NCBI RefSeq assembly: GCF_000002425.4 | Contig: NC_037270.1 | Span: forward strand, 8,259,892 to 8,323,891 | Origin: Physcomitrium patens | Taxonomy: Eukaryota > Streptophyta > Bryopsida > Funariales > Funariaceae | Length of the DNA stretch: 64,000 nt | Reading direction: 5' to 3' | In this document: positions 1 through 64,000 of the stretch, piece after piece | Layout of the letters: each line of letters begins with the position of its first letter | How positions within the stretch are numbered: position 1 is the first letter of the stretch | Program-made: the position numbers and the translations under genes | The notes under the pieces: generated by a model | Databases searched by the model: none | What the model saw: only the letters and a program-made list of their open reading frames with translations | Told to the model about the DNA's origin: nothing

Positions 1-663
1 CAAGAATTATAAATCTAACTTCAATAAATTTGTTAAGATTATGAAAAAAAATATAATCTTAAACAAGAGTTGACTTCTTGTAGAAATCCTCAAAACTTTG
101 ATTTTCTTCCATTAAACTTCTTTAGTATATTATTGTTATTATTATTATTTTCATATTTGAAGTATTAAGGCTTTTTGGATGTACTTGTAAAGTTGATATA
201 CTTGTTTTTCTTAATTGCACAACTTCTTGGCATAGACATTAGTCCTTAATATTCAATTCTTTTGTAGACATATGAATAGTATTTCTATGGTTGATATTTA
301 TAATATGTGAAATTTTTGCTTTAAGAGTATTGAAAAACTTATAAAGATTTGTAATAGTTGCAAATCTATTTTCATTTCTATAAAGTGAAGAATCCATAAT
401 TTTATTTTCTTCTATTTTTTAAATAGACAACTTTAATAATTCTATAACTTAATTTAGAGAAAAATAATTTATTATCAATAATATTCAATAAAAATTTCTA
501 AAAAGAAATATAATTCAATTTAAAGAAAGATTTAATATTATTAAATAAAATATTAGTTTGAAGGTGGAAGATTTGAAACTTTTAAAATATAATAATAATA
601 AGTATAATAATTTATTTATTTTTAAAATAAATCAAGTATAGAAAATTAATAATCTTATCAAAC
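1..663. other. AT-rich intergenic DNA, no gene
   Basis: Very AT-rich, with short A/T runs and no coding-like stretch. I see nothing recognisable before the LTR that begins near 664. Confidence 0.6.
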
Positions 664-1878
664 TATCAAGCATATGAATTTAAAAATCACCAAAGAATTA
701 ATATTTTTTTTATTAATAAAAATATTTTATTATTTATTCAAAAATAATTATAATATTGAAACTATAATGGCTATTTTAAAAAAAATAAGATTAAAGATTC
801 TTGAAACAAGGCAAAAAATAAGAAAGACATTGACAAGAGTAAGAAAGACTTTATTATTGCCTTTACATATACTATCTAAATAAGGAGCTAAATAGGGATA
901 TTTTGTAGGTCATCTAAGACGTTGTTATGTTGCAACATGGCTAATAGGTGAGAGAAAAAATAAAATATTAAATTATAAAATATCTTATTTTAAAATATAA
1001 TAAAAATTTACTTTATAATTTTAAATAATTGTCAACAAGGTAGTCAAAATAATAAATACTAAAATTGTTTTTTTTTATAAAATAAGCTTCTATTTATGTT
1101 GTAGGATCATAAATAAGACAAAAAAAATAGATTAGAAAAAATAGTATTATGATCACCTTAAGATAAAAGTAAATAGTTGCTTCAAGCAAGCATTACCTAA
1201 AAAATTAGATTTTAATATTTGAAGAGGCACAAAATTATATACCTTTAATATTTTTAGAATTTTTTTATTGCTTAAAAAATATTATTTTAGAATAAACTAG
1301 TAAAATCTTCTTTGAGCATTGAATTTTCTTAAAATTTCTATTTTAAATATTTTTTATGATATTTTAATTATCCTTTAATTTTTTTTAGAATTTCTTTGTT
1401 ATTTTTTTATAAATTATTCAATGATTTTTTTTAAAGATTTTTTAAGGATTATTTAAGATTAAATTATTATTATTATTATTAAGATTTAATTAAAGTTTTT
1501 TTAAATTTTTTTATTAAGATTGCTAGGTTCTTTAAATGTTGTAAATATAGTTTTACATAACACAATAACATGTCTAATTTGTAAGCCAAGTTTTCAACAT
1601 GTGCACTATATAGCAAACTTATATTGCAAGTGACAAACATGTACAACATGTATTCAACTTGCAATATAAGTGGTCGACATGTGTGATACATAATTGACTT
1701 GTTGTCATAGATTTTAACCTACCAAATATGTAAAAACATCTATAAAGTTAAATCTGCATTTATAAAGCTTCTAAGAAGATTTGTCACAAGTAAATATATA
1801 ATTTATTTATGTTTAGTTATTTCTTCTTAACTCTTCTTATCTTAGTAGTTATTAGTGTCATTACATATGACCATGATA
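664..1878 (-). mobile_element. Family-A solo LTR, split by an AT-rich insert
   Basis: The left part (664 to about 930) matches the start of the intact A1 LTR: TATCAAGCATATGAAT for TGTCAAGGA..., the TTGACAAGAGT motif near 831, and ACTATCTAAATAAGGAGCTA for the segment after the TATA box. The right part (about 1540-1878) matches the second half of the A1 LTR: TTGTAAGCCAAGTTTTC, the paired CAAG motifs, and an end of TGATA for TGACA. Between them lie about 600 bp of unrelated AT-rich DNA. No convincing 5-bp duplication is visible at the outer ends. Strand follows family-A coding orientation. The 70-codon open frame across it is not a gene. Confidence 0.75.
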
Positions 1879-2612
1879 TTGAAAGTAATTCCAAGTCAAA
1901 AATTTAATTGTTATGATAAAAAGATATATCTTTCATAATATTTTTTTATGAGGAAATATTTACTTAAGCTAATTAATCGAAAAAAGAAAAAAAAATCTTT
2001 TTTTTATAATTTTTAAAGATATGTATTAATTTTTTTAATTTTTAATATTTAAAATCTTAAAATATCTTAAAATTTAGTAATTATATTAAAATATTTATTT
2101 AAGATATTTACTAAATTTTATATTGATGAAAATTTTGTCTCTTTTTAAAAAATTATATTATATAAATTCCAACGATCAAATGATGTAAATGTGATAGTTA
2201 TTATTCATAAAAAAATATTATTTAAAAAAAATTATATCTTAAAATTAGATAATGGTTAATAAAAGATAATTATTTCTATTATTAGAAATATATTTTGGTC
2301 TTTTTATTCACATTCTTAATTTTTTTTAATTTGATATGGAAGTAAATCAAATTATTCTTTTGAAAGAAAAACTATTTTTAATTATATATTATTAAATTAA
2401 TTAATTAATAAATTAATATAAATATAAGTTTAAATATTTTTTTATTAAAATAAAACATTTATACATAATTATATACAAGTAAGAATTATTAATAATACAT
2501 GAACATACACTATAAGATTATCATTACATTTTTTTTTATTACAAATTTAATCTTTTAAAATAAAAAGCCATTATAAATTTATTACTTCATATAAGATCAA
2601 ACATTAAATGCA

Positions 2613-2615
<3 letters not shown>

Positions 2616-2678
<63 letters not shown>
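2616..2678. repeat. (TA)n microsatellite
   Basis: Uninterrupted TA dinucleotides over about 60 bp. Confidence 0.95.
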
Positions 2679-2680
<2 letters not shown>

Positions 2681-3499
2681 AAAAATTCTCATAAGTATCT
2701 AAAAATTTATAATTTATAATTTTTTTAAAAAATTAAGTAATCAAATTTATATATTAATTCAAAAACTCAATACTTAAAAAAATTACATTAATTTATGTCT
2801 AATAACATTGCTTTGTATTTAAAAAAAATATTTTATTAATTTTAGATATGTACCTATATTCAAATTTGATGATTTTTTGTAGTTTTTTAATTAATAAATT
2901 ACTAAAAAGAATAAAAAATTTGATATTTTAATTTAAATTAAAAATAATGTTAAATCCATAATTTTTTTTAAAAAAATTTTAAAAAATAATTATATAAAAT
3001 TATATACATGATTTTGAAGAAAAATAAAATTCAAATTTTTAATACAAGTAAGTAAATAAGAAAAATTTTATTCTCTTGCATTTTGAAAGCCATTGATACT
3101 AGAATAAATTAAAATTCAAATAATTGAAAATATCCTATGAAACAATTTAACAAATTTCAAGGCATATATCATTTGTTTTGCTCAAGGTTTAGAAGACTTA
3201 AAAAAAAATCATTTTGATTCTTTAGGAATCATATGCAATATAGCATCCACTAACATAAGAAAATCCATACAAGAAACTCTATTCTTCATGAAAGTAGCAA
3301 TAATACTACTTATTATAGATCCTATTGTACTTTTTAGCCATACAATCACATCTATTTGATCCAACTAAAACATAATATTAGAACTATATAATACTGAGAA
3401 ATTCACAACATTTTATTTCTTATATTATAATGAGGATAAGAATGAGCACTTGAATCTTCATTTTGTTATGTTGTGATTTGGCTATCATGTTAAAATAAA

Positions 3500-3527
<28 letters not shown>
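3500..3527. repeat. (TA)n microsatellite
   Basis: Short uninterrupted TA tract. Confidence 0.9.
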
Positions 3528-3531
<4 letters not shown>

Positions 3532-3799
3532 CACAATTTACATACAATATAGTAAATGCCACATTATTAGATTTTAGTTGATTACAAAATGTGATTTGAT
3601 TGCTACTTTAAAGTAATTAGTCTAAAAAGGCTACTATCAAAGTTGATTTTTATATTGATAATAATTTTATATATTTAGAGCTACCATTACTAGATATTCG
3701 TGACTCTTAAAATATTATTTTATTTCTTTTATATGATATTTAGGACACATATTATGTGAAACTTATTAAAAAAAAGAAATAGAGAAGGATTTTTATGTA

Positions 3800-4326
3800 A
3801 TAAAATATAATTAGGCCATCTATATGGATGAATAGAGATAGATGATAAAAATCTTCATTTTTATTAGCCAAAAATCATGCACAATCAACTTCCAGGAAAC
3901 TACTTAAGGCCTTATTAAGAGTTAGGGTTATTTTTTTGAGAAGTATCAAACATCAAAGGTCAAGATCATTAAGTTTAGGATTTTGGATATAATTTTGTTA
4001 TAAATTTTGTATGATTTGAAATTTTTGTAAAAGAGATATAGGTACTCAAAATCAAGGTATTGATTTTGTACCTACTATCACTCTTTGGAGTATAGTGCAA
4101 GCATATAAAGAGCTTTTAAAGATTGAATTATGTAATTGAAAAGTTGGTTTAACAGGTTTTATTTTTTATACAAAAAAATGGATTAAGAGTTGATTTAGAG
4201 GAGTAATGACTTCTTGAAGAAAGCGCTTCTAAATTGAGATTTGTCAATGAATTAATTTCATGAAGGATTCAATTTTAGCCATATCGCAAGCATTTGGACA
4301 AATCTTTGGATTAAATTTTAAAAAAA

Positions 4327-4376
<50 letters not shown>

Positions 4377-4490
4377 AAGCTTTTTATCAAATTTTATAGC
4401 ATTTGAATTGTGGATTCTTGAGATATGAAGAAAATAGCATTCAAATGCTTCTAAATTAGAATTTAGAAAATCTGCTAGGATTTTTAAGAT
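3800..4490 (+). repeat. Dispersed repeat R1, copy 1
   Basis: This stretch matches, in reverse complement, 19270-20110 in the same window. Shared landmarks in order are AAGGCCTTATT, GATCATTAAGTTTAGGATTTTGGATAT, TTTTGTATGATTTGAAATTT, GGTACTCAAAATCAAGGTATTGATTTTGTACCTAC, and further on TTGAGATATGAAGAAAATAGCAT. The repeats are decayed by point changes and indels, and this copy carries a TA tract near its end. It may be part of an old LTR, but no ends or duplications were found, so the class is open. Confidence 0.65.
4329..4372. repeat. (TA)n microsatellite
   Basis: Uninterrupted AT/TA tract inside repeat R1 copy 1. Confidence 0.95.
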
Positions 4491-6210
4491 ACCAAATGAT
4501 TTATATTAGATTTTTTTTTGTAGTAAATTTTAAGAATAACTTCTATATTATATATATATTTTTTTAAAAAATAAATAATTAGATTAAAAGATATAAAATT
4601 CTAAAAATTGGAGAAAAAAATGAAAAAATTATAATATAAAGATGAATTTTTGAAAGAAGATTATGGATTTTCTTTGGAATTATTAAAAATTTAACTTACC
4701 AACAAATGATTAGTTATGATTTGGTAAAACAATGGATGTTAGGAAATTTTTAGATGCTCTAGAAAGCCTTATGTATAAATCTTCTTAAATGTAAAAGGTT
4801 TTACTAATAGAATATCTTTTTATATTGCTACATTTATTTACTCTCTATAATAAAAATATATCATTTATTGGAGCTTGGGAAATAATTTAAAATTAAATTT
4901 TCTACAATTGAGTACTTAGTGTATTCTTAAATCATAAATCATGCCATATAATAGTATTGGATTTAATAGTTATAGGCATGCATTGATGTTAGAACATATA
5001 TTAATTGTAGAATCACGATACATATTGAATTTGAAATCAAATATAGAAGGCTTATAATGTAAGAATATTAGTAATATAATGATGGTGATGTAAGTATAGT
5101 TGCAATAGCAATAGCAGTCATTGCTATGGTAGCATAGGACTATTGCCAATCCATCAATTTCAAAGGCATGCTATGTAGAATTTATCATGTAATATGGAAT
5201 TTTAGGTCTATGTCATCTATTTTGAATGTAATACTTTGTGTAGAGCTCAAGACCTAACTTCTCTAGTTTTATATTTTTGTTTTCACATTTGAAAGATTAT
5301 TAGTATAAAAAAGTCATATTGACATTTCTATAAGCTAAATAGTTGGAGTTGTTTGAAATTCCTATTGGTCCTAAATCTTTTGATTTTTTTTTTTAGAAAT
5401 TTTTAATATAAACTATGTATTTGAGTACATAATTTGATTTAATTATATATTATATTGATATTATTATATCAAAAATATCAATTAAATCTTTTATTTTTAT
5501 TTATATATGATTAAAAAATAATATATCTATACAAAAATTTGTTTAAATAACCTTTGTATTTGATATCAATCTTGTGTAATATGATTATGTTATTTGCAGA
5601 TGTTGATGGATGTAGGTATTCACAAAGTATTATTTTTTTTATAGTTGAATTATATTCAATTAGACATGGGTCTCATCTATTTTATATCATAAAAATAATT
5701 GAATATATTTATGAATATAATGAATATCATAAAAGTGAGGTATACTAAATAGAATTTTAGTGGATAGGGCCTACAAAGAATATTGTTTGATGAACTTTTT
5801 TTGTTCTTGAAAGTTTTAATTACTAATTATTTCTTTGAAATTCTGGATTCTTTTATAAGAATTAATAAGATACTTGTATTTATTAACAAATTTTATATCA
5901 TTTATAAATACCTTTCATAAATAGATTGCATTGATTGAGAGCACCAAAAATGGCTTCTCTAGAAAAACTTACGGCCATATAGATTAAATAAATGTTAGTA
6001 AAATCCATAAATCTTGCTCTTGATGAACCTCTTGACCTAATAAACATCATTAACCATCTACACCAACTAATGTTCAATACATCATAATTTTAGGATTATG
6101 CAGTAAATATATTTAAAAGACCTTTTTACTCAATGAAAATGAGTTGAATCCTAATCCTATTGGTTTTGCTTTTCATAAAGTATGTTATAACACAAAATAA
6201 AATTCAACAT
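4491..6210. other. AT-rich DNA, no gene recognised
   Basis: No coding signal was seen. The 64-codon open frame at 5554-5748 has AT-driven composition and no recognisable motif. The last 80 bp (about 6125-6200) resemble the region near 37120-37175 downstream of the element C 3' LTR, ending in CATAAAGTATGTTATA in both places. An LTR end of the same family may therefore lie directly upstream of 6211. Confidence 0.5.
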
Positions 6211-6725
6211 TGTCATATTAAAAAGTAGTATAATATGTAAAAATAATATAAAATATTATATAAATTTTGATTTGAGATTTTGAGAAGTTATCTTTTTTTT
6301 TTATAAGCTTTTCAAAAAGCTTTCATTGACATTAAGATAAGTTACTATGAATCAACAATGCCTTTTTGGATAAAAAAAGAACCAACCACTCTTCAGGATT
6401 TTTCTTTGGAGGTTTTTTGAAAGTGTATTCTGAATTTAAGTTTAATATTTTAAAGAGTTATTCTTTTTTTTTATAAGCTTTTTAAAAAGCTTTTACTTGC
6501 TTTGAGAAGAGTTATTATAAACCATCGATGACTTTTTAAAAAGAAAGAACTATCTATTCTTTAGGATTTTTCTTTGGAATTTTTCTCAAAGAATACTTTG
6601 AATTTGAGTTTGAGATTTTGAAGAGTTATTATTTTCTTTATAAGCTTTCCAAAAAGCTCTTATTTGCTTTTAAAAGAGTTTATATGAATCAAGGATTTTT
6701 TTTTTTGAATACTTTGATGAAGATA
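6211..6725 (+). repeat. Element C 5' LTR with three ~168-bp tandem units
   Basis: After a short unique start shared with 36271-36310 (ATAATATGTAAAAATAATATAAAAT), the sequence is three imperfect direct repeats of about 168 bp. Each holds GAGATTTTGA, a run of T, ATAAGCTTTTCAAAAAGCTTT, a TTTTTGGATAAAAAA-like segment and AGGATTTTTCTTTGGAGG. Similar units recur five times in the 3' LTR. The downstream end is unclear because gag-like sequence begins within about 50 bp. Confidence 0.7.
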
Positions 6726-6749
6726 TTAAAAAAATAACTAAGAGAAGTT

Positions 6750-8450
6750 TTTTTGATTGGATGGAACAACAACTAAGTAAACATATGGGACTAAATTAGC
6801 TACTACAAGAGTTTTAAAAGAAGTTTGGACAACTCCCATTATTTGAGAAGCACGTTATAGAGGTGAAGAAATTAGAGTTATTTTTATAAGTTACAGATGA
6901 GGCATTAGAAGATATATTGCTTTTCTTTCTTCAAGATGTGATGTAAAAATATAATTTTATTACCAATTGAAGAAGGTTGGAGGAAGCGATGAGCCATATT
7001 TTTAAGTAATATAATGTAAAGGCTGGAAGATTAGAGAAAAGAATGGAAACAACATCAATGATAGTTATGAAGGTTCTTCCAATAACTTTGCTTGCTTCTA
7101 ATCCATAGAGCTCTTCAAAGAAAAAGATTATAGATAAAGACACCATTGAGAAATTAATGAAGAGTATGAAAGAATTGAAGGTAGAAATTAATGTTTTAAA
7201 GAAAAATACAAGGTTAGACACTTTACAACCGACTAAAAGATCAAAGGGGTTTGTAGTGAGATGCATTTGGTATAATGATCCAAATCACAAATGTGCTGAG
7301 TATGGATCATATGAAGATGCCATGAAGAGGGGTATTATTACATTCAAAGAAGGCAAAATTAGAAATACTGCAATAGATGAGCTTTTAGAGACTAACTTTG
7401 ATAGAGGTGGCATTAATAAATTCATAGCAGATAGATTAGAAAGAATAGTTCTTCATGTAGTAAGGATATAAAAAATTTTACCATTAAGATTAAATACAAT
7501 AAGGTAGAAACCTCTAGACATGTATCAAGAAAAGTGATAGTGAAAGAAGTACAAGTGATCAAAAGATTAATTGGGTAGAAAAATTTAATTGATGTAAATA
7601 CCATTTGGACCTATTTGATAAGTGAGTATAATAAAAAAGAACCTTATGATGTATCAATAGAAATTAAGAGTACCATGACTAGTAAAAAAAAGAGGTAAAA
7701 GAATCAATTAACAAAAAAGAGATCTCAAGTAGTAAAAAGACTACTCAAAGAAATGGATCAAGAAGCAATAAAAGACAAAAAGTACAACCTTTTTCTTCAT
7801 ATTTATGAGCTAATATTCCACTTTCAAATGATAAGTAGGAATAAAAGATGAAAAAATTCAAGGATAAGAAAAAATAAGATAATACCAACAGAAAGGATAA
7901 GGCACTAGCTTATAAATTCTAATTTGGTATTGAATCTCTAATTGATATGAAAGGTATTTCGAAAAAGAAGATTTTAGATTCCAAGATTGAATTTATTTTA
8001 AAAAATCACTTGATATTGTTAAAAATGTTTTTTTATGAGTTCATCATCAGTGAAATTAAGAAAGAGATGCAAATAATAGTCAAAATAGTGATGGTAAGGC
8101 ATTAAATACTCTAATGATCAATGAAGAAGAAGATAAGATTTGAGAAGTATTTGCCTTGAAATGTGATAATATGGGCACTGGTGACTAAAAGAAAAAACAT
8201 AGAATCATTTTTTAATAAGATTCAAAATACAAAAGTTATATTAATGGAAGAAGTTTTGTCTAACGAAATAGAGGATGAAATATTACAAATATTTTTATGT
8301 GATGGAATAGCAAGTATTAAAGTGGAAGAAAATACTAGCAAGAATTAAGAAGAAAGAATGGTAATAGAGATGAAGATATAATAATATGGAATTAACAAGC
8401 TATGGAAGTGTGATGGTGAAGTTTTGACAATTTATACTCATTCATTTTGG
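6750..8450 (+). pseudogene. Element C gag remnant
   Basis: Decayed gag of the Tcn1-like element. The longest open part (7157-7471, 104 codons) contains a degenerate CCHC zinc knuckle: Cys-X2-Tyr-X4-His-X4-Tyr, in which two cysteines read Tyr, explained by TGT-to-TAT changes. It is followed by a charged segment with ITFKEGKIRN and LLETNF. A second open part at 8163-8348 probably belongs to the gag-protease linker. Several stops and frame changes lie between. Assignment rests on position, the knuckle and my recognition of this clade's gag style. Confidence 0.65.
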
Positions 8451-8806
8451 ACAAGAGCTACTATAAAGATACATATAAAAATTGAAGACCTTGAAGAGGT
8501 AATCTTAGCATTGGTAGATCATGGCTCTAAGATCAATATCTTATCTAAAAATATTTATGAAAAAGACAAATGACTAATTTATATCAAGCATGGATGGGTA
8601 TTGAGAGCTACCAATAATAAAAGATGTATTCTTTATATAATATGTTCAGCATTGGATATTAAAATTAGTGATGTAGAGGTGGAACAAAACTTCTTTATGT
8701 AAAATTAAGGAAGTTATTCAATCATTTAAAGGCAACCATATATCACCGTAATAAGAATAGAGACGAAGATATTAAATGATGGCTCACACTATGCTAAGAT
8801 ATATAG
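8450..8806 (+). pseudogene. Element C retropepsin remnant, left part
   Basis: The frame reads a retropepsin-like segment with the catalytic-type motif LVDHGSKINILS near 8510-8550, followed by about 90 residues with several stops. It has Asp-His-Gly-Ser where most retropepsins have Asp-Ser/Thr-Gly. The coding sense stops at 8806, where A1 was inserted, and continues at 15180. Confidence 0.65.
8802..8806. repeat. A1 target-site duplication, left (TATAG)
   Basis: TATAG directly before the LTR start TGTCAAGG; an identical TATAG follows the element at 15180-15184. Confidence 0.95.
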
Positions 8807-9358
8807 TGTCAAGGACAAAGACTCGATGAGGAAAAATATACACCAAAAGGCTATCTCGATATAATAAGTCAAAATATAAACAAGTAGGTATATTAAAAGG
8901 AAATTGGAATGGCTATTGCCACAAGACAAGAAACTAAAGACTCTTGAACCTGGACTAGAAGCAAGAAAGGAGTTGGCAAGAGTGAAGAAGCCTTCACTCT
9001 TGTCTCTATATATACTATCTAACTAGGGGCTACGTGGCGACGTTCTATAGGACCTCCAATATGTGTTGACTTTGTAAGACACATGCCTTGACTTACAAAG
9101 CAAGTTTTTCTACGTGTGGGCCACATAGTTAGCTTGATCTTCAAGCTAACAACATGTGTGGCACATGGCCAACTTATTGACCACGTTTCTAATCCAAAAA
9201 GTCAATTAAAGACACCTATGAAGTCAAAGCAGCGTCTAGGAAGTTTCTAGGAAGCTTCTATATTAAATATTATACAATTAACTTACTTTTATCTACTTTT
9301 ACTTACTTCTACCTATTTCTATATGTAATTATTAGCTTACATGATTATGGCCGTGACA
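8807..9358 (-). repeat. A1 3' LTR (552 bp)
   Basis: Starts TGTCAAGGAC and ends GCCGTGACA on the + strand. It is 547/552 identical to 14628-15179. It contains the TATA tract TATATATA at 9007-9014 and the dyad at 8977-9002. Confidence 0.97.
8977..9002. repeat. 11-bp perfect dyad at the predicted transcription start
   Basis: CAAGAGTGAAG (8977-8987) and CTTCACTCTTG (8992-9002) are exact reverse complements with a 4-bp centre. The same dyad is at 14798-14823 in the 5' LTR. It lies between the TATA box and the predicted RNA start, so one arm is probably untranscribed. In A4 and A3 both arms remain recognisable. Confidence 0.9.
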
Positions 9359-9372
9359 TTACCCCCCCTTCT
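9359..9372 (-). promoter_or_regulatory. A1 polypurine tract
   Basis: In element sense, AGAAGGGGGGGTAA directly abuts the 3' LTR; on the + strand it reads as seven C followed by TTCT. This is the position and composition expected for the plus-strand DNA primer. A2 has AGAATGGCGGATAA at the matching place (30816-30829) and A4 a similar purine run beside 40400. Confidence 0.9.
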
Positions 9373-9399
9373 AGAGACGAGTTCCACGAGGAGCGGTCA

Positions 9400-9822
9400 T
9401 CATATGTTGAGGAAATCTATGATGCGACGAATTGTATTCGCTACATACTCTGATCTCTGTTCTCTTCGAAGATGATTGATAGGGCCTTTCAACCATTGGT
9501 AGTGTCCCATACCAGGGCGGGAAGACCACCCAGTTATTTGATCATTATTGAGGCCTTCATAACTTCCTTCGAATAGAATATTCGGAACACCATCAGGAGT
9601 TGTTCCTACCTCTAGCAAAATCACCAAACATCGGGAGTCCCTTTCCAAATCGTAATACCAAACGCGTTGTATCTCACCATCTGTTCGAGGAAAAACATGT
9701 CGTTCTTGAAGATCTTCATCTCGATTGCGTCGTCTTGAAGGTTGTGACAATCGTAATGTCTCGTCCGGCAGGTCAGCAAACGAAGGTTCTTGAGTTGAAT
9801 CTGCTGGTTGTTGGCTCTCCAT
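9400..9822 (-). CDS. A1 ORF3, 140-residue protein of unknown function
   Basis: An open frame in pol orientation but another frame, starting 94 bp after the pol stop and ending 27 bp before the polypurine tract. The N-terminal half is polar, rich in Gln, Arg, Asp and Glu. The C-terminal half holds several Trp residues and the segment EGSYEGLNNDQITGWSS, then a basic stretch and a hydrophobic tail ending DFLNI. No signal peptide, membrane segment, coiled coil or zinc motif is visible, so it does not look like an envelope protein. The A2 counterpart (30387-30788) reads in one frame with clear similarity and the same ends. I do not recognise the family. It could act in integration, RNA handling or silencing escape, but nothing in the sequence decides this. 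Confidence 0.8.
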   Translation of the reverse strand: MESQQPADSTQEPSFADLPDETLRLSQPSRRRNRDEDLQERHVFPRTDGEIQRVWYYDLERDSRCLVILLEVGTTPDGVPNILFEGSYEGLNNDQITGWSSRPGMGHYQWLKGPINHLRREQRSEYVANTIRRIIDFLNI

Positions 9823-9916
9823 CTAATTAGCGTCACAAATGCAAAGAAGTTACAAACAAAGATAGGAAATTGAATGTTATCTTGCCTCAATCTTGTCTCT
9901 TTTATAAGAGAGATTT

Positions 9917-12900
9917 TTATCTTGGTTTTGATGGATGTCGTTGATGAAAAACTTTGACTTTAGTTGATGTATTTGTTAGATTCCTGGATGGCTCCCATGT
10001 GCGTTCACTAATATCATATCCACGCCAATGAACAAGATATTCCAGCTTATTTCGGCGCCGCCTTGAGTCTAATATCTCTTCCACCTCAAATTCTTCATTA
10101 TTATCTACTTCTATAGGAGGCGGTGGCATTTGTCTTCTTCCTTGTATATCCACTGTCTTATATGGTTCAAGAAGAGATACGTGGAATACAGGATGGATCT
10201 TCATTGACTCCGGTAGATGTAACCGATATGCAACTGGGTTGATCTGTTCAGAAACAGAAAAGGGGCCAAGCCTACGATAGTCCAACTTGTCACAAGGTCG
10301 AGTAGTCTTGATATTGCGACGAAGTAGCTATACCTTATCACCCACGTTGATTTGTGGTTGCTCCTTACGATATAGATCTGCGTTTATCTTTTGTCGTTCT
10401 TGAGCTTCCTTCAATTGTGTCTTCATTATTGCATGTAACTCTGACAACCGATTTGCCATATCTTCTGTTGCAGGATTATCAACTTTTGAAAAATCAAAAG
10501 TATCAAGTCGTGGATGATAGCCATAATTGGCAAAGAAAGGTGTTTGTTGCGTGGAAGAATGTATCGTATTATTATAAGCAAACTCTGCCAATGGCAGAAG
10601 GGTTGTCCAATCATCTTGTTGGTAGTTGATAGTACACCTTAAATATTGCTCCAAGACTTGGTTTACGCGCTCTGTTTGTCCATCAGTTTGAGGATGGAAA
10701 GCCGAAGATAGCTTTATGTCCACTTTTAAAATCTTGAAAAGGATCCTCCAAAATCTTGACACAAATTGAGTTCCCCTATCCGATATGATATCTTTAGGTA
10801 ATCCATGATAGCGATAGATATTATCAATGAAAAGCTTAGCTGTTTCTTCACCTGTGATAGATTTTGTACATGGCACAAAATGTGCCATCTTGGTGAAACG
10901 ATCTACTATCACAAATATAGAATCATAAGATCTTGAGCTTGGAAGATCTGTGATGAAATCCATAGAAACAGAAGACCATGGTTGTTCTGGTATATTTAAT
11001 GGCTGAAGAAGTCCGTAAGGTCGATGACGAGGAATTTTTGATCTTGAACAAATATCACATGATTGTACAAAGTCTTTGACTGACTTCCACATTTGTGGCC
11101 ACCAAAAATCTCTTGATATGAGTTCCAAAGTCTTATTATATCCAAAGTGCCCTGCTGCTGGAAAGTCATGACGTGCTTGAAGAACACGTAAACGTGCTTC
11201 TCCTTCTGGAACATATAGGCGTCCTTCAAAATATAATAGATTATTCTTGAACTCAAACTTAGAAGGATCATGAGACTTGGAAGAATTATTCTCGATATCA
11301 TAAACAAGAGGGTCTGAGGACATATTGGACTGGATTTGCTTGAGAAAAGTTGAATCAACAGTCAATGTTGATTTCATTGCTTGGAGATGAAATTGCTCCG
11401 GTTTGAAGAGGACCGTTCCTTGTTGCTCAAAAGCTGCATCTCTTTCTTTTGGTGCAAAATAAGAACGTCTAGATAGGGCATCGGATAAACCTTGTTGTTT
11501 TCCTGGCCGATAAGTGATAATGAACTCGAATCTTGACAAAGACATACTCCAACGAGCTTGACGACGATTCAACACGCGTACTGACATGAAATACTCGAGG
11601 TTCTTGTGATCTGTATACACAGTGACTGGACTAGAAGCGCCTTCTAGATAATGACGCCATTCTTGAAAGGAATCCACGATCGCAAGAAGTTCTTTATCGT
11701 GGATCTCATAATTGATCTCGGCTGCTGAGAATTTTCTTGAATGAAAAGCTATCGGATGGAGTTTGTCATCTATTCCCATTTGTGATAAAACTGCACCCAA
11801 GGCAAAATCTGATGCATCTATTTCCATAAAAAATGCCTTGGAAAAGTCAACACGATATAAGACTGGTGCAGAGACAAACGATGTCTTCAAGGCTTCAAAT
11901 GCTGCTTCCGCTTCTTGATTCCAATGAAATTTATCTTTACTAGTCAAGCGTGTAAGTGGAGCTGCAACTCGTGAGAAATCTTTGATGAAGATCCGATAGT
12001 AATTGGCAAATCCCAAGAAACATTGAACATCTCTTACTGTCCTTGGAATCTTCCAATCCACGATTGTTTGGACTTTCTTAGAATCCATCATGAGACCATC
12101 ATTTGAAATGATGTATCCTAAAAAGTCAACTTGAGTAGTGTGAAATACATACTTTTCCATCTTGGCGTACAATCCTGCATCTCTAAGTTTTTGTAATACT
12201 TGACGAACATGTATTTCATGTTCTTCGACGTTCTTGGAATAGATCAGGATATCGTCTAGATAGCAGACGACAAAATTGTCTAAGAATTCACGAAATACAT
12301 CATTCATGAGATGTTGAAAAGCAGCTGGTGCATTCGTGAGTCCAAAGGGCATGACATTATATTCGAAATGTCCATACCTGGTTCGAAACGCAGTCTTCCA
12401 TTCATCTCCTTCTTTGATCCGTACTAGATTATATGCTCCTCTTAGATCTATTTTTGTATAGATCTTAGCTTGATTCAACTGGTCAAGGAGTCTTGATATC
12501 AAAGGTAATGGATACCTGTTCTTGATTGTGATCTTGTTGAGTCCTCGATAATCAACACACATTCGTAAAGATCCATCTTTTTTCTTTACGAATAGAATTG
12601 GAGCTCCTGCTGGAGATTTTGAATGGCGTATGAAATTCTTCGCTAAATTCTCGTCAATATATGTCTTGAGTTCAGCCATCTCATCTTGCGATAAACTGTA
12701 AATTGGTCCAAATGGTGGCTGAGTTCCTTCCTTGAGGTCGATTGAACAATCATATGGACGATGCTCCGGAAGAATATCTGCATTCTTTTTCTCAAAAACG
12801 TCTTGATACTCCTGATATTGACTTGGAATGCCACTTGAAGTCTTTACGTTTTTAGAAATAGGTGCAGCATAAATAGCAAAAGTTGATCCTTCTTTTGCTG

Positions 12901-13474
12901 CGTGTATAAATGCTTTTGCACCTATCAGTACGGGTTTTACTGTACTAGACTTATAATTTTTTACTTGGTTCGTAGAACTATTAATAATGCTTTTGGAAAA
13001 GTCAAGTTTACGCGAATTTCAATCTATTCGAGGGTTATATTTTTCTAGCCAAGATAAACCTAAAATAACTGGATTGGACGGGGATTTAATTATGTTAAAA
13101 GCTATGTAGCTATCATAACCGTCTATTGTTACTTTTATAGGATGAGTTTCATGAGTGACATCTCCAGAAGACAAGGGACGACCATCTATGACTTCTACAT
13201 GTACTGGTTTAGGTTTCTGTACATAGGGTATTTTACGACTTTTAACAAATTGTTCATCTAAAAAACATGCTGAGGCTCCCGAATCTAATAAAGCAGAGGC
13301 TTTGTAATTCTTAGGTCCTAAATATAAGTCTATTATAAAACAAGGAGAGGGTTCTGAGGAGAGGATAGGACCTTCATTAGGAATTGTACAAGGTTCCAGC
13401 TGCACGGTCCCTATTGTAGCTGGACGAATCCGTTTTCTGACATGTTGTCTTCTTTGACCGTCGTACCCCTCATT
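9917..13474 (-). pseudogene. A1 pol: PR-RT-RNase H-IN-chromodomain, two nonsense codons
   Basis: One frame, open from 13474 to 9917 except for TGA at 13019-13021 and TAG near 10328. Both stand where A2 has Trp, so both are private TGG-to-stop changes of the G-to-A type. Domains in order: retropepsin with DSGA at 13274-13285; RT with [10 protein letters not shown] and YLDD at 12253-12264; RNase H with YTDHKNL; integrase with an HHCC zinc finger (HDFPAAGH to CDICSRSK), catalytic MDFI, SDRGTQF and Glu in DGQTERVNQ; and a C-terminal chromodomain (about 9935-10098, EFEVEEIL to TWEPSRNL). Pol overlaps gag by about 64 nt in the -1 frame. Without the two stops the polyprotein would be of usual length for chromoviruses. 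Confidence 0.95.
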
Positions 13475-14415
13475 TTATAGTTGCGTCGTTTCTTTGGACA
13501 ATGTTGAGCAGTGTGCTTAGCTTCTCCGCAATATAAACATAATCCTTCTTGACGACGACGAATCTTTTCTTGCTCAGTTAGAGGTTTAAAACGTACCACG
13601 TCAATTTGCATGTCTTCTACTTCCGAATGTACGTTTGGCAAAGATGTTGATGTTGCCATTGAGTAATAACGTTGAGGTTCTCGTGAATGATTCTCAGATC
13701 GAAATTCAAAAAGTCGATTATCACATTTTACCGCAAAATCGATTGCTTGACTCAAAGTTTGAGGATCAAGTAAGTTGAGCATCAATTTCTTTACTTCGTA
13801 TTGCAATCCATAAAGAAATTGACTGATGAGTGCAGCATCATCCCACTTGATGTCAATTGCAAGTTGTCGAAATTGTGAAGCATATACTGTTACTGAGCGA
13901 TTTCCTTGTCGCAGAATTTGGATCTTATTTGTTGCAACACGAGTTGCATCGTGTTCACCATACATAGATCGAAACTCCGCCAAAAAAGCTTCCAAATTGT
14001 CCAATATTGGATTTCGTTGTTCAAGAAAAGACGAAAACCACGATAATGCAGAACCAGAAAGTAGAGTGCCAATAAACCTGACTTGTGATCCTGGAGTTGG
14101 ATAGCTTTGCGGTTGAAGTTCAATTGCCAATTGTACTTGATTGATGAACCCTCGAAACTTTGATCTCGTACCATCAAATTTCTCGGGTAAGGCAATTCTT
14201 GGTTCTCTAGTGCTTATAGGGTGTTGTACAATTGGAGAAGGAACGTGATTTGTTGTAGATGTTGAAGCAGCTCCGATCATCTCTATATCTCCACTTTCTG
14301 CTATTCTTGTTCTTTCCTGTGTTGGTGAATTGAGTTGATGCATCGCAAGCATTAACTCCCTCATTTGCTCTTGCATTTGTGCCATTGCACTCTTCATTTC
14401 AACAAGCTCTGCCAT
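13411..14415 (-). CDS. A1 gag, about 334 residues
   Basis: Capsid/nucleocapsid precursor. I chose the ATG at 14413-14415 (MAELVEMK) because the following glutamine/methionine-rich helix resembles a gag start. An in-frame ATG at 14454 would add 13 hydrophobic residues. The capsid-like core contains ALPEKFDGTRSKFRGF and a SALSWFSS-type motif. One CCHC zinc knuckle (CLYC, His, Cys; 13498-13539) lies near the C-terminus. The stop TAG is at 13411-13413 in the context CTACAATAGGG, which is kept in A2 and recognisable in A3 and A4. No internal stop is present. Confidence 0.93.
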   Translation of the reverse strand: MAELVEMKSAMAQMQEQMRELMLAMHQLNSPTQERTRIAESGDIEMIGAASTSTTNHVPSPIVQHPISTREPRIALPEKFDGTRSKFRGFINQVQLAIELQPQSYPTPGSQVRFIGTLLSGSALSWFSSFLEQRNPILDNLEAFLAEFRSMYGEHDATRVATNKIQILRQGNRSVTVYASQFRQLAIDIKWDDAALISQFLYGLQYEVKKLMLNLLDPQTLSQAIDFAVKCDNRLFEFRSENHSREPQRYYSMATSTSLPNVHSEVEDMQIDVVRFKPLTEQEKIRRRQEGLCLYCGEAKHTAQHCPKKRRNYKMRGTTVKEDNMSENGFVQLQ

Positions 14416-14614
14416 AATGACACTAAGAAGAAAAATTTGTTTGATATTGCTCAAGACAAAAGAAAAGAAAGACTTGATAACAAAGAAGATACTAAGAACA
14501 ATATCAGTTTAGAAGTGGGTAATCCGCAAACTTCTAATACGCTTATGTCTTGTCAAGAGAAAGGGGTAATCCACTCTTACTCAAGAAAAAACAAAGCTCT
14601 GATATTGTAAGTGT

Positions 14615-14625
14615 ACTCTTGTCAA
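14615..14625 (-). promoter_or_regulatory. A1 primer-binding site, self-priming type
   Basis: In element sense TTGACAAGAGT starts 2 nt after the 5' LTR end. It is exactly complementary (11/11) to ACTCTTGTCAA in the 5' LTR (element sense; + strand 14794-14804), which begins 31 nt downstream of the TATA box. This is the arrangement by which the Tf1 retrotransposon primes its own reverse transcription with the RNA 5' end. A2 has the same 11-mer at the same 2-nt offset (25518-25528). No TGG-type tRNA-complementary sequence occurs at this place. Confidence 0.75.
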
Positions 14626-14627
14626 TC

Positions 14628-15179
14628 TGTCAAGGACAAAGACTCGATGAGGAAAAATATACACCAAAAGGCTATCTCGATATAATAAGTCAAAATATAA
14701 ACAAGTAGGTATATTAAAAGGAAACTGGAATGGCTATTGCCACAAGACAAGAAACTAAAGACTCTTGAACCTGGACTAGAAGCAAGAAAGGAGTTGACAA
14801 GAGTGAAGAAGCCTTCACTCTTGTCTCTATATATACTATCTAACTAGGGGCTACGTGGCGACGTTCTATAGGACCTCCAATATGTGTTGACTTTGTAAGA
14901 CACATGCCTTGACTTACAAGGCAAGTTTTTCTACCTGTGGGCCACATAGTTAGCTTGATCTTCAAGCTAACAACATGTGTGGCACATGGCCAACTTGTTG
15001 ACCACGTTTCTAATCCAAAAAGTCAATTAAAGACACCTATGAAGTCAAAGCAGCGTCTAGGAAGTTTCTAGGAAGCTTCTATATTAAATATTATACAATT
15101 AACTTACTTTTATCTACTTTTACTTACTTCTACCTATTTCTATATGTAATTATTAGCTTACATGATTATGGCCGTGACA
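14628..15179 (-). repeat. A1 5' LTR (552 bp)
   Basis: Partner of 8807-9358 and the transcribing LTR of A1. It holds the TATA box (14828-14835), the predicted RNA start, the self-complementary 11-mer (14794-14804) and the dyad (14798-14823). Confidence 0.97.
14804..14835 (-). promoter_or_regulatory. A1 core promoter: TATA box and predicted RNA start
   Basis: In element sense TATATATA (14835-14828) is followed 31 nt after its first base by a C-A step with A at 14804, a standard pyrimidine-purine initiation context at the usual plant distance. RNA starting there would begin ACTCTTGTCAA. A2 keeps the same 31-nt spacing (25308 to 25339). The start is predicted, not observed. Confidence 0.65.
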
Positions 15180-15184
15180 TATAG
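15180..15184. repeat. A1 target-site duplication, right (TATAG)
   Basis: Identical to 8802-8806; the element C protease sense resumes here. Confidence 0.95.
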
Positions 15185-15607
15185 CCATAATAGTAAGAGG
15201 TCAGTCCAATTTTTCATAGTAAGACAAAATCATGAAAGACATAGAAATCAACTTAAAGAAACTTCTATAGACCATAAATATAATGATTTTTTAGATTTCT
15301 AAATCGTACGCATGGAATATGGAGTATCATGGATACAAAAAAATCATCTATTATAACATGTTCTAATGTATAATAGAATGGATATAGAATTTGAAATTTA
15401 ACAAAAGATAGATTTGTAATTTTTTAAAAGATCAAAGTTTTAGATTTTATATATAAAATATTAATTAATTAGATTTTAAAAAAATTAAAAAGAATTAATA
15501 TAAATATAAGTGATGAATTTATTTTTGGAGTTGTTAAAGAAAAAATATTTTCAAATGATGTTTTATAAATTTTGGAGACTTTGCAAGACAAGATCCCTAT
15601 ATCTAGT
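15185..15607 (+). pseudogene. Element C, protease end and start of the RT region
   Basis: The first 80 bp continue the element C reading after A1, including KRSVQFF and NHERHRNQL-like words. The rest is too decayed to read. The piece ends at CTAGT, the target of B1. Confidence 0.6.
15603..15607. repeat. B1 target-site duplication, left (CTAGT)
   Basis: CTAGT before the LTR; TTAGT follows the right LTR at 33484-33488, differing by one C-to-T change. Confidence 0.85.
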
Positions 15608-16124
15608 TGAAACATGACCAGTCTATTTCAAGTATCTAAGGACACTTTTAATCGACAATAATATAAAACCTCATCACAAGATAGGATAATTGGATCAAAA
15701 TAAAATTGAATAGAATTAAATAGAATGGGACATAGAAGACAAAATTAAATAACTAGAGTTAAAACAAAACAAAATAAAATAGAAAGATACAAAATCTAAT
15801 TATATTAAGAAAAAAGGTCCAAAGCTATATCTGACTAGATGTTCCAAAAGGCCTTAGCCAATCCTATTTACACTTTGTTCTACCACCTTGGACTTTTAGA
15901 ATGTTCTTAGATGATGGATCTTACTTACATAACCTCCTTAAATACCTTCTAAAAGGTTCTATGGTGGACCTCAATTAGATAATCATTCTAAATTCTTTTC
16001 AGAATGTCCCACAATAGGTCCTATCTAGTCCACTAATCTAATTTCAATTCTAGAAACTTCCATGGTCCTAACTATCTATCCATATGTATCAATAATATAA
16101 ATATCTTATCTATATCTTGTTACA
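15608..16124 (-). repeat. B1 3' LTR
   Basis: About 517 bp, from TGAAACATGACC to ATCTTGTTACA on the + strand. It is alignable along its length with 32915-33483 and, in reverse complement, with the solo LTR at 45430-45929. Confidence 0.88.
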
Positions 16125-16149
16125 ATTAATCTACATCTACTAATGTAGA

Positions 16150-19100
16150 ACATCTTTGTTTTGCTCTTGATGGTATTTTCAAATTATCTCTTAGTAATGG
16201 GTGAGATTTTGTACAAGTTTCCACGTTGCATCGTAGATGAGATAACCTTTTTAAAAACTTTTGTACTAAAGTTGTAGATATATACTACGATGGCAAATGT
16301 AGCGATGCTCCAAAATGCTGTCCACTTCATATTTTTATTGGTCATCAATTACAACTAGTAGTGGTAGTAGTTGATATCAATCCAGAAAGCACTTTTGCTT
16401 ATTATGAAATTCCTTCATTTGTAAAACATAGAAGATTGGTTGAACTAAAATATGTGGCAGAAGCTTAAGGTAGTATGCAATATCAAAAATTACAGCAAAA
16501 ATGGAAAAAGATCCAAGCTACCAAGGTGCTAGTTTACTGATTTGACTTGATGTAGCAAGTGATAAGTTGGAATTGGAAAGTAACACTTGATCATCATTTT
16601 AGAAGGTCTTGTATTGCTGGTGGTTATTCACATGATGCTTTTACCAATTTTGTGTAGTAATAAAGCAATGCCGTGCCTCTTGTAAGGTCATTATAAGTCA
16701 TTGTATAAATTCCTTCATTGTCAAGTTCTTGATTTTAATGAGATGATGAAAAGTTGTTAGCATAATTGGATGCTTATCGATTTTAAGAAAAAATGGTGAA
16801 TGATCAATACTTGCTTAAATACTATCATTATAAGCAAACTTTAAAGGCATCAAGTATTTATCTCAATCATTATAATGAAGCACTATAAATGCCCCCAACA
16901 TATCTTCTAAGGTTTGATTTGCATACTTTGTTTGTCGATCTATTTTAGGATAGAAGATTATAGATATAGCAAGTCATGTACCTAGTAGTTTGAACAAGAC
17001 TTGCCAAAAATTTCTCATGAAATATGGATCTCAATTTGAAATGATGGCACAAGATAATCCATAGTGACAAAAGACAATATCAAAGAAGATTCATACAAAT
17101 ACTACAGTATCAATATCCAAGCATATTAAAGCCAAGGGAAGTTGCTTCAAGAATCGATCCATAAAGATAGTAATCGTGACATGATTACGAGGCGTCTACA
17201 GCAAACACATAATAAGATCTATACTCACTTGCTCCTAACATGCTATATGTAATGGAATTGGCCGCAACAATTCAAGAGACACTGCTTTGCATGCTTTATT
17301 ATATTGACATCATTCACAATAGTGTACAAGAATTCAAACTTCATAATTCAAACTTGTCCAAAACTATGTCCTTGAGATTTTTTTTAGAAACTTTTTTCAC
17401 CCCAAATATTCAGATATTGAGATGTGATGTCTTTTTTGAAGTATATGCATCCAAAATATAGCATTGTTGGATATATAAATCTACTTCTTGAAATAAAATA
17501 AGCCATCACTAAAACTGTAATCTTGATATTATATATTACCTACCTTCAATTAATTACTAACTATCTTGAAATAAGTATCCCAATGCGTATCTTTCTTCCA
17601 TTTTGTATTTTTGGTTAGATTTAAAATGACATTGCTAATGGTAGTAATTTCTGCTTTATTTTTTGATTTTTCCTTCAAGTCTAGTCTTCTCAAAAGGCTA
17701 TCTAGCATAGTATGTTGTCATCTTTACTTATATTCAAGCTGAATATGAAAAAACTACAATTATTCTTTCTGACAATGATATTGTGATTTCATATTTTTCA
17801 GATGCAAATCATGAAGTATGGATTGATGGTTAGTTTGAACAACTATTAGCTTTTCCAATAAATAGTACTGTGACATCTTTGTGGCATGTATAATTCCCAA
17901 TTGCTTTCAATCATGTGTAGAATAATTATGCTCTGTCCGTTTGAGCTTACATGATTCATATGCCATAGGTTGAAGGTCCCTATCAAAGTCTTGTTGAAGG
18001 ACCGCTTCAATAGTAAAGTTAGAAACATCAATGTCAAGCGTACAAAGAAGGTTGGGATCATATAGTTACTATATTGGAGCAGTAATGAGTATCTCCTTCA
18101 ACCTATCAAAAGTACTTTGTTGCTCGAGCTTCTATTCAAATAGACCACCCTTCTCTAATAGGTTTATTAATGACGCAGTAATATGTGTAAATTTTTAAAC
18201 AAAGTGGTGATAATATCTAGCAAGGCCTAAAAATGAGTGGATTTCAGAAGCATCCTTAGGAGTTGGCCAATCCTCCATTACTTTCATCTTATCTTGCTCC
18301 ATATGCATGCTTGTAGAAGACATTACATGCTCCAAAAAGATGACTTTTGACTTCCAAAATTCACATTTAATTGCTTCCAATAAAAGAAACTATTTTATAG
18401 CCAACACATCACTTTTTGTAGGCTTTACTTATGCTCTTCAAGGATTTTATCATATACAAAGATGTCATCAATGAAAACAACTACATACTTCTCCAAAAGG
18501 TCCTAAAAAAATCTATTCATATGATCCATGAAAGAATTTGAAGAATTTGTGAAGCCAAAAGATAAAATCAGCCATTTAAAATGTCTATAGCACATACAAA
18601 ATATCATCTTTTCTATATCTTCTTCTGCAATTGGTATCAACTAATAATTTTTTTAAAGTTCCAATTTACTAAAAATGGTTACACCTTAAAATTGGTCAAA
18701 AAGATCATCTAGGCGTAGAAGTGGATATACATTCTTAATAGTCTACTTATTAAAGCCTTGATAGTTGATGCAAAGCCAAAGTCCACCATCTTTTTTGAGT
18801 GCAAAGACTACAGGTGCTTTCTATGGTAATGTGCTTTCTTGAATGATGCCTTTCTCTAAGAATTTTTCTAATATCTTCCATAGCTCTTTAAATTCTTTTG
18901 ATGCTAGGCAATAAATGGGTCGACTTGTTAGTTTGGCTCTAAGCAATAGTTTTATTAAAAAAGAAACATCTTGATTAAGAAACATACTATTAGATAGGTC
19001 GATTGAAAAGACATCTCAATATTTTCATATGAGTTGATTTGTCCATTTTTCTCCTTTGAGTGTCTTTTTCTCCTTTGATTGTCTTTCCTACTATTGATGT

Positions 19101-19260
19101 AAGATTTGGAACTATCATATATACTGGTCTTAGAATAGGGAGAGTTTACATCAAGAAAACTCTAGGCTTTTGGCTACCACTAAATTTTCAATCAATTCTA
19201 AGATATTTAAGTTCCAAATTTATATGTATAAATTTTTTTTAGAGCAATTACATCAATACA
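16150..19260 (-). pseudogene. B1 pol remnant: RT, RNase H, integrase
   Basis: Gypsy pol of a different lineage from family A. In element sense RT reads FTNSSNSFMDHMN, then VVVFIDDIFVY with catalytic FIDD at 18464-18475, then FWKSKVIFLEHV and the conserved EIHSFLGLARYY block (18195-18380, the only long open part). Integrase lies around 16930-17230 with HYGLSCAIIS, DPYFMRNFWQVLFKLLGT and a YPK-DRQT segment for the usual YHPQTDGQT. Many stops and frameshifts make it a pseudogene. No chromodomain could be read after the integrase. Confidence 0.82.
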
Positions 19261-19269
19261 TAAGCCTAA

Positions 19270-20110
19270 GTATAAAAAAAAATCCAAATATATGATAAAA
19301 TATCTTTAAACCTTATATATTCTTATAGAATTTTTTTCCAAACTACAACAATTCATATCTCATGATGGGACTATTCAAAAAAATTAATATTTTACATAAA
19401 GTACTAATATAATTTCAATAACTATCAAAATATATTTCAATTACAAACTCATTACAGATCTTGAGATATTGCCAAAACCCTAATAGTAGCTTCAAACCCT
19501 TATTTACATACATCTATATGCAATTTTCTTCATATCTCATAAACTAAGTACTTCAATACCATGAAAATTTGATTTATAGATTTTTAACCTAATAACACAT
19601 GATTGTAAAATTTTTGAGCCAAAAATTCATCTAAAAACTTAAGATATGGCTCCAACCATTACTATCAACAAAACAACTCACTTATTATCTTTGAATTACA
19701 TGTGCTATCTTCAACGTGCTATAACTCCTTCATCTAGACTTAGAATTTATCAAAAAATATATGAAAAGTGTAGCCAAGAAAGTAAAATTTCCAATTCTAG
19801 TAATTTATCCTTCATTTCTCTCTATAATTGTATATTATGCTATAAAGAATGAAAGTAGGTATGAGATTGATACTTTAACTTTGAGAGCCTATACCTCCTT
19901 TATATAAACTCCAAATCACACAAAATTTGTATCCAAACCATATCCAATAATCTAAACTTACTGATCTTAGCCTCTAAAGCTCAAATAACCTCAAAAAAAA
20001 TCCTAATTCCAAATAAGGCCTTGGACAGCCTCCTTGAAGCTTGTTAAGCATGATGTTTGATCAATAGGGATGAAGATCTTCACTCCTTGTCTTCATCCAA
20101 CTATACCTTG
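19270..20110 (-). repeat. Dispersed repeat R1, copy 2 (inverted relative to copy 1)
   Basis: Reverse-complement match to 3800-4490 in the same order of landmarks. This copy is more complete and contains TTTATATAAACTCC, a possible TATA-like segment. It lies inside B1, between B1 pol and the A3 LTR, so it probably entered B1 after B1 inserted. Confidence 0.65.
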
Positions 20111-20544
20111 CTTTCATCTTTTTCAATAATCTTCCTAATAGTTTAGACTTTTATTTTTAGACTCCAATCTTATCTTAAGTTTTATAATAAAATCTTATAT
20201 AATGTAAATATTATAATCAAAATAGATAAATCTTTAAATAATTTTTTTTATATCAATTATCTTTAAATTTACTTAATAACCTTTCTAATCTATATGAAGA
20301 CTTAAAAACATAATATATATTTTAATAATTTTTACATAATATAAGCAACTATAGTTTGACACTGATTGCTTATTTTGTATTTGTTTCTTCATAAATGTCA
20401 TCCTTACAAATAAGACTTTGGTTGCATATTGGCCTTTTTCTTCACTTGATGTAAAGGTGCAAAGAGTCATCTTACATCTAATATCTTTAAAGAAGATTTT
20501 TCTTGCTACTTAGTCAATTTGCTTATTTTTTATTTGTAGTCATA
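20111..20544. other. AT-rich DNA between R1 and A3, origin unclear
   Basis: It may be further B1 internal sequence. The 61-codon minus-strand frame at 20285-20470 has no recognisable motif. Confidence 0.4.
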
Positions 20545-20857
20545 TGTCAAGGATATGAATCTCGAAGAAAAAAAATCCTCAATGCATTCTCCTATCATTG
20601 AAAAGAACTAAAAAATCACTCCAAAATGATATATTATTAAATTGGAATGTATATGGCCAAAAACAAGAAGATAAGAAAATCTTGGAACAAGACTAAAGAC
20701 TAGAAAGGTATTGATAAGAGTGAAGAAGGCTTCACTCTTGCCTCCATATATATATTTTTTATTAGGAGCTACATGGTGATGTCCTATAAGACCTCCAAAA
20801 TGTGTTGACTTTGCTAGCCACATGTCTTAACTTGCAATGCAAGTTATCAAGTAATGG
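20545..20857 (-). repeat. A3 partial LTR
   Basis: Starts TGTCAAGGATATGAATC and follows the A1 LTR past the TATA tract, with the dyad AAGAGTGAAG...CTTCACTCTT and TTGATAAGAGT (one C-to-T from the primer-complementary motif). It breaks off after ACTTGCAATGCAAGTTATC. Confidence 0.88.
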
Positions 20858-22924
20858 TTACCAACATTAAATTAACATGTTAAATGAAATTTACTTTGCA
20901 AACACAATAAAAATAATTAACTAAGTTATTACTATTAATTGACCATAAGAATAAAAAATTAAGTTTTAATTAAAAGCTAAGTTAAAAATTAAGTTAAAAA
21001 AAAGTTAAAATTAAAAATTAAGATTAAAAGATTAAGTTTAAAGTTAAAATTAAAAGGTTAAGTTAAAAGTTAAAATTAAAAGATTAAGTAAAAAAAATCA
21101 AGTTAAAAGTCAAGATTAAAAGTTTAAGTTAAAAGTTAAAATTAAAAGTTTAAGTTAAAAGTTAAAATTAAAAGTTCAATTTAAAAGTTAAAAATTAAAA
21201 ATTAAAGTTAAAAGTTAAAGTGAGAATATTAAAGGTTAAAAGTTAAACTTAAAATTTATTAACCAAAAAGTGAAATGTGGAGCTTACAAGTCACTATGAA
21301 GATGATAGTAAAAATAAAGTGAGAGAAGTGAAAGCGAAGGTACCTTGATAACACTTAAGGATTGAAGGCAGCAACCTCCTTCTACTCCAAAATTTTCCAA
21401 AATTTGTAATCGGCTTCAATTTGAATGATTCTTAGCTTATTGCAAGGCTGACTTGAATATTCTTTTGATCCAAAAATCTTTGTTGCAATCTAATGATCCA
21501 ATCGTGAGGATTCCTCCTTTGAAGTTGAGTGATCCAAACTACCATGGTGACCAACCCACTTCACTTAAAAATTCACTAAAAATTCAGATCGTCTTAAAAT
21601 TCATCAAAACTTGTGCCTTTCAGAGATCAGCTTATAAAGCTTGATGCTCCCAAAATTTTAAATAAATCCAATCACCAAGCAATGAGAAATGCCTTTCCAA
21701 ACTCGATTAATTCAAACTGCAAAGGCAGTCGACTCCCTTAAATTCAAAAATTCACCAAAAATGCCTTCTTAGTTCAAATCAAGCAAGTCTTATCTTGTTG
21801 GAAAGCTAACAAAAGAATTTACAATGATTCAAAATCTCACATTGAAACAACAAAAATTGAGTGATTGATTGAAGAAAATCTGAGACCCTTAATATCCATG
21901 GGATATTTGAATGGCAGAGAAGATATCTACTTCAATGAAAAATATTTTAAAAATTAATGACTATCCTTCAAAAAAAAAAATCCATACATATACAATCACA
22001 AGGTTCACAATGAGAATTAAAATCTAAATAAAATTAAGATTAGGGTTTTGGCCAAATTTTGGCATGGCTCCGCCCTTCACTCAAAAGAGGAAAGAGAGAA
22101 GGCTTGGAAAACCAAGACTCTCTTATACAATTGAGTGGAGGCTCGTAGAAGGGTGGCTACATCTCCACCCTTGATTTTTAAGATCCCTAATCTAGATCTA
22201 GGGCCTTCATTCATCCAAAAGCCAATCTCGTTACCAAGGCTGATGGCTCTTGTAAGTGGTCAAGAAAGCATTTTTTTATAAATCTAACTTCACTATTGTG
22301 TTCAAAACATCTTTTTAAGCTAAGATCGACTACTCAAATGCCTCAATCCATACTCAATTATAATTTTCATGGAAGTTTTTACTTACAAGGATCTTGGCAA
22401 TTTTTGTGAAATTCGTCAAAATGAGAATTTCATTACTTCTCTTGTATTTTGGAGGAGTGGTTGCTGATTTTGTTTTTTTCACTCCACGAGGTAAATCCGG
22501 TGCCACCATTGCATTAAAAAGACTCCTATTAAGTAGAAGAACCACCATACTGCTTAAATTTATCGAATTTGGAGGAAAATCCAAAATTACCATTACTAAC
22601 TTTCCTAAATCTTTTAGAGAATTATAATTCCAACTCCTAAATCATGTGAATGATTATAGATGCACTCATAGGCTTTTTGTCAATCCTTATAGTAATGACT
22701 AACAACCTTTAAATTATTAAACTAACTAAGTTGCTATTCTAATTTTTTAACTCTTATCACTTAAGTCTTAATCAACCTAATTCAAGGAATTAGGCTATGA
22801 TTTATACGATCAAGGGTTTTAATCCTAAAAATTCTATAAAATTGAATTCCACTTATATAAATCCTAATCTAACATGTTTAATTATCATAAAATAGGAAAA
22901 TAAAAAAATTTAAATTTTAGAGTA
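20858..22924. mobile_element. Block D: about 2-kb foreign block inside A3
   Basis: Unrelated to family A and sharply bounded by A3 LTR on the left and A3 pol on the right. It begins with a GTTAAAATTAAAAG-type minisatellite, continues with mixed sequence containing GATTAGGGTTTTGGCC and GGCATGGCTCCGCCC, and has no coding frame I trust. Overlapping open frames on both strands at 22354-22627 are shadows of each other. It could be a long solo LTR, but no terminal repeats or target duplication were found. Confidence 0.45.
20950..21265. repeat. AAGTTAAAA-type minisatellite
   Basis: About 300 bp of degenerate tandem words such as AAGTTAAAAGTTAAAATTAA on one strand, almost lacking C. Confidence 0.85.
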
Positions 22925-24966
22925 TAATTGAGACCTTACAATAAAAATGCTCGGGCTTCAAGAGAATCATTCTTTGATGATCAAAAGATATATTTTTTTC
23001 TTTTGGTGCAAGATAAAAATGTCTAGAAAGGACATTTGATAGATCTTGTTGTTTTTCAAGTTGATAAGTGATCTTGGAATTAAATTTGGATATAGATACA
23101 CTCCAACGGACTTGACGATGATTAAAAATATGTGTTGCCATGAAATACTTGAGGTTCTTATGATCTATATACATAGTGACTGGACTTGAAGCAACTTCTA
23201 GATAATGACTCCATTCTTAAAATGAATCCACAAATTTAAGGAGTTCTTTATGATGGATCTCATAATTAATCTTGGATGCTGAAAATTTCTTGGAATAAAA
23301 AGCTACTCGGTGGAATTTATCATCTATTTCCATTTGCAACAACACGGCACCCATAACAAAGTCTAATGCATCTATTTCTACAAAAAATACCTTAGAGAAA
23401 TCAACACAATGCAAAATTGGTGCAAAAGTAAACTCTTTTTTTAAAGCATCAAATATTAATTCTGTTTCTTTATTCTACTCGAGTTTGTCTTTACAAGTCA
23501 AACATATAAATCAAGCTCCAACTTGAGAAAAGTTCTTGATGACCATTTAGTAGTAATTAGCAAAGCCTAGAAAACATTGCACATCTCATATTGTTCTTAA
23601 AATCTTCCTATGTATGATAGTTTGGACCTTCTTTGGATCCATCATAAGGCCTTTGTTAGAAATGATGTATCCTAAAATGTCAACTTGAATAATGTAAAAT
23701 ACACACTTTTCTAACTTGATATATAATCTTGTATCTCAAAGTTTCTATAACACGCGACAAATATGAAGTTCCTGTTCTTCTTTATTCTTAGAGTAGATTA
23801 GAATGTTGTCTAAATAAAAAACAATAAAATCATCTAGAAACTCACAAAAAATATCATTCATAAGATGTTGAAAAGCAGTTGTTGCATTTGTGAGTCCAAA
23901 AGGGATGACATTATATTCAAAATGTCCATACCTAATTCAAAAATCACTCTTCAATTCATCTCCTTCTTTTATACAAATTAAGTTGTATGCTTCTCGTAGA
24001 TCTATTTTGATATAGATCATTACTTGATTGACTTAGTCAAGAAGTCTTGAAATCAAAGGCAAAAGATACCTATTTTTGATGGTGATCTTATTGAGTCCTT
24101 AATAATTGATACATATAAGTCTTGAGATCCATCATTTTTCTTCACAAATAAGATAACAGCCCTGACTGGAGATTTTGAATGGCGTATGAAGTTCTTTACA
24201 AAGTTTTCATTAATATTTTCTTTTAATGTAGGCAATTCATTATGCGATATATTATAGATTGGTCCAAATGGTGGTTAAGCTCGTTCTTATAGATCAATTG
24301 ATCAATCATAAGATTGATTCTCTGAAAGAATATCTTCATTATTTTTTCAAAAACATCTTAAATTCTTGATATTGGCTAAGAATACCACTTGATATTTTCT
24401 TATCATTAGAAATGGACATAGTATATATAACAAAAGATAATCATTCTTTTACAACATACATGAAAGCTCTCACATCTATTAGTAAAAGTTTGGATATACT
24501 AGACTTATGTACTTCTATTTTACTAATCCAATCTTGGATTATACTACCAAAAAAATTAAAGTTACAAGAAATCCAATCTATCTGAGGATTATATTTTTCT
24601 AGCCATAATAATACTAAAATAATATGATTAGAAGGAGATCTTATTACATTAAACACTACTATGTTGTTATGATCTTTAATTGTTACATCTAAAGGAATAG
24701 TTTTATGGATAACATTTTTAGAAGACAATAAATGAACATCTATGACTTCTACATGTATGGATTTAGTTTTCTTGACTAAACATATTTTTTGATTTTTGAC
24801 AAAATCTTCGTCTAAAAAAGAGGTTGAGGCTCCTGAATCTAATAAAATAAAGACTTTGTGATTTTTAGGTCCTAAATATATATCTATTATAAAACAAGGT
24901 GAAGCGTTTGAGGAGAGAATAGGACCTTTATTAGGTATTGCACATGATTTCAACTACAAGGTTCCT
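22925..24966 (-). pseudogene. A3 pol remnant: protease, RT, RNase H
   Basis: Matches A1 pol from the protease (minus-strand frame 24441-24953 with LLDSGASTSFLDEDF) through RT to RNase H (YIDHKNLKYFM near 23160, in the frame 22917-23174). Frameshifts and stops separate the blocks. The 5' end abuts A2 at the TSD TTCCT. Confidence 0.88.
24962..24966. repeat. A2 target-site duplication, left (TTCCT)
   Basis: TTCCT immediately before TGTCACGG; an identical TTCCT follows A2 at 31378-31382, after which the A3 sequence resumes. Confidence 0.95.
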
Positions 24967-25515
24967 TGTCACGGACATATATATTTACCTCAATAGTTAC
25001 TTATATGATTAAGTAGAAGTAGATAAAATAGAATAATTTCATAAAGTCTTCTAGAAAAGCTTCTTAGAAGCTTCATAGATGCGGTTTTGACTTCAAATGT
25101 GTTTGTAGGTTAGAAACTTGGCCAAAAGGCTAACCATGTATTGGTAGCTTGTGGAACAAGTTACCTCCGTATAATAGCTTGTGGAACAAGCCAACTATGT
25201 GGCACATACATAGATAACTTGCCTAGCAAGATAAGACATATGACTAGTAAAGTCAACACATGTTGGACATCCTATAGGACATCACCACGTGGCTCTTAGT
25301 TAGATAGTATATATGGAGGCAAGAGTGAAGCCTTCTTAATTCTTGTTAATGTCTTTCTAGTCTTAGTCTTGTTTTTAGACTTTCTAGTCTTCTTTTTTTT
25401 TGGCAATAGTCATTCTAGTTAATATTAGATCATCTTTTGAGTGACTTTCTAGTTCTTTTTAGTGATAGAAGAGTGTATTGAGGATTCCTTTCTTTTGAGA
25501 TTCATGTCCTTGACA
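24967..25515 (+). repeat. A2 5' LTR (549 bp)
   Basis: TGTCACGGAC to GTCCTTGACA. TATATAT lies at 25308-25314, and the equivalent of the predicted RNA start lies at 25339, again 31 nt downstream. The RNA-start 11-mer has decayed to ATTCTTGTTAA (two C-to-T). Confidence 0.93.
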
Positions 25516-25517
25516 AT

Positions 25518-25528
25518 TTGACAAGAGT
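25518..25528 (+). promoter_or_regulatory. A2 primer-binding site, self-priming type
   Basis: TTGACAAGAGT, 2 nt after the LTR end, identical in sequence and offset to the A1 site. Confidence 0.7.
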
Positions 25529-25751
25529 GCCAACATAATGTTTATGTCTTGTTCTAGAAGTGAGTGGATTACCTCACTTCTATTATTATATTTTGAAGGT
25601 TGCGAACTACCCACCTTTAAACAAAAAATCTTGTTTTCTAACACTGATCTTTTCTTTAAAGAGAGTAGATTATTCTTCTTCGTGGGATTTATTTTTAGAG
25701 GTTGCGAATTATCTTCTTCTAATTTAACTTAAGAATTCACTTGAGTTGTCT

Positions 25752-26801
25752 ATGGAAGGAAAGATTATGGATGCTACTCTCAATAGAAGTGAGAATAGAT
25801 TTGCAACTATAGTAGATCTTCATGAGCTTGTCAACACTCTAAGAGTGGAAATCTCATGTAATTCCAACGTGAATCATGGATGTACTATGCCTACCCCTAT
25901 AGAAGGAGTTCAGAGTCTGTGACAAGAAGTTGTGTAATTGAAAGAAGCAAGTAGATCAATGTCACAACCAAGTCCAAGGAGTTTTGCTTCTACAAGTATG
26001 ATAAGGACAAGGATTAGTATGCCTGAGAAGTTTGATGGAACAAGATCAAAATTTTGAGGATTTTTGCAATAAGTCAAACTCTATCTAAAGTTGCATTCTT
26101 TCCAATATCTTGATGGTTTTATCCAAGTCAGATTTATAGGTGCACTACTATCAAGAAGTACTCTCTCTTGATTTACACCTTTAATAGAAAAAGATTCACA
26201 ACTCCTTTATAATTTGAATTCATTTTTAGAAGTGTTTATGGCCACATTCAGAGAAAGTGATCGAGAATGAGTAGCAAAAATCAAGCTTCTATCCTTATGT
26301 TAAGGATCACGATCAGCCACTACATATACTGTCGAATTCCAAAATCTTGCTTGCGATGTGGACTAGAATAACAAAGTACTTATCAACCAATTTTGATATG
26401 GATTGAAGGATAGCATCAAAGATTTGTTATTAAAATTACCAAAAGTAGAATCTTTCAAATAATTCATTATTCAAGCCATTGCATGCCATAATCGTTTATT
26501 TGAAAGATGTCAAGAACAAAGATTTAATTGGAGAGGAACAAGTCAAGTAATGGCGGCAGTTCTTAGGTTTTCTGAAACGTATTCATCAAAGCCGGGACCA
26601 ATACAAATTGATATGATACGTTTTAAACCTCTCACGAAGTAGGAAAAGACTTGACGTTGCCAAGAAGGATTATGTTTATATTGTAGAGAAGCTAAGCACA
26701 GTGCTCAATATTATCCAAAGAAGGAATACAATTACAAAATGAGGAACACAATTACCAAAGAAGAAAGTGTATCAGAAAACGAGTTTCTCCAGCTACAATA
26801 G
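25752..26801 (+). pseudogene. A2 gag (about 349 codons with stops)
   Basis: From ATG at 25752 to TAG at 26799 in one continuous frame, interrupted by several in-frame stops. It matches A1 gag, including MPEKFDGTRSKF. The zinc knuckle reads CLYC...His with its last cysteine changed to Tyr. The end CTACAATAGGG is the same as in A1. Confidence 0.9.
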
Positions 26802-29800
26802 GGACAGTGCGGCTGAAATCATGTGCAACACCTAGTAAAGGTCCCTATCCTTTCCTTAGACCCCTCACCTTGTTTTATAATAGAAGTATATTTAGGACCT
26901 AATAATCACAAAGTCTTTGACTTATTAGATTCAGGAGCCTGAGCATGTTTTATAGATGAAGATTTTGCCAAAAATAAAAAATATCTTCAGTAAAGGAAGT
27001 TAAATCCGTACATATAGAACTCATAGATGGTCATTTGTTGTCTTCTGAAATATTACCCATGAAACTATTCCTTGAGATATAGCAATTAAAGATCATAACA
27101 GCGTAGTAGTATTTAATGTAATAAAATCTCCCTCTAATCCACTTATTTTAGGATTATCATGGCTAAAAAAATATAATCCTCAAATAGATTGGATTTCTAA
27201 TAACCTTAATTTTCTTGATAGTATAATCCAAGTTTGCATTAGCAAAGTAGAAGTATGTGAGTCCAGTATATCCAAACTTTTACTAATCGGTGCAAAAGCT
27301 TTCATGCATGCTGCAAAAGGAGGATCATCTTTTGTTATATATGCTACATCCATTTCTAATGGTGAAACAATGTTGAGTGATATTCTTAAGTAATATCAAG
27401 AATTTCAAGACGTTTTTGAAAAGAAATATGCAAATATTCTTTCCGAGCATCGACCTTATGATTGTTCAATTGATCTACAAGAAGGAGCTCAACCACCATT
27501 TGGATTAATCTATAGCTTATCATAAAATGAATTGGCTGCATTAAAGGAGTACATTGATGAAAATTTGGCAAAGAACTTCATACGCCATTCTAAATCTCCA
27601 ACTAGGGCTCCTATCTTATTTGTGAAGAAGAAAGACGGATGTCTATGAATGTGTGTGGATTATCGAGGACTCAATAAGATCACCATCAAAAATAGGTATC
27701 TTTTGTCTTTAATTTTAGAACTTCTTGACCAATTCAATCAAGAAAAAATCTATACTAAAATAGATCTACGAGGAGCATACAACTTAGTTCATATCAAAGA
27801 AGGAGATGAATGGAAGATTACTTTTCGAACTAGGTATGGATATTTTGAATATAATGTCATGCCTTTTGGACTTATGAATGTACCGGCCACTTTTCAACAT
27901 CTTATGAATGATATTTTTTATAAGTTTTCAAATGATTTTGTTGTTTGCTATTTAGATGACATTCTAATCTACTCTAAGAATACAAAAGAACATAAGCTTC
28001 ATGTTCGTCGAGTGTTACAGAAACTTAGTAATGCAGGATTATATGCCAAAATAAAAAGGTGTGTATTCCACACTACTTAAGTTGACTTCTTAGGATACAT
28101 CATTTCCAACAAAGGCCTTATGATGAATCCTAAGAAGGTTCAAACTATCATAGATTGGAAGATCTCAAGAACAGTATGAGATGTGCAATACTTTTTGGGC
28201 TTTGCTAATTACTATCGAATCTTCATCAAGAATTTTTCTCAAGTTGTAGCTCCACTTATACGTTTGACTTGTAAAGACAAACTTGAGTGGAATAAAGAAG
28301 TAGAAGCATCATTTGATGCTTTAAAGAAGGAATTTATTTTTCCACCAATCTTATATTTTGTTGACTTGTCTAAGGTATTTTTTCTAGAAACAGATGCGTC
28401 AAATTTTGCTATAGGTGCCATGTTGTCACAAATGGGAACGGATGACAAATTCTATCCAATAGCTTTTCATTCGAGGAAATTTTCAGCAGTTGAGATTAAT
28501 TATGAGATCCATGACAAAAAGCTCATTGCAATTGTGGATTCATTTCAAGAATGGCATCATTATCTAGAAGGCACCTCAAGTCCAATTACCATGTATACAA
28601 ACTATAAGAACCTTGAGTACTTCATGTCAGCATGTGTCTTGAATCGTTGTCAAGCCCGTTGGAGCATGTCTTTATCTACATTCAATTTCAAGATCACTTA
28701 TCAAAAAATAATAAGGTCTATCAGATGCTCTTTTTAGATATTTTTATCTTGCACCAAAAGAATGAAATGCATCTTTTGATCAGCAAAGATCAAATCTCTT
28801 GAAGCCCGAACATTTTCATCTTTGAGCTATAAAATCAACATTGACTGTTGATTCAATATTTGTGAAGCAAATTCAATCAAGCATGTCCCCTGATCTTCTT
28901 ATTCGGGATATCAAGGATACTTCTTCTAAGTCCCATGATACTTCTTAGTTTGAATTCAAGAATAATCTATTATATTTCGAAGGATGCCTATATGTTCCAG
29001 AAGGTGAAGCATGATTATGTGTTCTTCAAGTTCATCATGACTTTCCAGCAGCATGACACTTTAGGTACAATAAAACTTTGGATTTAATATCCAAGGATTT
29101 TTGGTGGCCGCAAATGTAGAAAGCAGACAAAGATTTTGTACAATCTTGTGATGTTTGCTCAAGATCAAAAACTCCTCGTGATCGATCTTACGGACTTCTT
29201 CATCTGTTACCTATTCTAGAACAACTATGGTCTTCTGTTTCTATAGATTTCATCATAGATCTTCCAATCTCATGTTCTTATGACTCTATATTCATGATAG
29301 TTGATTATTTTATCAAGTTGGCACATTTTATATCATGTACAAAATCTATCATAAGTGAAAAAATAACTAAGCTTTTTATTAACAATATCTATCACTATCA
29401 TGGATTGTCAAAGGATATTATATCGGATAGAGGGGACTCAATTTATATCAAGATTTTGGAAAATCCTATTCAAGATTCTAAAAGTAGATATAAAGCTTTT
29501 TTTAGCTTTTTATCCTAAAATTGATGGACAAATAGAATGGATAAATCAAGTTTTAGAGTAGTATTTTAGATGTACCATCAACTATCATCAAGATGATTGG
29601 ACAACTCTTTTACCATTGGCAGAGTTTGCATATAATAATTTGGTACATTCTTCTACTCAACAAACACTTTTTTTTGCCAATTATGGTCATCATCCATGTC
29701 TTGATACTTTTGACTTTTCAAAAGTTGATAATCCAACGGCACAAGATTTAGCAAATCGCTTGTCAGAGCTACATACAACAATGAAGATATAATCAAAGGA

Positions 29801-30290
29801 AGCTCAAGAACGATAAAAGACCAATGCAGATGTCTAGTGCAAGGAGCAACCACGATACAATAAAGATGACAAGGTATGGTTACTTCATTGTAATATCAAG
29901 ACTACTTATCTTTGTTATAAATTAGACTATTGTAGGCTCCGACCTTTTCCTATTTGTGAACAAATCAATTCTGTTGCCTATTGATTACATCTACCAGAGT
30001 CTATGAAGATCCACCTTGTATTTCACGTGTCTCTTCTGGAGCCGTATAAGACAGTGAATATCTTGAAAAGAAGATAAATGCCACCTCCTCCTATAGAAGT
30101 GGATAATAACCAAGAATTTGAGGTGGAAGAAGTCTTAGACTCAAGGTAGCACCGAAATAGATTGAAATATCTTATTCATTGGCGTGGATATGATATTAGT
30201 GAATGCACATGGGAGCCATCAAAGAATCTTATAAATACATGAAAGAAAGTTGAAGTCTTTCATGAACGACATCCATCAAAATCAAGATGA
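26735..30290 (+). pseudogene. A2 pol: PR-RT-RNase H-IN-chromodomain, many stops
   Basis: In the -1 frame relative to gag. Protease DSGA near 26928-26940 is followed at once by a stop. The RT block at 27649-28080 is open for 143 codons with YLDD at 27949-27960. RNase H is at 28183-28737 with EIDA-type and YEIHDKKL motifs. Integrase is near 29000-29650 with SDRG. The chromodomain is at about 30117-30270, with EFEVEE and YLIHWRGYDIS still readable; the pol stop is at 30288. The two Trp codons that are nonsense in A1 are intact here. Confidence 0.92.
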
Positions 30291-30386
30291 AGAATAACAA
30301 ATCTTTGCTAAAAAAGAAATAAGATCAAAGAAAAATAACATCCTACCTTCTATCTTTCATTGTAACTTCTGTTTATTTGTAATGAG

Positions 30387-30788
30387 ATGGAGTACTAACA
30401 ACCAACAGATTCAACTCAAGAGTTTTTATTTGCGGACTTACTAGATGAAACATTGTAATTGTCACAATCTTCAAGAGAACAGAATCGAGATGAAGATCTT
30501 CAAGAATGACATGTCTTTTCTTGAATAGATGACGAGATACAATATGTTTGGTATCACGATGTTGGAAGAAAATCCCGATGTTTAGTGATTTTATTAGAGG
30601 TAGAAACTACTCCTGACGGTGTTCTAAATGTTTTATTTGAAGGAAGTTATGAAGGCCTTAACAATGACCAAATAATAAGGTGGTCTTCTTGCCTTGATAT
30701 AAAATACTATAGATGGTTGAGAGGACGTATCAACCATCTTTGAAGAGAGAATATAATTTACTACATCTTCGACTTTCTCAACATATGA
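30387..30788 (+). pseudogene. A2 ORF3 remnant
   Basis: From ATG at 30387 to TGA at 30786, 134 codons in a single frame collinear with A1 ORF3, with a small deletion near the C-terminus. Shared words include DSTQE, RDEDLQE, CLVILLEV, TPDGV, LFEGSYEGLNNDQI and DFLNI. Five internal stops occur at the TAA/TGA positions of otherwise matching sequence. Frame conservation without reading-frame loss argues that ORF3 was a real gene of the family. Confidence 0.85.
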
Positions 30789-30815
30789 AGACCGCTCTTC
30801 ATGGAACTCATTCTT

Positions 30816-30829
30816 AGAATGGCGGATAA
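30816..30829 (+). promoter_or_regulatory. A2 polypurine tract, decayed
   Basis: AGAATGGCGGATAA directly before the 3' LTR, corresponding to AGAAGGGGGGGTAA of A1. Confidence 0.8.
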
Positions 30830-31377
30830 TATCACGGACATATATATTTACCTCAATAGTTACTTATATGATTAAGTAGAAGTAGATAAAATAGAATAAT
30901 TTCATAAAGTCTTTTAGAGAAGCTTCCTAGAAGCTTTATAGACACGGTTTTGACTTTAGATGTATTCGTAGGTTAGAAACTTGGCCAAAAAGCTAACCAT
31001 GTATTGGTAGGTTATGGAATAAGTTATCTCCGTATAATAGCTTGTGGAACAAGCCAACTACATGGCGCATACATAGATAACTTGCCTTGCAAGATAAGAC
31101 ATGTGGCTAGCAAAGTCAATACATGTTGGAGGTCCTATAGGACATCGCCATGTGGCTCTTAATTAGATAGTATATATAGAGGCAAGAATAAAGCCTTCTT
31201 CACTCTTATAAATCCCTTATAATCTTAGTCTTGTATGAAGACTTTCTAGTCTTCTTGTTTTTTGGCAATAGCCATTCTAGTTAATATTACATCATCTTTT
31301 CAGTGACTTTCTAATTCTCTTCAGTGATAGAAGAGTGTATTGAGGATTCTCTTTTTTCAAGAGTCATGTCCTTGATA
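30830..31377 (+). repeat. A2 3' LTR (548 bp)
   Basis: Begins TATCACGG (for TGTCACGG) and ends CCTTGATA (for CCTTGACA), then TTCCT. Both end changes are transitions. Confidence 0.93.
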
Positions 31378-31820
31378 TTCCTATTGTAGCTAGAAAAATT
31401 CATTTTCCTACACATTATCTTCTTTGATAATTGTATTCTTCATTTTATAATTGTATTACTTCTTTAGACAATGTTGAATAATTAACTTAGCTTTTCCACA
31501 ATATAAATAGAAATCTTCTTAGCAACATTGAGTCTTTTCGTACTCCATGAGAGATTTAAAATGTATTGTATCAATTTGCATTGGTTATGACCTTGATGAA
31601 TATGTTTCAGAAAACTTAAGAGCTGCCACCATTATTTGACTTGTTTCTCTTCATCCAAGTCTTTGTTCTTGATGCCTTTCAAATAATTGATTGTTGCATG
31701 CATTGGCTTGAGCAATAAATTATTCCAAAGATTTTTCTTTTGGCATTGTGAATAACAAATCTTTGACGCTATCCTTCAATCCATATCAAAATTAATTAAT
31801 AAGTATTTTGTCATTTCAAT
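31378..31820 (-). pseudogene. A3 gag C-terminal remnant
   Basis: Continues A3 across the A2 insertion: CTATTGTAGCT at the gag/pol junction, the zinc-knuckle region (CAATGTTGAATAAT...), then capsid-like sequence matching A1/A2 gag up to about 31820. It holds multiple stops. The upstream part of gag and the A3 5' LTR are missing. Confidence 0.8.
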
Positions 31821-31839
31821 CCATATCATAAGTAAGATT

Positions 31840-32914
31840 ATTATCTCTATCTCATTATCAATTTGATAAATTTTGAGATCATAAATTTGCCTTATTTGGC
31901 CGGCATTTGAATTTTGATATTTTAGACAACCTTTGATCTAATGGTCTAGCTCCTGATAATAGAAACACAATTCTTTTTGTACCAATATTTATTGTCTTTG
32001 TGGTGTCAGTGATCCTTATAAGGCATCAATCACCATTGGCATTGGTTGTTATGCTATAGTATTAAATAGCAACATAGGACTTCATGTTATAAGTTATGCT
32101 CTATGATTTTTGAAATCTTTAGTATCAACCCTCTCTATAATCCAAATTGCATCTTCAAATGATTATAGATTTGTTAATTCTACTTCTTACTAGTTTTGAG
32201 GTTTCAAACCTCATAGGAATCAAGCCATCATCTCTGCCTCCAAAACATTGTTAATTTAAAGATAAAAAAACTTAAATCAAGACATATAATCTTGTACCAA
32301 CTTAGATTGTGTAAGATTTTTTAACTAATTGTGTGCTATCTTTTTTGCATTGATGGGCCTAAATTTGATTTATAAATTTGGTCTCAAATTCCTTCCAATT
32401 ACAAAATCCACCTTGAATTCTATAGCTTTGAACTTAATGTCACCACCAAATGGTTGCTATATCTTTCAAATAGCTGGTTGTATACATAATTCCTTTAGTG
32501 GTATTTATTCCAAATAATTAGAGGTATTGCCACATATTAAAGAGCCATTAATATATATATATATCTTTTTGTCTTGAAGTCTCAAAGTATGTACAAAACT
32601 TACTTAATTTTAGCCTAACATATATAAACTCTTTTGTCCTCAAGGCTTTTATTTACCTTTGCAAGTAGCTATCTGGTCTAAGAAATGCTATATTTGAGCC
32701 TCTATTTGGGATTGCTTTGCCATATCTATCATGTTGTAATTTTTCTATTGGATTTTATTATTATAATATCTTCTCATCTCTCAATTGACTTTTTAAGAGT
32801 AGGTTGTAGTAGCCTCAACATAATATCTAGTGTGATCATAACAATTAACCTTGGATTAGATTATGACTATCAACACATTGCCAAAGAATAATCTCGTACT
32901 CACTCTAATTTCAA
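31840..32914 (-). pseudogene. B1 gag region, decayed
   Basis: Lies between the A3 remnant and the B1 5' LTR. No long frame remains, and no clean zinc knuckle could be read. Called gag by its position. At the LTR border in element sense TTGAAATTAGAGTGAG may be a decayed tRNA-Met(i) primer site (expected TGGTATCAGAGC; three transitions and one transversion). Confidence 0.5.
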
Positions 32915-33483
32915 TGAAACAAGATCAATCTATCCCAAGTATCTAAGATCCTTCTAATCTATAACAACATATAAGCTCCTCACAAATTAGAACAATTAGA
33001 TTAAAATAAAATTAAATAAAATTAAATAGAGCGGGACACAAAAGATAAAAGTGAATAATTAGAATTAGAATAGAAAAAAAAATAAAACAAAAAGATATAA
33101 AACCTAATTGTATTAAAAAAAAGGGTTGAAAGCCATATTTGACTAAATGCCTCAAAAGATCCTTGCCAATCCTATTTATACTTTATTCTACCACCTTAGA
33201 TTTTTTAGAATATTCTTAGATAATGGACTCCATTTAAATAACCTTCTTAAATTCTTTTTAGAAGATTCTATGATAGCCTTTACTTAGATAACCACCTTAA
33301 ATTTTTTTTAGAAGATTCTATAGTAGGCTCTATCTAAATAACCATCCTAAATGCTTTCTATAATGTTCTATGGTGGATTCTACCTAGTCTACTAATCTAA
33401 TTCTAATTCTAAAAACTTCTATGGTTCTAAGTATCTATTATTATGTGTCATTAATATAAATATTTTATCTATATCATTTTGTA
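32915..33483 (-). repeat. B1 5' LTR (569 bp)
   Basis: From TGAAACAAGATC to ATCATTTTGTA on the + strand, aligned with 15608-16124. In element sense it holds GTATAAATAGG (TATA box), as in the solo copy at 45430-45929. Followed by the TSD TTAGT. Confidence 0.88.
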
Positions 33484-34800
33484 TTAGTGATGTGATGGTG
33501 GATATTTAGTTAAGAAGCTTATATAAAGATATATTGAAAATAACTATTAAAGTAAGGTTGATTAAAAGTTATAGCTTATTACTTAAATTGGTTGAATTAG
33601 TATATTAGAAGCCTTACTATGTAAATTGGTGAATCTACTAAAAAAAATATAGATAGAGATATTTGAACCATCTATTGTTCTATAATCTAAATAATAGTTT
33701 ATAGTTCTAAAAAAGTCTAAAACTTTGAAATTTATCTAAGATATATAGTCAATTAATATGGTGACAATTAAAAATAAGAAGTTGGAACTAATTGTGGATG
33801 AAATTGCTGAAGCTTTTATAAGACATGTCATCTATTCTATTAGATATTTATTTTATTTTATTATAATTAATTTTAGCTTGAATAAAAAGTAAAGATTTGA
33901 CAACCATGTAGACTCTATTAAGACTTATGAAGATGTATACTTTGCATTAAAGTGCAACAAACTTAATAGCTTATATGTAAAATGCCATGAATAAAATCTT
34001 AAGGGAATTTATGTCTAAGAAGACCATTCCTTTTGTAGATAATATATCTATCAAAATGTGCAAAAAAGAAGTCAAAGACTTGACATTGAATGTTGATGGA
34101 TGTAGAAGGTTTATAAAGGATTGAATTGAAGATGTAGAAAAGATTTTGTAGAAGCTTAAAAAGATAGATCTAACCTTATCCATTGATAAGTCTAATTTTA
34201 AAATAGATAAAATTGTGGTGGTTGGACATTTGTATGTGAGGTATGGTAGAAAACTTAACATTGAGAAGGTTGATGTTATTGCTAGGATGAAAGCATATAG
34301 TAGCATCACTAAAGTAAAAAGATTTTTAGTAGCTTGTATCTTCTATTAAATTTGGATTCTCTACTTTGCTCACATTACTCAATCATTATATAATTTCTTA
34401 AGAAAAGGAAAAAAATTCAAATGGAGTCAGAAGTAAGAACTAGCTATAGAAGATTTTAAAGAAATTTTAAAGTTTTTATCAATTTTGAAGCAAATTGACT
34501 ATGATTGTAGCATATCAATTATTTTTACAATTGACACAAGTCCAATTATTATTGGTTGAGCTAATAGTTAAGATGATATAAAAGAGGAAAGATATGTCAT
34601 TAGATTTGATACAAAAATTTTTACAAATAGATAAAGAGGATATCCACAAGTTAAAAAGAGCTTTTGGGAGTACTCACAACTATAAAGATAGACAAAAATT
34701 ATTTAATTAGAGCCAATATGGTGTTGGAAATTCATTGCTTAGGTATGAGTGCCAACTATTTTGTTCATGATATTACAATGTTGAGATGAATAGCCTAAAT
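33484..34800 (+). pseudogene. Element C RT and RNase H remnant
   Basis: Resumes element C after B1. RT words include NAMNKILREFMSKKTIPFV and LTLSIDKSNFKIDKIVVVGH. The catalytic loop reads FVDN instead of FVDD (near 34036-34050), so the second catalytic Asp is Asn. It is followed by EKVDVIARMKAYSSITKVKRF, HITQSLYNFLRKGKKFKW, and an RNase H-like part with TIDTSPIIIG. Stops and frame changes are frequent. The match is to the Tcn1-like clade by my recognition, not by a search. Confidence 0.82.
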
Positions 34801-34989
34801 TAGATTATTCAATCTTATATTAATATGTATTTTTTATAAAAAAAAATATTATAACAAATATGCTATTTAGAATTAGATATATTTATAAAGAAGAGATGGA
34901 GACACTAGTTATTGGTGAAAATGATGAAGGTGAGGACTATAACTATATATTAGGTACTAATGGAATAAGCACAAGTAATAAAGATGGAG

Positions 34990-35458
34990 TACCATTGAAA
35001 GTGATAGATGATGCAATGACTAAGAATTAAGTTCTCAAAGAATTTTATGATACACTTTGAATAGATTATAGAGGAATTTGAGCTACCTACTATAAGATCA
35101 AAGAATAATATTGGTAGAAGGATCTCTATAAAGATGTAGATGATTTTATTATTTCTTGTATTGAATACCAATTACAGTTCAAAGTCAAATATAAAAATGA
35201 ATTACATCCTACCTATCTACTTTTTATATATTTTCAATAGGTGATTGACTTGGTGGCTATGCCATGGAGATGATAGAGCATAAAGTATCTTGTTTTGAGA
35301 AGAGAAGAGCTCTCAAATTATTTTGAAGGTATACCTTTGAAAACCAAGACTATAAATAGAGTATGTAGATTCATCCTAGAAGATATCTTTAGCAAGTATG
35401 ATAGCATTAGAATGATGAAGGCTGCTCAAGGAGAATTTGATGCAATAGAGATTTTTTT

Positions 35459-35489
<31 letters not shown>

Positions 35490-36100
35490 TCTCAATGATA
35501 GAGTGTAAAGTTGAAGTTGACAACTACTTATAATTTTGAGAATAATGGTAAGAGTGAGAGAGGACATTATTTCATCATAAATACTCTTATCAAAGTTTGA
35601 AAAGATAAGCCAAAGTAGTGACTAAGACTTCTACCATTTGTTCTATAGGCACATAAAACTATTCATAGTATTATTATTAATTATATGCCTATTGACTTAA
35701 TGTTAGGCCAAAAGCTAATTATGCCTATGGATGATTTTGTTCCTATTTGGATGTTGTTAGATTAAGAAGATGGCATCACAAAAAAGAGATTATTGGAGCT
35801 CTAAATTCAATAGCTTAAAAGTTTGCTTGAAGATCTAATGATTGTATTGGAAAGACTAAAAGCTATTAAATTGAGCAACAAAGAGAGATTTGATATAACT
35901 CATTGTTTGAAATTGAAATCAATTAAAATTAAAGATTGAATATTAGTATTTGATAGTAGTTTGAAGCATCAACATAACAAACTTAGAAAATTGGTTTGCT
36001 TCATATGTGGTGGTAATAGTATATAATAAGGCTACGTATTCTCTTTATAAGTTGCATGACATGAGGTTGAAGTTATCTATGGTTGAAAAATAAATAAAGA
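34990..36100 (+). pseudogene. Element C integrase remnant
   Basis: The zinc-binding region reads EFYDTLW, then YYKIKE and DLYKDVDDFIISCIEYQ (second Cys now Tyr). The core has VIDLVAMP, REELSNYFEGIPLKTKTINRVCRFILEDIFSKY, and after a 39-bp T-rich tract (35452-35490) NFENNGKSERGHYFIINTLIK. Where a catalytic Asp is expected before the T tract the sequence reads AAQGEF. Decayed C-terminal sequence continues to about 36100. Confidence 0.82.
35452..35490. repeat. Poly-T tract inside integrase
   Basis: About 39 bp of T broken by a single AG, expanded within the coding region between the second and third catalytic regions. Confidence 0.9.
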
Positions 36101-36270
36101 CATTTAAGAAAAATAAATAAAAAAAGATTAGTTCAAATGATCTTATAAATTTTGAAAGCCTAGATCTAGACCAAATAGAAGATATAGAGGCATCTGAGGA
36201 AGATGAAAAAAATGAAGATATTTAGGTTGGCATATGCCAAAAAATGTACAAGTTTGGAGGGCATGAATGT

Positions 36271-37175
36271 TGTACTAGAAAGTGAGATAATATGTAAAAA
36301 TAATATAAAATAATATATAAATTTGGATTTGAAATTTTGAGAATTTATTCCTTTATTTATTAGATTTCTAAAAATCTTTCACGAGCTTTAAGAGGAATTA
36401 TTATGAAATAAAAATATCTTTTTGGATAAAAAAAAATTAACTATTCTTTAGGATTTTTTAGGAGAATTTTTTAGAGTGTATTTTGAATTTAGATTTGAAA
36501 TTTTGAAGAGTTTTTTTTCTACTTATAAGTTTTTTAGAAAGCTATCACTTATTTTGAGAAGTGTTAGTATGAACTAACAATTTTTTTTTGGATAAAAGAA
36601 GAACTTGCCACTCTTAAAGATTTTTCTTTTGAGGTTTTTTTAAATTATATTTTGAATTTAGGTTTGATATTTTTAAAAGTTTTTCTTTTCTTTATAAGCT
36701 TTTTAAAAAGCTTTTACTTACTTTAAAGGAGTTGCTATAAAGCATTGATATTTTTTTAAAAGAAAGAACCAATTATTCTTAAAGATTTTGCTTTGGAGGT
36801 TTTTCACAATGTATTTTGAATTTGGATTTGAAAATTTGAAGGATTTTTCTTTTCTTTATAAGCTTTTTAGAAATCTCTTACTTGCTCTAAGAAGATTTAG
36901 TATGAATTAGCGGTATCTTTTTGGATAATAAAAGTGCCAACTACTCTTTAAGTTTGTTTTTTTTTTTTGGAGGTTTTTTTTATAGTGTGTTTAGAATTTG
37001 GTTTTAAGATTTTGAAAAGTTGTTCTTCTTTTTTTAAGCTTTTCAAAAAGTTCTTATTTACTTAAAGAGTAGATTGTATAAAGTTGTGGTGCTTTCTTTT
37101 TATGATAAAGAGGAACTATTTGCTTTGAATTAATATGATCCATGGCTTTGCTTGCTCATAAAGTATGTTATAGAG
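36271..37175 (+). repeat. Element C 3' LTR with five ~170-bp tandem units
   Basis: Starts TGTACTAGAAAGTGAG, then ATAATATGTAAAAATAATATAAAAT as at 6230. Five imperfect units follow, with ATAAGCTTTTTAGAAAG-like cores near 36353, 36524, 36692, 36857 and 37034, compared with three in the 5' LTR. The right end is uncertain; CATAAAGTATGTTATA near 37160-37175 also occurs upstream of the 5' LTR. Confidence 0.65.
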
Positions 37176-37321
37176 AGTTGGAAGAAGTGAAATTTTGTGT
37201 ATATACATAAGAGCTGAATAGCTCTCCAAAGAGCCATCATATTATACATCATGAACTTGTGTGGAAAGGAAGGTGCAAGAATTGCCAGCTAATTTAGCCT
37301 CCAACATTCTACTAAAAGCAT

Positions 37322-38482
37322 GTGCAATTATTAGCCACATACCTCCACTTTTACATCCAACAAAAAGGAAAAATCAATCTTGATGTTGTTTCTTACAATA
37401 TCATTATCATGGCTAGTCTCTCTTGTTTTATTCACAGATTACTAGGGGAGTATTGCTTGATGCCTTTGCCCTGGCTTTTAGTGCTATATGTTTTCCTAAC
37501 TGCAGGCATTGTAGAGCATGCCTTTTGAATGTTGGGCGAAATGCTTGTTGTAGAAATGCCCTTTACTTTCCATTCCGTCATTAGCTTCCAGTAAATCATG
37601 TGTCTGTAAATTGGTTGTCACTATTTTTATAATCTTGACTTTTGCAGGCCAGCCAAAATGAATGTTCATTTTAGATGTTTCAAGAATGGAAACAAACAGG
37701 GCGAATATGTTTTATCTCCCTGACCCTGACCTACTCTCCAGAATACATGAGCTGATGGATGTCACAGAAGTCGTTCCTCAGTCTTCATCGTCGTGGAAGG
37801 GATGTATGAACGAGGAGCGCTGGAACTTGGTCAAATCCGCTCATTGCAAGCCGAATTTTGTTTTACGCAACTGAGCAATGAAGGCATTTGGTGCAGCTTC
37901 AGGGAGAGAGTGCAAGGTCACTGTTGCGCGAGATGCAGGTGTTGAATCTAGTTCCCGATGTGAACACTTGATCTATTTCCCAGGATGCTTACAGAAGTGA
38001 AAGCAATCTGGAGGTTTTCCTCGACACTCAAGGAACTGAAACTTTCCGGGTTCAAGCTAGATGTCATTGCACACACGACCCTGATCAAGGCATGCGTCCA
38101 GAGTAGAGGATCCGAAAAGAGGTCCTATTTTATCCAGTAGAATAGAAGCTGCAGGTTTTCTGTCCAACGTAGATACGCGCAACACCTTGCTGCAAGGTCA
38201 CCGAAGTTATGGAAAACTTCACTGAGTACAACAGGCATTGGCTGTGTACGAAAATTGCGGGAAGCAGGACTTGTCTCGAGCCACTATAGCCTCCCAAGAC
38301 AGATCAAGAAGTCGGCTGATGATCTTCCTGATCTAAAGCCAGCAGGTAATGTCGATTTAGAATGGCTCTCTGGAGTTCACCGAAGCTTAAGTACAGAAAG
38401 TGGCTGTCCACGCAATCAAGTACAACGACAACTTCATCGTAGATTTTTCATGGCTTGTCGAAGAGTGAGGCTCGGACAGTAG
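37322..38482 (+). pseudogene. Pentatricopeptide-repeat (PPR) gene remnant
   Basis: A GC-balanced island with PPR-like words in several frames, in one direction: KINLDVVSYNIIIMAS (within 37322-37528), LKLSGFKLDVIAHTTLIKA (about 38035-38095), EAAGFLSNVDTRNTLLQ (about 38146-38196) and KLREAGLVSSHY at 38252 onwards. PPR proteins are organellar RNA-binding proteins of plants. The motifs are spaced and in shifting frames; a possible acceptor TATTTCCCAG near 37975 precedes the second motif. This could be a pseudogene fragment or exons with diverged introns; the frame breaks favour a pseudogene. Confidence 0.6.
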
Positions 38483-39860
38483 TAATTACAGCGCTGTGGA
38501 TCATTAAGAAATGATACCTGCTCGGCAGCCCTGTCACTGAGGACTTGTGGGTGATAGTGACGTTAGCAAGGGTGGTTCTTGATGTCCTATGCAAGGGAGA
38601 CCTGCTGTATTTACTTTCCAAATCTACATTTTTTGCTGCTGGTCAAGTGATCCGAATTGACAGTCCTTGGTGAGTTTTAGAAGTATTTGGTGAGTTTTTC
38701 TAAGATGTTTTATTTTATTTTATTTTTCTGTAGAAGCACCTGAATACGATGAAACGAATTAAGCTGGCCTCGGTTCACTGATCCCTGACATGCTGAGAGT
38801 GCAATGGTAATTTGGGCTTCAGCCAAAGACACCTAAGCATGTATAGTTTGGTAATGCCCAATACAGTTCAGATACAAACTATGCAAGTTAGCAAAATTCT
38901 GGATAAGTCATCTCTTGCATTATAAGCAAACAGAACCACACATAAGCACATGCCTAATATATCCAAACCTAGATTGAAGGTAGCCACGTTGCAACTCAGA
39001 GGTTTTGAAAGGCACATGCAAGCAAAGTTATGCTATAAGAGCCTCACATATGCCAATTAGTATTGGCATAGGTTACAAGAACACTGCATGTTGCTTTATG
39101 CACATCCATTATGTCTATACACAAATCTAAGGCTTTTAATTGGCTCATTCAAATCTCTTTTCTTTTGTTTTTTCATTCTTCCTTGTTTTGGCATGTGTCC
39201 TAGCCTCCTTCCTTCTCTTCTTTATCCATGACATGGATCTTGGCTCCCCTCCTACTTTTCTTTGCCTTAGTCTTCTTTCTAATGAGCCTCCAAGAAGACA
39301 TTGACTTTGTTTTGTGATTCCAAATATTTTTGTGGTTTTTGTTACATGTATTTCAAAAAAGAATTCACAAAGAATCTAAGCTTTCATAGAACACATGACC
39401 ATGGAATAACTATCCAAAATTCTTAAGAAATCCTACATATGTCAAAGCCATTATCAATTGCTAACCTAATTGTTTTATTAAGAGGATGAAAAAATGTGTG
39501 ACTTGCTTATTAGAAAGTATTGAACACATATAATGAAGCAATCACAACCAAAGTATATCTAAAATATGAAGTTGTTTAATACAAGTGATATTTAAGACGA
39601 TTTGGATAATATCATTTGATTTTTTATGCTTATAAGAGGGCCTATTATTCTCAATCTTTCAAAAATTCAACACCAACATTTTTTTATCTTGCAAGAAGGA
39701 TTTGGCATCCTATTTAAGGTGCTTTTTGATTTTTCATTCGTAAATATCAATCTCACAAAAATTGAAAGCCGACCTCACTAAAAGAGATTTTTATGAATTG
39801 ACAATAATTACAAAAATAGTACTATCAAGTACTTTGATTACCTATTTTATATCAAATTTG
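38483..39860. other. Unique-looking DNA after the PPR remnant
   Basis: Mixed composition, grading into AT-rich DNA after about 39340. No convincing coding frame, RNA or repeat. Confidence 0.5.
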
Positions 39861-40400
39861 TGTCAAAGATATAAACTCTAAAGAACTAAAATATCAATAC
39901 ATTCTTGTATCACTCAAAAAGACTAAAAATAACTCAAAGAAGGAGAGATAATAATATAGTATTAAATTGGAATGACTACTATCAAAGACAAGAAGACTAA
40001 AAAGTCTTGAAATAAGACTAAAGTCTAAAAAGACATTGACAAGAGTAAAGAAGGCTTTACTCTTGCTTCTATATATACTCTTAACTAGAAGTTATATAAG
40101 GATGTTTTATATGACCTCCAAAATATGTTGACTTTGCAAGATATGTATTTTAACCTGCAAAGCAAGTATTCTATATGTACGCCATATAATTAGCTTGTTT
40201 TGTAAGCTATCAACACAAGGTTAATTTGTTGACCAAGTTTCTAACCTATTAATGTACTAAAAATATATATAAAGTTAAAACAATATCTACTAAGTTTCTT
40301 GAAAGTTTTTTTTATAAAATATTATCAAATAAATTTATATTTATATATTTTTATATAATCATATAGATAAATATAAGAATAAATATATAAATATAATTCA
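39861..40400 (-). repeat. A4 3' LTR (540 bp)
   Basis: TGTCAAAGATATAAAC to ATATAATTCA. It keeps TTGACAAGAGT, the 11-mer complementary to the primer-site partner, and a dyad in which both arms changed in step (AAGAGTAAAG/CTTTACTCTT). Confidence 0.85.
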
Positions 40401-40429
40401 TTATCCCTCCTTCTTGGAATGATTTCTAT

Positions 40430-40870
40430 AAAGAATGGTCATCATATGTTGAAAAAATCCAAGATGTGGCAAATTATATTTATTACATACTCTAATCTTT
40501 GTTCTCTTCAAAGATAATTGAGAAGTCTTTTCAACCATTGATAGTATCTCATACTAAGGTAGTAAGACCATCCTACTATTTAATCATTAATGAGGCCTTT
40601 GTAACTTTTTTCAAATAAAATATTTGAAATACTATCAAGAATTGTTCCTACCTCTAATAAAATTATCCAATATCAAGAGTCTCTTCCAAGATCATAATAC
40701 CAAACACGTTGTATCTTGCCATCTATTAAAAAAAAAGACATGTCATTCTTGAGAATCTTCATTTTGACTACGTCATCTTGAAAGTTGTGACAATCACAAT
40801 GTCTCATCTAATAAGTCAATAAATAATAGCTTTTGAATTAAATTTGCTAATTCTTGGTTTTTTGTCTCTT
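40430..40870 (-). pseudogene. A4 ORF3 remnant
   Basis: Collinear at the DNA level with A1 9400-9822 (GGTCATCATATGTTGA, TTTCAACCATTG, CCTACCTCTA, ATACCAAACACGTTGTATCTTGCC). Too many changes to read as protein, but it confirms that ORF3 belongs to the family. Confidence 0.75.
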
Positions 40871-40974
40871 TAGCATCACAAATATATAAAAATTATAAAC
40901 AAGAGTAGAAGATAGAATGTTATTATTTTATAGCAACCTTCTTTAGATCTTCTTTTTTTTATAGCAAAGATTTG

Positions 40975-43900
40975 TTATTTTTTATATTGATTTTGATAGA
41001 TGTCATTGATGAAAAGCCTCAACGTTCTTTGTTGCATTTGTAAGATTTTTTATTGGCTTCTATGTGCATTTAATAATATCATATCCATGCCAATAAATAA
41101 GGTATTTTAATCTATTTTGGGACCGCCTTAAATTTAAGAATTCTTCCACTTTAAACTTTTGATTATTATCTACTCTTATAGGAAGAAGTAACATTTATCT
41201 TCTTCTCAAGAAATTCACTATCTTGTATGGCTTAAGAAGAAATATGTAGAATACAAGATGGATCTTCATAGACTCCAACAGATATAATCAATAAAAAAAC
41301 ATAATGGATTTTTTTACAAATAAGAAAAGGTCTAAACCTATAATAGTCTAATTTAGCATAAGAACAAATAATCTTAATATAATAAAAAAATAGCCATATC
41401 TTGTTACCTATAGCGAATTATAGTTGTTTCTTGTGATAGGCATTCACATTGATCTTTTTTCATTCTTGAGCTTCTTTTAATTATACTTTTATTGTTACAT
41501 GTAGTTTTAATAAATATTTTATCAAATCTTTTTCCACATTATTATAAACTTTTTAAAAGTCAAAAGTATTAAGTTGTAGATAATGAGCATAATTGGAAAA
41601 AAAAATGTTTATTGAATAGAAGAATGTACCAAATTATTATACACAAACTTTGCTAATGGCAAAAGAGTTGTCCAATCATCTTAATGATAGTTCATGGTAT
41701 ACATTAAATATTGTTTTAAAACTTAATTCATGCATTCTATTTATTGATCAATTTGTAGATGAAAAGTCAAAGAGAGCTTTATATTAATCTTTAGAATTTT
41801 AAAAATAATTTTCTAAAATCTTAATACAAATTAAGTCTTCATATCTAATATAATATCTTTAAGTAATCCATGATAGCTATAGATATTATCAAAAAAAAGT
41901 TTAACTATTTTTTTTACTTAGGATAGATTTTGTATATAGTAGAAAATATGCCACCTTAGTAAAATAATCTATTATCACAAATATAGAATTATACCAACAT
42001 GAGACTAAAAGATTTATAATAAAATCTATAGAAACAAAAGATTATAACTGTTATAGAATTGATAATAGCTAAACAAGTCTATAAAGTTGATGATGAGAAG
42101 TTTTTGATCTTAAATAAATATCACATGATTATAAAAAGTCTTTAATTACCTTCCACATTTGAGGCTACCAAAAATTTCTTGATATTAGTGTCAAATTCCT
42201 TTTGTATTTGGATATTAAAAATTTATGATGAACTTAAAGAATATGTAATTGTACTTTGCCTTCTCAAATACATAGTTGACTTTTCTAATAGAATATATTA
42301 TTTTTAAAATCAAACTTAAAAGTATCATAAGACTTAAATGAATTATTTTTAATATCATAAACAAGAAGATTAAAAGACATATTTGATTGAATTTACTTGA
42401 TAAAAGTTGAATCAATAGTCAATATTGATTTTATTAGTCAAAGATGAAAATGATCTATTTCAAGAAGATTTTTTTTTTTTATTAATCAAAAACTACATCT
42501 CTTTCTTTTGATGTAAGTTAAGAATGTTTAGAAAGGGCATGTAATAAATCTTATTATTTTTTGTATTGATAAATAATCCTAAAATCAAATCTTGATAAAG
42601 ACACGATCTAATGGGCTTTGAGACAATTCAAATTACATATTTATATAAAATACTTGAGTTTCTTATAATTTGTATATATAGTGATTGAATTAGAAGTGTT
42701 TTTTAGATAATGATACCATTCTTGAAATGAATCCATAATTGCAAGAAGCCCTTTGTCATGCATTTCATAGTTAAGCTTGGCTATTAAAAATTTCCTAAAA
42801 TAAAAAAATACCAAGTGGAGCTTATCATTTGCTTCTATTTGTGATAGAACATTATACATAATAAAATTTGTTACATTTGTTTTTATAAAAAATTCCTATT
42901 AAAAATTGATGCAATACAAGATTTTTATAAAAATAAATGCTATCTTCAAGGCTCTAAAAGATCCTTCAATTTCTTTATTTCACTTAATTTTGTCTTTAAA
43001 TATTAAGTATGTAAGAGAAGCTGCAACTTGAAAAAAGTTCTTGATGAAGATTTGGTAATAATTAATAAATCTCAAAAAACATTATACATCTCTAACTATT
43101 TTTGAGATCTTTCAATCTATAATAGTTTGGACCTTCTTAGAATCTATCATAAGACCATCTTTTGAAATGATGTATCCTAGAAAGTTAACTTGAATAGAAT
43201 GAAATATATATTTTTTTATCTCAGCAGACAATCTTGTATCTTTTAGTTTTTATAATACATGATAAATGTGAAATTTATATTCTTTTATGTTCTTAGAATA
43301 GATTAAGATGTTGTCTAAATAAAAAATGATAAAATCATTAAGAAACTCACAAAAGACATCATTCTTTAGATATTAAAAAGTAGCTAGTGCATTTGTAAAT
43401 CCAAAAGGTATGACATTATATTTGAAATGTCCATACCTAGTTCAAAGTGTAGCTTTCAATTTGTCTCTTTTTTTAATGCATACTAAATTATATGCTCTTT
43501 GTAGATCTATTTTTGTATAGATCTTTGCTTGATTCAATTCATCAAAAAATTTTGAAAGTAAAGATAGAAGGTACCTATTCTTGATCGTGATCTTCTTAAC
43601 TCCTTGATAATCTACACATCTACAAAAATACATCTTTTTTCTTTATAAATAAGATAGGATTCTCATCTAAAAATTTTGAATGGCATATAAATTTCTTAAT
43701 TAAATTTTTAATAATATATTTTTTAAGTATAGCCAATTTTTTTTGTGATAGATTATAGATTGGTGAAAATGGTGGTTGAGCTCTTTCTTGAAGATCAATA
43801 AAATAATCATAAGAACAATGCTTTGAAAGAATATTTTTATTTTTTTAAAAGATGTCTTGATAATCTAGGTATTGGCTTAGAATTCTACTTGAAATCTTTC

Positions 43901-44475
43901 TTCCATCAACAATAGATGAGTCATATATAACAAAAGTTGATCCTTCTTTTATAGTATGCATAAAATTTCTTGCACTTAGCAATAATAATTTAGATGTATT
44001 GATCTTATGGATTTTTACTTGTTTAGTAAAATCTTAGGCTAAACTATGGAAAAAATCAAAATTATAAGAATTCAAATATATTTGAGGATTATATCTTTTT
44101 AACCACAATAATTCTAAAATAATTGAATTAAAAAGAAATTTAATCACATTAAATATTATTTAACTATTATAACCAATAGTTGCTACTTCTACTAGGATAC
44201 TTTTATGTGTAACATCTCTAAAAGATAATAAACAACTATCTATTATTTGTACATGTCCAAGTTTGATTTTTTTAATTAAGTATATATCTTCTTTTTTTGA
44301 CAAAGTCTTCATCTATAAAATAGGCTGAGGCTCTTAAATCAAACAAGGCTAAGACTTTTTAGTTTTTTGGTTCTAAAAAAAATTCTATTATAAAATAAGG
44401 TGAAGGATTTGAAGAGAAAATAGAATCTCTATTAGGAATTGCATGAGATTCAAATCATATGGTTCTTACTGTAGT
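40975..44475 (-). pseudogene. A4 pol remnant
   Basis: Matches A1 pol from the chromodomain (about 40980-41160) to the protease (near 44300), with stops throughout. Readable islands are RNase H at 42641-42859 (YEMHDKGLLAIMDSFQEW) and RT at 43442-43633 ([10 protein letters not shown]...KIDLQRAYNLV). Confidence 0.85.
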
Positions 44476-44560
44476 TGAAGAAACTTGTTTTTGATAAATC
44501 ATCTTCTTTGGCAACCATGCTCCTTATTTTATCATTACTTTTATATTATCATACTAATTA

Positions 44561-45429
44561 TTCTAGTATTTTTTTAAAATAATATGTCTTTAATGTATTG
44601 TATTATAATATTAAAAATATATTAAGATAAAGTATTAATTTTTTATTTTTTGATAATATATTTTGAATATATTTTGAATTTTTAACATATTTATTAATTT
44701 TTCTTTAATTTTTATTTTATTTTTTATATATATTTTTATTTTATTTTTAATTAAAATTTTTATAAAATTTATATTAAATTTAAAATATGTTTATTAAAAT
44801 TTCTGCCTATAAGTTTTGATAAAATTTGATTTATTTTCTTTTATTTAATATAATATAATTAATATTTATTTTAATCAAGTAAATAATTTATTTTTTTTAT
44901 AATATTTTATTTTTAGTAAATTATAAGATTTATTTCTACATTATATCTTTAATATAAGATAATCTAATCTATTATTATAAAAAAATTATTTTATAAATTA
45001 TAAATCTAATAAAATTAATAATTATAGAGTTTAATTTGATTGCAAAGAATGATTTTATTTTAATCCAATTCTATAACATTGTTTAAGTTTACTTGCAAAC
45101 ATGCCTTAAAAGTAATTTTAAAGATATTTTATAGTTTTTTTAAGGCACTTTGACACTTCTAAAAAAAAATTAAGATAAATTTGAAAGTATCAAGAGAATG
45201 ATTAGAATATCACAATGTGGCTTAAGATATAGATTGGATTTTTATTAAAGTTAAAATAAAGAAGAACTTTAGCATAAGTATGCAAAGAAAAAAAAAATAA
45301 ATAAATAAATAAAAATACACAAATTCAAACACAAATAAAAATAAAAAAATATACTTTTAGATAATATAAATATAAATTTTTTTTATTCTTATAAAAAATA
45401 ATTAATATTTTAAATTATCATTACTTAGC
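44561..45429. other. AT-rich DNA, no gene
   Basis: Extremely AT-rich. Nothing recognisable before the solo LTR. Confidence 0.6.
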
Positions 45430-45929
45430 TATAATAAAATATAGATAACATAATTGTATAGATAGTTAGAACTATGGAAGTTTCTGGAATTGGAGTTAGG
45501 TTAGTGGACCATGTAGGATCCATTGTCGAACATTCTAGAAAGAGTTTAGGATAGTTATTTAGGTGTATCCACCATGGAACTTTCTAAAAATGACTTAGGA
45601 TAGTTATCTAGATAGAGCCTACCACCTAAGAATATTCTAGAAAGTCCAAGGTAGTATGACAAGGTATAAATAGAACTAGCGACGGCTTTTTGGGGCATCT
45701 GGTCAGGTATGGCTTTGGATCTTTTCTCTTAATAAAGTTTGGTTCTGCATCTTTTTGTTCAGATCTGTTCTATTTTATTTTTGTTTTCTTAATTTTATCT
45801 TTCATATTCTGTTCTGTTTAATTCCATTTAGTTTTGTTCTGGTCTGTTTTGTCCTATTTTGTAATGAAGCATTATGTTGCTATGGATTAGAAGGATCTTG
45901 GATTTTTGAGATAGTGTAGTCCTGTTTCA
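45430..45929 (+). mobile_element. Family-B solo LTR with TSD TTAGC
   Basis: Matches the B1 LTRs in reverse complement. Start TATAATAAAATATAGATA corresponds to TGTAACAAGATATAGATA of B1. End CCTGTTTCA. An identical TTAGC flanks both ends (45425-45429 and 45930-45934), the mark of a complete insertion reduced by LTR-LTR recombination. It contains TATAAATAG at 45665-45673 and AATAAA near 45750, so promoter and polyadenylation signals are well kept. Confidence 0.9.
45665..45673 (+). promoter_or_regulatory. TATA box of the family-B solo LTR
   Basis: TATAAATAG, conserved in the B1 LTRs. It could drive transcription rightward toward the island at 46.6 kb; this is inference. Confidence 0.6.
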
Positions 45930-45934
45930 TTAGC

Positions 45935-46559
45935 AAAGACAATTAAATTAATTTTTTAATTAATATATATCCATGTGTATATACATGTGTATTGAATTTA
46001 ATATTTTTAGGCTTCTAAATATTTCTTATTAAATCTAAAGATACAAAATTTTAAAAAAAATTACATTTAGGATCAAAAATAAGAGGCTACAACTTTAAAA
46101 TTTATAGCGGACTAATATCAAAAAATAATTATTGATTATCTTTGTACATTGAAAACATTTGCTAAAAATTTTGGAAAAAAAAAATATTGAAATTGAATAT
46201 ATTATTTAGTTATAAAGCATAAATATAATTATTTCTTAGAATTTACATTTGTTTCTCATTAAGATGTGATTTTATAAAAAAAATTGAAAATTATTTAAGA
46301 AATTTAAAATAAATATTCTAAAAAATAATTAAAAAATTAAAAATTTAGAATATAATTTTTTTTACTTGAAATTATAATAAAAAGTAAAATAAAATAAAAT
46401 TATATGGCTTTTCTTTTATTTCATCTTATTTTTAAAACCTAAGATTTTTAAAGGATAAATTTACTTTCACAAGGCTTTCTAACGATAAGCTTTTAAAATT
46501 GAGCTTTTAGATACAAAACTCTAGCAAGTTAACAAACCATAATCATAAACTTCATTTGA
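45935..46559. other. AT-rich spacer, no gene
   Basis: No feature seen apart from A/T-rich DNA. Confidence 0.6.
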
Positions 46560-48660
46560 TAGTGGATGAGCAAAGTTTGTCAAAGGATAATAGGTACTCT
46601 TAGTCAAATGTACATATTACGGCTAGAGGCACATACATATCACACTTACTCCCTTCTCCTTCTTCATATCATATCATTTCACATCAACGCTTGTTTATTG
46701 CATCATGTGTTCGATCAACATTTGCATCGAAACTTCATGCAGCTGGGCAGATGTGGAAGCAGCCACCCCAAGAGAGCTAAAGTCGGTGCCGTTGTAGTAA
46801 ACTGAGTCGTGGTGTCTACATCGATGCAGATGTGTGGCATCGATGACTTGCACAATGAATGTGTGATCATGAGGAGGAAGAGGATAGAGCAAACAACCAT
46901 TACACAAAATGTGGCTTCCACTGATAGCGCTGGAACCCGTGAAGCTGTGTTTGTGACTCAGAACTTGTCTCAGTTCTATGAGTTGACCAGACTGTGCAGT
47001 GCACCGTGTGCCTGTGACTGAATCACCCGTGTGCTTCATACTCGTGGGGATGGGGATCCTCCTCTAGTCTCGCAGTGTGGATTGAAGTAAGCAGCTGTCA
47101 TCTGAGGTTTCTACCCAGATGATGGGCAGAGTGACTCGACAGAGCTTACTATAAATCCATAGCTCTACAAGTCTATGACACGACAACTCGACCTTGGATT
47201 GAGGCACGCCAGACAAAATCTGGTTGTCTTGTCTACTTAATGGCGTTGAGTGGTTGGATTGGTTTCTGTGAAGTAGCAGAGTTGAAGTGTAGGTCACTGC
47301 TGACACATGGCTACAATCCCGAGTTTATTATATGTGCAAGCTGTCCAGAGAGGTTCTGTGTTTAAGAAATTTTCTGGCTAGTTCGTGTGGATCTCTGCGA
47401 GTTGACTTTTTTGAAGTCAAGCCCTGCTCGGTGTCCTTCTGCAAACAAGTCGGTTCCACAGTTTGAACAGTGACCGATAAATTTAGCAATCAGTAACAGT
47501 GCTTTAGATGTGATTCCAGATCATGCTCACGTCGTTCTGAACATTTGCCGGAGGATTCCCTTAGATTGTATTTCATGAGACCGGAAAAAGGACTCAAGGG
47601 AGCCGTCGTGAGCATAATGAATGTGCAATTATTTCAAGGACATTGGCAGTCAACACTGACTGTAGCCGATATTGCAGACCAAGATTTCAGAATAGGCTAC
47701 ATGAGAGCTGGAGCGTGATTCCTGCCATGAGGCCCTTCCTGTCCATTTCAACTTCCACAGTTTTTTCCGGCGCTTTGTATCCATCAATATACTTATTGAT
47801 CGTTTTAAGAAGGATTACAGAGAGGCTCTTGTAAAGACTACGTTGGCGGGGTCGCCGCTAGTGGCTCGTTTGAATCTTGAAAAGGCTCAGTCGACACTTT
47901 TCATCGAGTATATATATATAATCAGGCTATTTCTAGCGAGTGATTAGTTTAATATAGTATGTGACGTGTTATGGCCTTGTCTACCAAGGACAAGCTGCAC
48001 CAGCCGATTGCTACAATAGTACGAGTGACAAGCGGAGGCTGAACCGCTGGACCCCGCGTCAGACAAACAAGAGCAAGCCCCAAAGCCTGATTTGTACTAG
48101 ATCGGTGGATTGCTTGGCCGACCACAGTACTCTGCACGCGCGATTCGTAGTATTCCGCATGGAAAACGAGTGACATTCATCTTACCTGGTCTTCGTGATG
48201 TCAGCTGCATTACCCTCCTCAGTGTCGCACCATCGCTGGCCACCTCTCATTTTCTTGTCGACAATGAAACTTGCCGTCTCCGGTCGAGCTGTTGGTACTG
48301 GCTCGGACGTGAGAGCGCTTAATGAAAGCCTGACTCAATCTAAACCTCGATCCCACAAACTGACTGGGTCGTCTTCGATAATGTGCTATGGTCCTGCTTG
48401 ATTGTACGCTTGTGGTTGATATCATCATGCAAATCATTGCTAAGCAGATTGCAGACACAAGAAAAACGAGGAAGAAAATAATTTGGTATCCAGTGGCGAA
48501 ACATATAGTTTCAGTTCAGATCGAAACCAAGGAAGAACAGTGACTCAACGGTACCAACGGTCTCATCTCTGCACAGTGATTCCAGTCACAGGACACCAAC
48601 TCTCTTTAGAAACTGTTGCAAATGCCTCTAAGTTGTAGATGTTACAATTGTACTAGCTAA
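46560..48660. other. GC-balanced island, unassigned
   Basis: Base composition rises sharply to near balance, as in the PPR island. Many overlapping 60-114-codon frames occur on both strands; they mostly shadow one another and none is recognisable. The best coding candidate is listed separately. The island may be a gene remnant, untranslated region or unique DNA spared by transposons. Confidence 0.5.
47705..47947 (+). pseudogene. Possible exon or gene fragment, 80 codons, no start
   Basis: An open frame without ATG, from just after TGA (47702-47704) to TAG (47945-47947). Its composition is protein-like, including DRFKKDYREALVKTT and SPLVARLNLEKAQSTLF, with balanced codons unlike the AT-driven frames elsewhere. 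AG dinucleotides upstream (TTGCAG near 47678, TTTCAG near 47690) could be splice acceptors. I do not recognise the family. Confidence 0.35.
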
Positions 48661-49523
48661 CATGTTTAGCATAAGACAAACAAATTTTATAAGGGGGTTG
48701 AATCTTGAAGCACTATCTGATGTTTACTCCAAGTAATATTATTTTTATTTATAAATGATAATTTTATTGATTATTTTTTTAATTGAATTTGGTGCATATC
48801 ATCAATTTTCTCCTTTTTGAGGATAAAAAAACATCATTTTATTTCTTATGAATGAAAATTTATGTTAGTGAAATAAAAAATATTTTTTCTCTTTCCAATA
48901 AGCATTGATATCATTGTAATATGTATCAATTCATTATTATCAAAGTCTATATTTTTTACTATTAATATTAAATATTATGATAATTAAAAGAATATTTTGT
49001 CAATGGAATCATCAAATTCACAAATTTTACAAAGTTACACAAAAAGAAACTTGTAATCTTAATATCCACAATTTGGATTGTGATACCTCTTCAAAATAAA
49101 ATCCCATGTTTAGACTTTGATACTTTGGACATAATTTGATTTGTAATCTAATTAATCAATAATCCAACTAAATTTTGTTGCAAGTAGGAGAGACTAATTA
49201 ACTACCTTTAAATATTATATGATGATTGTATTCAAATTACATCTTATTTATCTTTAATAAAAAATACAAAAAATTAAACTTAAATAAAACAAAAATAAAA
49301 ATATTATAATGCACAAGTAGTCTAAAGAGACTTTTAAATTCAATAAAATAAAAATAATGATCAAATTAAAGATTTTTTAATTTAATCTTATTGTATACCT
49401 ATACTATTCTTAATTAATCACTATAGTTAGTTGTATTTTTTTTAGAATTATATATTATTCAATTAAAATTCAATCTGATCTTAAAATTTGATTATTAAAT
49501 GTGTTGGATATTTTTTACTTACC
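48661..49523. other. AT-rich spacer, no gene
   Basis: No coding or repeat feature recognised. Confidence 0.6.
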
Positions 49524-49528
49524 TTTAG

Positions 49529-50075
49529 TATCAAGAATATGAACTGGAAGAAGATGTACAAACTTGGAAATTCTATGTCAAAAGAAAAGTGAAAAAATAG
49601 TAATAAAGTAGTATGTATATTAAAATGAAATTAGAATGTCTATTGCCAAAAGACAAGGAAACTAGAGATTCTTAAATCTAGACTAGAAGCAAGAAAAGAA
49701 TTGATAAGAGTGAAAAAGGCTTCACTCTTGTCTCTATATATACTATGTAATTAGGAGCTATGTGACAATATTCTATAGGACCTCTAATATATGTTGATTT
49801 TGTAAGACACATGTTTTAGTTTACAAGGCAAGTTTTCTATGTGTAGGCCACATAATTAGCTTGTTCTTCAAGCTACCGACATATATGACACATGGCCAAC
49901 TTATTGATCATGTTTCTAACCTAAAAATTCAATTATAGATACCTATAAAGTCAAAGCACTAACTATGAAGTTTCTAGGAAGCTTCTATAGAAGATATTAT
50001 AGAATTAACCTACCTTTATCTAATTTTATGTAATTATATAGATAATTATTGATTTACATGCGTATGTCTGTGATA
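49529..50075 (-). mobile_element. Family-A solo LTR (547 bp)
   Basis: TATCAAGAATATGAAC to GTCTGTGATA, collinear with the A1 LTR. Flanks TTTAG (49524-49528) and CTCAG (50076-50080) agree as a duplication of CTCAG with two C-to-T changes. The primer-complementary motif is TTGATAAGAGT. Confidence 0.88.
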
Positions 50076-50226
50076 CTCAGACTTTCTTAATAAATTGCTT
50101 GGACCATAATCAAAAGTTAATTAGATATCTTCTTCATTAAGAGGTTATGTATTTTTATCATGGTTTGGATTTGCTAGTTGGGCCTTCTAACTATCTAGAC
50201 CATATTAATTTGAATCTATTACTAAA

Positions 50227-50755
50227 TATCAAGGACATAAACCTCAAAGAAAAAAAATCTCAATATACTCATATATAGCTCAAAAAGACTAAAAATCACT
50301 CAAACATGGTAATATATTGAATTAGAATGACTATTGCTAAAGATAAAAAGACTATAAAGTCTTGAACTAGGACTATGGACTAGAAAGACGTTGAGAAGAG
50401 TGAAGAAGTCTTTATTCATGCCTCCATATATACTATCTAACTGAAAGCTATATGGTGTTGTTCTATAGAACCTCCAACACATGTTTATTTTGTAAAACAC
50501 TTGTCTTAACTTACAAAGCAAGATCTTTAAATGTGGGCCACATTATTAGCTTATACTACAAACTATCTACATATATGATACATAGCTAACTTATTGGCCA
50601 AGTTTTTAATCTACCAATTAATTATAAACATGTATAAGATCAAATACACATCTATGAAGCATTTAAGAAGCTTTGCCATAAGATAATACCATATCTACCT
50701 ATATTTATCTACTACCCAAGACTTCTTATCTAAGTAAATATGTATGTCTGTAACA
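50227..50755 (-). mobile_element. Family-A solo LTR (529 bp)
   Basis: TATCAAGGACATAAAC to GTCTGTAACA, collinear with the A1 LTR. Flanks CTAAA (50222-50226) and CTAAG (50756-50760) differ by one G-to-A change, consistent with a decayed duplication. Same orientation as the copy 150 bp to the left. Confidence 0.88.
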
Positions 50756-50966
50756 CTAAGTTAATCAAGTTAATTAATATCTATTATATTTTTTAAAATA
50801 AAAATTTAAAATATTATTAATAATAATTAAATATCTTATTTTTTATTCTTTATTTAATAATATCTTTAATTTTTTTAATATGATATTTATACATGATAAT
50901 TATTTTATTATTAATATATAATAAAAATATTACATAATTATATAAGTTTATTCTATTTTTTTAAGT

Positions 50967-50969
<3 letters not shown>

Positions 50970-51002
<33 letters not shown>
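50970..51002. repeat. (TA)n microsatellite
   Basis: Uninterrupted TA tract. Confidence 0.95.
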
Positions 51003-51006
<4 letters not shown>

Positions 51007-52107
51007 TTTTCATTATAGATATATTAAAAGACTTAAAATATTATATCTATTGTTTCAAAAAAACTATGTAGTAGTTTTTTCAATTTATATAGTTTTTCTT
51101 TCTATATCACCTCAGGCTATTAGTATGATGCATAAAAATTTCTTGTTCTAAGTTTTTATATAAGTAGTAATGATATCCAATTGTGACAAATTATTATCAA
51201 TAACATGTGAATAGAAATAGTTTTAAGTAGACAAAAGAAGATTTTGTTAAAGTTGGTACATAAATTTGAGCACATCTTTTTTCCTACCAATAAAGCCTTA
51301 TGTCTTGTTTCATATGTTTTGAGAATTTTTTATTTTTATTTATTTTTATGTTATTGTTTCAAATAATTATGATATATTTTGATCAATTTTATAATAAGAT
51401 TTAATATCTTCATTTATTTTTTTATTTTTTATATAACTTTTTTATTCGGATGGTTTCTTAAAATATAAAATTTATACTATTATTATAATTCAAGAAAATA
51501 CTACTATATCTACAATGCTAAATTTTGTTTAAATTTATTTTTAATTTTTAAAACATATAAAATTTTAAATTGTAAGTGACTTCATCATTGAACATTATAA
51601 AGGTTGTATGATTTGAGATCTTCTCAAATCCATGCAAAGATGTAGAGACTTTAACTTCTATTTTATGTATATTTAATATATAATAATATTAAAAAAATAA
51701 TTATAAATTATAAACTTCTAAAACAAAAACAAAATAGCAAAGTTTATACCTCTATGCATAATACTTATATTCTATTAATGTTTTAATAAATAAAAAATAA
51801 AAAATAAAATAAAAAATGTATCTTATAAAAATGCATATCTTAGAATAACATTTATATTTTAGTATTTTCTTCTGAAATTTAAATATATATTATGCTTAAA
51901 TATTCTATGCTTTAAATTATATATAAATTTGCAAATCGGTAACTCTTCATGTTTCCTCAGACAACTTTGATTAATAAAAGAAGATTATTCTAAATACTAA
52001 TAACATTAAAATCTTTAATTTAAATTTTTTTCCCCTAATCTACTATTGTACAAAATACTTTCTAATTTTTATCCTTTTACAATATTTAAATAGTTTTTAG
52101 AAGAAAA

Positions 52108-52109
<2 letters not shown>

Positions 52110-52142
<33 letters not shown>
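52110..52142. repeat. (TA)n microsatellite
   Basis: Uninterrupted TA tract. Confidence 0.95.
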
Positions 52143-52145
<3 letters not shown>

Positions 52146-52440
52146 GCTTTAACTTGTGATATAAATAGAACATATTCTTATAAATTTGAATGTATAGATT
52201 TCAGTATATATTGAATAGAATAAAAATTAATATTAAAATTTAATTTGTGGTATTTATTAGATATAAATTTTTTTATAGATATGTATTTTACAAGAATTTA
52301 TTTTCTTAACAAGTTGATACTTAGATAGTTCCTTAAGTCTTAATTTGTTTGTGTGATTCAAACTGAATTTTACAATTGTGTAAGATCTACTAAATTTTCT
52401 TCTTGAATATATATGATCAATTACAAAGAATCTTGATAAA

Positions 52441-52445
<5 letters not shown>

Positions 52446-52478
<33 letters not shown>

Positions 52479-52490
52479 TAGATAGATATA
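52446..52490. repeat. (TA)n with TAGA units
   Basis: A TA tract followed by three TAGA/GATA units. Confidence 0.9.
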
Positions 52491-52999
52491 TCATATAATT
52501 AATGTATTAGTAAATTTAAAACATACAAATTTCTAATTTTTTTATAAGTTGTGTTAAATTCTTATTTTAATATTATTTAATACTTATTTTTTCAGACTTA
52601 TAAAATAATTATTTACTTTTATTAGACTAATAAAAATTTAATTTTTTTAATATAGTTTGTAATATCATTTCTTTAAACTATACATCCTACATTCCACAAG
52701 TATGTCTTTTAATCTATTATTCAAAAAAAAAATTATTTAAATTTCTAAATACTCTTTGTTGTCATTGTATCACATCAATGATGATTCAATACTAATTGTC
52801 AAAAAAACTACAAACACAAAATTACACAAGCATAAAAATATAAATAAACAATACAAAATTTCATTAATTATATACTCAATATTTCTTGTGAACAGAAATT
52901 CATGTAAGTGAAATAAAAACTATTCTGAATTTTTGTACTTCTAACTTCAAATAATACATAAATACATTCATCCTTCCTGATAACACTTGTATTAGCACA

Positions 53000-54180
53000 C
53001 AATGTTTTGGAAATGTTTCAAACTTACACATCCTCTAATTAGTACATGTTATAGGTTTACAAAGTGGGGTCTACAAGAAGATGATACAAAAGTTGTATTG
53101 TGTTGATAGCAAAGGCAATACAATGAGGATTTGAAATTCTAAGGTTAGCACAACATTATAGAATTGGTGAAGATCATTAAATGCTTGAAGATGGATGGAT
53201 CTCATGTTTCAGGTTGATCATGAGCATTCTGGCAGAAGCACATGCTCCATCAAATGGATTCCATGTGATTCTTATTCTCTACACAACACCTAAAAGTCTG
53301 CACCTGACAGGCACAGTAAAAAACATCTTCCTCTCCTAGAATGACCTGTCTGCTATATGGCAGGGAACCTAATAACATGAATCTGGCCTCTTCCCTTCCT
53401 CCAAAAAAGGGACTAAAAAAGTGATGGAAAAATGTAATTGTAGATGTCTATTTTTGTTCTTGTTTAAAACAAGAGACATCTTCACACAAAGAACTTCACA
53501 CAAATTAATTAAATGTTGAAGAGTTTCAATGGATGAATACTGGCCAGATGCATATACATCCTGTATGAAGTCAGTATGAAGAGATGAGTGATAATGCCTA
53601 CCACCATGTTTATTTCTGAAATTCTATGCTGCAGTCAGCTTGGGCTGGTTTACCACTCCTTAATTCAACAATGCTCCAACTACTGATGCGTTAACAATGC
53701 TCCAAATACTTGGTATTAATGAGTCAATGACCAGCTTGGAGTGATAGCATGACATTTGAAGGTAAATAAAATTCAATTCTGAGGTTGACTAAGCAGAATG
53801 ATGCCAATAAATTCAGTCATGTGCATGCACCCACAAATTACTGTGGGTTCTACATTATGCAAAATAGCAACAGAAGAAAGTACCACTATTTTTTCCATGG
53901 CAGTTAAGGATTACCTCATTCAAAATAAACCAGTCCTATGCACTAGGATTTTGAGACCTTAAATACACATTGACAAAGTAGAGGTGGCTTCTCATACTGG
54001 AGGTCTGCTTAACAATGCTCTCAAAGCAAAATTTTCATGCTTCATCAAAACCTTCCATCCAGTTGTTGAAACCATAACAAAACACTCCCAGACCCACATG
54101 TAGCAACCCATTATGATTGATCAAACTGGCATGGAATTTTAGTCAAAAAGAGTGTAGATTGATTATCACAATATGAAGGT
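53000..54180. other. Unique-looking island, no gene recognised
   Basis: More balanced composition than the surroundings and few long A/T runs. No open frame of note on either strand, no transposon similarity seen. It may be untranslated or regulatory DNA of a nearby gene; that is only a guess. Confidence 0.4.
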
Positions 54181-54252
54181 GAAGTATCAGTTATATAAGT
54201 GATAATATATGTCCTTTATTAATTGTTTAATACAAATAGCTTCTTTGAAGCT

Positions 54253-54344
54253 GAAGTATTTGTTATATATTATGCTTTATAAGATAATGTTACAAGAAGA
54301 TGAAGTATCAGTTATATATTATGCTTTAGAAGATAATGTTACAA
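54253..54344. repeat. Two-copy direct repeat, 49-bp period
   Basis: GAAGTATTTGTTATATATTA... at 54253-54295 and GAAGTATCAGTTATATATTA... at 54302-54344, nearly identical to the end ATAATGTTACAA. Confidence 0.85.
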
Positions 54345-54429
54345 TAGATACCATATTTGCCAAGAAATAGCCATATTGGCTAATGTAAACACATAACTTA
54401 AAGTGAATCTTCAAGAATCTTCATCATTA

Positions 54430-55500
54430 TCACTCTAGCCTTGATGCTCAAAATCAATAGAACTTTCTTCACTTTGACAAAAAATATTTTATAGTTTGAA
54501 GTATCTTTAAGATATCTTATTGTAACTCTTTATTGTGGACCAATATTGATGACCTAAATTGGCCTTAGACTTAGTAATTTGGCTAATATTAAAAGTAATA
54601 TCATGACCATTATAAATTATGGCATGCAATAAGTATCCTGTGGCAATTGAGTACAAAACATCTTTTATTGTATCTATATATTTAGTATCAATTGGACTAA
54701 TATCTTTAATTAATTATGATCTAGCTTCAAAAAAATTGAAATAAATTTATAATCATAATTATTAAACTTTTCAAGAATTTTAGATATATATTTAGTATAT
54801 AATAAATTAATAGAGTTTTAAATTTTATTGTGTTCAACCATCGTATTTAAACAACTATCTTCACTTTAAATGGAGTCTTTGTTGGTCTTTCTAAAGCCAC
54901 TTATTAAAAGTATTTTATTAGTATTTAAGAATTATATATGAAAACTAAGAATAATAGAATTATCTATATATAATACTAATGTAACAAAATTTTAATAAAC
55001 TAGTTATTTTTTAGTATATATATATATATATATTGGAATCTACTACATTAAGAGAAAAACTATTTTTAATGAGATAATAGTTAAATTTTTCATATAACAT
55101 AAAAGAAGCTTTTTTTAATTTATACATATATTTTAAATAACTTTTAAACTTTATATAAAAAATAAAGGTCAATACAAACTTCTAGTTGAGCTATATAATT
55201 TTTTTCATTTAAGTGACCATGAAGAAAAACAAACTTAAAGTCCATTTAATGAATATATAGATCATATATTGCTGATAGGAATAATAAAATATATAATGAA
55301 TTTATTTTTACTAAATGAAAAAATATCTCTCTGTATTTACTACCATTTTATTATAAAAATAATTTAATAATAAATTTAGCTTTGTAACATGTAATTTTTT
55401 TATTAGTAGTATTTTTTCTTTTTACAATCCATTAAAAACTTACTAAAGAGTGTCTAAAGAAAGATCCTCTAAAATCTATATATTATTTTAAATTAAAGAA
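54430..55500 (-). pseudogene. Ty1/Copia reverse transcriptase remnant
   Basis: On the minus strand, Copia RT words appear in order between about 55440 and 55050: a MDCKKK-like start, then FKFVFLHGHLNEKNYIAQ (for the family's MDVKTAFLHG-type block), then IDLYFLYKV, and a KKSFFYVI-type segment. A TA tract at about 55017-55034 and many stops interrupt it. Downstream sequence to about 54430 is probably the rest of RT and RNase H but is barely readable. Confidence 0.6.
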
Positions 55501-55959
55501 CCATATTTAGTATATAATATTTTTTTCTACTTCATAGCATTTGCACCATTTAAAGCTTCTACAATTGTAGCAAGTATATTAAGATCAAATAAAGTAGATA
55601 ATATTTTTGTAAATAAGTCATAATCATAATGTTTATCTAATAAAAAAAAATGTTGATAGTGTGGAACATTGTCGTAATACGTGAAGTCTTGCTTGAGAAT
55701 GCTCAGGGCACCTGGTTGTGGAAGGAAGAATGGAAATTGCAATAACAAAATCCTAATTCTAATAGAATACTATCAATGCTTTAATTAGACCATAATAATG
55801 CTAAGCAAGCTTAATCAAATTCAAAAAAATCTCAAAGAAATTTCAAACAAACAATAGGAATTCTTAAAGAAATATTAGAAGGGTCACAAATATCACTCAA
55901 ATATATCTCAATTCAATCTTAATTTAATTCTAGTTAAAATCCTATTGAACTTCATTCAA

Positions 55960-56330
55960 ACTTTAAGCCAAAACTAATTGAATCTTAAATCCGAATAAAA
56001 TCCTAAACCCTAAATCAAACCCTAAACAAACCTTAAATCAAATCTCAACCAAATCCTAAACCAAATCCTAACCAAATCCTAAACCAAACCCTAATCCTAA
56101 ATCAAACCCTAACCAAACTCTAAATCAAACCCTAAATCCTTAACCAAATCCTAAATCAAACCCTAAATCCTTAACCAAATCCTAATCAAATCCTAAATCC
56201 TAAATAAATCCTAAATCCCAAACCCTAAATTCTAAATTAAATCCTAATTTAAACCCTAAACCCTAAACCCTAAATAAATCCTAAACTCCAAATCCTAAAC
56301 CAAATCCTAGTAATTCCTATAATAGATTTA
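55960..56330. repeat. Degenerate CCTAAA telomere-like tract
   Basis: About 350 bp of ACCCTAAA, ATCCTAAA and ATCAAACCCTAAAC words in one orientation. The plant telomere unit CCCTAAA occurs exactly several times, including three in a row near 56257-56274. Degeneracy and the flanking repeats place it inside the chromosome, not at an end. Confidence 0.8.
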
Positions 56331-57410
56331 AACCTCAATAACTAATGAATAAACCATCAATCTTAACTCAATTTCTGCATAATTCTAAAAAAATAAGTTA
56401 AAAACAAGTACAAAAAAATTGAAAAGGGTCGGAATTACCAAATTGACGATAACCTCAAAAATGTGCTTGGGTATTGGCCGGCCTCCTTCTCCAATCTTAA
56501 TGCCAATCTTTCAGAGCCAATATCTCTCCTTTGCACTGTTTGATTAATTTCAAAATTTGCATACACATAGAAAAACAAGTCTAATATCCTTTCACATAGG
56601 TTTCACTCCAATCCAACTAGTAGATTGCAAAAAAACTTAAAAACCCCCACTAGTCCTAAAATTCTGCTTTCTGAGACCTTGACCCACTTAAACCTCAATA
56701 TCCCTCAATTCAACCATTAGATCGAGCTCAAATTTTCAATAAAAATTAAACACAACTATAACCATAAACCCACATAATTTCATTTGTAGAACTATTATAA
56801 AACTCTTGAAATCATCCAAAATATAAACCCTGTTTTATTTCATAAAACCCAAGTCATCCGAAATAAACCTTGACTTTGCAAAGCTCTTACAAAATCATAT
56901 CAACTCCAAATCACCCAAAATCAATGCCTATAGAAACCTTATTCAATCTTCTCTCAAACCCCACTCTTCGAATTGCCAAAGAGTCTTGGAGTCGTCGTCG
57001 AGACTTGGTTTTGTGCCTCAGGATCTGATTTCAACCCTGGTTCATAACTGGCCCTCTTTGGGTATCAACATCTAGTTTTTTTAAGTAATTTTTACTAGAT
57101 TTTACTCTTAACTTCTTCCTAAAGATATCTATATCATTTATTTTTCCAATCTACCTTATTTTGTCTTATTTTTGGCCCTACAAAGTAAGTAGAAGCTATT
57201 TTTTCTAAAAAGGCAGCATTACTACTAAAAGTTGTAATACCTCTCTATCTTTTATCCATATTTTTCTACTTTTTCTTTTAACTTGGCTCTTTTATAATAA
57301 GATCCATATTATCATCTTTCACTATATAGTCGTGTTACAACATTTTAATTGAATAGGTAATAAATATGTTGATAAAACTCAAAAAAACATCATTAGAGTG
57401 ACATCATCTT
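56331..57410. other. Mixed repeat-like DNA, no gene
   Basis: Contains pyrimidine-rich and CCAAATC-type words and CAACCATTAGATCGAGCTC. It looks like part of an old LTR or leader, without ends that I could define. Confidence 0.35.
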
Positions 57411-57413
57411 AAG

Positions 57414-57433
57414 ATGTTCCATATTACTTTGCT

Positions 57434-57470
<37 letters not shown>

Positions 57471-57663
57471 TCATCCATAGTATATTACTTTTCTTGCAAT
57501 ATTTATCTTATATCATTTCACCTACAAGGCAAGTCAAATAGGATAGTCAATTTGAGTTAAGCTTCTGACATGCATAGTACATTATATAAAGCATTATACA
57601 TGTATAGCTATAATTAAGCTTTATCCACTCTAAAGAACCAAACTTTGTATTTTTTAATCTTCA
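57414..57663 (+). repeat. Copia 5' LTR, end visible
   Basis: Ends TAATCTTCA directly before a tRNA-Met(i)-type primer site. The start is not certain: TGTTCCATATTACTTTG at 57414 is one candidate. It includes the TA tract at 57438-57467. Confidence 0.45.
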
Positions 57664-57675
57664 TGGTATCAAAGC
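57664..57675 (+). promoter_or_regulatory. Copia primer-binding site
   Basis: TGGTATCAAAGC, one base from TGGTATCAGAGC, the complement of the plant initiator tRNA-Met 3' end. Confidence 0.75.
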
Positions 57676-57699
57676 TTAATTGATGTATAGTTAAGCTCA

Positions 57700-58631
57700 A
57701 GTCAGCATTGCATCCTAATATTCCAAAGAAGTTTGAGACAAGATCAAAGTGGATTAAAAGAAATTTGTCACAGTAGTTGAGAATAATAAATCATTGAATT
57801 ATGAGGTAGGAGACTCAAAAAAGATGATAGGGATCTTAAACTACAATATTTGGAGGATTAAAATGATAGCAATCTTAAAAAGAGAGGATATCTTGCAATT
57901 AATTGAGAAAAAATAAGTATTAGTAGTATTTCTAATTCTTATAGTAATAATGTCATATATAAAAGTTAAGATAAAAGAAGCAAATAAAAGTTCTCACTTT
58001 AATCTTTTTATATTAATTATAGTCAATCTTATAGGATCTATAGTAGTATAGAATGATCCAACAAATTTGTGAATAATATTAAAAAGTATGTTTTAGTTTG
58101 GTGACCAACAATAGATTATGTTGCTCACAAATAGTCTTCATAGTGTGTCCATGAAAGAAAGAGGTGATATTAATACCTACTTGAAATTTGCTATAGATAT
58201 AAAGAATAAATTAAAAATATTTTTTAAAAAATAGTAGCAAATAAAATCCTTAATAATATTGTACCAAACAGATTACGATAAAGTTATGACAGTCATATAA
58301 AGAATCACCTATATGAAAAATTCCACATTTGAGGAAGTTATAAATATGATACTTATTAAAAAATACTATATAATAGTCCAAGAGTAAAAACTAAGACATA
58401 AAAGAGCATTATTTATTCAATTTTAGAAAACTTTGCTTAGATAAGGAGCTCCAAGAATGAATGATATCTTTAATTTAAGTATTTTGTAGCAAGTACATAT
58501 TATGTTAAAAATAATCATTATAAAGAAAATGGTGTAGAAACCATAGAATAGCTAGTAGATGTCAATTTGAAAAAGTATTAGAATTAATATTGGTATATAG
58601 ATTTTGATGCATCAAATAACTAAAAAATAAA

Positions 58632-58662
<31 letters not shown>

Positions 58663-59400
58663 TGAAAAAAAGATCCTTTGATTTAAACCTAAAAACTACA
58701 AATAATAAAATTTATTAAGTTGAGGCAATAAAATATTTAAATATAAATAATAGTTTTAGTGAAATAAACTTGAGATTTTTTTTTATATATATATGCATTA
58801 AAATGTAGTCTTATTTCAATTGACTCTTTAATGGATGAAAGTTGCATTGTAATTTTTATCAATAGAATATGCTTCATCATAGATGATAAAATAAAAAAAA
58901 AGCATTAGCAATAGGTACCAAAGACTATTTAAATAGGTTATATAAATTTGAACATGAATTATAATTAATAAAAGAAAATTCAATTACAATAGATGAAAGC
59001 ATTGATCTATGACAAAAAAGACACAAATATCTTTACTATGCTAGTTTATAATACTTATCAAGACATAAGAGAGTACAAGAACTACCTACTTTTATTATAA
59101 TCAAGAAAATTTATATTCATTGCCTTGCTAGATGCCAACACCAAAAAAGATTTTTAAAAATTTTATTCAAGAAATCTACAGAAGTACTATAATTAACTCA
59201 TTTATATCTTGTAGGATCTATCTATACTTTATTATTAGATAGATCCAAATATTTTGCTATCTTTACATATAATATTTTTAGAAAAAACTTTATCAATTTT
59301 ATGAAAAGTAAAGGTGAAACCTTTGACAAACATCAAGAATTTAAGGTTAAAGTTATAGAAAAAATAGGTAAGAAAATTTTGGCCTTACTATATTATGGTG
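57700..59400 (+). pseudogene. Ty1/Copia gag-protease-integrase remnant
   Basis: Downstream of the primer site, gag-like sequence has IWRIKMIAILKRE and GDINTYLKFAIDIKNKLK. Near 58590-58620 WYIDFDASNN stands where Copia proteases have WxxDSGASNH, so the catalytic DSG reads DFD. IGTKDYLNRLYKFEHE near 58910-58955 fits the GAG-pre-integrase region, and KYFAIFTYNIFRKNFINFMKSKGETF near 59248-59325 the integrase core. It stops before RT. Numerous stops; AAT repeats at 58631-58662 interrupt it. Confidence 0.75.
58631..58662. repeat. (AAT)n microsatellite
   Basis: About ten AAT/ATA units. Confidence 0.9.
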
Positions 59401-60140
59401 TGGATTTTTTAATAGTTAAATAATAGATATTCATATATATTGTGCTTATATTTAAGCATACAATTAGATTGATATTAGTGGTCTATTATTTTGATTCATA
59501 TATTTATTTAATTATTAGAAAAAAATTAACTATTAGATTAATAACCAAGAAGATTGGTAGTGAGGATTTAAATAATGATAGGATAGACTACATGTGGTGG
59601 ATTTTTATTTTTGAGTCTTTTTAGTGATATTTTTAAAGATTAGAATAAGGATAAGATAAACCACAAGTGATAGATGTTAATCTTAGAGACATCTTAATGA
59701 CATTTCTAAAGTATCAAGGTGACTTAAAGAAGTAAGAAGAAGTACATAAGGTATAATTATTATTGTTGTATCTTTTATTTTGATTAATACAGAGGAAAAA
59801 TTTAGATCTTAGTTTTTAGACTATTATGCATGATTGGAATAGTATCTTGGTATAAGATTGTAACGACATATTTTGGATGAAATAAATACCTTGTTTGAAA
59901 AATTTGAGGGCTTGTTTTATACTAAAGAAAGAAAAATAGAGTATTGAAATGAAAGAGGTCCTAAAAATAAAGAAACTATGTGATCTAATTTTAAAAGCTT
60001 AATTCTTGATAACTATTGTAACTATTAAAATAAGATTTAATAGATAGATTTTTAAATGACTTATCTTAAATATAATTAAATCTTAGATGCATAGTAAAAA
60101 GCAAGCTTAAGGCATATAAAGATTCATCATAACACGAAGC
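59401..60140. other. AT-rich DNA, probably decayed transposon sequence
   Basis: No motif can be read with confidence. The 60-codon frame at 59442-59624 has AT-driven composition. Confidence 0.4.
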
Positions 60141-60149
60141 CTTGTATTT

Positions 60150-60680
<531 letters not shown>

Positions 60681-61369
60681 GTACTTAAAATCACAATATA
60701 TATTGAATAGTATAAAAATTCTTAGACAAATAAAGAATTAAAATGTTAGTTGTAGAAATAGAGTCTTAATAAGTCTTGGAGAAAACTATATAAATTTATT
60801 TAATATTTTTACTTATTATTGAGTATTAAGAATTATTTATTAAGAATAATATTTAAATTGGCTTTCTATGTATATGTATTACTTATAAAAAACTATAAAT
60901 TTTATTTAGTAGTTAAAAGAAGTATGAGAAAAAAATTCATGTCTTTTTAGTTATTTATATATAAAGTAGGATTTTTAGTGGATTTAAATTTATTTTAATA
61001 CTATAAAAAATTATCAAGATAGAAAATTATATACTTGAATTGATATTAGCATTATAAAACCATCATAGAAATTATTAGAATTTATTTAGAATTTATTTAT
61101 AAATTTTAGAGTAATTTTTAAGACTTTGATAAAAATAAGTTTTATTACTTTGGAAGGCATTATAAAAAAAATGGAGCAAGATTTGAAGGCCACATAAGGT
61201 TTTGAAGCTAATTAGATGTTTTTGAATACTATGGTGAAATAAAAAATGAAAAATATTAAATCTATTATTAGAATATAGGAGATCCTATATCTAATTTAGT
61301 CCTTATAAGAAAGGATATGCACAAATTTTATACGGGTTGTAGCACTTTGAAGGTAGTTAAGAAGATAAG

Positions 61370-61850
61370 ACTAAAGCCTTGTGGCCTCTCTTAGATACCC
61401 ATATACACTACATGTAAGCCTTAGTGAGGCTTAAATCCTTGATCTATATGCAAGATATTCTTGAGATAAAATATTTTTACTTAATTTTTTATTTATATAC
61501 TTTTTATTTTCAAATCTTCATAACTTATATATAATAACTAAAATTTATATGTCTCTTGTACCATTAGAAAAATAAAAATTTATATTATAAAATATATATT
61601 TTTTTTTTTCTTTTTATATTTTATTAGATAAAAATTGATTGAATAAAAGATGAGCAAGTTTTGAATTTAATAATTCCTTGATTTCATTAATTTCATTTGT
61701 TTTATGTTTGGTTGTTTTTTATTATTTTTATTTGCTTCTTTCACTTCACACCACCAATTACAAGCAATTCTTAATTGAAGCCATCTTGTAATTTGGATTG
61801 AGGGGTGAAATTTACCTTCACATTTTGGTGCATCTATTAGAAGCTAGTAC
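61370..61850 (+). repeat. Right arm of a large inverted repeat
   Basis: Partner of 60150-60680, with about 690 bp between the arms. It ends TTTACCTTCACA followed by TTTTGGTGC, which resembles an LTR end next to a primer site. The two arms may thus be LTRs of one family in opposite orientation. Confidence 0.7.
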
Positions 61851-61959
61851 TTCTAATTGTATGTATGAATGTGAAGTTAGTTATTTGTGATTGACTTTTT
61901 CTATGGACTTTTTAAGGGAGCCTTATAAATACATTTTCTATCATTAGTAAGTCTTCTAT

Positions 61960-61987
61960 CTATTATTATTATTATTATTATTATTAT
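61960..61987. repeat. (ATT)n microsatellite
   Basis: Uninterrupted ATT units. Confidence 0.9.
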
Positions 61988-62379
61988 AAAAATATATCTT
62001 TTAATTCATAGTCAAAAGATTTTTATTTTATTTTTTAAAAAAATAATGATTAAAAATAGAGTATATTGCTATTAGATTTTTATCAATCAGTTTTTATTTA
62101 TTTATTATTTAAATTTGAAACTTTTTCAGATTTTGTATCTTGATGTAAGCTTTCTAAAAGCTATCACACTGGAATTGGATAGAATTTAAATTTTTAGTGA
62201 AATTTTGATTAAAAAAAAATTCACTACCTTAGCAATTTTTTGTATTCCATGTTTGGAAAGTTATTTTTAGTGCATGTTGACTATTTAAAATTTAATTACT
62301 TTGGATTAAAATAATTTGAACAAAAAATAAAATTTTCATTGAAATTGCATTAATACTCAATTTTCGGCAATTTTTGGAG

Positions 62380-62587
62380 TGAAAAAGAAGCTTAGAAGTT
62401 CTAAGAATTCATCATCAAGGGTGGAGTTCATCTACAAAGATCCTCACTATTCTTCTTTGTAGTTTTTTTAGTTGAAGGCCTTTCTCTAGTCGTAGAAAGA
62501 TTTAATCACTCCTTCTACCCCTTATATTCTTTCTATTTATAGAAAGAACTTAATAAAAACTTCAAAAAAAAAAAAAAAAAAAAAAAA
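62380..62587 (+). mobile_element. Retroposon-like 3' end with A tail
   Basis: A 24-bp run of A (62564-62587) lies 12 bp after AATAAA (62551). The preceding ~180 bp are more GC-balanced than the surroundings. This is the layout of a reverse-transcribed polyadenylated RNA (LINE, SINE or processed gene copy). The 5' end and target duplication were not found. Confidence 0.4.
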
Positions 62588-63260
62588 TCATTAAATTAAG
62601 GTGAATATTCTTTTCAAAAACATTCACTAGTTTTTAATTTATTTTACTAATACAAATTGTCATATGAAGGAAAGAAACTTAAGAAGAAAGAAGAGTGAAA
62701 TTAATAGCTTGCAAGAAAGTAAATTCCTAAACCCTTGTCAATTATTTCTTTCTTTGAAATTTTAGCAAATTTCTTGAATACAAGGATCTGGAGCTAAGAA
62801 TTGGAGGATAGAATCTAGTAGGAAGATGCAAAAAGCCAATCCTTTGTAAAGAAACCACCTACTCAAATTTTCTATTATATCTTACTAAAATCAATTATTA
62901 AAAAATAAAGTATAATATCTTTACTATAAAATATACCATTTGGTAATAATATCAATTTTCATTCAAATTATGTTTTAAATTTTACATGAATTAAATGGTA
63001 TTGAGATATACAATCAATAAGTTCTAAGTTTCCACTTGCAATACAAAAAAGCTCCATAATTTCATAGATTTGGACTTTGTAACTAAGCACAAAATAAATA
63101 AAAACCATTGATGGATTACTTTAGGAGATTTTTTAAACAATTAACTAGTGGCATATATACATTATTTTAAATGTTGAATTGTTTAATATTTTGCTTGATT
63201 AGATTTAAATAAAAATTAAACATAACTAGGAAAAATTTATTAAAATAAATTTATTGTCAC

Positions 63261-63263
<3 letters not shown>

Positions 63264-63304
<41 letters not shown>

Positions 63305-63305
63305 T
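63264..63305. repeat. (TA)n(CA)n microsatellite
   Basis: A TA tract passing into five CA units. Confidence 0.95.
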
Positions 63306-63724
63306 ATGGCACAACTTACACAGCAATTATGTTATCATTATAAAATTACTAATTTGACTATTTTATTAACACAACCAATTTCTTAGTATAAAATGTTATA
63401 TAAGAATTTATTTATAAAAATCTGTAATATAAACATTTATCATAAAATAAAATTTCTAAATTTTTAATAATATTTGTATATTATTTATAAAACATGTTTT
63501 GAATTATCCATGCTAAAGATTAGTGTTTGTAATAACAATATTTATAAATTTTATAATATAACAGATTTTTTTTTTCATTTTAGAATAATAAACCATGTAT
63601 AAATTTTTTCTTCCATTTTTAGTTTATTGATCATTTTAAGAAAATATTGTATACATAATGAGGATATTCAAGTAGCTAATAATCATATAAATTCACAATT
63701 AGAATCATATGTTATATTGGAATT

Positions 63725-63728
<4 letters not shown>

Positions 63729-63761
<33 letters not shown>
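63729..63761. repeat. (TA)n microsatellite
   Basis: Uninterrupted TA tract. Confidence 0.95.
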
Positions 63762-63763
<2 letters not shown>

Positions 63764-64000
63764 CATATGAATATTCAAAACAAGAATAAAATAAAATAAA
63801 ATTCCGTCCTATTATTTAAAAAATATTTACTAAAACCAAATGATTATGCTTATTTTTTAAATGTATATGCAGCACATTAAAAATATAACACCAAGATTTT
63901 TATGAATTTATATTTATCCATGGCTTCTTTTAAATTTTTTTCAAATCTTTTTTATTTTCCTAAATCAAAACATACCGACTAACATCATTGATGTCTATAA

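What the first reader, a model, noticed from the sequence alone, without database searches (positions are those of the whole stretch)
14615..14835. Self-priming (Tf1-type) primer site in a plant chromovirus
Seen: TTGACAAGAGT starts 2 nt inside the A1 5' LTR and is perfectly complementary over 11 nt to the LTR stretch ACTCTTGTCAA, which begins at a C-A step exactly 31 nt after the TATA box. A2 keeps the same 11-mer, the same 2-nt offset and the same 31-nt TATA spacing; the A4 LTR and the LTR at 664-1878 keep TTGACAAGAGT exactly. Known: Tf1 of fission yeast primes reverse transcription by folding the first 11 nt of its RNA onto such a site, while plant Gypsy elements normally use a tRNA. Inference: family A primes itself. 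As far as I know this is not a standard feature of plant chromoviruses.
Basis: partly seen in the sequence, partly recalled or inferred. Interest (0 to 1): 0.93.

Follow-up and report, generated by a model that had tools for sequence, protein, structure and literature searches.

The report
Self-priming site of a moss retrotransposon
A very abundant moss retrotransposon carries an 11-letter site that fits the predicted first 11 letters of its own RNA, so it probably starts copying itself without a tRNA, as yeast Tf1 does; this was already predicted in print for its likely clade.

Summary
A1 is a minus-strand Ty3/gypsy element (LTRs 14628-15179 and 8807-9358, TSD CTATA). Two nt after its 5' LTR lies TTGACAAGAGT (14625-14615), the exact complement of ACTCTTGTCAA (14804-14794), which begins 31 nt after the TATA box. 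No tRNA-type TGG site is present. Across eight LTRs of the window this 11-mer is the best-conserved block outside the TATA box; 1,783 genome copies carry the exact junction 20-mer.

Tf1-type self-priming is the best explanation; the RNA start and primer cleavage are inferred. The novelty claim fails. The element best fits the Tf1/sushi-related Tcn1 clade (no tree built), not a seed-plant clade; the host is very probably Physcomitrium patens, the family probably its RLG1. Neumann et al. 2019 (PMC6317226) already predict self-priming for most Tcn1 elements of mosses and club-mosses.

One result goes against a simple story: variation at one base pair is not compensated. PBS TTGAGAAGAGT occurs 51 times; 0 of 19 scorable copies have the matching R, and 0 of 5 scorable copies with R ACTCTTCTCAA have the matching PBS.

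The parts
8807..15179 (-). A1, full-length Ty3/gypsy chromovirus (TSD CTATA at 8802-8806 and 15180-15184)
   Evidence: LTR pair 99.1% identical, TG..CA ends, 5-bp TSD
14628..15179 (-). 5' LTR of A1
8807..9358 (-). 3' LTR of A1
14828..14835 (-). TATA box (TATATATA), first T 31 nt before the predicted RNA start
14794..14804 (-). R start, ACTCTTGTCAA: predicted first 11 nt of the RNA and self-primer
   Evidence: exact complement of the PBS; rank 7 of 520 LTR windows in conservation, the six better ones overlap the TATA box
14615..14625 (-). primer binding site TTGACAAGAGT, 2 nt (GA, 14626-14627) after the 5' LTR
   Evidence: exact in 92 of the 100 listed of 802 PBS-masked matches
14626..14640 (-). 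U5-end hairpin TTTGTC-CTT-GACAGA abutting the PBS in the predicted fold; possible counterpart of the Tf1 U5 stem
   Evidence: minimum-energy fold of the leader; inferred
14796..14825 (-). inverted repeat GACAAGAGTGAAG-gctt-CTTCACTCTTGTC spanning the U3/R border
   Evidence: sequence; in a conserved block
13411..14454 (-). gag
   Evidence: PF03732, PF19259, PF16297
13019..13474 (-). protease, frame different from gag
   Evidence: PF08284
10328..13018 (-). reverse transcriptase, RNase H, integrase (stops in frame before it, after the protease, and at its end)
   Evidence: PF00078, PF17917, PF17921, PF00665 on 10328-12679
9917..10327 (-). integrase C-terminus (Tf2-1-like SH3) and chromodomain with F/W/Y at the cage positions
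   Evidence: PF24626, PF00385; alignment to CDYL
9362..9372 (-). polypurine tract AGAAGGGGGGG before the 3' LTR
   Evidence: sequence
25518..25528 (+). PBS of A2 (LTR 24967-25515, spacer AT)
25339..25349 (+). R site of A2 5' LTR, ATTCTTGTTAA (9 Watson-Crick plus 2 G-U pairs)
40036..40046 (-). R site in an A4 LTR (ACTCTTGTCAA)
830..840 (-). R site in the LTR near 0.8 kb (ACTCTTGTCAA), with decayed PBS TTGATAAGATT at 651-661

Best explanation
Family A is a Tcn1-like (Tf1/sushi-related) chromovirus of a moss, probably RLG1 of Physcomitrium patens, that starts reverse transcription by self-priming. The RNA starts at A 14804. Its first 11 nt fold back onto the site 2 nt after the 5' LTR, RNase H cuts after nt 11, and the 11-mer primes minus-strand DNA. 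Shown: sites, spacing, conservation, copy number, domains. Inferred: RNA start, cleavage, priming, clade (no tree), family name.
For: Exact 11-nt complement that ends at the predicted start on one side and after nt 11 on the other; 29 of 20,000 LTR shuffles do as well anywhere. TATA-to-R distance is 31 nt in 10 of 10 junctions. R is the best-conserved LTR block outside the TATA box across 8 LTRs (mean pairwise identity 0.873 against 0.646), although A1 and A2 LTRs agree at only 358 of 520 sites. The 190-nt leader folds with the duplex in the minimum-energy structure (z -3.1, 1 of 200 shuffles as good; pair probabilities 0.71-0.98 in a 245-nt leader). 1,783 exact 20-mer junctions in the genome, reversed-pattern control 0; PBS exact in 92 of the 100 listed of 802 PBS-masked matches; R exact in 17 of 20 copies not chosen by R, and 19 of 20 pair at all 11 positions if G-U counts. 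No TGG in the first 36 nt after the LTR. The 4 pol relatives with an organism name among 120 listed are from a frog, a chytrid, an amoeba and a Tremellales yeast. Most Tcn1 elements predicted to self-prime; first 11 nt of Tf1 RNA pair to its PBS, cut between 11 and 12 (PMC7175516, passage).
Against: RNA 5' ends were not mapped. Base pair R7-PBS5 varies without compensation: PBS G5 with R C7 in 0 of 19 (1 more of 20 had no readable junction), and R C7 with PBS G5 in 0 of 5 (9 of 14 had no junction). R7=A goes with PBS5=T in 6 of 12 (14 of 26 had no junction), but C-to-T decay gives both changes too. Within the young A1 subfamily R does not stand out (rank 139 of 394 windows). No tree was built. 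The published RLG1 sequence was not compared.
Confidence: 0.87

Rival explanations
1. The element is primed by tRNA-iMet through a degenerate, displaced site: TATCAGAGC (14604-14596) begins 24 nt after the LTR end of A1 and is 9 nt of the usual iMet site TGGTATCAGAGC (usual site recalled).
For: TATCAGAGC is present in A1, and its first part (ATATCA) in 9 of 10 junctions.
Against: The bases before it are ACA/CAA, not TGG, so the tRNA's CCA end would not pair; A2 and one A1-type copy (ATATGA) lack it; it lies far from the LTR end.
Confidence: 0.04
2. The repeated 11-mer is a promoter or regulatory motif (it also forms an inverted repeat at the U3/R border) and its copy after the LTR is not a primer site.
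For: GACAAGAGT occurs a third time just upstream of R, in a conserved block.
Against: One copy sits exactly at the PBS position, the complement ends exactly at the predicted RNA start, and no TGG-type PBS is present.
Confidence: 0.04
3. Self-priming in trans: the primer is the 5' end of a second, co-packaged RNA, so PBS and R of one copy need not match.
For: PBS variants occur with unchanged R, and matching R variants exist in other copies.
Against: Ordinary mutation after insertion explains unpaired variants too; the genome-wide spectrum at PBS5 could not be obtained (searches not answered).
Confidence: 0.05

Closest known systems
Tcn1-clade chromoviruses of mosses and club-mosses (Neumann et al. 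2019, PMC6317226; passages seen)
   Same: Gypsy pol with chromodomain, probable moss host, no tRNA-type PBS, self-complementary PBS; majority of the clade predicted to self-prime
   Different: The individual elements in its supplement were not seen, so whether this very family is listed there is untested; clade placement here rests on domains and relatives, not on a tree
Tf1/Tf2 of Schizosaccharomyces pombe
   Same: 11-nt self-complementary PBS at the 5' LTR; U5-end hairpin possibly comparable
   Different: Fungal host; here an extra 3' ORF is present; cleavage and RNA start untested here
RLG1 of Physcomitrium patens (PMC7466625; passages seen)
   Same: Chromodomain Gypsy family, most abundant element of that genome (5,092 complete copies, 47.44% of the class I space), phylogeny less congruent with plants
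   Different: Identity inferred from host and copy number, not from its sequence
SM-Tcn1 of Selaginella (PMC2864245; passages seen)
   Same: Tcn1 clade, chromodomain, TG..CA LTRs
   Different: The authors found neither a tRNA site nor evidence of self-priming

Membership tests
Ty3/gypsy chromovirus | protease-RT-RNase H-integrase order with C-terminal chromodomain between LTRs | tested here: met
   (reading frame interrupted by stops)
Tcn1 / Tf1-sushi group | chromodomain with aromatic cage | tested here: met
   F/W/Y at the three positions in the alignment to CDYL chains; first is F where CDYL has Y; cage positions recalled. Not exclusive: Neumann et al. also find it in 59% of Chlamyvir and 56% of Galadriel elements
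Tcn1 / Tf1-sushi group | RT/integrase clusters with fungal, vertebrate and moss Tf1/sushi elements | tested here: inconclusive
   4 named organisms among 120 listed pol relatives: frog, chytrid, amoeba, Tremellales, at 50-59% identity (only the 8,000 candidates sharing most words scored); 2 named gag relatives are a fern; no tree built
Tcn1 / Tf1-sushi group | no tRNA-type PBS, PBS complementary to own LTR | tested here: met
   20 of 20 tRNA genes sampled match at no more than 6 of 11 positions, tRNA-Met not among them
Tf1-type self-priming | complement equals the first 11 nt of the RNA | tested here: inconclusive
   exact 11 nt starting 31 nt after TATA; RNA start not mapped
Tf1-type self-priming | RNase H cut between nt 11 and 12; RNA 11-mer on strong-stop DNA | not testable with these tools
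   needs RNA/cDNA from cells
Tf1-type self-priming | U5 stem-loop next to the PBS | tested here: inconclusive
   predicted 6-bp hairpin at 14640-14626
   0 of 19 and 0 of 5 compensated at R7/PBS5; one copy (L130) has a changed yet fully paired duplex, A7/T5
RLG1 of P. patens | identity to published RLG1 sequence | not tested
   its sequence was not at hand; host and copy number fit

The most novel reading that the evidence does not exclude
The primer site is re-copied from the primer at each round, and the primer comes from the 5' LTR's R (or from a second RNA) while the daughter LTRs inherit R from the 3' end. Unpaired PBS variants recurring in several subfamilies with unchanged R would then be the genomic trace of self-priming, readable from thousands of copies.
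Probability: 0.1. Interest if true: 0.55.

Novelty: already known. Interest (0 to 1): 0.25.

Why it matters
It places an exact self-primer and primer site in what is probably the dominant retrotransposon of a model moss. Published RNA data say that RLG1 is transcribed in protonema (PMC7466625, passages), so the mechanism could be tested in a land plant with ordinary RNA-end mapping. It also corrects the idea that plant chromoviruses as a whole use tRNA primers; the Tcn1 exception is already in print.

Tried and rejected
Rejected: a misplaced LTR end (TSD and LTR pair fix it); a tRNA-iMet site (no TGG; A2 lacks the 9-mer); a seed-plant type of chromovirus (named relatives and chromodomain point to Tf1/sushi, without a tree). 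No result: viral-contig scans with gag and pol found no relatives; a junction pattern there gave 5 records, about what I estimated by chance, not followed. The search with the ORF at 7109-7471 gave 2 unnamed proteins. Within the A1 subfamily R conservation is unremarkable (rank 139 of 394 windows; copies 96.6% alike), so young copies have little power. Asked for and never answered: the genome-wide spectrum at PBS position 5, the total of canonical CTTGACANN-PBS junctions, the count of tRNA-iMet junctions, a chromodomain protein search, and a chlorophyll-binding family search meant as a host test.

Full report
What is there. A1 is a minus-strand Ty3/gypsy element with LTRs at 15179-14628 and 9358-8807, ends TG..CA, and the target duplication CTATA on both sides. 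The 5' LTR ends CTTGACA; then come GA and TTGACAAGAGT (14625-14615). The LTR holds ACTCTTGTCAA at 14804-14794, the exact reverse complement. The next base on either side does not pair, so the complement is exactly 11 nt, starting at the A of a C-A step 31 nt after the first T of TATATATA. Of 20,000 dinucleotide shuffles of a 546-nt stretch of the 552-nt LTR, 29 reached 11 nt or more anywhere in it.

Corrections to the finding. A2 (5' LTR 24967-25515, plus strand) keeps TTGACAAGAGT after a spacer AT, but its R is ATTCTTGTTAA, two C-to-T changes that keep G-U pairs; its 3' LTR has ACTCTTATAAA. The exact hits at 40036-40046 and 830-840 are R sites. The A1 3' LTR differs at one base. So the family-wide statement holds for the site and the spacing, not for every R.

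Conservation. Across eight LTRs of the window (the near-identical A1 3' LTR left out), the 11-nt window at R has mean pairwise identity 0.873 against 0.646 for all windows and ranks 7th of 520; the six above it all overlap the TATA box. A1 and A2 LTRs agree at 358 of 520 sites. In the whole genome the exact 20-mer TTGACAAGAGTACACTTACA occurs 1,783 times (941 + 842), the reversed control 0 times. With the PBS masked, 802 junctions match; of the 100 listed, 92 have the exact PBS and 97 the spacer GA. Of 20 consecutive rows of that list, fetched without regard to R (all 20 have the exact PBS), 17 have the exact R; with G-U counted, 19 of 20 pair at all 11 positions. In 33 junctions picked by a script because a PBS-like site follows an LTR end (8 of them fetched because the PBS was variant), 20 pair perfectly and 30 form at least 9 of the 11 pairs in the predicted fold. 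Within the young A1 subfamily R does not stand out (rank 139 of 394).

Structure. The 190-nt leader folds to -42.0 kcal/mol against -30.75 +/- 3.62 for 200 shuffles (1 as good), with R and PBS paired at its base, and a 6-bp hairpin TTTGTC-CTT-GACAGA abuts the PBS. Tf1 needs an RNA structure like the retroviral U5-IR stem (title of a reference); the likeness here is only predicted.

Clade. Gag, protease, RT, RNase H, integrase, a Tf2-1-like SH3 and a chromodomain are found. The chromodomain aligns to CDYL chains with F, W and Y at the cage positions (positions recalled). The two named gag relatives among 120 listed are from the fern Ceratopteris, 48-49%. Neumann et al. [quoted passage not shown] No tree was built here.

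Host. The window lies in a genome of 470,438,890 bases in 101 contigs; the large contigs seen are 11-30 Mb. Contig C100 is 105,340 bases long, the length I recall for the P. patens mitochondrial genome; I had typed that number, sent in the same turn. I had also typed 122,890, recalled for the plastid; C101 is 112,500, which does not match, and what C101 is was not tested. A library search did not confirm the number. A degenerate AAACCCT array at 55987-56309 is of plant telomere type. In P. patens a single chromodomain Gypsy family, RLG1, has 5,092 complete copies, makes up 47.44% of class I space and is expressed in protonema; its tree is less clearly congruent with the species than those of other families (PMC7466625, passages). 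The copy number seen here fits RLG1; the sequences were not compared.

No tRNA. There is no TGG in the first 36 nt after the LTR. Twenty tRNA genes of the genome (of 63 scored out of 25,691 candidates; Lys, Asp, Asn, Gln, Arg, Ile; one each from C100 and C101) match the site at no more than 6 of 11 positions, and no run longer than 6 nt of the site's complement lies in them. tRNA-Met was not among them. The 9-mer TATCAGAGC, 24 nt after the LTR end of A1, resembles the iMet site, but the bases opposite CCA do not pair and A2 lacks it.

Result against a simple story. PBS TTGAGAAGAGT occurs 51 times after CTTGACANN, with spacers GA, GT, AA, AT and AG, so probably in several subfamilies. Of 20 fetched, 19 had a readable junction; R7 was G in 14 and A in 5, never the matching C. 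R variants at position 7 occur at 2,650 sites (reversed control 1); of the 100 listed, 82 are A, 14 C, 4 T (R occurs twice per full element). Of 14 R7=C sites fetched, 5 had a junction and none had the matching PBS G5. Of 26 R7=A sites fetched, 12 had a junction: PBS5 was T in 6, C in 4, G in 1, A in 1. The A/T coupling may be compensation or shared C-to-T decay. One copy, L130, has a changed but fully paired duplex.

How it most likely works. RNA starts at 14804 (inferred); its first 11 nt pair with the PBS (sequence shown, pairing predicted); RNase H cuts after nt 11 and the 11-mer primes synthesis (inferred from Tf1, PMC7175516 passage). In the usual scheme of LTR elements (recalled) the new PBS is copied partly from the primer and partly from the template, and the daughter LTRs take R from the 3' end; that would let PBS and R of one copy drift apart for a round, which is my proposal for the unpaired variants, untested.

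Known or new. The kind of mechanism and the likely clade are in print, and probably the family. None of the listings and passages that I saw states the site for this family; the supplements of PMC6317226 could not be read. Novikova et al. 2010 found no evidence of self-priming for SM-Tcn1 (passage), so the case here is clearer than theirs, but it supports a published prediction rather than being a discovery.

Noticed in passing
9400-9822 (-), with relatives at 30387-30785 (+) and 40457-40862 (-): A 140-aa extra ORF between chromodomain and 3' LTR, with relatives in A2 (67% aa) and A4 (61% over 93 aa); no Pfam match and no similarity better than E 5 to 242 fetched proteins.
   Followed up: partly
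14796-14825 (-): The U3/R border is a 13-bp inverted repeat, so U3 ends with a second copy of 9 nt of the PBS; in the 3' end of the RNA it could form a hairpin over R.
   Followed up: partly
whole genome, e.g. L034, L037, L074-L093: PBS variant TTGAGAAGAGT (C to G) recurs 51 times with several spacers; no fetched copy has the matching R.
   Followed up: partly
14596-14604 (-): TATCAGAGC, 9 nt of the usual tRNA-iMet site (recalled), 24 nt after the LTR end of A1; its first part is in 9 of 10 junctions, absent in A2.
   Followed up: partly
55987-56309: Degenerate AAACCCT array of plant telomere type inside the chromosome.
   Followed up: no
1-4000 and 60001-64000: Very low GC (18% and 20%) against 35-37% in the two 4-kb blocks that hold most of A1; C-to-T decay of old copies would explain it.
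   Followed up: no
6271-6680 and 36320-37070: Related tandem arrays of a ~166-nt unit at two places.
   Followed up: no
7109-7471 (+): ORF with a possible zinc-knuckle-like stretch (RCIWYNDPNH), 2 unnamed relatives only.
   Followed up: no
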